From Cymodocea nodosa (taxonomy: Eukaryota > Streptophyta > Magnoliopsida > Alismatales > Cymodoceaceae), in NCBI GenBank assembly GCA_036874045.1, contig CM072337.1, forward strand, positions 3,410,001 to 3,474,000: DNA of 64,000 nucleotides, read 5' to 3'. The stretch's first letter is position 1. The number at the start of each line of letters is the position of its first letter. The position numbers and the translations under genes are program-made. This document shows, in pieces, positions 1-64,000 of the stretch. The notes beneath the pieces were generated by a model, which was not told where the DNA came from, searched no databases, and saw only the letters and a program-made list of their open reading frames with translations.

Positions 1-1251
1 GCTCTGTAACTCTCTGAAATGTTATTTTATACTTAAACTGCTGCTGACACGTGTCAAGATCTAGTAGATTTACTTAAGTTATATATCAGTGAGTTATCTT
101 TAACTATCCGAAATGCATTTGAGCATCGAATAGTTAAGTTTATAAGTATCCGAAATGCACCTGGGCATCGGATAGTTAAATTTATGCACGTGTTTTATAG
201 TTAAATCAACAAAGAAAGTTCGTTGAGTTATCTGTAACTCCACGGACTATTTATTTTCTAATATGTCACTATAGCAGTTGCAGAAATAGGACAGTTGGAA
301 GAAAAACCACGACTACACGTATCGCGTAGGGAGAAGAAAACATCACCGTTGATATGAATGAAGAAAATCCAACCGACCATTCAAGTAGAAGCAGTTACTA
401 CTAAAGAAATATAAAAGAAAAGAAGAAAAAGAAGAAAGAGTGTGTGATCGATAGACGGCCAATGTATATAGAGGAGGAGCACCGAGCTTTCTACAGACAG
501 TATCGACGATTCTCTGAAGTATCACACCAACCATCGTAACCACCACTATAATCACCAACCATCAGAGGTCTATGAGAATACTTTCTTGATGTCGAGTCGA
601 TTCCGACCCAAACACAATGCTTGACAACCACTATGAGGAGTGATCACGTCGTGAGAAGGGAAGCTATTTTCACCAAGTGCCGACTCATATTTCAAGAGAT
701 CGTAAAGCTTTTAGCCTTGGCTTCAAGTTGATGTCTGTTTGCTGAAGAGGAGATTATCTTGCAATTCTGGACTCGCGATTCTATAGGGAGAGGAGACAAA
801 ATTGTAAGTGGTTTAATTTTCAATGGTGTAATCGTGTTGCAAGTAGTGTCGGAAGTATTTACTATCGAGTGAGATTACTTTACATTTCACCTTTCGACCA
901 TTTCCATGTTCATATTAAAACAAAAATACCAAAAACAATTTATCTATGTTTGTATGTTGTATTTGAGTGTTGTATTGTTTGTGTTGTATCGTGATTAATG
1001 TTATCTTTATCAGTGTTGTGATTGTTTTATGTTGTTTTAGTTTTATAGTTTACTGAAATTGGTTCGTTCAAAAGACTTAAAGATTTTAATGGTTACTGTT
1101 TGAATTATCTGAATGTTAGTATTGCTTAATGATAAATCCAGTGTTTACTAACATTAAAGAACTTAATTGATGCTATTTACAATCTGTGGAACTGCCCAAT
1201 GGTTGGCCGAATTCCTTTGTAAATAGCAGTATTAAAAAGAAAAGACAGGCT

Positions 1252-1340
1252 CGTGGAGTTAACTTAAGTCCACGAGGTTAGTCCGTTGAGTTAGCTATAA
1301 CTCAACGAACTTTATCCGTTGAGTTAATTGTAATTCAACG
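1252..1340. repeat. Three hairpin palindromes upstream of the LTR TATA box
   Basis: Three inverted repeats stand in a row: CGTGGAGTTA/TAAGTCCACG (1252-1274), CGTTGAGTTA-GCTA-TAACTCAACG (1284-1307) and CGTTGAGTTA-ATTG-TAATTCAACG (1317-1340). Stems are about 10 bp with loops of 3-4 bases. They end about 15 bases before the TATA box. The same units recur before each ORF of this family. A regulatory role is inferred; CAACGG/CCGTTG also fits a MYB-type core. Confidence 0.7.
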
Positions 1341-1354
1341 AATAGCTTATTGAA

Positions 1355-1363
1355 TATATAAAT
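1355..1363 (+). promoter_or_regulatory. TATA box of the LTR promoter
   Basis: TATATAAAT lies directly after the palindrome array and about 80-100 bases before the conserved U5 text. The same box sits at the same place in the E1, E2 and E3 LTRs. Confidence 0.65.
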
Positions 1364-1662
1364 TTGATTGTTAACAAATGGACAATTCTAAACTCTTAAG
1401 CAATTCCCTGTGAGATCGACTTGGACTTGCACACTGATACAATAGACATTGTGCACTTGCAGTTAAAGTACAAATTGGAATTAATATCTAAATTGTATTA
1501 AAGGTTGTTTGTTTACTTCTAAAATAAAGAATAGGCATAAAGATAAATTAACTAAGTAAAAAAAAAGGTAACAAATCCAAGTTTTTCTGGTACGTTATTG
1601 GAGATCTAATTAGATATTCTGGTGTCGTGCTAGGAAAACACAAACAAGTTTTATGTCCAAAT

Positions 1663-2051
1663 ATGTTCTCTGTTCTTTTCTTTTTTTTATTCTGCTAACT
1701 GAAATAAAGTTAAATCTATGTCATTAATGCATCATTCTAATCAAAATTCGTTTAAATCTGACCATTATATAATGATTTAACTTGCAGGTCATTTTATGTT
1801 ATGCAGAATTTACATTTTACCTTGCAACATTCAGAAATTTTTAAGCATTTATCCTGTCATTCAGCAAATTGTTAATCTGTTACATATTCATTCATAAAGT
1901 TCCACAAATTACACAATATTCAATAAATTCCATTCATTTCACATTCAAAACATGTATGAAAATTGCATCTAAAAAATTATATTCATTAATATGAATCAAT
2001 AACATTACAAGTACATCATACAATTTTACACAAGTAGACGAACAATACAAT
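1663..2051 (-). other. E1 3' noncoding tail after the PF20167-like ORF
   Basis: This stretch matches 36840-37235 in E3. It has an A/G run on the minus strand (about 1675-1690) and no coding sequence. It stops at 1662/1663, where E3 would continue into its gag promoter spacer. E1 has therefore lost its spacer, gag, F-box and 3' LTR at this junction. Confidence 0.7.
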
Positions 2052-4270
2052 TTAATCTCTATTCCTAAGTTCATCTACTTCCTTCTGGAGTTTTTCTAAT
2101 TGAAGTTCTAATTGATTAATTCTTTCTATAGCTCTTGTAATGCCTCAAGAAGGTACAGCTATCTCTATAGCTACAAAATTTCTGTATTCTTTCACTGAAA
2201 TGGTTCTTGATCTGATCCTTTTTGATGTTCATTTCGTGAAATCAATACAATCCACCATCAATTGTGGAATCAAATCTCCATAAAATAATTTTTTCTTTAC
2301 TGCTTTCAGCTTAGAGATAAAAACTGCAGACCAATTTATTTGAATCTTATTTACAACTGCATATGTGGCCCATTTGACAAATTGACTTAATTTTATGTCA
2401 TGGCCCTATCGTTGATAGACATTTTTAATCAGAATGTTAGTTACCATGTGTGTTTTACCACTTAAATGCTTCAATCTGTTTAATAAAGGCACACCAGGAT
2501 TGATAGCTAAACAATCTTTGATTTCTTGTTCAGTCCACTCAACGGCAGTTGTGTCTTCCAAAATTTTTAGTCCTTCATTCTTCAATCCAAAAATGTTGTG
2601 GAGAAGCTCTGGTGTTATCTGTACATCAGCTTCCTCCACGTTGGAAATTAATCATCCTTCTCCTTCTCTTAAATTTGCATAAAACAAGGCACTAAATTTT
2701 CATATATTGCATGCCCTCTTTCTTGAGAAATGAATTGTAGTAAACCTTGGAATTCAAATAAATCTTTGATTTTTTGCATTCCATCCCAATTTACTGGTCT
2801 ACTGTAAATAATGTCGTAACCCCTTATTTCTTAGTATTTGGTATAAGCTTCCTAACTACAAAAATGTACTTCATTCGAAATTGTTGTTTCAATCGGGTCA
2901 GGAAGGTGACTTTGTTGTTCCAGAGGGGTTTGTTCTTGCTCTTCCTCTAACATAGGCTGCATTTGAACATTCTCTACAGATTCTTGAATTTTTTCTTTTG
3001 CTTCTGTCTGTGGTGGTGAGTCGGCAGAACTCTCCATTCTGTCTTGAATTCTTTCCATAATTTGCAGAAGAGTTTCTTGCTCTTCAATGGAATCTGTGAA
3101 ATTATTTTTGTCCAAATGGCTTCTTTCAGCTTCTTCATTTTCTGCTCTTTCTTCTTCCTCCTGACTACCAATCTGTTCTGTTACTATTCTTTCTGATTTT
3201 GTAACAGATTGGGATGGAGTCACGGGCAATTCAGTTTCTGCCCTAATTTCTGTTTCTTCTTTTATAGGCTGCAGACTAATTTCAGCCTGATTTTCTTCTT
3301 TTCTTTGCTCCTACTGCTGCAGCTCCTCCTGCTCCTCCTTAGAATCGGATAGCAAGTTAATAAAAATTTGCTCCATAGGCCCTGTAAAAATTGGTACTTC
3401 AGATTTAATCTCTTCTTGATAGTTAGGCATTATCTCTTTTCCTTTCCTTTTTCTAATTAATTGTGTCTGTTCTTCCTCTTCTTCTTCTAAGATTAAATCT
3501 ACAAAAGTAGGCTCTGCAAGCCTTTGAGCCACAAGTACTAGCTTTTCCTGTTTAACTTTTTCTATAATTACTAGTCTTGAAGGACCAGCTTCATCTCCTT
3601 TTGCAACAGGTTTGGCAATAGCTTCTTGATGCTGTTCCATTTTGATTTTATATTGGTCTTTCAACTTTTCTACAGCCCTCTTTTTGTAAAGTGCATCAAA
3701 CACTAGGTGTGCTTTAGCCACTACCAAATCTTCTGATTCTCTTTGGTTTTTTCCAACTTAAACCAGTGCTTGAAATTCCTTTAACTCTTCTTCAGTCGAA
3801 GGCCCCATCATTTCTGCTTGTGCCAACGACTTAAATGGCGGAACTGAAGGTCCTAGCTGCTGTTCCTTAGGAACAAGTTTTTCAGTAGTCGGCTCCTCCT
3901 ATTCTTCCTCTTGTTGTTCCTACCGCCATATTTCCCAACTTCCACGACCAGCAATGCACCTTTTGAACCATAATCTGGCCTTGCGTTGGATTTGCTCTAG
4001 GGCTACTTCATTGTTCAGCCTGATTTTTCCTTCTTTACTAACTACAATTTCTATTGCTACTCTGATTTGTGTCTCCATTATTTGGGGTATTTGTATACCA
4101 CAATCTACTAATATTCTTCTTAATCTAAAAAGTTCAGATTCTACCTTCTATAACTCTTTTTCTCTCGTTGTATTTCGGATCTTCTATCGCGTGTGCCATT
4201 CTTTTGATTCCTTCAGAAATTTTGATGTATCAACAGCCTCTTCCCAGAATTCAGGTGTCATCTTCCTCAT
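2052..4270 (-). pseudogene. E1 PF20167-like plant-transposon ORF downstream of pol, decayed
   Basis: The ORF runs from ATG at 4270 (start MRKMTPEFWEE) to a TAA at 2054-2052, about 740 codons. The first two thirds are acidic, Glu/Gln-rich and low in complexity. The C-terminal third has the ordered region FYANL-like, ITPELLHNIFGLKNEG, LLNRLKHL, NILIKNVYQRQGHDIELSQ, NW.VVFISKL and FYGDLIPLLMVDCIDF.KW, ending in a short heptad-like coiled coil. This layout fits the putative plant transposon protein domain (PF20167) found in plant LTR elements; the function is unknown. The copy has several stops and a frameshift between about 2850 and 2640. Four copies exist (2052, 27464, 37236, 56271), always after integrase. 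Confidence 0.75.
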
Positions 4271-4595
4271 CGTGGAGTTACTCAACAGCACGGAATCGCT
4301 CTGATTTCTACTATTCTAGATTCTAAATGATTTGTTGGATAATGCCCCTAAAACCCTAGGTTTTAGTTTAAATAAGCCTTAAGTTTAGGCAGGTAATTGG
4401 GTCATTTCCCAAACCAACTATTACTATTTTATCCGTAGTCTTAGCTACAGTACTCCGTTGAGTTACAGTTAACTTAACAGAATAAGCTCATTGACTAACT
4501 CAAGACTCAACGGAGTAAGCTCGTTGAGTTAAGCATAACTCAACGGACTCCCCGTAGAAACAGATATAATAATAATAATACTACAGATAATAGTT
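4271..4595 (-). promoter_or_regulatory. E1 spacer with palindromes and TATA-like box before the PF20167-like ORF
   Basis: Read on the minus strand, inverted GTTGAGTTA/TAACTCAAC units (about 4455-4555) are followed by GGCTTATTTAAAC (about 4365-4377), a degenerate form of the GCTTATTTATA box in E2. The ATG follows about 95 bases later. The order of palindromes, TATA and ATG is the same in all four copies, so this looks like an internal promoter. That is inference; no transcript evidence is available. Confidence 0.5.
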
Positions 4596-4599
4596 TTTC

Positions 4600-4790
4600 T
4601 ATTTTCTTCTTTTATCGGTTTAACCGATACTATGTTTCGGTCAGACCTAAATATTTTTTTCGATTGAACCGATACTATGTTTCGGTAAAACCTACATTTT
4701 TTCTAAAAATTAATATACATATTTTTTATGTTCCGGTCATACCGATGGATCCAGTCGGTTGAACCACAATGATTTTTATATTTTATATAT
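4600..4790. repeat. CGGTTNAACCG palindrome cluster between pol and the next ORF
   Basis: Three or more units of CGGTTtAACCGATACTATG and TTTCGGTnAnACC alternate with AT-rich filler. The same cluster follows integrase in E2 (26863-27110), E3 (39775-39960) and E4 (58900-59225). It lies outside both coding frames. Confidence 0.6.
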
Positions 4791-4859
4791 ACATTTATTT
4801 ATTTATTTAATGTTTTTTTAATTTTTTTTTTTTATATCAACATAAAAACTGATTTTCTA

Positions 4860-6320
4860 CTAAGTAAAGCTCGAGTAGTCCTCTACTCTGACTTCTTCCA
4901 TAATTCCAAAGGAGCTTTTTGGTGTTTTCAGAATAGGTTTCAATCTTTATCCATTTACTTTAAATATATTCTGATTTTTAGGATTTTCAATTTAAATAGC
5001 TCCATAAGGATAAATATTTCAAACTATGTAAAGTCCTGCCCATTTAGATCTTAATTTTCCTAGATGGTTATGGAGTCTAGCCATATAAAGATATACTTCT
5101 TATCCTATTTCAAAGCTTTTTGGAATAATTTTTCTATCATGCTAGAATTTAATTTTCTCTTTTTCTTTTACAGTCTTAGAACAAGCTTCATTTCTAAATT
5201 CTTCTAATTCAATTAATTGCATTCTTCTATTTTCAACAGCTTGATTTAAATTAGTGTTCAGAGTTTTTAATGCCCAATAAGTTTTATGTTCTATTTCAGC
5301 TGGTAAATGACAACTTTTTCCATTTACTAGCCTAAAAGGTGACATACCTAAGCTCGTGTTATAAGCAGTTCTATAAGCCCAAAGTGCATCTATCAATCTA
5401 TTAGCCCAATCTGTTCTAGTAGGATTTACTACTTTTTCTAAGATTAACTTAATTTGTTTGTTTGCACTTTCTACTTGTCCACTTCTTTGCGGATGATATG
5501 ATGTTGCAATTTTGTAGTTTACTCCATATTTCTTCATTAAGGCTTCAAAACTTCTATTATAGAAATGAGTTCCTCTATCACTGATAATAGCTTTAGGTAT
5601 TCCAAATCTGGTAAATATATTTGTTCTTATAAATTGTATTACTACTTTGTTATCATTAGTTTTTGTAGGAATATCTTCTATCCATTTAGATACATAATCC
5701 ACCCCCAACAATATGTAATTAAATTGATTAGACATAGGAAATGGACCCATAAAATCTATTCCCCACACATCAAAGATTTCAACCTCAACAATAGGATTAA
5801 GAGGCATCATATTCCTCTTTGATATTCTTCCTATTTGTTGACATCTTAAACAACTTAAGCAATATTTATGAGCATCTTTGAATAATGTTGGCCAATAAAA
5901 CCCACATTGCAGAATTTTTGCAGCAGTTTTCCCTGAACCAAAATGCCCTCCACAAGCTTGGTCATGACAGAAAGACAATATGCTCAGATATTCAGTTTCT
6001 GGAACACACCTCCTTAAAATCAGATTAGGACATTTCTTAAATAAGTATGGGTCTTCCAAATAGTAATATTTTACTCTTGAGAAAAATAATTTCTTATCCT
6101 GTCTATTCCAATCCTTAGGTGTTAAACCAGTAACTAAGTAATTAACTATGTCTGCATACCAAGGCATTGTGTTGATGGTCATTAATTGTTCATCAGGAAA
6201 ATTATCCTTAATTTCAATATTTGATTTTTTTATTTGTAATCTTGATAAATGATCTGCTACTACATTCTCACAACCTTTTTTATCTTTAATTTCTAGATCA
6301 AATTCTTGCAATAATAATAT
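4860..6320 (-). pseudogene. pol: E1 RNase H C-terminus and integrase
   Basis: This continues the E1 pol frame after the TAG at 6323-6321. It starts in the end of RNase H ([24 protein letters not shown]). An H2C2 zinc finger follows ([10 protein letters not shown] ... CLSCLRC, about 5850-5970). The integrase core has D (GIDFMGPF), D (SDRGTHF) and E (GQVESANK) with the D-35-E spacing that splices cDNA into the host genome. Past an in-frame stop at 5144-5142 lies a degenerate GPY module (KLRSKW, KNQNIFKVN), ending in two stops near 4860. There is no frameshift. The family assignment (Athila-type Ty3/gypsy) is firm. This is the best-preserved integrase in the window. Confidence 0.9.
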
Positions 6321-8456
6321 CTATCGAATCAATCTAGGTTTAGTCTCTTTTTTCTTTATTAGATGTTTCAGAGCTGAATGATCTGTGTATACTTTTACTT
6401 TAGCTCCAATCAGATATGATCTAAACTTTTCTAAGGCAAACACAACAGCTAATAGTTCTTTTTCAGTAGTTGTGTAATTAACTTGAGCATCATTTAAGGT
6501 TTTGCTTGCATAATGAATCACTCTAGGAGATTTTTCTATCTTATGTCCCAACACTGCTCCTACAGCAAAATCAGATGCATCACACATTAATTCAAAATGA
6601 TGGTTCCAATCAAGTGCTTGAATTATAGGAGTTGAAATTAAGCTAGTCTTAAGTTTGAAAAATGATTCCTTGCAATTTTTATCAAAGTTAAATGGGACAT
6701 CTTTTAATAGATTAGTTAAAGGTCTAGCTATTTTGCTAAAGTCTTTAATAAATCTTCTATAAAAACGAGCATGTCCTAGAAATGATCTAATATCTTTTAC
6801 TGATTTAGGTTCTAGTAGATTAGAAATTACTTCTATTTTAGCCTTATCTACTTCCAACCCTTTCTTAGAAACAACATGCCCTAAGACTATTCCTTGTTTA
6901 ACCATGAAGTGACATTTTTCCCAATTTAAAACCAGATTTTTTTCCACACAACATTTTAATATTTGGTCTAAATTGCTTAAACAAACTTCATATGAGTTGC
7001 CATATACAGTAAAATCATCCATAAATATTTTTAGGAAATCTTCAGTCATTCTAGTAGATATACCCTGCATACACCTTTGAAAGGTAGTTGGTGCATTGCA
7101 TAATCCGAATGGCATTCTCTTAAAAGCATAAGTTCCATTAGGACAGGTGAATGTTGTTTTCTCTTGATCCTCTAATGCTACTGTAATTTGATTATAACCT
7201 GAATACCCGTCTAAGAAACAAAAGTATACTTGCCTTGCTAATCTTTCTAGTATTTGATCTATAAAAGGTAAGGGAAAATGATTTTTCCTAGTCATAGCAT
7301 TCAGCTTTCTATAGTCTATACATACTCTCCAGCCTGATTGAATTCTAATAGGTATCAAGTCTTGACTTTCATTCCTAATAACTGTTAATCCTGATTTCTT
7401 GGGAACTACATGGATTGGGCTAACCCACGAGCTATCTGAAATTGGATAAATTATGTCATTATCTAACCATTTCACTATTTCCTTCTTGACTACTTCTTTA
7501 AGGTTTGGATTTAATCTCCTCTCAAGAATTCTAACAGGTTTACCATTCTCTTCTAAATATATGTGGTGATAGCATAAAGTTAAACTTAACCCTTTTATAT
7601 CAGTCATAGTCCATCCTATTGCTTCTTTATAACTTTTTACTACATCTTTTAATTTAACTATTTGATCCTCTTTTAAATCTGAAGCAATAATGATTGGACA
7701 GGTTCGTTTATCTTCTAGAAATATATAGGTTAATTCAGGAGGTAAAGGTTTTAATTCTAAATGTTGCCCATCAGAAGCTAGAGCTCCTAAATGAACATCA
7801 TCATTTTCTAAATTAATTTCTTCCAGATCTCCTTCTATATTTATGCTTTCACTTTCTTCTAAAATTTCAGAATTGATTTGCCTATTTAATTCTTCTTGAA
7901 TCACATCATCTAACATATCTCCTTCATCCTCTAAAAAGTCTATGGTATGTAAGGACATTTCTAATTCCTCAAACCTTTCTAGTTTGAAAATATTTAATTG
8001 AGTATCCTCATTACCATATGCTAACTTCATTACTCCAGTTTTACAATTTATAACAGCCCTTGATGTTGCTAAAAATGGTCTTCCCAAAATTAAAGATGCA
8101 TCACTATTTTTATGCTTAATTTGTTGGAAATCCAAAATTACAATATCAATAGGATATATAAAATTTTTGATTTTAATTAAGACATCCTCTATTTTTCCTC
8201 TAGGGTATCTTATACTTCTATCAACTAATTGAATAACCGTACTAGTAGGAGTTAAGCCTTCTAACCCTATGGATGAAAATATATCACTTGGCATAACATT
8301 TATACCTGCACCTAAGTCTATTAAGGTTCTTTCTAGAATGGTATTTCCTATGGTGCATGATATAACAGGGATTCCAAGATCAGATAACTTTTTAGGAATT
8401 TGTGGCAGAAATAAGGAACTACTTTGCTCAGCTAAAAAGACCTTTCTAAGAACTTT
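6321..8456 (-). pseudogene. pol: E1 protease, reverse transcriptase and RNase H
   Basis: An open stretch of 657 codons from 8294 to the TAG at 6323-6321, with an open extension upstream to 8456. The aspartic protease shows DLGAGINVMP and LILGRPFLAT. RT shows GWRVCIDYRKLN (near 7330), YCFLDGYSGYNQ-type text, FKRMPFGLCNAP and the catalytic FMDDF (near 7020). RNase H shows [22 protein letters not shown] and [10 protein letters not shown]. The TAG replaces the TGG (Trp) seen in E2 and E4; E3 has the same TAG. Reading frame and domain order are otherwise normal for Athila-type pol. This is the only copy that keeps protease. Confidence 0.9.
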
Positions 8457-9506
8457 TCACTCTCTTTTCTTAGTACACCAATCCTTCAAAAATTTAGCAC
8501 AAGGTGGCATTTTCTGCAATAGATCTAACAAATGAGTGCTAACTTGTACTTTTTCAAAAATTTCTCTGATTTTTTCTTGTTTTTCAGGTATTGTTTGTTG
8601 TAATCTTTCAAGATAGGAGGCTAAAGATTTTGATTTCAAAAATTCTTTTTCTTTCGTTTGATTTGTTTGATCATTTTTAGCTTCATTAGCAGATTCAGAT
8701 TATTCTTCAATGATTTCTAGATTTTCAGCTATTACATTTTCATTATCATTTTGATTTTTACTCTTATCCACCTTCATATCATTTTCATTTTGAGTTCTTG
8801 GTGGTATATCAGTTTCAGATCTTAATGTTACACATACATCTTCCAGATTTTCGTTACTCTGATGATGTTTTTGTATATCATTTTCGTAATTATGATCTTT
8901 AATTGTTTTTAGTTTTAAAGTGCATTCTTTAAATTCTCTTGCATTAATATTCTTTGTTTGCTATATATTTTGCAAATTATGTAAGTTTATAACATTATAA
9001 TTTTCATTATCCTGTTGCGTAACTTGTATTGTCATTGTATATTCGTCTAATGCTTTTAGTTTTCTTTCCAGATCATCTAATCCCATTGCATTCAATTTTT
9101 GATCAATTTTCATTATGGTTTTTTTAGTTTCGTAAATTATATCCTTTTTAGGTTCTGAATATGCTTCCTTATAATTTAATTGGTTGACTTCTTATTGCTA
9201 ACACATAAAGTATTCCAATTTGTTAAGGTTTTGCTCTATACTACGCTCTAGTCTGTCATACCTATCCCAAACTTCTATGTCTCTCAACATATTACACATT
9301 CTATACTGACCATCAGTTGGGTAAACTATAGGATTCTCATACTCAGCTCTATTATATTGAGGATAATTCATTTGTTATTCATGGGATCAAACCATCTGTA
9401 AACATCTCAGTTTCAAACAGTCAGAAATGTCATGTCCTTCAGAATTGCAGAATTCACATATGCTAATTACAGGTTTCAGAAATCTTTGAGCATAAGCATA
9501 TGCCAT
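8457..9506 (-). pseudogene. E1 zinc-knuckle leader polypeptide, no capsid domain
   Basis: ATG at 9506 lies about 108 bases after the PBS and is in the same frame as protease-RT-integrase, so the whole 1,549-codon reading frame to 4860 has no frameshift. Near the N-terminus is a CCHC knuckle, CEFCNSEGHDISDC, the nucleic-acid-binding part of Gag. Next comes a charged Asn/Glu-rich region and a conserved block (PEKQEKIREIFEKV, LLDLLQKMPPCAKFLKDW) that precedes protease in Athila-type elements. At least seven stops (for example 9389-9387, 9377-9375 and 8459-8457) break it. The capsid domain expected here is absent; its homologue lies downstream of pol in E2, E3 and E4. Confidence 0.8.
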
Positions 9507-9583
9507 ATTCTTAATTATAGAAGAAAACACACAACACTCTAGCTATTAAAACGAAACAGCTCTAACAGTTGCTTATATCTATT

Positions 9584-9613
9584 CAATTCAATTCAATTTA
9601 ATTCAATTCAATT
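9584..9613. repeat. Short ATTCA repeat beside the PBS
   Basis: Five-base units (ATTCA/TTCAA with one variant) lie immediately downstream of the E1 PBS. E3 has the same array at 42200-42233. E2 and E4 lack it. It marks E1 and E3 as one subfamily. Confidence 0.7.
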
Positions 9614-9630
9614 CCCCAGCAATGGCGCCA
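9614..9630 (-). other. E1 primer binding site (tRNA-Asp type)
   Basis: TGGCGCCATTGCTGGGG on the minus strand matches the complement of the plant tRNA-Asp(GUC) 3' end (TGGCGCCGTTGCCGGGG) with two mismatches. It abuts the LTR end, as expected for first-strand priming. Confidence 0.85.
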
Positions 9631-11870
9631 TAAAACTTGTTTGTGTTTTCCCAGCACGACACCAGAATATCTGATTAGATCTCCAATAACGTACCAGAAA
9701 AACTTGGATTTGTTACTTCTGTTTTTACTTAGTTAATTTATCTTTATGCCTATTCTTTCTTTTAGAAGTAAACAAACAACCTTTAATACAATTTAGATAT
9801 TAATTCTAATTTGTACTTTAACTGCAAGTGCACAGTGTCTACTGTATCAGTGTGCAAGTGCTGGTCGATCCCATACGGAATTGCTTAAGAGTTTAGAACT
9901 GTCTGTTTGTTAACAATCAAATTTATATATTCAATAAGCTCTCCATTGAATTATAGTTAACTCAACGGATAAAGTTTGTTGAGTTATAGCTAACTCAACG
10001 GACTAACCTCGTGGACTTAAGTTAACTCCACGAGCCTGTCTTTTTCTTTTTAATACTACTATTTACGGAGGAATTCGTCCAACCATTGGGCGATTCCACA
10101 GATTGTAAATAACATCAATTATACTCTTTAATGTTAGTTAACATTGGATTTATCATTAAGCAATACTAACATTCAGATAATTCAAACAGTAACCATTAAA
10201 ATCTTTAAGTCTTTTGAACGAACCAATTTCAGTAAACTATAAAACTAAAACAACATAAAACAATCACAACACTGACAAAGATAACATTAATCACGATACA
10301 ACATAAACAATACAACACTTAAATACAACATACAAACATACATAAATTGTTTTTCGTATTTTTGTTTTAATAAGAACATGGAAATGGGCGAAAGGTGAAA
10401 TGTAAAGTAATCTCACTCGATAGTAAATACTTCCGACACTACTTGCAACGCGATTACACCATTGAAAATTAAACCACTTACAATTCTATCTCCTCTCCCT
10501 ATAGAATCAAGAGTCCAAAATTGCAAGATAATCTCCGCTTCATCATATAGACATCAACCCGAAGCCAAGGCTAAAAGTTTTACGATCTCTTGAAATATGA
10601 GTCGGCACTTGGTGAAAATGGCTTCCCTTCCCAAGACGCGATCACTCCTCACGATGGTTGTCAAGCACTGTGTTTGGCTCAGAATCGACCCGACATCAAG
10701 AAAGTATTCTCACAAACCTCCAATGGTTGGTGATTATGGTGGTGGTAACGATGGTTGGTGTGATACTTCGGAGAATCGCCGATACTATCTGCAGAAAGCT
10801 CAGTGCTCCTCCTCTGTATACACTGGCTGTCCATCGATCACACAATCTTTCTTCTTTTTCTTCTTTTCTTTTATATTTCTTCAATAGTAACTGCTTCTGC
10901 TTGAATGGTCGGTTGGATTTCCTTCATTCATATCAATGACGATGCTTTCTTCTCCTTGTGCGATATGTGCAGTCGTGGTTTTTCTTCCAACTGTCTTGTT
11001 TCTGCAATTGCTACAGTGGCATATTAGAAAATAAATAGTCCGTGGAGTTACAGATAACTCAACGAACTTTCTTCATTGATTTAACTATAAAACACGTGCA
11101 TAAATTTAACTATCTGATGCTCAGGTGCATTTCGGATACTTGTAAACTTAACTATCTAATGCTTAGATGCATTTCGAATATTTAGAGATAACTCACCGAT
11201 ATATAACTTAAGTAAATCTTCCAGATCTCGACACATGTCAGCAGTAGTTTAATCATAAAATAACATTTCAGAGAGTTACAAAGCTAACTATCCGATGCTT
11301 AGATGCATTTTGGATAATTAGAGATAACTCACCGAAAATCCACTTAAGTCACTTTCCCAGAACATGACACGTGTCCTCAGCTATTTTATAAATAAAAAGA
11401 GATTTCGGAGAGTAATACATATAAATGTCTAATGCCCAGCTGCAATTTCGGATAGTTATAGATAATTCACCGAAAGGTCACTTAAGTCATGCATTATGGT
11501 TTCGGCACGTGTACTTTAGGAAATAATAAAATATTCTTTCAAAAAATAACTATTCGGCAATTTAAACATAACTATCTGATACATGTTCCGTCTGTTAAAC
11601 ATAATTGTCCGAATATATTCGGTATGTTAAACATAACTATCTGAATTATCAGTAAATTCGGATACTTAAGAATTTCACAGCCTTCAACTTACCGACAGTT
11701 TAGAAATGTACTAAATTAACATTAATTCCCCAAAATTAAGCAGATTCTTCAATTAAAGCATATAATAGTGCAATTATAACATAATGGCTTAATTCTTATA
11801 TGTTAAGCTAAATATTATACAATTAACCATCATTTAACCGTTAATAATATGCACTTTTTCATTCTAAACA
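9631..11870 (-). mobile_element. E1 5' LTR (Ty3/gypsy)
   Basis: The LTR starts TGTTTAGAATG at 11870 and ends next to the PBS, 2,240 bp. U3 holds many short words shared across this window: CTATCCGA, CACGTGTC, ACTTAAGT and GTTGAGTTA/TAACTCAAC palindromes. A TATA box lies at 9929-9921, followed by the conserved U5 text. Flank 11871-11875 is ATCAT. In intact copia A LTRs this pentamer occurs once, in CTGTATCATGAACA (compare 63405), so the unit was inserted into a copia A LTR at that site. Confidence 0.85.
9921..9929 (-). promoter_or_regulatory. TATA box of the E1 LTR
   Basis: TATATAAAT on the minus strand, downstream of the same palindromes as at 1252-1340 and upstream of the conserved U5 text. 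Confidence 0.65.
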
Positions 11871-13282
11871 ATCATGAACAGTGCACGTTTAGACAACTCG
11901 TTAAGTTAGAGTTTTGTTTGTATAGAGGTCACGTGAGAACTCGTTAAGTTAGTGTTATCCACGTGGTGAAATTATAAGTTACGAATATTATATTGTATCA
12001 CGTGAGGTGCACATGTTTAACTCGTTAAGTTAACATAACTAAACACGTTAAGTTACTATATTGAACACTAAGGCAACATGTTAGGTTAGCGTTATAAACT
12101 TAAGTTGTTATTTTTGTACGTGGTAAAATTCTTGTTATAAAAACATTTGTTTATTACTGAATCGGTGAGTTAAAGTTTTTTCGAAGACTTATAGTCATAT
12201 CTATCCGAAAGGTAACTTAAGTCATGTTTTCAGGTCTTGACACGTGTCTCACTAGTTTTATAGTATAAAAAGTTTTTCAGTGACTTACAACCGTAACTAT
12301 CCGAAACTTAAACTGTTTTCGGTGAGTTATTGTTTAACCTTCCGAAAGAAAGGTTAAGTTGGTTCGTTGAGTTAGCATAACTCCATGGACTTAGTTCGTT
12401 GAGTTAGCTATAGTAATTGTCACGTGAAATGGCACATGAGGAACTCGTTAAGTTAGAAACGTTAAGTTATATATACTTGTGTTACTCATTTAGTTAGCAT
12501 TTAAAGTAACGACTTCTTATTATACTAATGGAAAATTTTTGGAAGAGAGTTTATTTTGCAGGAAATTTTTTAGAGATCCAATACCGATGATTAAAGAAAA
12601 TTCAAAATATAAACGTGGGTCAGAACATGTGTTTCGATGAAGGAAAAAGCAAAGACATGAAGAAGTGGAAAATTGGTAGTGGTTAAACGTGGAGGATATG
12701 CATGAAGTTAACATACAGTATAAAAAGCATAGAATTTTCGTTGATCAAACTATCCTTGCATAGTAAACGAAAATCTTTTCTAGGATCAAACTATCCCTGC
12801 ACACCGAAAGAAAAATCTTTTTTAGGGATCAAAAACACCTCTTCAGGAAAATCTCTCAGGTGGAAGAAAATTCAGTGAAGTAGAAAAGGTATTATTTATG
12901 TTACTGAAAATTTAAAGTATGAGAAGAAAGAAAATTCGGTGAAACAAAGAAAGACAAGATATTCGTCACTCAAGAATTGCTGAAGAAGAAAAAGAAGAAG
13001 AATAAAGATCTCAAATAGGAGAAATGTTTTAAATTCTGCAAATTAGTTTTCTCTATTTGTAGTTATGAAATTGTTTTGATGATACATGGTATCGAGTTAT
13101 AATTGCATCTACAATTTCTAAGAAGAATTGAATTGTATATTGTAATTGAAACCTTGAATAAAAATGATTTTATGAAAACAATGTCTCGACTTGTTTTTGA
13201 GTTTTAAAGTTTCAATTATATTTCAGAAAATATTAAAAATACACAATTCACCCCCCCTCTTGTGTAGCCATATGATTCTACA
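11871..13282 (+). mobile_element. Copia A LTR, 5' part removed by the E1 insertion
   Basis: It matches 19690-21366 from about 260 bases inside that LTR to its end (CACCCCCCCTCTTGTGTAGCC, then TTCTACA). U3 repeats ACTCGTTAAGTTAG next to CACGTG. This copy carries an extra segment of about 200 bp (about 12160-12360) with CTATCCGAAA, ACTTAAGT and CACGTGTC words, also found in the fragment at 16910-17379; I call this variant A'. It sits inside a copia B LTR. Confidence 0.8.
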
Positions 13283-14133
13283 TTAAGTCAGTCTATTATG
13301 CACGTGCTGAATTAGATAAAGTAGTCAGAAACTTATCGAAGGATTTCAGAGGGTTACTGTAGCTAACTATCTGATAGTTAAATAGCAGTTCGATAAGTTA
13401 CAACTATAAGTATCCGATTGAATGATAATTCTCATTGTACGATCTGAAATCCTACATGGCAGAAAGACTTAAGTGATTTTTCGGTGAGTTACAAACATCC
13501 TTCAGAGAGTTACACAGCTAACTATCCGAAAGTTTGAGAAAATAGGAAGGATATCTTGAAAAATCTTCCTAAACGGTAACTTACCATATTTGGACTGAAA
13601 TCTTACCAAGTATAGCAAAATACATCCGTTGGAAGAAAAATATGATTGTTACACATGTTTAGTATATATACGAACTACAGACAGCAGAATTAGCTTAGCT
13701 TTTGCTTATATACATATTTACACCAAGCTCAATAGAAGAAAGCCTTAGAGATGAAATCATCTTCAGCATTTACAGATTCAATTTTAGAAGCTCATCACGC
13801 ACTCAACTCTGATACTTTCAAGCAAGTGTTTTACTGAAGTACACGGATCAAAACTTCAAAGAAAGATTGGTTGGAGCTACGACTAGAAAGCTCAAGTAAA
13901 TGGTTAGTTCTTGCTTTAACCTTAAAGCAAGTGATTGTAAGTTGGTGAAAGTTTAGTGAAGCCCAAGTATCCCTTGGGGGTGGACTAGCCGTTAGTGGTG
14001 AACCACCTAAAATCTCTATGTGTATTCTTGTTATTGTGTACTTGTTATTTTTCTATATCAATCTATCATTAAATAGCTAGGAAACTAATTATTACCATTC
14101 ACCCCCCCCCCTCTGGTAAGCCATAAGGTCCTA
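13283..14133 (+). mobile_element. Copia B LTR fragment
   Basis: It matches 61988-63146: a TATATATA-type box near 13675, then text typical of U5 in plant copia LTRs (GTGGACTAGCC, GTGAACCACCTAAAA) and the end CACCCCCCCCCTCTGG, finishing in CCTAACA. It is truncated at the left by the copia A insertion. No PBS follows. Confidence 0.65.
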
Positions 14134-14767
14134 ACAGAAATTTCCCCCCCAAGCTTATCATGAACTTCATATGCACATTCAAAATAATAGCATGCCATTT
14201 GCAAAACTCATACAAGAGTATAACATGAAAAGCATACATGCATGAAAAATAATAAGTATAAGGGGTGCGTACCTAGCTTGTACATAGAAAAGAAACAAAC
14301 TGCACTACCAACAAACACATCAATTGGGAAAATAACAAATACAACAAATATGACAACACAAAAGACATAAGGTGTTTCTTTTTTTAAAATACAAATGCAA
14401 TAACAAAATAGAAATATGTACAATCCAAGATCATCATGAAAATAAACGAAGGGTTGCTTTGCCTTTCCCTTTCCTACACTCAATCTGCAAAAGGATAACA
14501 ATAGATTATACTACGAGATAAACAAAAACAGTTTAAACAAACTAGGTATATATACAGGATATGTAAGATAGTAATATAAATCAAGGAGGAGGGGCACTCA
14601 AACTCGCATTCAGATGTCCTCCAAATTGGGTGTTACCATCGGTACTTCTCATATTCAGAATAGGCTGACTTGGCAATGAACCACGATCATGGTTTGGTAT
14701 AGCCAAATGCTCCAACTAAGCTTCAATTCCTTTTATAACTTGGGCATGATCTAAAAGCATTGGTCCC
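14134..14767 (-). other. Tail of an unidentified element on the minus strand
   Basis: On the minus strand a protein C-terminus (LLDHAQVIKGIEA, then PNHDRGSLPSQPILN, ending LSAPPP and a stop at 14583-14581) has one in-frame stop. About 430 bases later comes a G-run, CTTGGGGGGGAAAT, resembling a PPT. I do not recognise the protein. The position just before a G-rich tract suggests the last ORF of an LTR element. The open frame at 14501-14208 is hydrophobic and A/T-biased and is probably not coding. Confidence 0.4.
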
Positions 14768-16321
14768 TGTTGAGTATTTTGTTTTGATGATGTGTGCTAA
14801 ATGAAAGTAATCATATTTGCTCAATTACTATTGCTTGTGAAAGGAAATTAAGAACATCAATTAATATAGAAAAAGTTTACTAATATAAATACTTGTCTGT
14901 ATTGGATTTGAAATTATACGAAGTTAAATAACTAGTCGTTTCATTGCATTAATTTCTCATTTAACTAAACGTTAAGATAATGTGTGTTTTTATCGCAAAG
15001 CATGATATGTTTTAAAGTTATATCTTCTTTATCATTAATAGTGCACGTTTAGACAACTCGTTAAGTTAGAGTGTTATTTGTATAGAGGTCACGTGAGAAC
15101 TCGATAAGTTAGAGGCTTAAAGGTTAAAATAAGTCACGTGAGAACTCGTTAAGTTAATAAGTAAAAGAAGAGACGAACTCATTAAGTTAGTATTGTACAT
15201 GTGGTGAAATTAAAGGTTACAAATGTTATATTGTATCACGTGAGGTGCACCTGTTTAACTCGTTAAGTTAACATAATTGCACGTGTTGAGTTGCTATATT
15301 GAACACTAAGGCAATGCATTAGATTAGCGTTATAAACTTAAGTTGTTATTTTTGCATATGGTAAAATTCTTATTATAAAAACATTTGTTTATTACTGGTT
15401 CGTTGAGTTATCTGTAACACAATGGTGTTGGTTCGTTGAGTTATCGTAACACCATGAAGTTGGTTTGTTGAGTTAGCGTAACACCATGGACTTAGTTCGT
15501 TGAGTTAGCTATAGTACTTGTCACGTGAGTTGTCACATGAGGAACTCGTTAAGTTAGAAACGTCAAGTTATATATCTACTTGTTTTACTCGTTTAGTTAA
15601 CATTAATACAACGACTTTTTATTACACTTGATGAAAAATTTTGGACAAGAAAGTTTATTTTGCGGGAAATTTTTCAGAGATCTAAGATTGATGATTAAAG
15701 AAAATCTGAAATGTAAACATGGGTTAGAACATGTATATTTCGACGAAGGAAAAAGAGAAGACGTGATGAAGTGGAAAACTGATAATGATTAAACATGGAG
15801 GATATGCATGAAGTAAATATACAATATAAAAGGCATAGAATTCTCGTTGATCAAGAATCCCTACACACCAAATGAAAATCTTTTCAGGGATCAAAACACC
15901 TCTTCAGGGAAAAGCTCTCAGGTGGAAGAAAATTCAGTGAAGTAGAAAAGGTTAGATTTATGTCATTAAAGATCTGAAGTATCAGGAGAAAGCAACTTCG
16001 GTGAAGTAGAGAAAGATAAGATATTCGTCACTAAAGAATTGTTGAAGAAGAAAAAGAAGAAGAAGAAGAAAGATCTCAAACAAGGAGAAATGCTTTAAAT
16101 TCCGCACATTAGTTTTCTCTATTTGTAGTTATGAAATTGTATAGATGAAACATGGTATCGATATATAATTGCATCTACAATTTCTAAGGAGAATTGAATT
16201 GTATATTGTAATTGAAACCTTGAATAAAAATGATTTTATGAAATCAGTGTCTTGACTTGTTTTTGAGTTTTAAAGTTTCAATTATAATCGAAAATGTTGA
16301 AAAACACAATTCACCCCCCTC
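14768..16321 (+). mobile_element. Copia A LTR, 3' end truncated
   Basis: Starts TGTTGAGTATTTTG and follows the solo LTR at 19690 to CACCCCCCTCTTG, where the last 25 or so bases are lost. It then runs directly into copia gag, so the PBS and the gag N-terminus were deleted together with the LTR end. Confidence 0.8.
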
Positions 16322-16909
16322 TTGAATGCTAAAGGCTTAAATATTTTATTTTGTGTATTGAGTTATGAACAATTCAGTAAAGTATCGGCATATAAATTTG
16401 CTTATGAGGTGTGGCATGCATTAGAAGTTTTACATGAAGGTACTTCTCAAGTTAAAGAGACTAAGATAAACACGTTAATTCATAAGTATGAACTCTTTAA
16501 GATGCGTGAAGACGAAAGTATTTCTAAAATGTTTTCTAGATTCCTTGATATCATAAACTCTTTAAAATGCTTAGGAAAGAATTTTGAACAAAAGGATTTG
16601 GTGAGGAAAATTCTCAGATCCCTAAGTTCTAAATGGTCTCAGAAAGTGACAACAATTGAGGAATCACGAGATTTAAATATTTATACCATAAATGAACTTA
16701 TAGGAAACTTAACTGCTTATGAAGTTCAATTAAATGATTCACTGAGTCACAACAAATTAAAACTGAAGAAAGAAATAGCCTTCGAAATTAATTCAAATTC
16801 CGAAATATCTACTGATTCTGATGAAGATTTGATTTTGCTGATTAGGAAATTCAAGAAAGCATGGAAAGCTAGGAAACAGCAAAGGAACAAAAATGATAAA
16901 CCCTTAACG
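16322..16909 (+). pseudogene. gag: Ty1/copia gag fragment (UBN2-type)
   Basis: An open frame with no internal stop encodes the core of a copia-type Gag (UBN2 family, PF14223): YEVWHALEVLHEGT, VKETKINTLIHKYE, FKMREDESISKMFSRF and LPSKW-like LRSLSSKWSQKV, then a Lys-rich stretch. Gag coats the element RNA in virus-like particles. The N-terminal hundred or so residues, the zinc knuckle and all pol are missing. The fragment is joined to an LTR on its left and to an inverted LTR fragment on its right. The last 20 or so residues of the open frame are derived from the LTR rather than from Gag. Confidence 0.8.
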
Positions 16910-17379
16910 TCAAAATATCAGATAGTTAAGTTTTCAAAGTATCTGAAATACTTTTTTATCATAAAACTAGTGAGACATGTGTCATGACCTGGAAACGTAA
17001 CTTAAGTTATCCTTCGAAAGGTTAGATGCTAACTATCCAAAATGAGTTTGAGTTTCGAATGGTTACGCTTGCAAGTATCTGAAAATCCTTAGATAACTTA
17101 CCGAACCAGTAAATAAATGTTTTAAACAATAAAGTATTTACCACATGCAATAATAATAACTTTAAGTTTATAACGCTAACCTAACGTGTTGCCTTAGTGT
17201 TCAATATAGCAACTCAATATATATAGTTATGTTAACTTAACGAGTTAAATATGTGCAACTCACGTGATATAATATAACATTCGTAAACTTTAATTTCACC
17301 ATATGCATAATACTAACTTAACAAGTTCGTCTCTTCACTTTAACATTTTGTTCACTAACACAATGAGTTCTCATGTAAG
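16910..17379 (-). mobile_element. Copia A' LTR fragment, minus orientation
   Basis: Reverse complement of parts of the copia A' LTR at 11871-13282, including the extra U3 segment with CACGTGTC-like and ACTTAAGTTA words and the ACTCGTTAAGTTA-type array. It is cut at 17379/17380 by the start of the E2 LTR. Confidence 0.7.
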
Positions 17380-19364
17380 TGTTTAGAATGAAAAAGTGCA
17401 TAATATTAACGGTTAAATGATGGTTAATTGCATAATATTTAGCTTATCATACGAGAATTCAGCCATTATGTTATAATTGCACTATTAGATGCTTTAATGG
17501 AAGAATCTGCATAATTCCAGGGAATTAATGTTAATTTAGTACATTTCTGAACTATCAGTAAATTGCAGGCTGTGAAATTCTTGAGTATTCGAATTTTCTG
17601 TTATTTCGGAGAGTTATGTTTAATGTACTAGACAGTTATGTTTTAAATGCTTAAAGAATATTTTATTATTTCCTGAATTACATGTGTTGAAACTACAATG
17701 CATGACTTAAGTGGATTTTTGGAAGGTTATTTGTAACTATCCGAAATGCATCTGAGCAACGGATAGTTAGGTTCGTAAGTGTCCGAAATATTTGAACTTG
17801 TTAAGATAGAATTATGCACGTATTGAATTTAAATGCTTTAGTATATCACGTGAGATGCACATGTTTAACTCGTTAAGTTAGTATAACTGTACACGTTGAG
17901 TTACATGAATACACACTAACGTAACACGTTATGTTAACGGCTTATTTCTTTATTGCACGTGTTTTATAGTTAAATCAACGAAGTAAGTCTATTGAGTTAT
18001 CTGTAATTCCATAGACCATTTATTTCCTAATATGCCACTCTAGCGGTTATAGAAACAGGACATTCAGAGGAAAACCACGATTGCACGTATCATGCAGGAA
18101 ATCGCTCGTGGAAGGAAGAAGAAATCACCATCGTTGATATGAATGAAGGAAATCCAACCAATCATCGAAGCAGAAGTAGTTACTACTAAGAAATATAAAA
18201 GACAAGGAGAAAAAAAACGAAAGAGTATGGCTAGTGTGTGTGCAAAGGAGGACAAACCGAGCTAACTGCAGGCAGCGATGGAAGTTCCCTGAAGTTCCAC
18301 ACTACCATCACCACCACCATCATAATCACCAACCATTGAAGGTCTGTAAGGATACTTTCCTGATGTCGGGTTGATTTTGAGCCAAACACGGTACCTGACA
18401 ACCACTATGAGGAGTGATCGCATCGCGTGAAGGGAAGCTATTTTCACCAAACACCGACTCATATCTCAGGAGATCGTAAAGCTTCTAGCCTTGGTTTCGG
18501 GTTGATGCTAGTATACTGAAGAGGAGATCAACTTGCAATTCTGGACTAGCGATTCTACAGGGAGAGGAGACAGAATTGTAAGTGGTTAAATTTTCAGTGA
18601 TGTAATCGCGTTGCATGTAGTGACGGAAGTTTTTACTGTCAATAGAGGTTACTTTTACATTTCACCTTTCGCCCATTTTCATGATCATATAAAAACAAAA
18701 ATACCAAAAACAATTTATCTGTTTTTATAGTTAGTATTTGAGTGTTGTATTGTTTGTTTTGTATCGTGATTATTGTTATCATTGTCAGTGTTTGGAATGT
18801 TTCATGTTTGTTTAAATTTAGAAAATAGAAAATAGTTTTATAGTTTATTGAAATTGAATCATTCCTGATACTTAAAGATTTTAATGGTTACTGTTTGAAA
18901 TATCTAAATGTTAGTGTTGCTAAATGATAAATTTAATATTAATTAGCATTAAAGAGCTTAATTGATGTTATTTACAATCTGTGGAACCACTCAATGGTTG
19001 ACCGAATTCCTTTGTAAATAGCAGTATTAAACTAGATAGATAGCTTTCTTGAGTTACTTCAATTTCACGAGGTTAGTTCGTTGAGTTAGCTATAACTCAA
19101 CAAAGTGCTTACTGAATATATAAATTTCATTATAAAAAAAAATAGAACAGTACACAATTCTTCCTCAATTCTTTGTGGGATCGACCTATACTTGCACACA
19201 AATACAATATGCATACACTGTGCACTTGCAATTAAAATACAAATTGGAATTAATATCTAATTTGTGTGAAAGATGGTTTGTTGACTTCTAAAAAGGAATT
19301 AATGATAAGCATAAAGATAAATTAACTAAGTTACAAACAAAAGTTAACAAGGCAGACATGTTTT
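17380..19364 (+). mobile_element. E2 5' LTR (Ty3/gypsy)
   Basis: Starts TGTTTAGAATG after GTAAG and ends just before the first PBS. It has a TATA box at 19117-19125 and the U5 text TGTGGGATCGACC. U3 contains a module of about 140 bp (17805-17945) that resembles the copia A U3 and is absent from the E1 LTR. By eye it is closer to the E4 LTR than to E1 or E3. Confidence 0.85.
17805..17945. repeat. Copia-like module inside the gypsy U3
   Basis: On the minus strand the order is TAACGTGTT-like, TTAGTGTGTATTC, CAACGTGTACAG, TAACTTAACGAGTTAAACAT, GTGCATCTCACGTGATA. The copia A LTR has the same order (compare 24893-25000). Equivalent modules occur at 43635-43765 (E3) and 48165-48310 (E4). TGCACGT occurs on both sides of it. 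Confidence 0.65.
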
Positions 19365-19448
19365 CTAGCACCGTTGCTGGGGACCTAAGTAAGTTCTTTG
19401 GTGCCGCCCAAAAAGCCAAGACAGGTTTTCTAGCGCCGTTGCTAGGGA
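19356..19448 (+). repeat. Duplicated E2 primer binding site
   Basis: Two PBS-like sites, TAGCACCGTTGCTGGGGA (19366-19383) and TAGCGCCGTTGCTAGGGA (19431-19448), each follow GACAnGTTTTC, the LTR end. The unit is about 65 bp. Both have TAGC in place of the TGGC expected for tRNA-Asp. Confidence 0.7.
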
Positions 19449-19530
19449 ATTGAGTAGCTAAGCAACTATGAGTGTTGTTTTGTTTTAATAGCAAGAGGGG
19501 TGTTGTGTGTTTTCTTCTATAATTGAGAAT

Positions 19531-22261
19531 ATGCCATATGCTTATGCTCAAAGATTTCTAAAACCTGTAGTTAGTATATGTGAATTCTGCAATTCTGAAG
19601 GTCACGACATTTCTGATTGTTTGAAATTGAGACGTTTGCAGATGGTTAGATCACATGAATAACAAATGAATTATCTTCAATATAATAGATGTTGAGTATT
19701 TTTGTTTTGATGATGTGTGCTGAATGAAAATAATCATATTTACTCAATTACTATTGCTTGTGAAAAGAAATTAAAATCATCAATTAATACAGAAAAAGCT
19801 TACTGATATAAATACTTGTCTGTATTGGATTTGAAGTTAATAACTAGTCGTTTCGTTGCATTAATTTCTCATTTAGCTAAACGTTAAGTTAACGTGTGTT
19901 TTTATTGAAAAACATGATATGTTTTAATGTTATATCTTCTGTATCATGAACAGTGCACGTTTAGACAACTCGTTAAGTTAGAGTTTTGTTTGTATAGAGG
20001 TCACGTGAGAACTCGTTAAGTTAGAGGCTTAAAGGTTAAAATAGGTCACGTGATAACTCGTTAAGTTAGCGAGTAAAAGAAGAGACGAACTCGTTAAGTT
20101 AGTGTTATACACGTGGTGAAATTATAAGTTACGAATGTTGTATTGTATCACGTGAGGTGCACATGTTTAACTCGTTAAGTTAACATAACTAAACGCGTTG
20201 AGTTGCTATATTGAACACTAAGGCAACGCGTTAGGTTAGCGTTATAAACTTAAGTTGTTATTTTTGCACGTGGTAAAATTCTTATTATAAAAACATTTGT
20301 TTATTACTAGTTCGTTGAGTTATCATAAAACAACGGAGATGGTTCATTGAGTTATCATAACACAACAGAGATGGTTCGTTGAATTAGCATAACACCACGG
20401 ACTTAGTTCGTTGAGTTAGCTACAGTACTTGTCACGTGAAATGGCACATGAGGAACTCGTTAAGTTAGAAACGTTAAGTTATATATATACTTGTGTTACT
20501 CGTTTAGTTAACATTAAAGTAACGACTTCTTATTACACTGATGAAAAACTTTTGGACGAGAAAATTTATTTTGCAGGAAATTTTTCAGAGATCCAGGACT
20601 GATGATTAAAGAAAATTTGAAATATAAACGTGGGTTAGAACGTGTGTGTTTCGATGAAGGAAAAAGAAAAGACGTGGAGAAGTGGAAAACTGGTGGTGGT
20701 TAAACGTGAAGGATATGCATGAAATGAAGATACAGTATAAAAGGCATACAATTCTCATTGATCAATTTATCCTTGCACACAAAAAGAAAAATCTTTTTGA
20801 GGATCAAACCATCCTTGCACACCAAAAGAAAAATCTTTTCAGGGATGAAAAACACCTTTTCGGGGAAAATCTCTCAAGTGGAAGAAAGTTCAGTGAAGCA
20901 TAAAAAGGTAAGATTTTCATCACTGAAGATTTGAAGTATCAGAAGGAAGAAAGTTCAGTGAAGCATAAAAAGGTAAGATTTTTGTCACTGTAGATTTGAA
21001 GTATTAGAAGAAAGCAAATTCGATGAAGCATGAAAAGACAAGATATTCGTCACTGAAGAATTGCTGAAGAAGAAAAAGAAGAAGAAGAAAGATCTCAAAC
21101 AAGGAGAAAAGTTTTAAATTCCGCAAATTAGTTGTCTCTGTTTGTAGTTATGAAATTATTTAGATGATACATGGTATCGAAATATAATTGCATCTACAAT
21201 TTCTGAGGAGAATTGAATTGTAGATTGTAATTGAAACCTTGAATAAAAATGATTTTATGAAAACAATGTCTCGACTTGTTTTTGAGTTTTAAAGTTTCAA
21301 TTATATTTCAGAAAATATTAAAAATACACAATTCACCCCCCTCTTGCGTAACCATACGATCCAACAATAGAGCCGAGAATGAGAATCCTATGGTTTACCC
21401 AACTGATGTCAGTATAGAATGTGTAATATGTTGAGAGACACAGAAGTTTAGGATAGGTGTGATAGACTAGAGTGTAGTATAGAGCAAAACATGGACAAAT
21501 TAGAACACTTTATGTGTCAGCAACAAGAAGTCAACCAATTAAACTATAAGGAAGCATATTCAGAACCTAAAATTGATATCATTTATGAAACTGAAAAAAC
21601 CATAATGAAAATTGATCAAAAATTGAATGCAATGAGATTAGATGATCTAGAAAGAAAACTAAAAGCATTGGATGAATATACAATGAAATTACAAGTTATG
21701 CAACAGGACAACACAAATGAAAATTATAATGTTAAAGATTTGCATAATTTGCAAGATATACAGACAAAAGAGAATACCAATGCAATAGAATTTAATGAAT
21801 GTACTTTAAAACTAAAAATAATTGAAGATCATAATCACGAAAATAATATATAAGAACATCATGAGAGTAACGAAAATCTGGAAGATGTATGTATAACACT
21901 AAGATCTGGAACTAATATACCACCAAGAATTCAAAAAGAAAGTAATATAAAGATGGGGAAGAACACAAATCAAAATGATAATGAAAATATAGAAATCAAT
22001 GACGAAAAGTCTGAATCAAAAAATGAGACTAAGAATGATCAAATAAATCAAATGAAAGAAAAAGAATCTTTTAAATTACAATCATTAACACCCTATCCCA
22101 AAAGATTACAACAAACATTTCCTGAAAAACAAGAAAAAATTAGAAAAATTTTTGAAAAAGTACAAGTTAACATTCCTTTGTTAGACTTATTGCAAACAAT
22201 GCCACCTTATGCTAAACTTCTTAAGGATTGGTGTACTAAGAAAGAGAGCGAAAAGTTTTAA
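19531..22261 (+). pseudogene. E2 zinc-knuckle leader, split by a solo LTR
   Basis: ATG at 19531 begins MPYAYAQRF and the knuckle CEFCNSEGHDISDC. The frame is interrupted at 19690-21366 by a solo copia A LTR and resumes at 21372. Longer open pieces (21491-21853 and 21953-22261) keep the Asn/Glu-rich region and the block PEKQEKIRKIFEKV, LLDLLQTMPPYAKLLKDW. Several stops break it. As in E1 there is no capsid domain. The frame ends at the protease deletion near 22300. Confidence 0.75.
19690..21366 (+). mobile_element. Solo copia A LTR with ATAGA target duplication
   Basis: A 1,677 bp LTR from TGTTGAGTATTTTTG to CCAACA, flanked by ATAGA at 19685-19689 and 21367-21371. U3 holds ACTCGTTAAGTTAG at least five times (for example 19969, 20011 and 20056) interleaved with CACGTG, and later GTTGAGTTA units. 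The U5 end is CACCCCCCTCTTGCG. Loss of the internal region by LTR-LTR recombination is the usual origin of a solo LTR. Confidence 0.92.
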
Positions 22262-23862
22262 GGAAAATCTTTTTAGCTGAGCAAAGTAGTTCTAATGGGC
22301 AACATTTAGAATTAAAACATTTACCTCCTGAATTAACCTATACATTTCTAGAAGAAAAATGAACATGTCCAATCATTATTGCTTCAAATTTAAAACAGGA
22401 TCAAATAGCTAAATTAAAAGATGTAGTAAAAATATATAAAGAAGCAATAGGATGGACTATGACTGATATAAAAGGGTTAAGTCCAACTTTACGCTGTCAC
22501 CATATATATTTAGAGGAGAATGCTAAACCTGTTAGAATTCCTGAGAGGAGATTAAATCCAAACCTTAAAGAAGTAGTCAGGAAGGAAATAGTGAAATGGT
22601 TAGATAATGACATAATTTATCTGATTTCTAATAGCTCATGGGTTAGTCCAATCCATGTAGTTCCTAAGAAATCAAGATTAACAGTAATTAGGAATGAAAG
22701 TTAGGACTTGATACCTACTAGAATTTAATCAGGCTGGAGAGTGTGTATAGACTATAGAAAGCAGAATGTTGTAACTAGGAAAGATCATTTTCCCTTACCT
22801 TTTGTAGATCAAATGCTAGAGAAATTAGCAGGGCAAGAATATTTTTGTTTCCTAGACGAGTATTCAGGATATAACCAAGTTCTAGTAGCATTAAAGGATC
22901 AAGAGAAAACAACTTTCACCTGTCCTAATGGAACTTATGCTTTTAAGAGAATGTCATTCGGATTATGTAATGCACCAACCACCTTTCAAAGGTGTATGTA
23001 GGGCATATTCACTGGAATGACTAAAGATTTTCTAGAAATATTTATGGATGATTTTACTATTTATCAAACTTCATATGAAGTGTGTTTAAACAATTTAGAC
23101 CAAGTATTAAAACGTTGTGTGGAAAGAAATCTAGTTCTAAATTGGGAAAAATGTCACTTCATGGTTAATCAAGGAATCGTCTTAGGTCATGTTGTTTCAA
23201 AGAAGGGGTTGGAAGTAGATAAAGCTAAAATAGAAGTAATTTCTAATCTATCAGAACCTAAATCAGTAAAAGATATTAGATCATTTCTAGGGCATGTTGG
23301 ATTTTATAGAAGATTTATTAAAGATTTTACCAAAATAGCTAGACCTTTGACTAATCTATTAAAAGATGTCCCATTCAACTTTGATAAAAATTGCAAAGAA
23401 GCATTTTTCAAGCTTAAAACTAGCTTAATTTCAACTCCTATAATTCAAGCATCTAATTGGAGCCATCCATTTGAATTAATGTGCGATGCATTTGATTTTG
23501 CTGTAAAAGCAGTGTTGAGACAAAAGATATAAAAATCTCCTAGAGTGATTCATTATGCAAGCAAAACCTTAAATGATGCTCAAGTTAATTACACAACTAC
23601 TGAAAAAGAGCTATTAGCTGTTGTGTTTGCCTTAGAGAAGTTTAGATCATATCTGATTGGAGCTAAAGTAATAGTATACACAGATCATTTAGCTTTAAAA
23701 TACTTAATTGCAAAGAAAGAGACTAAACCTAGATTGATCCGATGGATATTATTATTACAAGAATTTGATCTAGAAATTAAAGATAAAAAAGGTTGTGAGA
23801 ATGTAGTAGCAAATCATTTATCAAGATTACAAATAGAAAAATCAAATATTGAAATTAAGGAT
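22262..23862 (+). pseudogene. pol: E2 reverse transcriptase and RNase H, protease deleted
   Basis: After AGCAAAGTAGTTC the sequence jumps to ATGGGCAACATTTAG; in E1 these are about 665 bp apart and bracket the protease, so protease is missing. RT follows with CIDYRKQN, FKRMSFGLCNAP, FMDDF (near 23045) and LNWEKCHFM. RNase H has MCDAFDFAVKAVL (the usual DAS is changed to DAF), TTEKELLAV and [10 protein letters not shown]. In-frame stops lie near 22703, 22999 and 23530. The Trp codon that is TAG in E1 and E3 is TGG here (near 23742). It is cut by the solo LTR at 23863. Confidence 0.88.
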
Positions 23863-25450
23863 TGTAAGATCGTATGGCTACACAAGAGAGGGGTGAATTG
23901 TGTTTTTCAATATTTTCGAATATAATTGAAACTTTAAAACTCAAAAACAAGTCAAGACATTGTTTTCATAAAATCATTTTTATTCAAGGTTTCAATTACA
24001 ATATACAATTCAATTCTCCTCAGAAATTGTAGATGCAATTATATCTCGATACCATGTATCATTTAAACAATTTCATAACTATAAACAGAGAAAACTAATT
24101 TGCAGAATTTCAAACATTTCTCCCTGTTTGAGATCTTTCTTCTTCTTCTTCTTTCTTCTTCAACAATTCTTCAATGACGAATATCTTGTCTTTTTATGCT
24201 TCACTGAATTTGCTTTCTTCTGATACTTCAAATCTTTAGTGACGTAAATCTTGCCTTTTTATTCTTCACTAAATTTTCTTCCACTTGAGAGATTTTCCCT
24301 GAAGAGGTGTTTTTGATCCCTAAAAAGATGTTTCATTTTGTGTGCAGGGATAGTTTGATCCTTGAAAAAATTTTTCGTTTTATGTGCAAGGATAGTTTGA
24401 TCAACGAGAATTCTATGCTTTTTATAATGTATCTTCATTTCATGCATATCCTCCACGTTTAATCACTACTAGTTTTCCACTTCTCCACGTCTTTTCTTTT
24501 TCCTTCATCGAAATACACACGTTCTAACTCACGTTTACATTTCGAATTTTCTTTAATCATCAGTCTTGGATCTCTAAAAAATTTCCTGCAAAATAAACTT
24601 TCTCGTCCAAAAATTTTTCATCAAGTGTAATAAGAAGTCGTTACTTTAATGTTAACTAAATGAGTAACACAAGTATATATATAACTTAACGTTTCTAACT
24701 TAACGAGTTCCTCATGTGCCAACTCACGTGACAAGTACTATAGCTAACTCAACGAACTATCTCTATGGTGTTACGATAACTCAACGAACCATCTCCGTTG
24801 TGTTACGATAACCCAACGAACCAGTAATATACAAATGTTTTTATAATAAGAATTTTACCACTTGCAAAAATAACAACTTAAGTTTATAACGCTAACCTAA
24901 CGCGTTGCCTTAGTGTTCAATATAGCAACTCAACACGTTTAGTTATGTTAACTTAACGAGTTAAACATGTGCACCTCAAGTGATACAATATAACATTCGT
25001 AACTTATAATTTCACCACGTGTATAACACTGACTTAACGAGTTTGTCTCTTCTTTTACTCACTAACTTAACGAGTTCTCATGTGACCTATTTTAACCTTT
25101 AAGCCTCTAACTTAACGAGTTCTCACGTGAACTCTATACAAATAAAACTATAACTTAACGAGTTATCTTAACGTACATTGTACATGATACAGAAACTATA
25201 ACTTTAAAACATATCATGCTTTTCAATAAAAACACATGTTAACTTAATGTTTAGTTAAATGAGAAATTAATGCAACAAAATAACTAGTTATTAACTTAGT
25301 ATAATTTCAAATCCAATACAGACAAGTATTTATATCAGTAAACTTTTTCTGTATTAATTGATGATTTTAATTTCTTTTCACAAGCAATAGTAACTAAGCA
25401 AATATGATTATTTTCATTTAGCACACACCATCAAAACAAAATACTCAACA
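23863..25450 (-). mobile_element. Solo copia A LTR, minus strand, imperfect target duplication
   Basis: A 1,588 bp LTR in reverse, TGTAAGATCGTATGGC to AATACTCAACA. Flanks are AGGAT (23858-23862) and AAGAT (25451-25455), a 5 bp duplication with one change. Removing it rejoins the RNase H/integrase boundary as seen in E1. Confidence 0.9.
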
Positions 25451-25455
25451 AAGAT

Positions 25456-26798
25456 AATTTTCCTGATGAACAGTTAATGACCATCAACACAATGCCTTGG
25501 TATGCAGACATAGTTAATTACTTAGTTACTGGTTTAACACCTAAGGATTGGAATAGACAGGATAAGTAATTGTTTTTCTCAAGAGTAAAACATTACTATT
25601 GGGAAGACCCATACTTATTTAAGAAATGTCCTGATCTGGTTTTAAGGAGGTGTGTTCCAGAAATTGAATATCAGAGCATATTATCTTTCTGTCATGACCA
25701 AGCGGGTAGAGGGCATTTTGGTTTGAGGAAAAGTGCTGCAAAAATTCTACAATGTGGATTTTATTGGCCAACACTAATCAAAGATGCTCATAAATATTGC
25801 TTAAGTTGTTTAAGATGTCAACAAATAGGAAGAATATCAAAGAGGAATATGATGCCTCTTAATCCTATTGTTGAGGTTGAAATCTTTGATGTATGGGGAA
25901 TAGATTTTATGGGTCCATTTCCTATGTCTAACCAATTTAATTTATATTGTTGGGGGTGGATTATGTATCTAAATGGATAGAAGCTATTCCTACAAAAACT
26001 AATGACAACAAAGTGGTAATACATTTTATAAGAACCAATATAATTGCTAGATTTGGAATACCTAAAGCTATTATCAATGATAGAGGAACTCATTTCTATA
26101 ATAGAAGTTTTGAAGCCTTAATGAAGAAATGTGGAGTGAACCACAAAATTGCAACATCATATCATCTGAAAATAGGTAGACAAGTAGAAAGTGCCAACAA
26201 ACAAATTAAGTTAATCTTAGAAAAAGTAGTAAATCCTACTAGAACAGATTAGGCTAATAGATTGATAGATGCACTTTGAGCTTATAGAACTGCTTATAAG
26301 ACAAGCTTAGGTATATTACCTTTAAGGCTAGTATATGGAAAAAGTTGTCATTTACCAGCTAAAATTGAACATAAAGCTTATTGGGCATTAAAATCTCTGA
26401 ACACTAATTTAAATCAAGCTGTTGAAAATGGGAAATTACAATTGATTGAATTAAAAGAATTTAGGAATGAAGTTGATTCAAAAACTGTAAGAGAAAAAGA
26501 GAAAATGAAGTTTTAGCATGATAAGAAAATTATTCCAAAAACCTTTAAAATAGGACAAGAAATATATCTTTATATGACTAGACTCCATAACCATCCAGGA
26601 AAATTAAGATCTAAATGGGTAGGACCTTACATAGTTCGAAATATTTATCTCTATGGAGTTATTGAGATTGAAAAACCTAAAAATCAGAATATATTTAAAG
26701 TAAATAGACAAAGACTTAGACCTATTTTGAAGATACCAAAAAGTTCTTTTGGAATTGTAGAAGAAGTAAGAGTAGAGGACTACTCAAGCTTTACTTAG
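25456..26798 (+). pseudogene. pol: E2 integrase
   Basis: Contains the H2C2 finger ([21 protein letters not shown]), core residues D (GIDFMGPF), D (NDRGTHF) and E (RQVESANKQ), and the C-terminal GPY module (KLRSKWVGPYIV), ending at the TAG at 26796-26798. A one-base frameshift lies near 25945, and stops lie near 25567, 26250 and 26278. The second catalytic Asp is preceded by Asn instead of Ser. The last 74 codons are open. Confidence 0.88.
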
Positions 26799-27463
26799 TA
26801 AGAAAGTTCTAAGTATATAACTTGAAAAAAAAAAAAAACTTATTTAAAAAATTATTATGATTCAATCAGTAGGATCCATCGGTCTAACCGAAACATAAAA
26901 ACATAAAAAAATTCTATATATTATTTAGTAAAAACATCGATTTTACCGAAGCATAGTATCGGTTCAACCAGTAGAAAAAATGAAGAAAGAAAGAAAATAT
27001 TTAATTTCGGTTCAACCGAGGAACATAACGGTTTGACCAAAGAATTTTTAAAATATGGAAAAAGTAAGAGCAGTTAGACCGGAAATTCTTCGGTCTTGAC
27101 CGAAGAAAAATTATTATCTTAAGTATTTTTATTAGATATAACTTTACGGGAAGTCCGTTAAGTTACGCTTAACTCAACGAACTTACTCCGTTAAGTCTAG
27201 GATTAGTTAATGAACTTACCCTGTTGAGTTAACTATAACTCAACGGAGTACTGTAGTTAAGTCCACGAACTAAGTTCGTGGAGTTAACCGTAATTCCACG
27301 GATGAGAAGTGAGAGTTTTGTATGGGAAATGGCCCGATTACCCACTTAAACTTAGGGCTTATTTATACTTAAACTTAGGATTTGGGGGCATTATCCGTAG
27401 AATCATTTAGAACTTAGAACAGTAGAGATCAGAGCGACTTTGTTCCGTTGCATAACTCCACGA
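26799..27463 (+). promoter_or_regulatory. E2 spacer: CGGTT palindromes, then GTTGAGTTA palindromes and TATA box
   Basis: From 26863 to 27110 lie at least five units such as CGGTCTAACCG, CGGTTCAACCG and CGGTCTTGACCG. From 27135 to 27300 come inverted repeats of GTTGAGTTA/TAACTCAAC and GTGGAGTTA types. GGGCTTATTTATACTTA (27351-27367) is a good TATA box, about 100 bases before the ATG at 27464. This is the clearest copy of the candidate internal promoter. Confidence 0.55.
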
Positions 27464-29705
27464 TGAGGAAGATGACACTTGAGTTCTGGGAAAAGGCAGT
27501 AGACACTTCAGAATTTCTTAAAGACTCGAAGGAATGGCACACGAGGTAGAAAATCAGGAATACGACAAGTGAAAAAGAACTACAAAAGGTAGAATCTGAA
27601 CTTTTCAACTAGAGAAGAGTTTTAGTAGATTTGGGTATACAAATACCTCAAATAATAGAAACAAGAATAAAGGTTGCTATGGAAATTGTTGTAAGCAAAG
27701 AGAGAAAAATCAGGCCAAACAACAAAGTTGCCCTAGAATTAATCCAATGTAAGTCCCAACTCTAGTTCAAAAGACGAATAGGTAGACCAGCTCAATGGGC
27801 GATCTAGGAGCAAGAAAGGAAAGAAAATGAAGAAGAGGTAACTAAAGAACAAGAGGAGCCGACTACTGAAAGACCTGTTCTTGAGGAACAACAGCCAGGA
27901 CCTTCAAATCCACCTCCTAAACCATTAGAAAGGGTGGTAATTATGGGGCCTTCAAACGAAGAAGAATTAAGAGAATTTGAAGAACTGGTTCAAGTTGGGA
28001 AAAACCAAGGAGAATTAGAAGATTTGGTAGTGGCTAAAGCACACCTAGTGTTCAATGCACTTTACAAAAAGAGGGCTGCAGAAAAGTTGAAAGCCCAATA
28101 TAAAATCAAAGTAGAACAACATCAAGAAGCTACTGCCAAACCTGCTGCAAAAGGAGATGAAGCTGGTCCTTCGAGACTAGTAATTATTGAAATAGTTAAA
28201 CAGGAAGAGCCAGTATCTGTGGCTCAAAGGCGTGCAGAGCCTATTTTTGTGGATTTAATTTCAAACGAGGAAGAGGAAGATCAGACACAATTAATTAAAA
28301 AAAGGAAAGGAAAAGAGATAGTGTCTAAATATCAAGAGGAGATTAAATCTGAAAGACAAATGTCAATAGGGCTTGTAGAGCCCATTTTTGTAAACCTGCT
28401 ATCCGATTCTGAGGAGGAGCAGGAGCAACAGCAAAAGCAAAGAGAAGAAGAAAAATAGGCTGAAACTAGTCTACAACCTGTACAAATAGAAGAAACAGAA
28501 ATTAGGGTAGAAACTGATTTGCCCTGAACTCCATCCCAATCTGCCACAAAATTAGAAAAAATAGTGACAATGCAGATTGGTAGTCAAGAAGAAGAAGAAG
28601 AAAAAAAAATGAACAAGAAGTTGAACAAGTATATATGGAAAGAGAGGACTCAACAAATTCCATTGAAGAGCAAGAAAATCTTCAGTAATTTATGGAAAGA
28701 ATTCAAGACAGAGTAGAGAGTTTTGCCAGCTCACCACCATAGACAAAAGTAGAAGCAAAAATGCCAGAATTTGTGGAGCATTTTCAGCAAGTACAAGTTT
28801 AGCATTTGGAAGAGGAAGTTCAAGAACAAACCCCTCAGGAGCAACAAATGCATATTCCTGATCCTTCTGAAGCAACAATTTTAAATGAAGTACATTTTCG
28901 AAGTCAAGAAGCTTATGACAAATACCAAGAGATTTGGGGTTATACTATCATTTACAGTAGACCAGTAAATTGGGACAGAATGCAAGAAATCAAAGAATTA
29001 TTTGAATTCCAAGGTCTACTGAAGTTTATTTCTCAAGAAAGAGGGCATGCAGTATATGAGAATCTAGTGTCCTGCTTCTATGAAAACTTATGAGAAGAAG
29101 GAGGATTAATTTCCAACGTGGAGGAAGTTGATGTACAAATAACACTAGAGCTTCTCCACAACATTTTAGGATTGAAAAATGAAGGGAAAGAAATTTTGGG
29201 AAGCACAACTATCGTTGAGTGGACAAAAGAGGTAATCAAGGATTGTTTAGCTATTAATCCTGGTGTATCGTTATTAAATAGACTAAAGTAGTTAAATGGT
29301 ACAACACACATGATAGCAAATATTCTAATTAAGAATGTCTACCAACGACAAGGCCATGATATAGAACTAAGTCAATTTGTCAAGTGGGCCACATATGCAG
29401 TTGTAAATAGAATTCAAATAAATTGGTCTGTAGTTTTTATCTCCAAGCTGAGAATAGTGAAGAAGAAAATGTTTTATGGAGATCTGATTCCACTACTGAT
29501 GGTGGATTGTATCGATTTCACTAAATGGGCATCCAAAAGGATCAGATAAAGAACCATTTCAATGAAAGAGTACAGAAATTATGTAGCTGTAGAGATTGCT
29601 GAACCTTCTAGAGGAATTACAAGAGCTGTAGAAAGGATTAACCAATTAGAGCAACAAGTAGAAAAACTCCAAAAGGAAGTAGATGAACTTAGGAGAAGAG
29701 ACTAA
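27464..29705 (+). pseudogene. E2 PF20167-like ORF
   Basis: Begins MRKMTLEFWEKAVDTSEF and ends ERINQLEQQVEKLQKEVDEL, stop at 29703-29705. A 174-codon open block (27934-28458) is Glu-rich (VAKAHLVFNALYKKRA, EAGPSRLVII, VNLLSDSEEEQE). The conserved C-terminal part has RSQEAYDKYQEIWGY, YSRPVNWDRMQEIKELFEF, LLHNILGLKNEG, NRIQINWSVVFISKL and FYGDLIPLLMVDCIDFTKW, in the order expected for the PF20167 plant-transposon domain. Stops include 29091-29093 and 29547-29549. Role unknown; it occupies the place of the env-like ORF in Athila elements. Confidence 0.75.
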
Positions 29706-30149
29706 ATTGTATTGTTCATCTACTTGTATATTTTTGTATGAAAAATATCTGATTAAGTTGTAATGTAAATTTTTCATATTAATGAATATATGTTTTTCAG
29801 ATATATTTTTCATTCGTGTTTGAGAATGATGAAATGGATGAGCTATATTGAATATTCTATAATTTGTGGAACATTATGCAAGATTGTTTAAAAGATTTAC
29901 AATTTGCTAAATGGTAGGATTAAATGAAAGATAATTGATTAATGCTTGAAAATATCTACATGCTGCAAAGTAAAATATAAATTTTGCATAACATGAAATG
30001 AACTGCAAGTTAAAATTTTATATAATGTTCAGATTTAAATGAGTTTTAATTAGAATGCTGCATTAATGACATGTATTTAACTTTATTTAAGTTGGAAAAA
30101 TGCAAGAGAGTAGAAAAGTATTTACGAGGAGTAAACTTAAAGGTTGCTA
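29706..30149 (+). other. E2 noncoding stretch after the PF20167-like ORF
   Basis: AT-rich, without ORFs. It matches the tails of E1 (1663-2051) and E3 (36840-37235). I see no other feature in it. Confidence 0.6.
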
Positions 30150-30680
30150 AATGTTAACTCAACGAAGTAAGTCCATTGAGTTAACCTTAACTCCACGAGG
30201 TCAGTAATATAATATAAGGTCACTCCGTTGAGTTATCTGTAACTCAACGAAGTTAGTCCGTGGAGTTAGCAGTAGTAACCGAAGCTATTCCGTTGAGTTA
30301 TCTGTAACTCAACGAGGTTAGTTCGTGGATTAAGCTAAACGGTTATTCTTTTAGCCACAAATGAAACTTCATGGGTTTAGCGGTTACTGAAATTTGAAAT
30401 TAGAAGTGGCACACATACCCATAAAAATAGGAACCACACTACACGTCACAAGACACGTTCTTGCAACGAGATTTATTTCCTTTATAGGCGTGCATTATAA
30501 ATATAAAATAGAATATTATTTACTAGTTACCAGCACTTTTGAGAGAAAAGAAAATTCGTTGGAGAACTGGAAGGAGAAGCAGTTGATTCAACTTCATCTG
30601 TCAACAACTATTTACTGAATAGAAAGCTTTGAACTAGTATGTAATTAATCTTCTACTGTTTTACTATATGTTAAGAGTTT
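30150..30680 (+). promoter_or_regulatory. E2 spacer with palindromes and TATA box before gag
   Basis: About six inverted GTTGAGTTA/TAACTCAAC or GTGGAGTTA units occupy 30155-30345. TTATAAATAT (30495-30504) is a TATA candidate, about 185 bases before the gag ATG. The 5' leader then has CTAGTATGTAATTAATC; E3 and E4 read GGTATGTAATTAATC, a possible splice donor. E4 has lost most of this spacer. Confidence 0.5.
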
Positions 30681-32008
30681 ATGAGCACATGGACTCGTTC
30701 TCCTAGCACTAAACGATTAGTAAGAACACCTACCTAGGAGTATTCAACACAGAATTGGACTTTAACGAAATCCTTAGGGGTGTAGCAAACCTTTCTTAAA
30801 AAGAGAACGAAGATATGGCTGCTCTAGTAGAAAAACCGTTAGAGAAAATTCTATATCCTGAATTAGTTGATGAACCTTCATGTATTCGATTGCCAAACTT
30901 TGAGGGAGATAGGTTTGAAATGAAATCTAATTATAATAGTCAATTGCCACATTTTCATGGATTAGAAAGAGAGGATGCCTATTACTTCCTTAGAGAATTT
31001 AACGAAGTTTGTCAAATGATGAAAATGCTGAATATGAGTATAGATGCTATTAAACTTAGATATATCTCTTTTGCTTTAAAAGACACAGCTAAGATATGGT
31101 TATATACTCTATCGCCTAATTCAATTTCTACATGGACTGAATTTTGCTCTATTTTTCTAGAAAAATAGTATCCAACACATCAAATAATTAAAAAGAAAAA
31201 GGAAATATTAATGTGTAGCTAAAAATAGGGAGAATCATTCTGGAAATATTTTGAAAAATTTATAGATTTACTGACTCAATGTCCGCATCATGCAATGAGT
31301 AAAGCACAATTAATAAATATAATTTATGAAGGCATAGATGTTTCAACAAAATCTTTATTAGAATCTACTTGTCAGAATGGATTTGTAAAATTGTGTAGTG
31401 AAGAAGCATGGGCATACTTAGAAAATTTTGCAAAAAAAACTACATAGTGGGAGAACTCAGCTGAAGCTATTGCAGATAAAAGAATATTGCCAAGGGAAAT
31501 GCATGAAATAGATTCAAGCACTATGCTGGAAGTGAAATTAACTGAATTAACAAAGAAAATAGAAGAGTTATCATTAAATCAAAAACTAGCAGAAAAGAAT
31601 GCAGACATTAATGATCTAGATATTATTTATGCTAGAAACCAGAAAGATTACTTTGGAAATTCATATAACCCTAATTGGAGAAATCACCCGAATTTATCTT
31701 GGAGAAACAATAATTTCCATGGAGGAGAAAATATAAATGACAAGAATATAAGTTATGAAGCATTAATTGAACAAGGATCTAGAATAGAGAAATTAGAAAA
31801 GATAATTCAACAATTAAACAATCATCTAGATTTTGTATTTGGAAATGCTGCAATTCAAAATCAAAATATCAATAGAAATATACCCCCTAGACAAAAAGAA
31901 TCAATAGAAGTTAGACCTACTGGAGAATTACCAATGCAAGTAGTACCTAATCCTATTAACAGAACTATTAATGAAATTGATACCTCCTCTAGGAGGGTAG
32001 CTAAATGA
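30681..32008 (+). pseudogene. gag: E2 gag capsid ORF located downstream of pol
   Basis: Athila-type Gag from ATG 30681 (MSTWTRS) to TGA 32006-32008. Landmarks are CIRLPNFEGDRFE, LPHFHGLEREDAYYFLREF, IDAIKLRYISFALKD, AKIWLYTLSPNSISTWTEF, YWKYFEKF-like text, LTQCPHHAM, EEAWAYLENFA and NPNWRNHPNLSWRNN. These match the order of the capsid and C-terminal region of Athila/Tat Gag. The zinc knuckle expected before NPNWRNHP is absent here and found instead in the leader at 19531. One frameshift in the N-terminal region and stops near 31168, 31216 and 31446 break it. Normally this ORF precedes protease; here it follows integrase and the PF20167-like ORF. Confidence 0.88.
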
Positions 32009-32240
32009 AGTAGTATAACTGAAGTAACTATGTATAATATAGTAAGTAGAAAAATATAAAATATAAAATATATATATATATATGTAAGTTTACTTATAGT
32101 TAATAGTATCGTAGAGTTATTACTTAACTCAACGAACTTAATCCGTTGAGTTATGACCTAACTCCATGAGGGTGTGAAGTAGTTATGTTAATTTTTGTCT
32201 CTACTAAATTTTTTGTTTATATTATATAGAATCACAACAA
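32009..32240 (+). promoter_or_regulatory. Gag/F-box spacer with palindromes and candidate intron
   Basis: Holds an AT microsatellite (32056-32082), inverted TAACTCAAC/GTTGAGTTA repeats (32110-32165), a GTAAGTTT donor-like site (32082) and a T-rich tract ending TATATTATATAG just 15 bases before the F-box ATG. E4 keeps both GTAAGTTT and a matching TTATACAG. An intron of about 150 bp, or a splice acceptor for a subgenomic F-box mRNA, fits. Both readings are inference. Confidence 0.45.
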
Positions 32241-33380
32241 ATGGAATTCTTAAAATTACCACTAGACGCACAAAGGGAAGTACTGAGTAACTTGTCAACT
32301 AAAGATCTGTGTAGATTATGTTGTGTATCAAAGGATATTAAAGATTGTGTTAGAGAAAAATATTTTCATGAACTACAAGCTGCAAAAATGACTAAGATTA
32401 GAGATGGATTTTTATGGAAGTCATTTAATCGTAATTCAATCAGCTATGAATATCTGAATATGGATGAAACTACTGGAATTCCACCCAATGCATTAGAAGG
32501 AATAGATCATATTATGGGGATGGATGAATGATTAATTATATACAGAACCAAACCAAGGTATGCAATTCTATTACCTGATATTTTGATTAGAAATCCTCTC
32601 ACAAGAGAAGAATAGAATATAAGAAGGCCTAATAGATATGAAGTACCAATTGAAAATTGTGGGTTAGCTTTAATATTTTTTGATAAAAATTCGACCATTC
32701 TTGTAAAATTATATTATTAGAGACCTACTAGAAATTGGGATGAAGATTTATGCTTAAGTGTGTATAATTTTCTGAATAGATCTTGGACTTAAAACACTAT
32801 GATATATCTAGAACAGAAATCCTTAATTAACTGCATACATGTCATACTTGATGGATATATATATTTAGTCACAGATATATCAGTTGCATTTAGATCTGAT
32901 TTATACATAGTAAACATAGATAGTTATGATAATGACTATATAGAAATTTTGCCTATACCAAGTGATATAGCTAAATCACTATCTACAGAATATAATAAAA
33001 TTCAATTAGGAATGTGGTATAATGAATATGATGATCCTACTCTATGTCTGATAAAATGGTGGGATGAATTGAAGAAATTTCAAATATGGATTATAAAAGA
33101 CCTAAATGAATGGAAGTGGGAAGAGGAATATATTGAAATAGATGTAGAAATAGAAATAGCCACACTATCTTGGAACAAAAGAGGATCTCTTTCTGCATTT
33201 CATTTCATTAATAGAAATACACTTATATTTAGTATTGATAACATACTGCAAGTTTAAAAATTAAAAAGGAAAATAGACTACATTGAAACAGAATTGATAG
33301 CAAGAAGAATTATGCCAAAAAAGTTTGCTTGGATTGACACATTTATTCCATTTGTTACTACTTTTCAGTCATATTCTTAA
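32241..33380 (+). pseudogene. E2 captured F-box/FBA gene
   Basis: A 380-codon frame without any frameshift from ATG 32241 to TAA 33378-33380, broken by five stops (32529-32531 and four later, two at codons that are Trp in the E4 copy). Residues 5-37 form an F-box (LPLDAQREVLSNLSTKDLC, RLCCVSKDI), the part that binds SKP1 in SCF ubiquitin ligases. The rest matches the F-box-associated (FBA) domain of plant F-box proteins: ILIRNPLTREE, LCLSVYNFLNRSW, HVILDGYIYLVTDISVAF, IDSYDNDYIEILPIPSD, WWDELKKFQIWIIKD. FBA domains bind the substrate. It lies 233 bases after gag. Two other copies keep the same place. Confidence 0.88.
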
Positions 33381-33700
33381 AGTATGATTCTATGTTTTTA
33401 ATGTTGTCTGTAGTCTGCATTTATTTTTAGAAAAAAAAAAAACAAAACAAAACAAAAATATCAATCCAGTTTGTTGGTATCCGTTCTGGAAAACCAGCTG
33501 GCTTGCTTGTGAGCCACCAAAGGCATAGGAGTCTGGGTTCCACACAAGACACTAATTTATCAATATTTGTTAAATGTTATTTTGTTATATATTCTGCTCT
33601 TATCTGTGAATGAAAAGTTTTTCAAAATCAAAAAATTAGAATATACAAAAGGAGATACAAACGAAACAAGGTATGTAATTGATTACTTATCCTGAATTCT
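33381..33700 (+). other. E2 3' noncoding region up to the tail-to-tail junction
   Basis: Matches the E4 region 50240-50560 in reverse, including TGTGAGCCACCAAAGGCATA and a donor-like AAGGTATGTAATTGATTAC. It ends at GAATTC (33697-33702), where the E3 copy begins in the opposite orientation. The rest of the 3' noncoding region, PPT and 3' LTR are missing. Confidence 0.7.
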
Positions 33701-34749
33701 GTTTTAATGCAGTTCTTATTCCTTCTTAATATGTAAACATGTAATATATTATAAATTCCAAATACAAGTGTATTACCATTAATGATATGCAATGCAAAAA
33801 GGGATCATTTTTGGTTCTAGGGTAATGTAGCAGTTTCTATTTCTACATCTATTTCAATATACTCTTCTTCCCACTTCCATTCATTTATGTCTTCCATAAT
33901 CCATATTTGAAATTTAATCAATTTATCCCACCATCTTATCAGACATAAAGTAGGATCATCTTCTTCATTATACCACATTCCTATTTGAATTTCATTAAAT
34001 TCTGCAGATGATGGTTTAGCTATTTCACTCGGTATAGGTAAAATTTCTATATATTCATCATAACTGTCTATGCTCACTATGTATAAATCAGATCTATATG
34101 CTATTGATATCTCTATGACTAAATAGATATATCCATCAAGTATGACATGTGTTTGGTTAATTAATGATTTCTATCCTAGATATATCATAATATTTTCATT
34201 CTAAGATCTGTTCAAAAAATTATACACACTTAAGCGTAAATCTTCACCCTAATTTCCTGTAGGTTTCCAATAATATAATTTTTCAGGAATTGCAGACTTT
34301 TTATCAGAAAATATTAAAGCTGACCCACAATTTCTAGTTGGTACTTCATATCTATTAGGTCTTCCTATATTACATTCTTCTCCTATTATAGGATTTCTTA
34401 TCAAAATATCAGGTAATAATAAACTTGCATACATTGGTCTCGTCTTGTATATGATTAATCCTTCATCTATCCCTATAATATGATTTATTCCTTCTAATGC
34501 ATTGGGTGGAATTCCAGTAGTTTCTTCCATAGCCAGATATTCATGGTTAATTGAACTACAATTAAATGACCTCCATATGAATCCATCTCTAATCTTAATC
34601 ATTTTTGCAGCTTGTAGTCCTTGAAAATATTTTTCTTCAATACCGTTTTTAATTTCCTTTGATACACAACACAACCTGCACAGATCTTTAGCTGACAAGT
34701 TACTTAGTACTTCCCTTAGTGCATCCAACAGTAATTGCATCAATTCCAT
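33701..34749 (-). pseudogene. E3 captured F-box/FBA gene, 3' truncated
   Basis: Starts MELMQLLLDALREVLSNL, with the F-box at residues 5-37 (KDLCRLCCVSKEI). Open for 166 codons, then stops at Trp and Glu/Gln positions and a second open block (34077-33817) with ILPIPSEIAK, LCLIRWWDKL and KFQIWIMEDINEWKWEEEY of the FBA domain. The last 30 or so codons are lost at the fusion with E2. The frame is kept from ATG to the fusion except for a small length change near IDSYDEY. Same cargo as E2 and E4, about 80% alike by eye. Confidence 0.85.
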
Positions 34750-34939
34750 TTGTCGATTGTGTATAACACAAACAAAAATTTAGCAGAGACAAAAATTAAC
34801 ATAACTACAGCACACCCTCGTGGAGTTAAGGCATAACTCAACGGACTAAGTTCGTTGAGTTAAAAATTAACTCTATGATACTATTAACTAAAAATAAAAA
34901 ACATATATACATACAGATAGTTGCTTCAAATATGCTGCT
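34750..34939 (-). promoter_or_regulatory. E3 gag/F-box spacer
   Basis: Contains TAACTCAACG/CGTTGAGTTA inverted repeats (about 34822-34872), the counterpart of 32110-32165. The splice-acceptor AG seen in E2 and E4 is lost (GTTATACACAATCG). Confidence 0.45.
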
Positions 34940-36283
34940 TCATTCAGCTACCCTCCCAAAGGAGGTATCAATTTCATTAACTGTTCTATTGACAGGATTA
35001 GGTATACCTTGTATTGGCAATCCTCTAGTAGGTCTAACTTCCATTGGTTCCTTCTGTCTAAGAGATATATTTCTATTCTGATTTTGAATTGCAGCATTTC
35101 CAAATACAAAATCTACACGATTGTTTACTTGTTGGATTATCTTTTCTAATTTCTCTATTCTAGATCCTTGTTCAATTAATACTTCATAACTTATATTCTT
35201 CTCATTTATATTTTCTCCTACCTGGAAATTGTTGTTTCTCCAAGATAAATTCAGGTGATTTCTCCAATTAGGATGATAAGAATTTCCCAAGTTATCTCTC
35301 TAGTTTCTAGCATAAATAATATCTAAGTCATTTATGTTTGCATTCTTTTCTACTAGCCTTTGATTTAATGATAACTCTTCTATTTTCTTTGTTAATTCAT
35401 TTAATTTCACCTCAAGCATAGTGTTTGAATCTATTTCATGCATTCCTCTTGGCAATATTTTTTTATCTGCAATAGCTTCAACCGAATTTTCCCACTATGC
35501 AGTTCTTTTTGCAAAGTTTTCTAAATATGCCCATGCTTCTTCACTACATAACTTTAAAAATCCATTTTGATAAGTAGATTCTAATAAAAATTTCGTTGAG
35601 ACATCTATGCCTTCATAAATTATACCTATTAATTGTGCTTTACTCATTGCATGATGTGTACATTGAGTCAGTAAATCTTTAAATCTTTCAAAATATTTCC
35701 AAAATGATTCACCCTATTTTTGGCTACACATTAATATTTCTTTCTTCTTTTTAATCATTTGATGTGTTGGATAATATTTTTCCAGAAAAATAGAGCAAAA
35801 TTCAGTCCATGTAGAAATTGAATTAGGCGACAGAGTATATAACCATCTCTTAGTTGTGTCTTTTAAAAAAAAAGGGATATATCTAAGTTTAATAGCATCT
35901 ATACTCATGTTCGGCATTTTCATCATTTGACAAACTTCGTTAAATTCTCTAAGGAAATAATAGGCATCCTCTCTTTCTAATCCATGAAAATGTGGCAATT
36001 AACTAATATAATTAGATTTCAGTTCAAACCTATCTCCCTCAAAGTTTGGCAATCGAATACATGAAGGTTCATCAACTAATTCAGGATGCAAAATCTCTCC
36101 TAATGGTTTTTCTATTGGAGCAGTCATCTCTACGTTCTCTTTTAAAGAAAGGTTAGCTACACCCCAAAGAATTTTGTTAAAGTTTAGTTTAGAAAATTTT
36201 TCAGTACTCCTCTGCAATGAAAATTCTTGGGTAGGTATTCTTACTAATCGTTTAGTGCTTAGAGAACGAGTCCATTTGCTCAT
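34940..36283 (-). pseudogene. gag: E3 gag capsid ORF downstream of pol
   Basis: Starts MSKWTRSLSTKRLVR. Key blocks are ANLSLKENVEM, CIRLPNFEGDRFELKSNY, LPHFHGLEREDAYYFLREF, LRYIPFFLKDTTKRWLYTL, ECHH-type CTHHAM, EEAWAYLENFAK and HPNWRNHLNLSWRNN. Stops occur near 35999 and 35714, a Gln/Trp change near 35495 and one near 35300. It keeps the N-terminal part that E2 lost to a frameshift. It lies between the PF20167-like ORF and the F-box, as in E2 and E4. Confidence 0.87.
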
Positions 36284-37235
36284 AAATAAATAGCAGAAGA
36301 TTAATTACATACCAAACTGAAGCTTTCCATTCAATAAATATTTGTTGTCGGATGAAGTTGAATCAGCTGCTTCTCCTTCCAGTTCCTCCAACGCATTCTA
36401 CTTTCTTTTAAAAGTGTTGGTAACTCGTAAATAACATTCTGTTTCATATATATACTGCACATCCATAAAGTGAATAAATATCGTTGCAAGAACGTGGCTT
36501 GCAACGTGCATCGTGGTTCTTGTTTTTATGGGTACATGTACCACTACTAATTTCAAATTTTGGTAATCGCTAAACCGACGAAGTTTCATTCGTGGTTAAA
36601 AGAATAACCATTCTGCTTAATCCACGAACTAACCTCGTTGAGTTACTGAAAACTCAACAGAATACAGTCGGTTACTATTGCTAACTCCACAGACTAACTT
36701 CGTTGAGTTACTGATAACTCAACGGAGTGACCTTATTTTATATTACTGACCTCGTGGAGTTACGCTTAACTCAACGAACTTACGTCGTTGAGTTAACACT
36801 TGGCAACTTCTAAGTTTTACTCTCATAAGTTCCTCTTTGTTCTTTTTTTTTTTTCTTTTTCATTCTGCTAACTGAAATAAAGTTAAATCTATGTCATTAA
36901 TGCATCATTCTAATTAAAATATGTTTAAATCTAAACATTGTATAAAGATTTAACTTGCAGGTCATTTTATGTTATGCAGAATTTACATTTTACCTTACAA
37001 CATGCAGAAATTTTTAAGTAGTTATCTTGTCATTCAGCAAATTGTAAATCTATTACATATTCATTTTTAAAGTTCCACAATTTACATAATATTCAATAAA
37101 TTCCATTCATTTCAAATCCAAAACGCGTATGAAAATTGCATCTGAAAAATTTAGATTCATTAATATGAATCAATTACATTACAAGTACGTCATACAATTT
37201 CATACAATTTTACAAAAGTAGACGAACAATACAAT
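36284..37235 (-). promoter_or_regulatory. E3 spacer between PF20167-like ORF and gag
   Basis: The left half holds about six inverted TAACTCAAC/GTTGAGTTA units (36625-36800) and the leader GTTTGGTATGTAATTAATC before the gag ATG. The right half (36840-37235) is noncoding tail with a poly-A/G tract on the minus strand. It is collinear with 29706-30680 in E2. Confidence 0.5.
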
Positions 37236-39441
37236 TTAATCTCTATGCCTAAGTTCATTTACTTCCTTCTAGAGTTTTTCTAATTGAAGTTCTAATTGAT
37301 TAATCTTCTCTACTGCTCCTATAATTCCTCTAGAAGGTACAGCTAGTTCTATAGCTACAAAATTTCTGTATTCTTTCACATAAATGGTTCTAGATCTGAT
37401 CCTTTTTTATGTCCATTTCGTGAAATCAATACAGTCCACCATCAGCAGTGGAATCAAATCTTCATAAAATAATTTCTTCTTTACTATTTTCAGCTTGGAG
37501 ATAAAAACTGCAGACCAATTTATTTGGATCTTATTTACAACTACATATGTGGCCCATTTGACAAAATTGACTTAATTCTATGTCATGGCCCTATCATTGA
37601 TAGACATTCTTAATCAGAATGTTAGCTACCATGTGTGCTTTACCATTTAAATGCTTCAATCTGTTTAATAATGGCACACCAGGATTGATAGCTAAACAAT
37701 CCTTAATTTGTTGTTCAATCCATTCAACTGCAGTTGTATCTTCCAAAACTTTTATTCCTTCATTCTTTAAACCAAAAATGTTGTGGAGGAGCTCTAGTGT
37801 TATCTGTACATCAGCTTCCTCCATGTTTGAAATTAATCCTCTTTCTCCTTCTCTTAAATTTGCATAAAAACAAGGCACTAAATTCTCATATACTGCATGC
37901 CCTCTCTCTTGAGAAATGAATTGCAGTAGAGCTTGGAATTCAAATAGATCTTTGATTTCTTGCATTCCATCTCAATTTACTGGTCAACTGTAAATAATGT
38001 TATAACCCCTTATTTCTTGGTATTTGATATAAGCTTCCTGACTACAAAAATGTACTTCATTCAAAATTGTTGTTTCAATCGGGTCAGGAAGGTGACTTTG
38101 TTGCTCCAAAGGGGTTTGCTCTTGCTCTTCCTCTTCTATAGGCTGCATTTGAATATTTTCTATAGATTCCTTAATTTCTGTTTCTGTTTGTGGTGGTGAG
38201 CCGACAAAACTCTCCACTCTGTCTTGCATTCTCTCCATAAATTGCTGAAGAGTTTCTTGTTCTTCAGTGGAATCTGTAAAATTATTTTTGTCCAAATGGC
38301 TTCTTTCAACCTCTTTATTTTCTACTCTTTCTTTTTCCTCCTGACTACTAATCTGTTCTATTACTGTTCTTTCTGATTCTGTAACAGATTGGGATGGAGT
38401 CACGGGCAATTCAGTTTCTGCCCTATTTTCTGTTTCTTCTAGTACAGGCTGTAGACTAATTTCAGCCTAATTTTCTTCTTTTCTTTGCTCCTCCTACTCC
38501 TCCTCAGAATCGGATAGCAGGTTAATAAAAATCTACTCCACAGGCCCTGTAAAAATTGGTACTTCAAATTTAATTTCTTCATATTCAAGCACTTTTTCTT
38601 TTCCTTTCTTTTTTCTGATTAGTTGTGCCTGTTCTTCCTCTTCATCTTTTGAAATTAAATCTACAAAAGTAAGCTCTACAGGCCTTCGAGCCACAGGTAC
38701 TAGCTCTTCCTGTTTAACTTTTTTTATAATTGCTGGTCTCGAAGGACCAGCCTCATCTCCTTTTGCAGCAGGTTTGGCAGTAGCTTCTTGATGCTATTCC
38801 ACTTTGATTTTATAGTGGGCTTTCAACTTTTCTATAGCCCTCTTTTTGTAAAGTGCATCAAACACTAGGTGTGGTTTAGCCACTACCAAATCTTCTGATT
38901 CTCCTTGGTTTTTCCCAACTTGAACCATTTCTTTAAATTCTCTTAATTCTTCTTCGTTTGAAGGCCCCATCATTTCTGCTCGTGCCAATGGCTTAAATGG
39001 TGGAACTAAATGTCCAGGCTACTGCTCCTCAGGAACAAGTCTTTCAGCAGTCGGCTCCTCTTATCCTTCAGTTGCCTCTTCTTCATTTTCTTTCCTTTCT
39101 TGCTCCTAGATCACCCATTTAGCTCGTCTACAAATTCGTCTTTTGAACCAGAGCCGGGACTTACGCTAGATTAATTCTAGTGCTACTTCATTGTTTGGCT
39201 GTATCTTTCTTTCTTTACTTACTACAATTTCAATTGCCACTCTAATTCGTGTCTCCATTATCTGTATTTCTAACTCAACCAAAATTTTTCTCAAGTTAAA
39301 GACTTCTGATTCTACCTTTTGTAGCTCTTTCTCTCTTATTATATTTCTGATCTTCTACCGCATGTGTCATTCTTTAGATTCCTTCTGAAACTGTGTAGTG
39401 TCCACTGCCTCTTCCTAGAATTCAAGCTTCATCTTCCTCAT
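37236..39441 (-). pseudogene. E3 PF20167-like ORF
   Basis: ATG at 39441 (MRKMKLEF), stop at 37238-37236. Open blocks are 38988-38794 (MARAEMMGPSNEEELREF), 38409-37984 (Glu-rich, then NEVHFCSQEAYIKYQEIRGY) and 37965-37594 (LLQFISQERGHAVYENLV, CFYANLREGERGLISN, LLHNIFGLKNEG, NILIKNVYQ). The FYANL and GL(K/P) blocks are the most recognisable part of the PF20167-type domain. Several stops and frameshifts break it. Confidence 0.75.
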
Positions 39442-40026
39442 CGTGGAGTTACACAACAGTACGGAATCGCTTTGATTTCTACTGTTCTAGATTCTAAATG
39501 ATTTGCCGGATAATGCCCCCAAAACCCTAGATTTAATTTAAATAAGCCCTAAGTTTAGACAAGTAATCGGGTCATTTCCCGAACCAACTATTACTATTTT
39601 ATCCGAGGTCTTAGCTATAGTACTCCGTTGAGTTACAGTTAACTCAATAGAATAAGCTCGTTGACTAACTCAAGACTCAACGGAGTAAGCTCGTTGAGTT
39701 AAGCGTAACTCAACGGACTCCCCGTACAAGCAAATATAATAATAAAAATATTATAGAGAATAGTTTTTTCTATTTTTTTTACTAGTTTAACTAATACTAT
39801 GTTTTGGTCAGACCTAAATATTTTTTATTTTTTTATTTTTCTTTCGGTTGAACTAATACTATGTTTCGGTAAAACCAACATTTTTTCTGAAAATTAATAT
39901 ACATATCTTTTTATGTTCCAGTCATACCGATGGATCTAGTCGGTTAAACTGCAACGATTTTTATGTTTTATATATATTTTTAATGTTTTTTTATATATAT
40001 ATATAAACATAAAAACTGATTTCTTA
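39442..40026 (-). promoter_or_regulatory. E3 spacer: palindromes, TATA-like box and CGGTT repeats
   Basis: On the minus strand, degenerate CGGTT/AACCG units (39775-39960) come first, then GTTGAGTTA/TAACTCAAC inverted repeats (39620-39720) and a degenerate TATA (GGCTTATTTAAAT, about 39535-39547). The PF20167-like ATG follows. Same order as in E1 and E2. Confidence 0.5.
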
Positions 40027-41486
40027 CTAAGTAAAGCTAAGTAGTCCTCTACTCTGACTTCTTCTATACTTCCAAAGGAGCTTTTTGGTGTTTTCAGAAT
40101 AGGTTTAAGTCTTTGTCCATTTACTTTAAATATATTCTGATTTTTAGGATTTTCAATTTCAATAGCTCCATAAGGATAAACATTTCGAACTATGTAAGGT
40201 CCTACCTATCTAGATTTCAATTTTTCTGGATGGTTATGGAGTCTAGCCATATAAAGATATACTTCTTGTCCTATTTCAAAGCTTTTAGGAATAATTTTCT
40301 TGTCATGCCAGAACTTCATTTTCTATTTTTCTCTTATAGTTTTCGAATAGGCTTCATTCTTAAATTCTTCTAATTCAATCAATTGTATTTTTCTATTCTC
40401 AGCAACTTGATTTAAATTAGTGTTCAGAGTTTTTAATGCCCAATAAGCTTTATGTTCTATTTCAACAGGTAAATGACAACTTTTTCCATATACTAGCCTA
40501 AAAGGTGACATACCTAAGCTCGTTTTATAGGTAGTTCTATAAGCCCAAAGTGCATCTATCAATCTATTAGCCCAATCTGTTCTAATAGGATTTACTACTT
40601 TTTCCAAGATTAATTTAATTTGTTTATTTGCACTTTCTACTTGTCCACTTCTTTGCGGATGATATGATGTTGCAATTTTGTGGTTTACTCCATATTTCTT
40701 CATTAAGACTTCAAAACTTCTATTACAGAAATGAGTTCCTCTATCACTGATAATAGCTTTAGGTATTTCAAATCTAGCAATTATATTAGTTCTTATAAAT
40801 TGTATTACCACTTTGTTGTCATTAGTTTTTGTAGGAATAGCTTCTATCCATTTAGATACATAATCCACCCTCAATAATATATAATTACATTGATTAGACA
40901 TAGGAAATGGACCCATAAAATCTATTCCCCACACATCAAATATTTCAACCTCAACAATAGGATTAAGAGGCATCATATTCCTCTTTGATATTCTTCCTAT
41001 TTGTTGACATCTTAAACAACTTAAGCAATATTTATGAGCATCTTTGAATAGTGTTGACCAATAATATCCACATTGTAGAATTTTGGCAGCAATTTTCCCT
41101 GACCCAAAATGCCCTCTACATGCTTGGTCATGGCAAAAAGACAATATGCTTAGATATTCAATTTCTGGAACACACCTCCTTAAAACTAGATCAGGACATT
41201 TCTTAAACAAGTATGGGTCTTCCCAATAGTAATATTTTACTCTTGAGAAAAATAATTTTTTATCCTGTCTATTCCAATCCTTAGGTGTTAGACCAGTAAC
41301 TAAGTAATTAACTATGTCTGCATATCAAGGCATTGTGTTGATGGTCATTAATTGTTCATCAAGAAAATTATCCTTAATTTCAATATTTGATTTTTCTATT
41401 TGTAATCTTGATAAATGATCTGCTACTACATTCTCACAACATTTTTTATCTTTAATTTCTAGATCAAATTCTTGCAATAATAATAT
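40027..41486 (-). pseudogene. pol: E3 integrase
   Basis: Begins after a TAG (41489-41487) shared with E1. A 295-codon open block (41210-40323) holds the H2C2 finger ([21 protein letters not shown]) and all three catalytic residues: D in GIDFMGPF, D in SDRGTHF and E in GQVESANKQ. The C-terminal GPY region to 40027 has several stops. About 850 bp of it (40285-41140) is roughly 98% identical to E4, more than the flanks. Confidence 0.88.
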
Positions 41487-42128
41487 CTATCGGATCAATC
41501 TAGGTTTAGTTTCTTTTTTCTTTATTAGATGTTTTAGAGCTAAATGATCCGTGTATACTATTACTTTAGCTCCAATCAGATATGATCTAAACTTTTCTAA
41601 GGCAAACACAATAGTTAATAATTCTTTTTCAATAGTTGTGTAATTAACTTGAGCATTATTTAAGGTTTTGCTTGCATGATGAATCACTCTAGGAGATTTT
41701 TCTATCTTCTGTCCCAATTGCATAATAATTTTCATTATAGTTTTTTCAGTTTTGTAAATTATATCCTTTTCAGGTTTTGAATATGCTTCCTTATAGTTTA
41801 ATTGGTTGACTTCTTGTTGTTGACACATAAAGTATTCTAGTTTATCTAGATTTTTCTCTATACTATGCTCCAGTCTGTCATACCTATCCCAAACTTCAGT
41901 GTTTCTCAACATATTACACATTTTATACTGACCATCAATTGGGTAAACTATAGGATTCTCATACTTGGCTCTATTATATTGAGGATAATTCATTTGTTGT
42001 TCATGGGATCTAACCATATGTAAACATCTCAATTTCAAACAGTTAGAAATGTCGTGTCCTTCAAAATTGCAGAATTCACATATGCTAATTACAGGTTTCA
42101 GAAATCTTTGAGCATAAGCATATGTCAT
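41487..42128 (-). pseudogene. E3 leader fused in frame to RNase H by deletion of protease and RT
   Basis: An open frame from ATG 42128 (MTYAYAQRF) with the knuckle [14 protein letters not shown]. It continues through the coiled region ([31 protein letters not shown]) to TIMKIIMQ, then jumps to [13 protein letters not shown] of RNase H and on to [18 protein letters not shown]. Compared with E1 about 2.5 kb is missing. The reading frame is preserved across the join, which has TGGGA on both parental sides. This leader lacks the stops of E1 and E2. Catalytic RT and the first RNase H acidic block are gone. Confidence 0.85.
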
Positions 42129-42199
42129 ATTCTCAATTACAAAAGAAAACACACAACTCTGGCTATTAAAACAAAACAGCTCTAACAGTTGCTTATATT

Positions 42200-42250
42200 A
42201 ATTCAATTCAATTCAGTTCAGTTCAATTCAATTCCCCGACAATGGCACCA
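42200..42250 (-). other. E3 PBS with adjoining ATTCA repeat
   Basis: TGGTGCCATTGTCGGGG (42250-42234, minus strand) is a tRNA-Asp-type PBS with changes. It is followed by the ATTCA/TTCAG repeat (42233-42200) shared with E1. Confidence 0.75.
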
Positions 42251-42509
42251 TAAAACTTATTTGGGTTTTCCTAGCACTACACTAGAAAAACATTGATTTG
42301 TTACTTCTGTTTTTACTTAGTTAATTTGTCTTTATGCCTATTCTCTCTTTTAGAAGTAAACAAACAACCTTTAATACAATTTAGATATTAATTCCAATTT
42401 GTAATTTAACTGCAAGTGCATAGTGTCTATTGTATCAATGTGCAAGTACAGGTCGATCCCATAGGGAATTGTTGAAGAACTTGAGAACTATTCGTTTGTT
42501 AACAATCAA

Positions 42510-42518
42510 ATTTATATA
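42510..42518 (-). promoter_or_regulatory. TATA box of the E3 LTR
   Basis: TATATAAAT on the minus strand at the same place as in E1 and E2, after the palindrome array. Confidence 0.6.
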
Positions 42519-43634
42519 TTCAATAAGCTCTCCGTTGACTTATAGTTAACTCAACGGACTAAGTTCGTTGAGTTATGGATAACTCAACGGACTAACCTCG
42601 TGGACTTAAGTTAACTCCACGAGCCTGTCTTTTCTTTTTAATACTGCTATTTACAGAGGAATTCGGCCAACCATTGGGCGATTCCATAGATTGTAAATAA
42701 CATCAATTAAGCTCTTTAATGTTAGTTAACATTGGATTTATCATTAAGCAATACTAACATTCAGATAATTCAAACAGTAACCATTAAAATCTTTAAGTCT
42801 TTTGAACGAACCAATTTTAGTAAACTGTAAAACTAAAATAAACATAAAACAATCACAACACTAACAAAGATAACATTAATCACGATACAACACAAACAAT
42901 ACAACACTCAAATACAACATACAAACATAGATAAATTGTTTTTGGTATTTTGGTTTTAATATGAACATGTAAATGGGCGAAAGGTGAAATGTAAAGTAAT
43001 CTCACTTGACAGTAAATACTTCCAACACTACTTGCAACGCGATTACACCACTGAAAATTAAACTACTTACAATTCTGTCTCCTCTCCCTATAGAATCGCG
43101 AGTCCAGAATTGCAAGATGATCTCCTCTTCAGCATACAGGCATCAACCCGAAGCCAAGGCTAAAAGCTTTACGATCTCCTAAAATATGAGTCGGCGTTTG
43201 GTGAAAATAGCTTCCCTTCCCGCGATGCGATCACTCCTCACAATGGTTGTCAAGCACTGTGTTTGGCTCGGAATCGACCTGACATCAGGCAAGTATCCTC
43301 ATAGACCTCTGATGGTTGGTGATTATAGTGGTGATGATGATGGTTGGTGTGGTACTTCAAAGAATTGCGACGCTCATCCTCCTCTACATACACTGTCCGC
43401 CCATCAATCACACACGCACTCTTTACTTCTTTTTCTTCTTTTCTTTTATATTTCTTCAGTAGTAACTGCTTCTGCTTGAATGGTCGATTGGATTTCCTTC
43501 ATTCATATCAACAGCGATGCTTTCTTCTCCCTATGACGATTGAATTCCTACGTGATACGTGCGATCGTGGTTTTCCTTCCAACTGTCTTGTTTCTGCAAC
43601 CGCTATAGCGGCATATTAGAAAATATAAAGAAAT

Positions 43635-43765
43635 AAGCTGCTAACATAACGCGTTACCTTAGTGTATATTCATGTAACTCAACACGTACAGTTATGCTAA
43701 CTTAACGAGTTAAACATGTGCATCTCACGTGATATACTAAAGCATTTAAATTCAACACGTGCATA
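43635..43765. repeat. Copia-like module in the E3 U3
   Basis: Same segment as 17805-17945: AACGCGTTACCTTAGTGT, CAACACGTACAG, CTAACTTAACGAGTTAAACA and GCATCTCACGTGATA in this order on the plus strand. Confidence 0.65.
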
Positions 43766-44533
43766 AATTTAACTATCCAATGCTTAGGTGCATTTCGAAT
43801 ACTAATAAACTTAACTATCTAATGCTCAGATGCATTTCGGATAGTTACAAATAACTCACTGATATATAACTTAAGTAAATCTACCAGATCTCGGCACGTG
43901 TCAACAACAGTTTAATCGTAAAATAACATTTCGGAGAGTTACAGGTCTATCTATCCGATGCTCAGATGCATTTCGGATAGTTACAGCTAACTCACCAAAA
44001 ATCTACTTAAGTCACTTTACTAGAACATGACACGTGTCCTCAGCTATTTTATAAATAAAAAGAGATTTCGGAGAGTTATACATATAATTGTCCGATGCCC
44101 AACTGCAATCTTAGATAGTTATAGATAACTCACCGAAAGTTCACTTAAGTCATGCATTATGGTTTGGACATGTGTACTTCAGGAAATAATAAAATATTCT
44201 CTCAAAACATAACTGTTCGGCAATTTAAACATAACTATTCGATACATGTTTGGTCTGTTAAACATAACTGTCTGAATATGTTCGGTATGTTAAACATAAC
44301 TATCTAAAATATCAGAAAATTCAGATATTTAAGAATTTCACAGCCTGCAACTTACCGACAGTTTAGAAATGTACTAAATTAACATTAATTCCCCTAAATT
44401 AAGCAGATTCTTCAATTAAAGCATATAACAGTGCAATTATAACATAATGTCTTAATTCTTATATGATAAGCTAAATATTATGCAATTAACCATCATTTAA
44501 CCGTTAATAATATGCACTTTTTCATTCTAAACA

Positions 44534-44614
44534 GTTAGTCATTTTATTTTTCCAAAATTCATAATTATTTCCATCAAAGAATGGAGGTCTGTAAACATGT
44601 TGATTCTCTACCAT
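44534..44614 (-). pseudogene. gag: Copia C gag N-terminus
   Basis: ATG at 44614 encodes MVENQHVYRPPFFDGNNYE, then FWKNKMTN, the typical start of a Ty1/copia Gag (PPxFDGxNY..W). It follows the copia PBS and LTR by about 40 bases and is cut after 27 codons by the end of the E3 LTR. Confidence 0.75.
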
Positions 44615-44652
44615 TTATCTTAGATTGATTAAGTCTATTATAAACATAATGA

Positions 44653-44664
44653 AGCTCTGATACC
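44653..44664 (-). other. Copia C primer binding site (initiator tRNA-Met)
   Basis: TGGTATCAGAGC on the minus strand is the standard Ty1/copia PBS. It follows the LTR end (CCCATCA plus a short spacer). Confidence 0.9.
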
Positions 44665-44667
44665 ACT

Positions 44668-46440
44668 TGATGGGATCAAATGGTACACTAGAGGGGGGTG
44701 AATAGTGTCCTAATTAAATTTAAGTTGCTTTTAAAATTTAAGAAGCTTTTGACACTAATGAACCCTGATTCAATTGATTTTATAGCAATAAATAAAATGC
44801 AGGAAAGAAAGAACACAAGAGATTTTTATAGTGATTCCCCAAACCTAGGTGGTCTACTCCTCAAGGTCACAACCTTGAGAATTCCACTAAGTACTTTTAA
44901 GGCTAAGCACAAAACTTAAGTAAGTTACTTTTTTAGGCTAAGCAGCAACCTTACAGATGTTTTTCTCAGGCTTAACAACAACCCTATAGATGTTTTTACA
45001 AGCTAAACAATAACCTAATAAAAAGCACCAACTTTGTGTACTCAAGACCCCAATCTTGAGCAAGTGAAGTCTTACACTTCACTCTCTTCACCAAGGCCCC
45101 GACCTTGTGAAGGTACACTCACAACATCCTTGTGAGTTAGGATTTTATCTAAATAAAGACAAAAAAAATTTAAGTGCAAGAGTCATTGACTCAAAATGAT
45201 TAAAACACACAACACAAAACAACTCCTATGAAGAGTCGATTATTGAAACCTTGGGAGAAATCCTGATTTATCTACAGGCTTTGATCTTTAGTGATTTGTT
45301 GTAGACGAATCTTTAAATTGTTTGTAGGATTGCTAAAAATCAATTTCTCCTTTTGTGTGTTGAATATTCTATGTGTTGTGTATTCTTCTATTTTCTGCAA
45401 ATCTTTTCTATTCTTCCTTCGAGATTTGCATATTTGGAAAGGATTCTGAATTAGTTAGATTCCTTGTGTAGTAATCCATTTCCAGAAATGTTCAATCATA
45501 ATTAATTGAGATAGGCAATTAAGAAATATCTTGCCAAAATAGTTAGTCAATTAATAGTAGTTGCAGATTCTGTAAAAGTAAAATATTCAAAGGCTTTTAG
45601 AAAATCGAAGACTTAGAAAGCCAACCTATCAAAACTTAAAAACATTTCAGATAGTTTAGACCTAACATTATGAAAGGCAACTTAAGTCATGCATTTAAAT
45701 TAAAACATGTGTCCTTTTGAAACAATCACATAAAACATTAAAAATAAACTATCTGATAGAAAAAACATGCTTCAGATACTTATAAGAGATAACTCTTCGA
45801 TTCTTAAGACATTTTAGATAGTTACATTTGTAACCTTTTGAAAAGTCGCTTAAGTCAAAAATAACATTAAAAATTAACTATCCAAATGTTAAAACAGATT
45901 TCAGATACTTACTGAATGTAACTCTCTAATTCTTAAGGTATTTCGGATAGTTACATTCGTAATCTTTCGAAAAGCCACTTAAGTCATGCATTAAGGGCAT
46001 GACATGTGTTCTTCAAAAAGTAGTAACCGAAAATACAAATAAGTCATAAACAAGTTAACTATCCAGAACTTAAAACTTGACTATCCAAAAATAAAGGTAT
46101 TTCAAATACTTAAAAATAAAACTATCCAAATAAGAGAAAAACTTAACTCACCAAATAGTAAATATTTTCAGATAGTTACAAAAATAACTCTCCAACCAAA
46201 TAGAAGAAAAAGCTAACTATCCGATTTACCTATTTTTTGGAGACTTGCATTGTAACTCTTCGATCAACCACTTGACAAAAATGGAAACCTTTTGAAATCT
46301 ATTTTCAAAATATTTCTAAATATATAGTAGTTAAACAATTTCAATTTCAATAGAGTGACTACTAAAAATATTTCTATAAATATTTAAACACACGTTTTTC
46401 ATCATTAAAATTAACTTATAAAATAATGAACTAATAAACA
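44668..46440 (-). mobile_element. Copia C LTR
   Basis: On the minus strand it ends CACCCCCCTCTAGTGTACC, then GATCCCATCA, just before the PBS. Its U3 (about 45620-46260) has repeated CTATCCGAAA-like, ACTTAAGTCATGCATTA and CATGTGT words that also fill the gypsy U3. The start (right end) is not clear; I place it near 46440, where a copia RT fragment in the other orientation begins. Confidence 0.65.
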
Positions 46441-46457
46441 CAACTTTATTTATTAAA

Positions 46458-46613
46458 AAATCTAGGAATGATATTTTAGTTGTACAAATCTATGTTGATG
46501 ACATCATATTTGGATCAACAAATGAAAATATATGCAAAGCTTTTGCTAAGAACATGTTTGACAAGTTTGAAATGAGTATAATGGGAGAGTTAAATTATTT
46601 TCTTAGCTTGTAA
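46458..46613 (+). pseudogene. pol: Ty1/copia reverse transcriptase fragment
   Basis: Fifty-one codons, KSRNDILVVQIYVDDIIFG to MGELNYFLSL then TAA, are the catalytic part of copia RT with the YVDD active site. Nothing else of pol is present. It lies opposite in strand to the neighbouring copia C LTR, so it comes from another element or an inverted piece. Confidence 0.85.
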
Positions 46614-46616
46614 ATT

Positions 46617-46700
46617 ATGTTAAGACCCTTGTATTTTGATAATGCAAAAACCTGTGTGAGGAAACAAATTGTATTTCGCAGTTTAGACAGGTCAGTGTTC
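46617..46700 (+). mobile_element. Copia D LTR start fragment
   Basis: TGTTAAGACCCTTGTATTTT, then GATAATGCAAAAA, resembles the first bases of SIRE-type LTRs, which often start TGTT and soon reach TTTTGATnATGCAAAA. The fragment ends before the gypsy leader at about 46700. Confidence 0.4.
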
Positions 46701-46766
46701 TAATTGTTAACTTCTATTTGATAGGCGGCACTAGAGAACTTGATTAGTTCCTCGGCAACGGCGCCA
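46701..46766 (-). other. PBS and leader start following the E4 LTR
   Basis: TGGCGCCGTTGCCGAGGA (46766-46749) is the best tRNA-Asp-type PBS in the window, with one mismatch to the tRNA end. A short leader follows (GTGCCGCC, then GTTAACAATTAG) that is shared with E2. So the LTR at 46768-48738, which ends E4, also looks like the 5' LTR of a further copy. Confidence 0.75.
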
Positions 46767-46767
46767 G

Positions 46768-48738
46768 TAAACTTGTATTGATTTGTCTTTATGCTTATAT
46801 AAATAATTACTTTTAGAAGTAAACTAACAACCTTTCACATAAATTAGATATTAATTCCAATTTGTATTTTAATTGCAAGTGCATAATGTATATTGTATTT
46901 GTGTGCAAGTACAGGTCAATCCCACAAAGATTGAGTAAGAATTGTGTACTATTCTGATTTTTATATTGGAGTTTATGTGTTCAGTTAAGCACTCTGTTGA
47001 GTTACAGTTAACACAACAGACCTAGTTCATGGAGTTATGGCTAACTCAACGGACTAACTTCATGGACTTAAGTTAACTCCACGAGCCTATCTTTCTAGTT
47101 AATTACTGCTATTTACATAGGAATTTGGCCAACCATTGGGCGGTTCCATAGATTGTAAATAACATCAATTAAGCTCTTTAATGTTAGTTAATATTAGATT
47201 TATCATTAAGCAATACTAACATTCAAATATTTCAAACAGTAATTATTAAAATCTTTAAGTATCTAGAATAAATCAATTTCAGAAAATTGTAAAACTATTT
47301 TCTATTTTCTGAATCAAACAAACATAAAGCACTCACAATACGGACACTGATAACATTAATCACGATACAAAACAAACAATACAACACTTTAATACTAAAT
47401 GTAAACATAGATAAGTTATTATTTTTGGTATTTTTGTTTTGATGTGTTCATGAAGATGGGCGAAAGGTGAAATGTAAAAATCTCTATCGACAATAAAAAC
47501 TTCTATCACTACATGTGACGTGATTACACCACTGAAAACTTAATCACTTACAATCCTGCCTCCTCTCACTATAGAATCGCGAGTCCAGAATTGCAAGATG
47601 ATCTCCTCTTCAACATACTAGCATCAACCTGAAACCAAGGCTAGAAGCTTTATGATCTCCTGAGATATGAGTCGGTGCTTGGTGAAAATGGCTTTCCTTC
47701 CTATGACGCGATCACTCCTCATAGTGGTTGTCAAGCACCGTGTTTGGCTTGGAATCGACCCGACATTAGGAAAGTATCCTCACAGACCTCCGATGGTTAG
47801 TGATTTTTGGTGATGGTGTGGAGCTTCAGTGAATTTCTGACACTGCCTGCAGTTAGCGCGGTCCTCCACCTCTACACACACAGCCAACCACCCTTTCTTC
47901 ATTTTTCTCCTCTTCTTTTATATTTCTTCCATAGTAACTGCTTCTACTTAGATGATTGATTGGATTTCCTACATTCATATCAATGATGGTGATTTCTTCT
48001 TCCTTTCATGAGTGAATTCCTATGTGATACGTGCAATCGTGGTTTCCCTTCAAATGTCTTGTTTCTGTAACCGCTATAGTGGCATATTAGAAAATAAATG
48101 GTTTGTGGAGTTATAGATAACTCAACAGACTTACATCATTGATTTAACTATAAAACACATGCAATAAAGAAATAAGCTGCTAACATAACGTGTTACCTTA
48201 GTGTGTATTCATGCAACTCAACGCGTACAATTATACTAACTTAACGAGTTAAACATGTGCATCTCACGTAACATACTAAAGCATTTAAATTCAACACGTG
48301 CATAAATCTAACTTAACAAGTTCAGATATTTCGAACACTTACGAATCTAACTATTTGATGCCTAGATGCATTTTGGATAGTTAACAGATAACTTACCGAA
48401 AATCCACTTAAGTCATGTATTAAGGTTTCAACATGTGTATTTCAAGAAATAATAAAATATTCTATTATCGTTAAAAATACAATTGTCTGGTACATGCAAT
48501 ATAACTCTCTAAAACAATAGAAAATTCAGATACTTAAGAATTTCACAACTTACAATTTACCGATAGTTCATAAATGTACTAAATTAACATTAATTTCTTG
48601 GAATTATGCAGATTCTTTCATTAAAGCATATAACAGTGCAATTACAACATAATGGCTTAATTTTCATATGATAAGCTAAAAATTATGTAATTAACCATCA
48701 TTTAATCATTAATATTATGCACTTTTTCATTCTAAACA
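46768..48738 (-). mobile_element. LTR closing E4, with PPT on one side and PBS on the other
   Basis: Starts TGTTTAGAATG at 48738 after the PPT and runs 1,971 bp to ACAAGTTTA next to the PBS. It includes the copia-like U3 module (48165-48310) and the U5 text. It serves as 3' LTR of E4. The PBS on the other side is expected only for a 5' LTR. Confidence 0.85.
48165..48310. repeat. Copia-like module in the E4 LTR U3
   Basis: AACGTGTTACCTTAGTGTGT, CAACGCGTACAA, CTAACTTAACGAGTTAAACA and GCATCTCACGTAACATA occur in the same order as in E2, E3 and the copia A U3. Confidence 0.6.
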
Positions 48739-48790
48739 CTTCCCCCATACTTAAATTTTTCTAGTCCCTTAGCAAACTAAGATCTAACTA
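48739..48790 (-). other. E4 polypurine tract with conserved upstream text
   Basis: On the minus strand, TTGCTAAGGGACTAG, AAAATTTAAGTATGGGGGAA and G stand directly before TGTTTAG of the LTR. Plant Ty3/gypsy elements of this group commonly have GA(G/C)GAC(A/T)AG..., TTTAAGT.TGGGGG at this place. This is the only intact 3' terminus of the family here. Confidence 0.85.
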
Positions 48791-50568
48791 GTTGGTCTTC
48801 CTAAAGTGCTAAATTTAATTCTTCATTTCGTTCTTCTTCAGATTAATAAATTAGATTACTACATAGATATTCTGTATGCTTTAGTAATCTATTTTAACTT
48901 TGTTTTCTCCTCTTCAACCTGCAAATATATTTAGAATATATGTAAATTACATATAAAATATATCAGCATCACATAGGTGTTAATTATATTATCATTTTTT
49001 TTTCTTTTCAGTATCTATCATCCTAAATTTCCCAATATGATTTCCAGAATAAATTTCAACAACATACGAATCAAAACACAATCCAATTCAATATGATTAA
49101 GATAAGTAGAATAAAGAATTGTATCTCAAATAAACAACTTCAAAAGTCTATTCTAGATCCATACTTCAGTAATCTTAGATAATAGAAAATATACTTGATT
49201 CAAAAGATATCTGTATTTCACAAAACACTTTTATCTTTTCAAAATAGTATATGCATATTTGTACTTTAAAAGTTAATTTGAAAAGCTTGAATCATATAAG
49301 AGCTTTCTATTGTACCCATGTATCGAGCTTTTAGTCAACAATCCTAGATCTAATCAGGATCTTAGGTTGCCAAATTTAAAGAGTCATTTTTTAGGTCAAC
49401 AATCCTTACATACCTATCTGCTCAAGTACAAAAGGCTCATGATCAAACAAGTCAATAAACTCTCAAAGTTTTTCTCTTTTTTCCTCTCTCTTTTTTCTTT
49501 TCAATACAGTATATATACATATTCTACTAATACAGATGCAATAAAACACAAATCTCATATAGTCCTGCTTCTATTATTTACTGAAAATATGAATCCATAT
49601 CAATAAGCTCATACTTTTTCTATAGTTAAATAAGATCTACACATAAATCATTCTACAAGTTTAATCAACCAAATTAAATGTATCATTAATCATATGTATT
49701 TCATTTAATCCAAAAATCAACATTTCAGCTCTTCCAGGATTTTAGATAATTTACTGAGTTTCAGTTAAGCATTTTGTTTTCTTTTTAAAATCATGAAACT
49801 GTTAAACTCATAAAATTCAGCAAAAACATAAGATACTATATCTAGATTTGTATGAATAGTAAAATTCTGTATCATCTTATGTAACATTCAAGCAATTATA
49901 GTTCTTAAAAATTTACAGTTTCAATTATCGGATAGTTATAGCAAATTCATAAATAAATAAAAAATTTCAATTTCCACAAAACTTTGCAGTACCATTCTAA
50001 TTCCTCTAATTAACAAAATTACATGGTTATTACTTTAATTACCTTCCCTCCATACCTACATTTTGCATTGTCCTCAATGTAAAAGATTTTACAGTAAATA
50101 TAGTAATTGTAGCAAGCATGAATATTATTTCGTTGACTTAGCACCTAACTCAACGAACTTAATTCGTTAAGTTAATGAATAATTCCACGAACTGAGTTTA
50201 AATGTAAATTCAGGATAAGTAATCAAATACATACCTTGTTCTTTTCTATCTCCTTCAATATCTTCTGATTTTTTATTCTAAAAATCTTTTCATTCACAAA
50301 TAAAAGCAGAATATATAACAAAATAACATTTAACAACAAAACAGATATTGTTAAATCAGTGTCTTGTGTGGAACCTAGGCTCCTATGCCTTTGGTGGCTC
50401 ACAAGTAAGCTAGTTGATTTCTAAGAATAGATACCAACAAACTCGATTGATATTTTGTTTTTTTTTTCTTTTATAAAATAAAGCTAAAACTAAAATTTTT
50501 TCTTTTCTTTTTCATTTTCTAGAAATAAATGCAAAATACACACAACATTAAAATTACAGAGTCACAGT
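48791..50568 (-). other. E4 long 3' noncoding region with a second PPT-like site
   Basis: About 1.8 kb between the F-box stop and the PPT with no convincing ORF. At 50040-50095 (minus strand) it holds TTTTACATTGAGGACAATGC, then GTAGGTATGGAGGGAAGG, which resembles the text before a gypsy 3' LTR. At 50126-50190 it has TAACTCAACG/CGTTAAGTTA-type palindromes. The part nearest the F-box matches 33381-33700 of E2. Confidence 0.6.
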
Positions 50569-51095
50569 TTAAGAACATGATTGAAAAGTAGTAACAAATG
50601 GAATAAATGTGTTAGTCCATGTAAACTTTTTAGGCATAATTCTTCTTGCTATTAATTCTGTTTTCATGCAATCTGTTTTCCTTTTTAGCTTGTAAACTTG
50701 CAGTATGTTATCAATACTAAAGATAAGTGTATTTCCATTAATGAAATGAAATGTAGAAAGGGATCCTCTTCTATTCCAAGATAATGAAGCTATTTCTATT
50801 TCTACATCTATTTCAACATATTCTTCTTCTCACTTCCATTCATTTAGGTCTTTCATAATCCATATTTGAAATTTCCTCAATTCATCCCACCATCTTATTA
50901 GACATAAAGTAGGATCATCATATTCATTATACCACATTCCTAATTGAATTTTATCATAATCTAAAGATGGTGGTTTAGCTATATCACTCGGTGTAAGCAA
51001 TATTTCAATAAAATCATCATCATGACTATCTATGCTTACTATGTATAAATCAGATCTAAATGCAACTAATAAATCTGTGATTAGATATATATATC

Positions 51096-52675
51096 TGTAG
51101 GACCGTATGGCTACACAAGAGGGGGGTGAATTGTATTTTTCAATATTTTCGAATATAATTGAAACTTTAAAACTCAAAAACAAGTCAAGACATTGTTTTC
51201 ATAAAATCATTTTTATTCAAGGTTTCAATTACAATATACAATTCAATTCTCCTTAGAAATTGTAGATGCAATTATATCTCGATACCATGTATCATCTAAA
51301 CAATTTCATAACTACAAACAGAGAAAACTAATTTGCGAAATTTAAAGCATTTCTCCCTGTTTGAGATCTTTCTTCTTCTTTTTCTTTTTCTTCTTCAGTA
51401 ATTCTTCAATGACGAATATCCTGTCTTTTTATGCTTCACCGAATTCGCTTTCTTCTGATACTTTAAATCTTCAATGATGTAAATCTTACCTTTTTATGCT
51501 TCATTGAATTTGCTTCCACCTAAGAGATTTTCCTCGAAGAGGTGTTTTTGATCCTTGAAAAGATTTTTCGTTTGATGTGCAAGGATAATTTGATCAATGA
51601 GAATTCTATACCTTTTATACTGTATCTTCATTTCATGCATATCCTCCATGTTTAATCACTACCAATTTTCCACTTCTTCACGTCTTTTCTTTTTCCTTCA
51701 TCGAAATACACACGTTTTGACCCACGTTTACATTTCAAATTTTCTTTAATCATCAATCATGGATCTCTAAAAAATTTCCTGCAAAATAAACTTTCTCGTC
51801 CAAAATTTTTCATCAAGTATAATATGAAATCATTACTTTAATGTTAACTAAACGAGTAACACAAGTATATATATAACTTAACGTTTTCAACTTAGTGAGT
51901 TTCTCATGTGCCAATTCACGTGACAAGTATTGTAGCTAACTCAACAAACTAACTCTGTAGTGTTATGCTAACTCAACCAACCATCTCTATTGTGTTACGA
52001 TAACTCAACGAACTAGTAATAAACAAATGTTTTTATAATAAGAATTTTACCACGTGCAAAAATAACAACTTAAGTTTTATAATGCTAACCTAACGTGCTG
52101 CCTTAGTGTTCAATATAGCAACTCAACGCGTTTAGTTATGTTAACTTAACGAATTAAACATGTGCACCTCACGTGATTCAATATAACATTCGTAACTTAT
52201 AATTTCACCACGTGTATAACACTAACTTAACGAATTGTCTAAACTTTTACTCACTAACTTAACGAGTTCGTCTCTTTTTTTACTTACTAACTTAGCGAGT
52301 TCTCACATGACCTATTTTAACCTTTAAGCCTCTAACTTAACGAGTTCTCACGTGATCTCTATATGACTAAAACTCTAACTTAACAAGTTTTCCAAACGTG
52401 CACTATAAATGATACAGAAAATATAACTTTAAAACATATCATGCTTTTCAATAAAAACACATGTTAACTTAACGTTTAGTTAAATGACAAATTAATGCAA
52501 TGAAATGACTAATTATTAACTTAGTATAATTTCAGATCCAATACAATCAAGTATTTATATCAGTAAGTTTTTTCTGTATTAATTAATGATTTTAATTTCC
52601 TTTCACAAGCAATAGTAATTGAGCAAATATGATTAATTTCGTTCAGCACACATCATCAAAACAAAATACTCAACA
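51096..52675 (-). mobile_element. 3' LTR of the one-LTR copia A element
   Basis: Runs from TGTTGAGTATTTTG (52675) to CCTACA (51096), ending CACCCCCCTCTTGTGTAGCC. Same family as 19690-21366, with the ACTCGTTAAGTTA/CACGTG array in U3. Confidence 0.9.
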
Positions 52676-53163
52676 ATCTCCCCCTTTTTGATGATGACAA
52701 AACCATATTAAATCAATTATGAAATATCTTTAACTCAACTAAGCACCTTCGTTGGGTTAACTTTTAATTCAACAAACAAGTTTGTTGACTTAAGTTCACT
52801 TAAGCTTATTTCTATTGTTTGTGTAAATTTCACCTCTCAGAACTAAAACTTTCAAATGTCAATAATTATATAAGTATCATTTCTCTAATTATCATCTGTC
52901 AAATTACAATAACCATAAATATCATCTCCCTTTATATTATATGCAATTAAAATCATAATCATCTTTTTATAACATTTCTCCCCCTTTTTGTCATTAATCA
53001 AAAAGATAATTACAAAGAATATATATATAGTAAGAGATATATTTACAACTCTTTCTATAAACAATGATAAGAATAGAATGCATTTACAGAAAAATGTATT
53101 GTTCAATGAATCAAACAAGGAATACAAACATTACATTTTGTATTCAGATACAAACAAAAATAG

Positions 53164-53552
53164 TTATCGACCCCTCCTAAGTATATCACTTATAGCATTA
53201 CAAATTTTATCTCCTAGATGCCTAATATCATTTTTGATGTCGTTAAGTACATCATCTAGGTCAGGAGGTATCTAAGTTTGCTGTTCTGCTTAAACTGAAT
53301 AACTTTGTTGTTGTTGTTGTATATGGTCTGTACAATCAAGTTGTTGTTGTTGTTGTTGAGGTTTATGCATGGCCTAGAATCATTGTAAATCTTTTACACT
53401 AAATGCTCTCATGCCTTTAGTTTTAGAGGGCCAGTCAGATAAATTCAATTGGCTTGCAAGGATTCTACATACAACATCACCATAAAATAACTTTGAACTC
53501 ATATGCTGTAGTTGAGAAGTAAAAACATCAAACCAATTGTACTAGATCAACA
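53164..53552 (-). pseudogene. Copia A last ORF, C-terminal part with PF20167-like end and poly-Gln
   Basis: The frame reads NWFDVFTSQLQHMSSKLFYG, DVVCRILASQLNLSDWPSKT, KGMRAFSVKDLQ, then Gln-rich stretches from CAA repeats, then LDDVLNDIKNDIRHLGDKIC to a stop at 53166-53164. In-frame stops are present. The first block aligns with INWSVVFISKL, KKKMFYGDLIPLLMVDCIDF and TKWASKR of the gypsy PF20167-like ORF. In SIRE-type copia the last ORF lies after pol, as here. Function unknown. Confidence 0.6.
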
Positions 53553-54170
53553 ATATCCATCAAGTATGACATGTATGTTGTTAATTAATGATTTTTGTCC
53601 TAGATATATCATAGTATTTTCAGTCCAAGATCTATTCAGAAAATTATACACACTTAAACATAAATCTTCATCCCAATTTCCAATTGGTCTCCAATAATAT
53701 AATTTTTTGGGAATGGTCAAATTTTTATCAAAAAAGATTAAAGCTGACCCATAATTTTCAGTTGGTACTTCAAATCTATTAGGCCTTCCTATATTCCATT
53801 CTTCTCTTGTGATAGGATTTCTAATCAAAATATCAAGTAACAGAATTGCATACCTTGGTTTGGTTCTGTAAATAATTAATCCTTCATCTATACCCATAAT
53901 ATGATCTATTCCTTCTAATGTATTGGGTGGAATTCTAGCAGTTTCTTCCATATTCAGATATTCATAGCAGATTGAACTACGATTTAATGACTTCCATAAA
54001 AATTCATCTCTAATCTTAGTCATTTTTGTAGCTTGTAGTCCATGAAAATATTTTTCTCTAACACAGTCTTTAATATCCTTTGATACACAACACAATCTGC
54101 ACAGATCTTTAGTTGACAAGTTACTCAGTACTTCCCTCAGTGCATCTAGTGGTAATTTCATCAATTCCAT

Positions 54171-54388
54171 CTATTGTGATTCTGTATAACATAAACAAAA
54201 AATTAACAAAGACAAAATTAACATAGCTACTTACTTACCCTCATGGAGTTAGGTCATAACTCAACAGACTAAGTTTGTTGAGTTAAATAATAACTTTACG
54301 ATACTACTAACTATAATTAAACTTACATTTTTTCTTTTTATATTTTTCTACTTACTATATTATACATAGTTACTTTAGTTATATTGCT
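54171..54388 (-). promoter_or_regulatory. E4 gag/F-box spacer with palindrome and splice-like sites
   Basis: Holds TAACTCAACAGAC and GTTTGTTGAGTTA as an inverted repeat (54246-54290), GTAAGTTTAATTATAG (donor-like) and a T-rich tract ending TTATACAG (54190-54182), 12 bases before the F-box ATG. It parallels 32009-32240. Confidence 0.45.
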
Positions 54389-55737
54389 TCATTCAGCTTC
54401 CCTCCCATAGGAGGTATCAATTTCATTAACAATTCTATTGATAGGGTTAGGTACTACTTGCATTGGCAATCCTCTAGTAGGTCTAACTTCCATTGATTCC
54501 TTCTATCTAGGAGATATATTTCTATTAATATTTTGATTTTGAATTCTAGCATTTCCAAATACAAGATCTAGACGATTGTTTAATTGTTGAATTATATTTT
54601 CTAATTTCTTTATTCTAGATCCTTGTTCAATTAACGCTTCATAACTTATATTTTTGTCATTTATATTTTCTCCTACTTGGAAAATTGTTGTTTCTCCAAG
54701 ATAAATTTGGGTGATCTCACCAATTAGGGTTATAAGAATTTTCAAAGTTATCTTTCTAGTTTCTACCATAAATAATATCTAAATCATTAACGTTTGCATT
54801 CTTTTCTGCTAGCTTCTGATTTAATGATAACTCTTTTATTTTCTTTGTTAATTCAATTAATTTAACTTCAAGAATAGTGTTTTAATCTATTTCATGCATT
54901 CCCCTTGGCAATATTCTTTTATCGGTAATAGCTTTAGTTGAGTTTTCCCACTATGTAGTTCTTTTTACAAAGTTTTCTAAATATGCCCATGCTTCTTCAC
55001 TACACAGTTTTAAAAATCCATTCTGACAAGTAGATTCTAATAAAGATTTCGTTGAAACATCTATGCCTTCATAAATTATACTTATTAATTATGCTTTACT
55101 CATTGCATGATGTGGACATTGAGTTAGTAAATCTTTAAATCTTTCAAAATATTTTCAAAATGATTCCCCTTGTTTTTGGCTACACATTAATATTTCCTTT
55201 TTCTTTTTAATTGTTTGATGTGTTGGATAATATTTTTTGAGAAAAACAGAGCAAAATTCAGTTCATTTAGAAATTGAATCAGGCGACAAAGTATATAACC
55301 ATCTCTTAGCTGTCTTTTAAAGAAAAAGGGATATATCTAAGTTTAATAGCATCTATACTCATATTCGGCATTTTCATCATATGACAAACTTCGTTAAATT
55401 CCCTAAGGAAATAATAGGCATCCTCTCTTTCTAATCCATGAAAATGTGGCAATTGGCTGATATAATTAGATTTTAATTCAAACCTATCTCCCTCAAAGTT
55501 TGGCAATTGAATACATGAAGGTTCATCAACTAATTCATGATACAGAATTTCCCCTAATGGTTTCTCTACTGGAGCAACCATATCTTCATTCACTTTTAAA
55601 GAAAGGTTACCTACACCCTTAAAGATTTCGTTAAAGTCCAATTCAGAAAATATTTCAGTACATCTCTATGTTGAATAATCCTTTGTAGGTGTTCTTACTA
55701 ATCATTTAGTGCTAAGAGAACGAATTCATGTGCTCAT
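54389..55737 (-). pseudogene. gag: E4 gag capsid ORF downstream of pol
   Basis: ATG at 55737 (MST, then a stop where E2 and E3 have Trp). A 111-codon open block (55641-55306) holds NLSLKVNEDMVAPVEKPLGE, CIQLPNFEGDRFELKSNY, LPHFHGLEREDAYYFLREF and LRYIPFSLKD. Later parts keep the CPHHAM and EEAWAYLENF blocks and LVFGNARIQNQNINRN, with stops and frameshifts. Same position between the PF20167-like ORF and the F-box as in E2 and E3. Confidence 0.85.
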
Positions 55738-56270
55738 AAACTCTTAACATAAAGTAAAATAGCAGAAGATTAATTACATACCAGTCTGAAGCTTTATATC
55801 CTCGTTTGAAGCTTTAATACCAAATTTCTAAAACTTACTCCTCGTATTAACTTCTATTTTTTTTTTCTCCTGTAATTTATCAACTTAAATAAAGCTAAAT
55901 ACATGTCATTACTACAGTGTTCTAATTAAAACTCATTTAAATTTGATCATGATATGTATATTTAACTTGTAGTTCATTTCATGTTATGTAGAATTTACAT
56001 TTTACTTTGCACCATGCAGATATATTCAATCATTAACCAATTATCGTGCATTTAACCATGTCACTCAGCAAATTTCAAACTCTTCTAAATAGTCTTGCAT
56101 CTTGTTCAAACAATTATATAATATTCAAGATAGTTCATCCATTACATCATTCTCAAACACAAATGAAAATACATCTGAAAAACATATATTCATTTATAAG
56201 AATGTTTTACATTTCAATCAATCAGATATTTTTCATACAAATATTAGTACAAGTAGACGAACAATACAAT
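55738..56270 (-). other. E4 spacer before gag, palindrome block deleted
   Basis: Keeps the gag leader (ACTGGTATGTAATTAATC) and the noncoding tail, but the roughly 480 bp with GTTGAGTTA palindromes and TATA found in E2 and E3 are missing. GAAGCTTTA occurs twice at the join (about 55787 and 55807). Confidence 0.55.
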
Positions 56271-58545
56271 TTAATCTTTCTTCATAAGTTCATCTACTTC
56301 CTTTTGGAGTTTTTCTAATTGGTGCTCTAAGTGGGTTATCCTTTCTACAGCTCCTGCAATTCCTCTAGAAGGTTTAGCAATCTCAGCAGCAGCATAATTG
56401 TAGTTTCTATATTCCTTCACTAAAATGGCTCTTGATTTTATCCTTTTAAATGTCCATTTCATGAAGTCAATACAGTCCACCATCAATAGTAGAATCAAAT
56501 CTCCATAAAATAGCTTCTTCTTTACTACTCTCAGCTTGGAGATAAAAATTGCAGACCAATTAATCTGAATTCTGTTCACAACTACATATGTGGCCCACTT
56601 GACAAATTAACTTAGTTCTATATCATGGTCTTGTCGTTGGTAAACATTCTTAATCAAAATGTTAGCTATCATGTATGCTTTACCATTTAAGTGCTTCAGT
56701 TTATTTAATAATGGCGTACCAAGATTGATAGCTAAACAATCCTTTATTATCTGTTTTGTCCACTCGACTGTAGTTGTGCTTTCTAGAATTTCTAGTCCTT
56801 CATTCTTCAATCCTAAAATGTTGTGGAGAAGCTTTGGTGTTATCTGTACATCAACTTGCTCCACATTGGAAATTAATCCACTTTCTCCTTCTCTTATATT
56901 TGTATAGAAGTAGATACTAGATTCTCATATACTACATGCCCTCTCTCTTTAGAAATAAACAGAAGTAGACCTTGGAACTCACATAAATCCTTAATTTCTT
57001 GCATCCCGTCCTAATTTACTGATCTACTGTATATGATATCATAACCCCTAATCACTTGATATTTATTATAAGCTTCCTGACTCCAAAAGTGTACTTCATT
57101 TAAGACTATTGCTTCAGTCGGGTCAGGAATGTGAATTTGTTGCTCTAGAGGAGTTTGTTCTTGAATTTCCTCTTCCATGTGCTAAACTTGAATTGACTGA
57201 AAATACTTTGGAGATTCCTGCATTTTTTCTTCTACTTTTGTTTGTGGTGGTGAGCCAGTAGAACTCTCCACTCTGTCTTGAATTCTTTCCAAAATTTGCT
57301 GAAGAGTTTCTTGCTTTTCAATGGAATCTATCGAGTCATTTCTTTCCATATGTACTTGTTTAGCTTCTTGTTCAATTTCTTCTTTTTCTTCTCCCTCCTA
57401 ACTACCAATATGCATTGTCACTGTTCTTTCTGATTCTATGGCAAATTGGAATGGAGTTACGGGCAAATCAGCTTCTCCCTCCCTGACAACAGTGCTAGAA
57501 AACTTGTTCTGATTGTTAACTTCTGTTTGTTCTTTTTGTACAGGCTACAAATTAATTTTAGCCTCTTTTTCTTCTTCTCTTTGCTCTTACTGCTGCTACT
57601 CCTGCTCCTCCTTAGAATCAGAGAGTAGGTTTACAAAAATTGGCTCTACAGGCCCTACTGAAATTTGCATTTCAGATTTAATCTTTTCTTGATGTTCAGA
57701 CACTATCTCTTTTCCTTTCCTTCTTCTGATTAATTGTGTTTGGTCTTCCTCTTCTTCTTCTAAGATTAAATCTACTAAAATAGGCTCTACAGGCCTTTGA
57801 GCCATAAGTACTAGCTTTTCTTGTTCAACTTTTTCTATAATTGCTGGTCTCAAAGGACCAACTTCAGCTCCTCTTGCAGTAGGCATGGTAGTAGCTTCTT
57901 GATGTTGTTCCACTTTAATTTTGTATTGGGCCTTCAACTTTTCTGCAGCCCTCTTTTTGCACCATGCATCAAACACTAGATGTGCTATAGCTACTACCAA
58001 CTCTTCTGGTTCTCCTTGGTCTTTTTCAATTTGAATTGGTTCTTGAAATTCTCTTAATTCTTCCTTAGTAGAAGGCCCCAAAATTGCTGCTCTTTCTAAC
58101 GACCTTGGTGGTGGAACTAAAGGTCTAGGCTATTGTTCCTCAAGGATAGGTCTTTCAGCAATCAGTTCCTCTTATTCTTTATTTTCTTTCCTTTGTTGCT
58201 CCCAGATTGCCTGCTGAGCTCGTCTACCTATGCATCTTTTGAACCAGAGCCGAGACTTACGTTGGATCAATTCTAGGGCAACTTCGTTATTTGGCCTAAT
58301 TCGTCTTCTCTATTTACAACAACTTCCGTAGCCACTTTGATTCTTGTTTCCATAATTTGAGGTATTTGTATACCTAAATCTACTAACACTTTCCACTAGT
58401 AGAAAAGGTCAGATTCTACCTTTTGTAGCACTTTTTCCCTCTTCGTATTTTTGATCTTCTACCTTGTGTGTCATTCTACCAAATTTTTAAGAAATTCTAA
58501 CATGTCAACAACGTCCTCCCAGAATTCTGGTGTCATCTTCTTCAT
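56271..58545 (-). pseudogene. E4 PF20167-like ORF with LTR/PBS filler
   Basis: ATG at 58545 (MKKMTPEFWEDVVDM), stop at 56273-56271. Open blocks are 58081-57596 (GPSTKEELREFQEPI, VAIAHLVFDAWCKKRAAEKL), 56864-56607 (VDVQITPKLLHNILGLKNEG) and 56579-56271 (NRIQINWSAIFISKL, LFYGDLILLLMVDCIDFMKW, then a coiled coil VERITHLEHQLEKLQKEVDE). About 45 bp near 57480-57525 is foreign to the other copies and resembles an LTR end plus PBS. Confidence 0.75.
57478..57530 (-). repeat. LTR-end/PBS-like filler inside the E4 ORF
   Basis: On the minus strand, GTTAACAATCAGAACAAG, TTTTCTAGCACTGTTGTCAG and GGA resemble the E2 LTR end plus PBS (TTTTCTAGCACCGTTGCTGG, 19361-19380). E1, E2 and E3 lack it at this place. 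Confidence 0.5.
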
Positions 58546-59264
58546 CGTAGAGTTACGAAACGGAACGAAATCGCTTTGATCTCTACTATTCTAAGTTCTA
58601 AATGATTCTGCGGATAATGCCCCCCAAACCCTAAGTTTAGTATAAATAAGTCCTAAGTTTAGGCAGGTAATCAAGTCATTTCCCACACAAACTCTCGCTC
58701 TCTCACTTACCTCTCCATGGAATTACAATTAACTCTATGGACTAAGTCTGTGGACTTAACTACAGTACTCCGTTGAGTTATAGTTAACTCAACAGGATAA
58801 GTTCGTTAACTTATCCTAGACTCAATGGAGTAAGTTCATTGAGTTAAATGTAACTCAACGGACTTTCTATAAAATTATATCTAATAAAAATACTTAAAAT
58901 AATAATTTTTACTTCAGTCAAGACCAAAGGCTTTTCGAACTAACCGACTCTTAATTTTCCAACATTTGAAAATTTCAGTCAAACCGTTATATTCCTCGGT
59001 TTAACTGAAATTAAATATTTTCTTTTTTTTTCTCTAGTTGAACTGATATTATGCTTCGGAAAAACCGAAATTTTTACTTAATATAATATATAGATTTTTT
59101 TTATGTTTTTATGTTTCGGTTAGACCGATGGATCTTGTTAGTTGAATCGTAACGACTTTTTTTCTTTTAAAATATGTTCCAATAAAATCGATAATTCCTT
59201 TCGATTGAACCGTGACTATGTTTAAATAATAAATTTTTTTTTTATATACTTAAAAAATTTCTTA
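58546..59264 (-). promoter_or_regulatory. E4 spacer: CGGTT repeats, palindromes and TATA-like box
   Basis: Degenerate CGGTT/AACCG units at 58900-59225, GTTGAGTTA/TAACTCAAC inverted repeats at 58755-58865, and ACTTATTTATACTAA at about 58640-58654 as a TATA candidate about 100 bases before the ATG. Collinear with E1, E2 and E3. Confidence 0.5.
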
Positions 59265-60735
59265 CTAAGTAAAGCTCAAGTAGTCCTCTACTCTTACTTC
59301 TTCTATAATTCCAAAAGAACTTTTTGGTATTTTCAAAATAGGTCTAAGTCTTTGTCCATTTACTTTAAATATATTCTGATTTTTAGGATTTTCAATTTCA
59401 ATAACTCCATAGGGATAAATATTTCAAACTATGTAAGGTCTTGCCCATCTAGATCTTAATTTTCCTGGATGGTTATGGAGTCTAGTCATGTAAAGATATA
59501 CTTCTTGTCCTATTTCAAAGGTTTTTGGAATAATTTTCTTGTCATGCCAGAACTTCATTTTCTATTTTTCTCTTATAGTTTTCGAATAGGCTTCATTCTT
59601 AAATTCTTCTAATTCAATCAATTGTATTTTTCTATTCTCAGCAACTTGATTTAAATTAGTGTTCAGAGTTTTTAATGCCCAATAAGCTTTATGTTCTATT
59701 TCAACAGGTAAATGACAACTTTTTCCATATACTAGCCTAAAAGGTGACATACCTAAGCTCGTTTTATAAGCAGTTCTATAAGCCCAAAGTGCATCTATCA
59801 ATCTATTAGCCCAATCTGTTCTAATAGGATTTACTACTTTTTCCAAGATTAATTTAATTTGTTTATTTGCACTTTCTACTTGTCCACTTCTTTGCGGATG
59901 ATATGATGTTGCAATTTTGTGGTTTACTCCATATTTCTTCATTAAGACTTCAAAACTTCTATTACAGAAATGAGTTCCTCTATCACTAATAATAGCTTTA
60001 GGTATTCCAAATCTAGCAATTATATTAGTTCTTATAAATTGTATTACCACTTTGTTGTCATAAGTTTTTGTAGGAATAGCTTCTATCCATTTGGATACAT
60101 AATCCACCCCCAATAATATATAATTACATTGATTAGACATAGGAAATGGACCCATAAAATCTATTCCCCACACATCAAATATTTCAACCTCAACAATAGT
60201 ATTAAGAGGCATCATATTCCTCTTTGATATTCTTCCTATTTGTTGACATCTTAAACAAATTAAGCAATATTTCTGAGCATCTTTGAATAGTGTTGACCAA
60301 TAATATCCACATTGTAGAATTTTGGCAACAATTTTCCCTAAACCAAAATGCCCTCCACATGCTTGGTCATGGTAGAAAGACAATATGCTCTGATATTCAG
60401 TTTCTAGAACATATCCTTAAAACCAGATCAGGACATTTCTTAAATAAGTATGGGTCTTCCTAATAGTAATATTTTACTCTTGAAAAGAACAATTTCTTAT
60501 CCTGTCTATTCCAATCCTTAGGTGTTAACCCAATAACTAAGTAATTAACTATCTCTACATACTAAGGCATTATGTTGATGGTCATTAATTGTTCATCAAG
60601 AAAATTATCCTTAATTTCAAAATTTGATTTTTCTATTTGTAATCTAGATAAATGATCTACTACTATATTCTCGCAACTTTTTTTATCTTTAATTTCTAGA
60701 TCAAATTCTTGTAATAATAATATCCATCGGATCAA
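59265..60735 (-). pseudogene. pol: E4 RNase H end and integrase
   Basis: The Trp codon that is TAG in E1 and E3 is TGG here (60732-60734 region). A 273-codon open block (60383-59562) has the H2C2 finger ([21 protein letters not shown]), and D (GIDFMGPF), D (SDRGTHF) and E (GQVESANKQ). The start of the H2C2 region has a small frameshift near 60410. The C-terminal module reads KLRSRWA-type to the stop at 59267-59265 with several stops. Confidence 0.87.
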
Positions 60736-61987
60736 TCTAGGTTTAGTCTCTTTCTTTACTATTAGGTGTTTTAAAGCTGAATGATCCGTGCATACTATCA
60801 CTTTAGCTCCAATTAGATATGACCTAAACTTTCTAAGGCAAACATAACAGCTAACATCTCTTTTTCAGTAGTTGTATAATTAACTTGAGCATCATTTAAG
60901 GTTTTTCTTAAATTCTTCTAATTAACAGCTCTAGGAGATTTTTCTATCTTCTGTCCCAACACTGCTCCTACAGCAAAATCAAATGCATTGCACATTAATT
61001 CAAATGGATGGCTCTAATCAGGTGCTTGTATTATAGGAGTTGAAATTAAGCTCATTTTAAGCTTGAAAAATGTTTCTTTGAAATTTTTATCAAAGTTGAA
61101 TGGGACATCTTTTAATAGATTAGTTAAAGGTTTAACTATTTTGCTAAAATCTTTAAAAAATCTTCTATAAAATCTAGCATGTCCTAGAAATGATCTAATA
61201 TCTTTTACTGATTTTGGTTCTAGTAGATTAGAAATTACTTCTATTTTAGCTTTATCTACTTCCAACCCTTTCTTTGAAACAACATGTCCCAAGACTATTC
61301 CTTGTTTAACCATGAAGTGACACTTTTCCCAATTTAGAACTAGACTTTTTTCCACACAGCATTTTAATACTTGGTATAAATTGTTTAAACACACTTCATA
61401 TGAAGTTCCATAAATAGTAAAATCATTCATAAATATTTCTAAAAAATCTTCAGTCATTCTAGTGAATATGCCTGCATACACTTTTGAAAGGTAGATGGTG
61501 CATTGCATATTCTAAATGGCATTCTCTTAAAAGCATAAGTTCCATTAGGACAGGTGAAAGCTATTTTCTCTTGATCCTCTAATGCTATTGGAACTTAGTT
61601 ATATCCTAAATACCCATCTAGGAAACAAACAAAAATATTCTTGCCTTGCTAATCTCTCTAGCATTTGATCTATAAAAGGTAAGGGAAAATGATCTTTCCT
61701 AATCACAGCATTCAGCTTTCTATAATCTTTACACACTCTCCAACCTAATTAAATTCTAGTAGGAATCAAGTCTTGACTTTCATTCCTAATAATTGTTAAT
61801 CCTGATTTCTTGGGAACTACATAGATTGGACTAACCCATGGGCTATTAGAAATCAGATAAATTATGTCATTATCTAACCATTTCACTATTTCCTTCCTAA
61901 CCACTTCTTTAAGGTTTGGATTTAATCTCCTCTCAGGAATTCTAACTGGTTTAGCATTCTCTTCTAAATATATGTGGTGATAGCATA
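60736..61987 (-). pseudogene. pol: E4 reverse transcriptase and RNase H, 5' truncated
   Basis: Begins abruptly at 61987 in CYHHIYLEENAKPVRIPERR, so leader, protease and the first RT residues are lost to the junction with a copia B LTR. RT keeps VSPIYVVPKKSGLT, FKRMPFRICNAP-type text and FMNDF (catalytic FMDDF with the first Asp changed to Asn, near 61430). Frameshifts lie near 61480 and 61620. RNase H is damaged near 60910 by a small rearrangement. Confidence 0.85.
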
Positions 61988-63146
61988 TAACTATTCGAAA
62001 ATACAAGACCTTCGGAGGGTTTTAAAGATAGTTGGCTGAATGATCGGAGAGTTAAGGAGCTAACTATCCGGAAGCTCAAGGAAAATTAGAAAGTTAGGAA
62101 GGTTAACTATTCGAAACTTAAGTCATTGAATTTCCCATGTGTAGAAATCCAGAACAGAAACTTAAAAGGATTTTTCAGAGAGTGAGAATGTTAACTATCT
62201 GAAAAACAAGAGGTTTCAGAAGGATACAAACTTAACTATCAAAAACTTAAGTACTCTATTTTACACGTGTAGAAATAAGAAGAAAGCAACCAGAAGCTTA
62301 AAAGAGGATTCAGAAGGTTACTGTAGCTAACTATCCGAAAGTTGAAGAATTTCGGTAAGTTAACATCCATAACCATCTGAACTTAAAGATTCTTTACGTG
62401 TGTAACTTAAAATCCCACGTGACACAATCAAAAGGACTTAAGTGGATTTTCGGTGAGTTACGGTTGTTCTTCGAAGAGTTCACAGCTAACCATCCAAAAG
62501 TCAAAGGGAATCGGAAGGTTACATATTGGATAATATACAGAATGGTAACTTACTATTTTTGAGACTGAATACATAGCAAGTACAGTAGAATACATCTGTT
62601 GGAAGTGAATATGATCGTTATACCTCTTTGTATAAATATGAGAAGTATATGGAAGATTAATACAACGATTATCATATACTGTGAGCTACTCAAAAATTCC
62701 AAATAAACTCTCAAGTCTGCAATATTTAGGATTACTCTAAAAGTTCACTATAGCACAAAAGCTCCCTACACTCAAATTTTGTTTCAAATATCAAAGCTGT
62801 TGGTTCGTGAGTTTCAACCTGAAAACTCACTGTTGGTTAAGAGCTTGAACTTGAAAGCTCGAAGAAAGGTTGGTTGCTGAGCTTCAACCTGAAAGCTCAA
62901 AGTGTTGGTTCTTGCTTCAACTTGAAAGCAAGTGTTGTAAGTATTTATATACTTAGTGGAGCCCAAGTGAATCTTTGGGGTGGACTAGCCGAGTTGGTGA
63001 ACCACCTAAAAATTGTCTTGTGTTCTTGTCTATTTACTGTTTTGCATCCATTTAAATTTATTCAACTCATAGATAATTTGAATCAATCGATTAAGTTAAA
63101 ATTTACACTCACACCATTCACCCTTGCTCTAGTGAGCCTATCGATC
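61988..63146 (+). mobile_element. Copia B LTR fragment
   Basis: Longer copy of the family at 13283-14133. It has TTGTATAAATATG (near 62627) as TATA, repeated clauses around AACTTGAAAGCTC, U5 text (TTTGGGGTGGACTAGCC, GGTGAACCACC) and the end TTCACCCTTGCTCTAGTGAG. U3 contains 26 bases (62435-62460) identical to the E1 gypsy LTR (11325-11350, reverse). Confidence 0.7.
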
Positions 63147-64000
63147 TATTGAGTATTTTGTTTTGATGATGTGTGCTGAATGAAAGTAATCATATTTACT
63201 CAATTACTATTGCTTGTGAAAAGAAATTAAAAACATCAATTAATATAGAAAAAGTTTACTAATATAAATACTTGTCTGTATTGGATCTAAAATTATACTA
63301 AGTAAATAACTAGTCATTTCATTGCATTAATTTCTCATTTAACTAAACATTAAGTTAACGTGTGTTTTTATTGAAAAGCATGATATGTTTTAAAGTTATA
63401 TCTTCTGTATCATGAACAATGCACATTTAGACAACTCGTTAAGTTAGAGTGCTATTTGTATAGAGATCATGTGAGAACTCGTTAAGTTAGAGGCTTAAAG
63501 GTTAAAATAGGTCACGTGAGAACTCGTTAAGTTAGTGAGTAAAAGAAGAGACGAACTCGTTAAGTTAGTGTTGTACATGTGGTGAATTAAAAGTTATGAA
63601 TGTTATATTGTATCACGTGAGGTGCACATGTTTAACTCGTTAAGTTAACATAACTAAATGCGTTGAATTGCTATATTGAACACTAAGGTAACGCGTTAGG
63701 TTAGCGTTATAAACTTAAGTTGTTATTTTTGCATGTGGTAAAATTCCTATTATAAAAACATTTGTTTATTACTGGTTTGTTGAGTTATCTATAACACAAT
63801 GGAGATGGTTGGTTGAGTTATTGTAACACCACAGAGATGGTTCATTGAGTTAGCGTAACACCACGAACTTAGTTCGTTGAGTTAGTAATAGTACTTGTCA
63901 CGTGAGTTGGCACATGAGGAACTCGTTAAGTTAGAAATGTTAAGTTATATATCTACTTGTGTTACTCATTTAGTTAACATTAAAGTAACGACTTCTTATT
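63147..64000 (+). mobile_element. Copia A LTR, runs off the window
   Basis: Matches 19690 onward, starting TATTGAGTATTTTG (the terminal TG is mutated to TA). ACTCGTTAAGTTAG occurs five or more times with CACGTG, then GTTGAGTTA units. The intact ATCATGAACA site (63410) shows the sequence into which the E1 unit inserted elsewhere. Confidence 0.85.

Follow-up and report, generated by a model that had tools for sequence, protein, structure and literature searches.

An F-box/FBA-like gene carried behind a gag 3' of pol in Ty3/gypsy retrotransposons of Cymodocea nodosa

Plant retrotransposons carry extra open reading frames of unknown use. A stretch of 64,000 nucleotides of the Cymodocea nodosa genome (contig CM072337.1, positions 3,410,001 to 3,474,000; hereafter the window) raises the question of whether one such frame is an F-box gene belonging to the element that carries it. 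Self-comparison showed that the window consists of nested LTR retrotransposons with two dominant families, a Ty3/gypsy family with an LTR of ~2 kb (LTR-A) and a copia-type family with an LTR of ~1.6 kb (LTR-B); a copia gag (PF14223, 1.1e-27 in the profile scan) starts at the end of one LTR-B. We consider it rather probable that the Ty3/gypsy copies belong to a plant retrotransposon family with the order LTR, primer binding site (PBS), zinc knuckle/protease/reverse transcriptase (RT)/RNase H/integrase, ORF3, gag capsid, F-box/FBA-like gene, polypurine tract (PPT) and LTR, and that this family bears its own SCF adaptor. The analysis of the F-box gene is based on one window and three decayed copies (E1, E2 and E4), to which a sister copy, E0, is added for the other parts of the element. 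No copy in the window is intact and none has both LTRs visible. Coordinates are collected in Table 1.

Table 1. Positions of the element copies and their features in the window
Feature	Position	Strand	Remarks
E0	1664..11870	-	sister copy: LTR, PBS, zinc knuckle, pol, ORF3; stops before gag/F-box
E1	17380-33698	+	Ty3/gypsy copy with two nested LTR-B
E2	44533-33695	-	Ty3/gypsy copy, most of RT gone
E4	61987-46774	-	Ty3/gypsy copy, 5' end absent
E1 5' LTR (LTR-A)	17380..19325	+	begins TGTTTAG; 3' edge approximate
E2 5' LTR	42321..44533	-	3' edge approximate; sits in apparent copia gag start (by eye)
LTR 3' of E4	46774..48738	-	begins TGTTTAG; PPT before, PBS after
E4 PPT, AAGTATGGGGGAAG	48739..48752	-	adjoins LTR
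E0 PBS	9618..9630	-	2 mismatches
E1 PBS	19431..19443	+	TGGCGCCGTTGCC with 2 mismatches; second site at 19366, 3 mismatches
E2 PBS	42238..42250	-	3 mismatches
PBS beside LTR 3' of E4	46754-46774		perfect TGGCGCCGTTGCC, 0 mismatches
E0 5' frame	8457..9509	-	CCHC zinc knuckle, no capsid domain, continues into pro/pol
E0 protease/RT/RNase H	6321..8456	-	RVT_1 3.2e-30 and others; protease only 0.01
E0 integrase	5142..6320	-	Integrase_H2C2 2.3e-13, rve 1.1e-12
E2 integrase, 95-99% alike to E4	40140-41040		pairs with E4 59562-60416; DNA alignment
E1 ORF3 region, integrase to gag	27808..29950	+	edges approximate; alignment
E1 gag capsid frame, 3' of pol	30815..32008	+	PF03732 8e-16; codon 211 is an in-frame TAG
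E2 gag capsid frame, 3' of pol	34937..36133	-	PF03732 9e-19
E4 gag frame	54396..55616	-	aligned to E1 and E2; several stops and two indels of frameshift length
E1 F-box/FBA-like frame	32241..33380	+	379 codons and stop; 5 premature stops; PF00646 1.5e-10, TIGR01640 5.3e-8
E2 F-box frame	33695..34749	-	truncated at 33695; 5 premature stops; PF00646 4.1e-7, TIGR01640 5.1e-5, PF07734 0.025
E4 F-box frame, N-terminal half	53553..54170	-	open throughout; PF00646 4.2e-11
E4 F-box frame, C-terminal half	50569..51095	-	one premature stop; alignment
Insertion in E4 F-box	51096..53552	-	2,457 bp: copia-type LTR-B 51096-52676 and 0.9 kb; target duplication GATAT
E1 motif array (CGTTGAGTTA), ORF3-gag spacer	30155..30315	+	
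E1 motif array, gag-F-box spacer	32110..32169	+	
E2 motif array, ORF3-gag spacer	36635..36795	-	
E2 motif array, gag-F-box spacer	34818..34862	-	
E4 motif array, 3' of F-box	50131..50174	-	

Copies and domains of the F-box frame

An earlier note, made from the letters of the window, had described one frame of ~380 codons with an N-terminal F-box in three copies. A profile search, an empty outcome of which it had named as refuting, bore this out, as PF00646 matched all three copies above its curated cut-off (4e-11 to 4e-7; in E4 the N-terminal 207 aa were scanned). For the F-box-associated domain that it had also described, TIGR01640 matched E1, over residues 113-334, and E2 (E-values in Table 1), yet with 32.5 and 22.7 bits both matches lie below the curated cut-off of 37.9; PF07734 was matched in E2 only. 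The scan for this domain covered E1 and E2, the C-terminal half of E4 lying outside it. A fold predicted for the E1 frame without an alignment had a mean pLDDT of 36 and was set aside.

Protein identity to the E1 frame is 72% for E2 and 85% for the N-terminal half of E4, and the terminal stop is common to E1 and E4. The E2 frame is cut off where E2 abuts E1. In E4 the frame is interrupted by an insertion, and both E4 halves match E1 32854-32858 at the 5-bp target duplication. E1 and E2 stand tail to tail at GAATTC (33694-33698), which may be a microhomology-driven inversion or an assembly or cloning join.

Homologues were sought with two protein searches, in both of which a relative is scored only if it has short exact words in common with the query. 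For the F-box frame, no homologue was found in a single-sequence search of 5.8 billion proteins (1779 candidates, E<=0.01) or in a profile search (7994 candidates scored, E<=10), nor was there a match in viral contigs or solved structures. The capture of a host gene that the earlier note had proposed would be one possible origin of the frame. The same protein database gave 7944 integrase relatives of 7975 scored, named plant proteins included, with a best identity of 65% among the best 120 of the 7944; the integrase had no match in viral contigs. Rfam and tRNA scans gave no match. In having an N-terminal F-box with an FBA-like region behind it, the frame resembles plant FBA-type F-box proteins (TIGR01640/PF07734); it differs from them in its sub-threshold FBA match and in the outcome of these word-based searches.

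Structure and insertion of the carrier element

LTRs starting with TGTTTAG were found at 11870, 17380, 44533 and 48738. Five PBS-like sites were identified where 1.00 was expected; those of E0, E1 and E2 are of the TGGCGCC type, which we take to be tRNA-Asp-like. Because no chromodomain and no additional RNase H were found (Pfam, mainly on E0) and the PBS is not that of tRNA-Met, chromoviruses and Tat are excluded, which does not in itself prove Athila. The family is a non-chromovirus, probably Athila-like, Ty3/gypsy family. The copies are mosaics: E2 and E4 agree at 95-99% over ~900 bp of integrase, at 91% on the RT side and at 75-85% on the ORF3 side. This pattern is in keeping with gene conversion or recombination between copies, and recombination between copies has been reported for Athila elements (PMC2410132). 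E0 ends after ORF3 (1655-1664), where it abuts an LTR-A in inverted orientation, the leader of which is truncated within the PBS, and the break lies close to the point where the E2-E4 and E1-E4 alignments stop too.

That E4 continues from the F-box to a PPT and an LTR, as had been noted earlier, was found again: 3' of its F-box come an untranslated stretch, the PPT AAGTATGGGGGAAG and an LTR starting with TGTTTAG, a join known from this one copy. The PBS beyond this LTR suggests a tandem or recombinant element, or else that a second, truncated one is present.

The LTRs of E0, E1 and E2 start exactly at TGTTTAG. By eye, the E2 flank looks like the opening codons of a copia gag; E1 and E0 interrupt LTR-B sequence, at positions ~100 bp apart. 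Since E1 and E2 have unrelated flanks at exact LTR starts, they are separate insertions. Combined with the junction of E4 to PPT and LTR, these two independent insertions support the proposal of the earlier note that a Ty3/gypsy element carries the F-box gene along with it. Alternatively, gag and the F-box gene may have entered a single time behind an element with pol, and the resulting block may then have been copied as DNA. A single window was analysed and the tail-to-tail junction of E1 and E2 (33694), maybe an inversion or an assembly join, would suit such a history; we nevertheless hold it to be very improbable, as unrelated flanks adjoin the 5' LTRs of E1 and E2, each with its exact start at TGTTTAG, E4 has a PPT and an LTR, and in the self-comparison gag-F-box had no LTR beside it towards ORF3. 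The flanks of E1 and E2 likewise speak against a single block from which all copies were duplicated as DNA.

The gene order of the element is the second feature of the locus. The earlier note had described a layout of gag followed, after about 200 bases, by the F-box. The adjacency holds in all three copies that reach beyond ORF3 (E1, E2 and E4), gag being identified by PF03732 in E1 and E2 and the distance from gag to the F-box ATG being 232 bp in E1; what had been overlooked is that this gag lies 3' of pol and ORF3. The position of the capsid 3' of integrase and ORF3 was established by profile in E1 and E2 and by DNA alignment in E4, where a 119-aa open piece of gag was scanned and gave no profile match. 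The alignment of E1 with E2 is unbroken between integrase and the F-box, with ORF3, the spacer and gag included. PF20167 is weakly matched in the ORF3 of E2 (0.042).

At the other end, LTR, PBS and zinc knuckle are present in all three copies with a 5' end (E0, E1 and E2) and are collinear in the alignment. The 5' frame, which begins ~110 nt after the PBS in E0, starts in these copies with the zinc knuckle CEFCN[S/F]EGHDIS[D/N]C and then runs into pol, with the order RT, RNase H and integrase present in E0 (8456-5142). Pfam detected no capsid domain in the 5' frame of E0, which was scanned whole, or in the pieces scanned in E1 (21854-22261) and E2 (41487-42197), and none of the three copies has a CCHC knuckle in the 3' gag frame. 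Two other arrangements were considered and rejected. An ordinary 5' gag before the F-box is ruled out by the 5' leader of E0, E1 and E2, which is too short for gag, and by pol and ORF3 preceding; the 3' gag as a duplicate of a retained 5' gag is not borne out, as no significant similarity was found (best 20.4 bits).

In a survey of plant elements, Ty3/gypsy elements are given as GAG-PROT-RT-RH-INT (PMC6317226), so the order found here is unusual, and the gag-first feature of Ty3/gypsy is absent. As described in the literature (PMC2410132, PMC6317226, PMC7264820), Athila/OTA (Ogre/Tat/Athila) elements share with the present family the RT-RH-INT order, the absence of an additional RNase H or chromodomain (Pfam), copy recombination and an extra ORF located 3' of pol and before the 3' LTR; a tRNA-Asp-like PBS is a further common feature. 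They differ in having a gag-pol order, whereas here the capsid follows pol and ORF3 and is separate from the zinc knuckle, and an F-box gene is added. Plant elements are described as commonly having additional ORFs in this position (PMC7264820, PMC11963269).

The gag frame has a TAG at codon 211 in all three copies, located after the capsid match; this codon might be read through, or gag might be in two parts. Among its other stops, one is common to E1 and E2 and one to E2 and E4.

The non-coding parts carry a 10-bp motif (CGTTGAGTTA/CGTTAAGTTA) in arrays of 32-33 bp that are common to the unrelated Ty3/gypsy and copia-type LTRs. With at most one mismatch, CGTTGAGTTA occurs 154 times compared to 3.25 expected: LTR and spacer (28,015 nt) contain 142 of these occurrences, coding sequence (27,355 nt) contains one, and 11 lie outside both sets, the limits of these stretches having been drawn after the matches were seen. 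LTR-B has 63 matches in 6 copies, mostly as a direct array at 32 bp; in LTR-A and the spacers most of the motifs stand in inverted pairs, 14 apart, that repeat at ~33 bp. It is present in the integrase-ORF3 spacer of all four copies, in the gag-F-box spacer of all three copies and in the ORF3-gag spacer of two out of three, the last array not being universal since E4 is without it. Downstream of the F-box, the motif is present in E4 and absent from the 318 nt left in E1. The LTR-A array lies directly before a TATA-like box, and the ORF3-gag array of E1 resembles the arrays of two LTR-A copies (78% over ~90 bp). We read the arrays as putative enhancer copies that would give the internal genes promoters of their own.

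Selection on the F-box gene

The F-box frame has no frameshift-length indels in any of the three pairwise comparisons, where only 3-base indels were found. In the gag-F-box spacer, 2, 4 and 4 frameshift-length indels were counted in the three pairs (180-217 aligned bases), and in the 3' flank of the F-box there were 4 in 313 bases. Premature stops in the frame number 11 (5 in E1, 5 in E2 and 1 in E4), and all are private to one copy. The earlier note had likewise described frames without large indels despite many stops.

Substitutions were analyzed with an N/S test based on the observed mutation spectrum and on wrong-frame controls, from which five three-state codons were dropped and the part missing in E2 was excluded. 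N/S is 0.62 of neutral in the true frame (344 codons, 61 S, 117 N; P 0.0023); the two wrong frames give 0.90 and 0.99. This test, which gives the weaker figure, replaced plain pairwise dN/dS (0.37-0.55). The comparison of dN/dS among copies, proposed as a check in the note, gave a value below neutral for the window copies by the spectrum-based test, yet four of the six plain pairwise intervals reach 1. The F-box domain alone (48 codons) has an N/S of 0.67, which is not significant.

Stop-making changes in the F-box equal the neutral expectation (12 vs 13.7), so much of its divergence is decay after insertion; those in gag are likewise neutral (9 vs 9.1). Differences between E1 and E2 at the three codon positions are near even in the N-terminal half of the F-box (26, 30 and 32), and in gag they are 30, 28 and 49. 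N/S in gag is 0.43 on one side of codon 211 and 0.50 on the other. ORF3 (27808-29950 and homologues) has an N/S of 0.99 (E0, E1 and E4 only), with 5 stop-making changes vs 12.1 expected and mostly 3n indels; it is apparently fast-evolving but translated. The constraint on the F-box, as estimated from these copies, appears moderate. Because there is no shared premature stop and no frameshift, and N/S is below neutral only in the true frame, the F-box gene was probably intact while the element amplified, as had been proposed.

Could the F-box gene nonetheless be passive cargo, derived from a host F-box transcript that was transduced once into the progenitor and hitch-hiked, its apparent constraint being a statistical accident? 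Transduction of host genes by LTR elements is documented in plants (cited in PMC7264820: Bs1, and surveys of maize, rice and sorghum), and both the neutral level of F-box stops and the near-even codon positions of the N-terminal half are what such cargo would display. The differences, however, were counted between element copies, so that earlier constraint on a host gene cannot lower N/S; in addition, N/S differs between the true and the wrong frames, none of the 11 premature stops is shared, and frameshift indels lie beside the gene with none inside. We regard passive carriage as improbable. Bs1 of maize is reportedly an LTR element with a transduced host gene. The present copies share with Bs1 and similar elements that an LTR element has host-like sequence in sense orientation; they differ in that a near full-length F-box frame is common to several copies and held in frame. 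To judge from the copies in the window, the F-box gene is an established component of the element rather than a one-off transduction, with at least two independent insertions, and would have been held in frame while mobile.

Possible roles of the F-box protein

If the gene serves as an SCF adaptor, the F-box would bind host SKP1 and with it a cullin, and the C-terminal region would pick the protein for ubiquitination, so that the element would supply its own SCF adaptor. Pol would be produced from the LTR transcript, and the capsid and F-box protein from a 3' transcript of their own, to which either splicing or LTR-array copies inside the element would give rise. The most plausible class of target would be a host factor limiting the element, for example an Argonaute or an RdDM protein. 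Host silencing factors, Gag and integrase had been named as possible targets in the earlier note. Our preference for a host silencing factor is tentative, at less than even odds, and drawn by analogy: it is chosen because polerovirus P0 reaches SKP1 to weaken silencing and because FBW2, an endogenous F-box protein of a plant, is described as lowering AGO1 (PMC2914764). P0 is similar in that the F-box-like motif of a plant parasite meets SKP1 and that silencing is suppressed via AGO1, although the same source indicates that contact with SKP1 stabilises P0 rather than being directly required (PMC6593998). It is different in belonging to an RNA virus and in having an F-box-like motif only, and its likeness to the present element is one of analogy.

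A selected element gene may also have another role, namely that the F-box protein turns over Gag, integrase or the ORF3 protein and thereby limits copy number or times particle maturation. The F-box adjoins the capsid frame in all three copies reaching that far, although this adjacency may only reflect shared transcription. Its N/S of 0.62 is nearer to that of gag (0.43-0.50) than to that of the fast ORF3 (0.99), whereas a protein engaged in an arms race would be expected to evolve faster. We consider this self-regulation, the main rival of a host target, unlikely.

The F-box protein and the non-coding motif arrays may, by analogy, form an anti-silencing system like VANC of VANDAL transposons. 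The distribution of CGTTGAGTTA, 142 occurrences in LTR and spacer against one in coding sequence, is suggestive, albeit with edges drawn after seeing the matches; the targets of VANC are also short motifs arrayed in non-coding parts (PMC5735166), and Ulp1-bearing VANC genes are described in a gene-capture review (PMC13317346). Against such a system, the motif also fills the unrelated copia-type LTR-B, which a host transcription factor fits better, no DNA-binding domain was found above cut-off in the F-box and ORF3 pieces that were profile-scanned, and the LTR array beside a TATA-like box reads as an enhancer. VANDAL and Kaonashi (KIU) MULEs with VANC share with the present family a plant transposon, a domain of a ubiquitin-like pathway and short non-coding motif arrays. 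They differ as DNA transposons with a SUMO protease domain instead of an F-box, and in the present window the motif also occurs in an unrelated LTR; anti-silencing has been demonstrated for VANC and would be conjectural here. We hold a VANC-like system to be distinctly improbable. A composite reading is scarcely less doubtful: several transcription units with copies of the LTR motif array at the head of the genes, a capsid split from nucleocapsid-pol into a 3' cassette with the SCF adaptor, and an F-box protein that would remove a silencing factor from motif-marked element chromatin, in the manner of VANC and polerovirus P0 together.

No retrotransposon-borne F-box gene was found in the titles or abstract starts of the open-licence PMC literature searched, and the term F-box does not occur in PMC7264820, PMC11963269, PMC6317226, PMC11728184 and PMC13317346. 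The nearest case is a tandemly duplicated 'LTR-gene' from the F-box family in Thlaspi arvense (PMC8764390).

In conclusion, the retrotransposon-borne F-box gene is real and unusual, and we infer that it functions as an SCF adaptor. If it is indeed a selected SCF adaptor, the question of the extra ORFs of plant retrotransposons would gain a protein with known biochemistry, whose partners would be directly obtainable. If gag is indeed split and displaced, the family would raise the question of how capsid and pol stay proportionate once they are no longer one reading unit.
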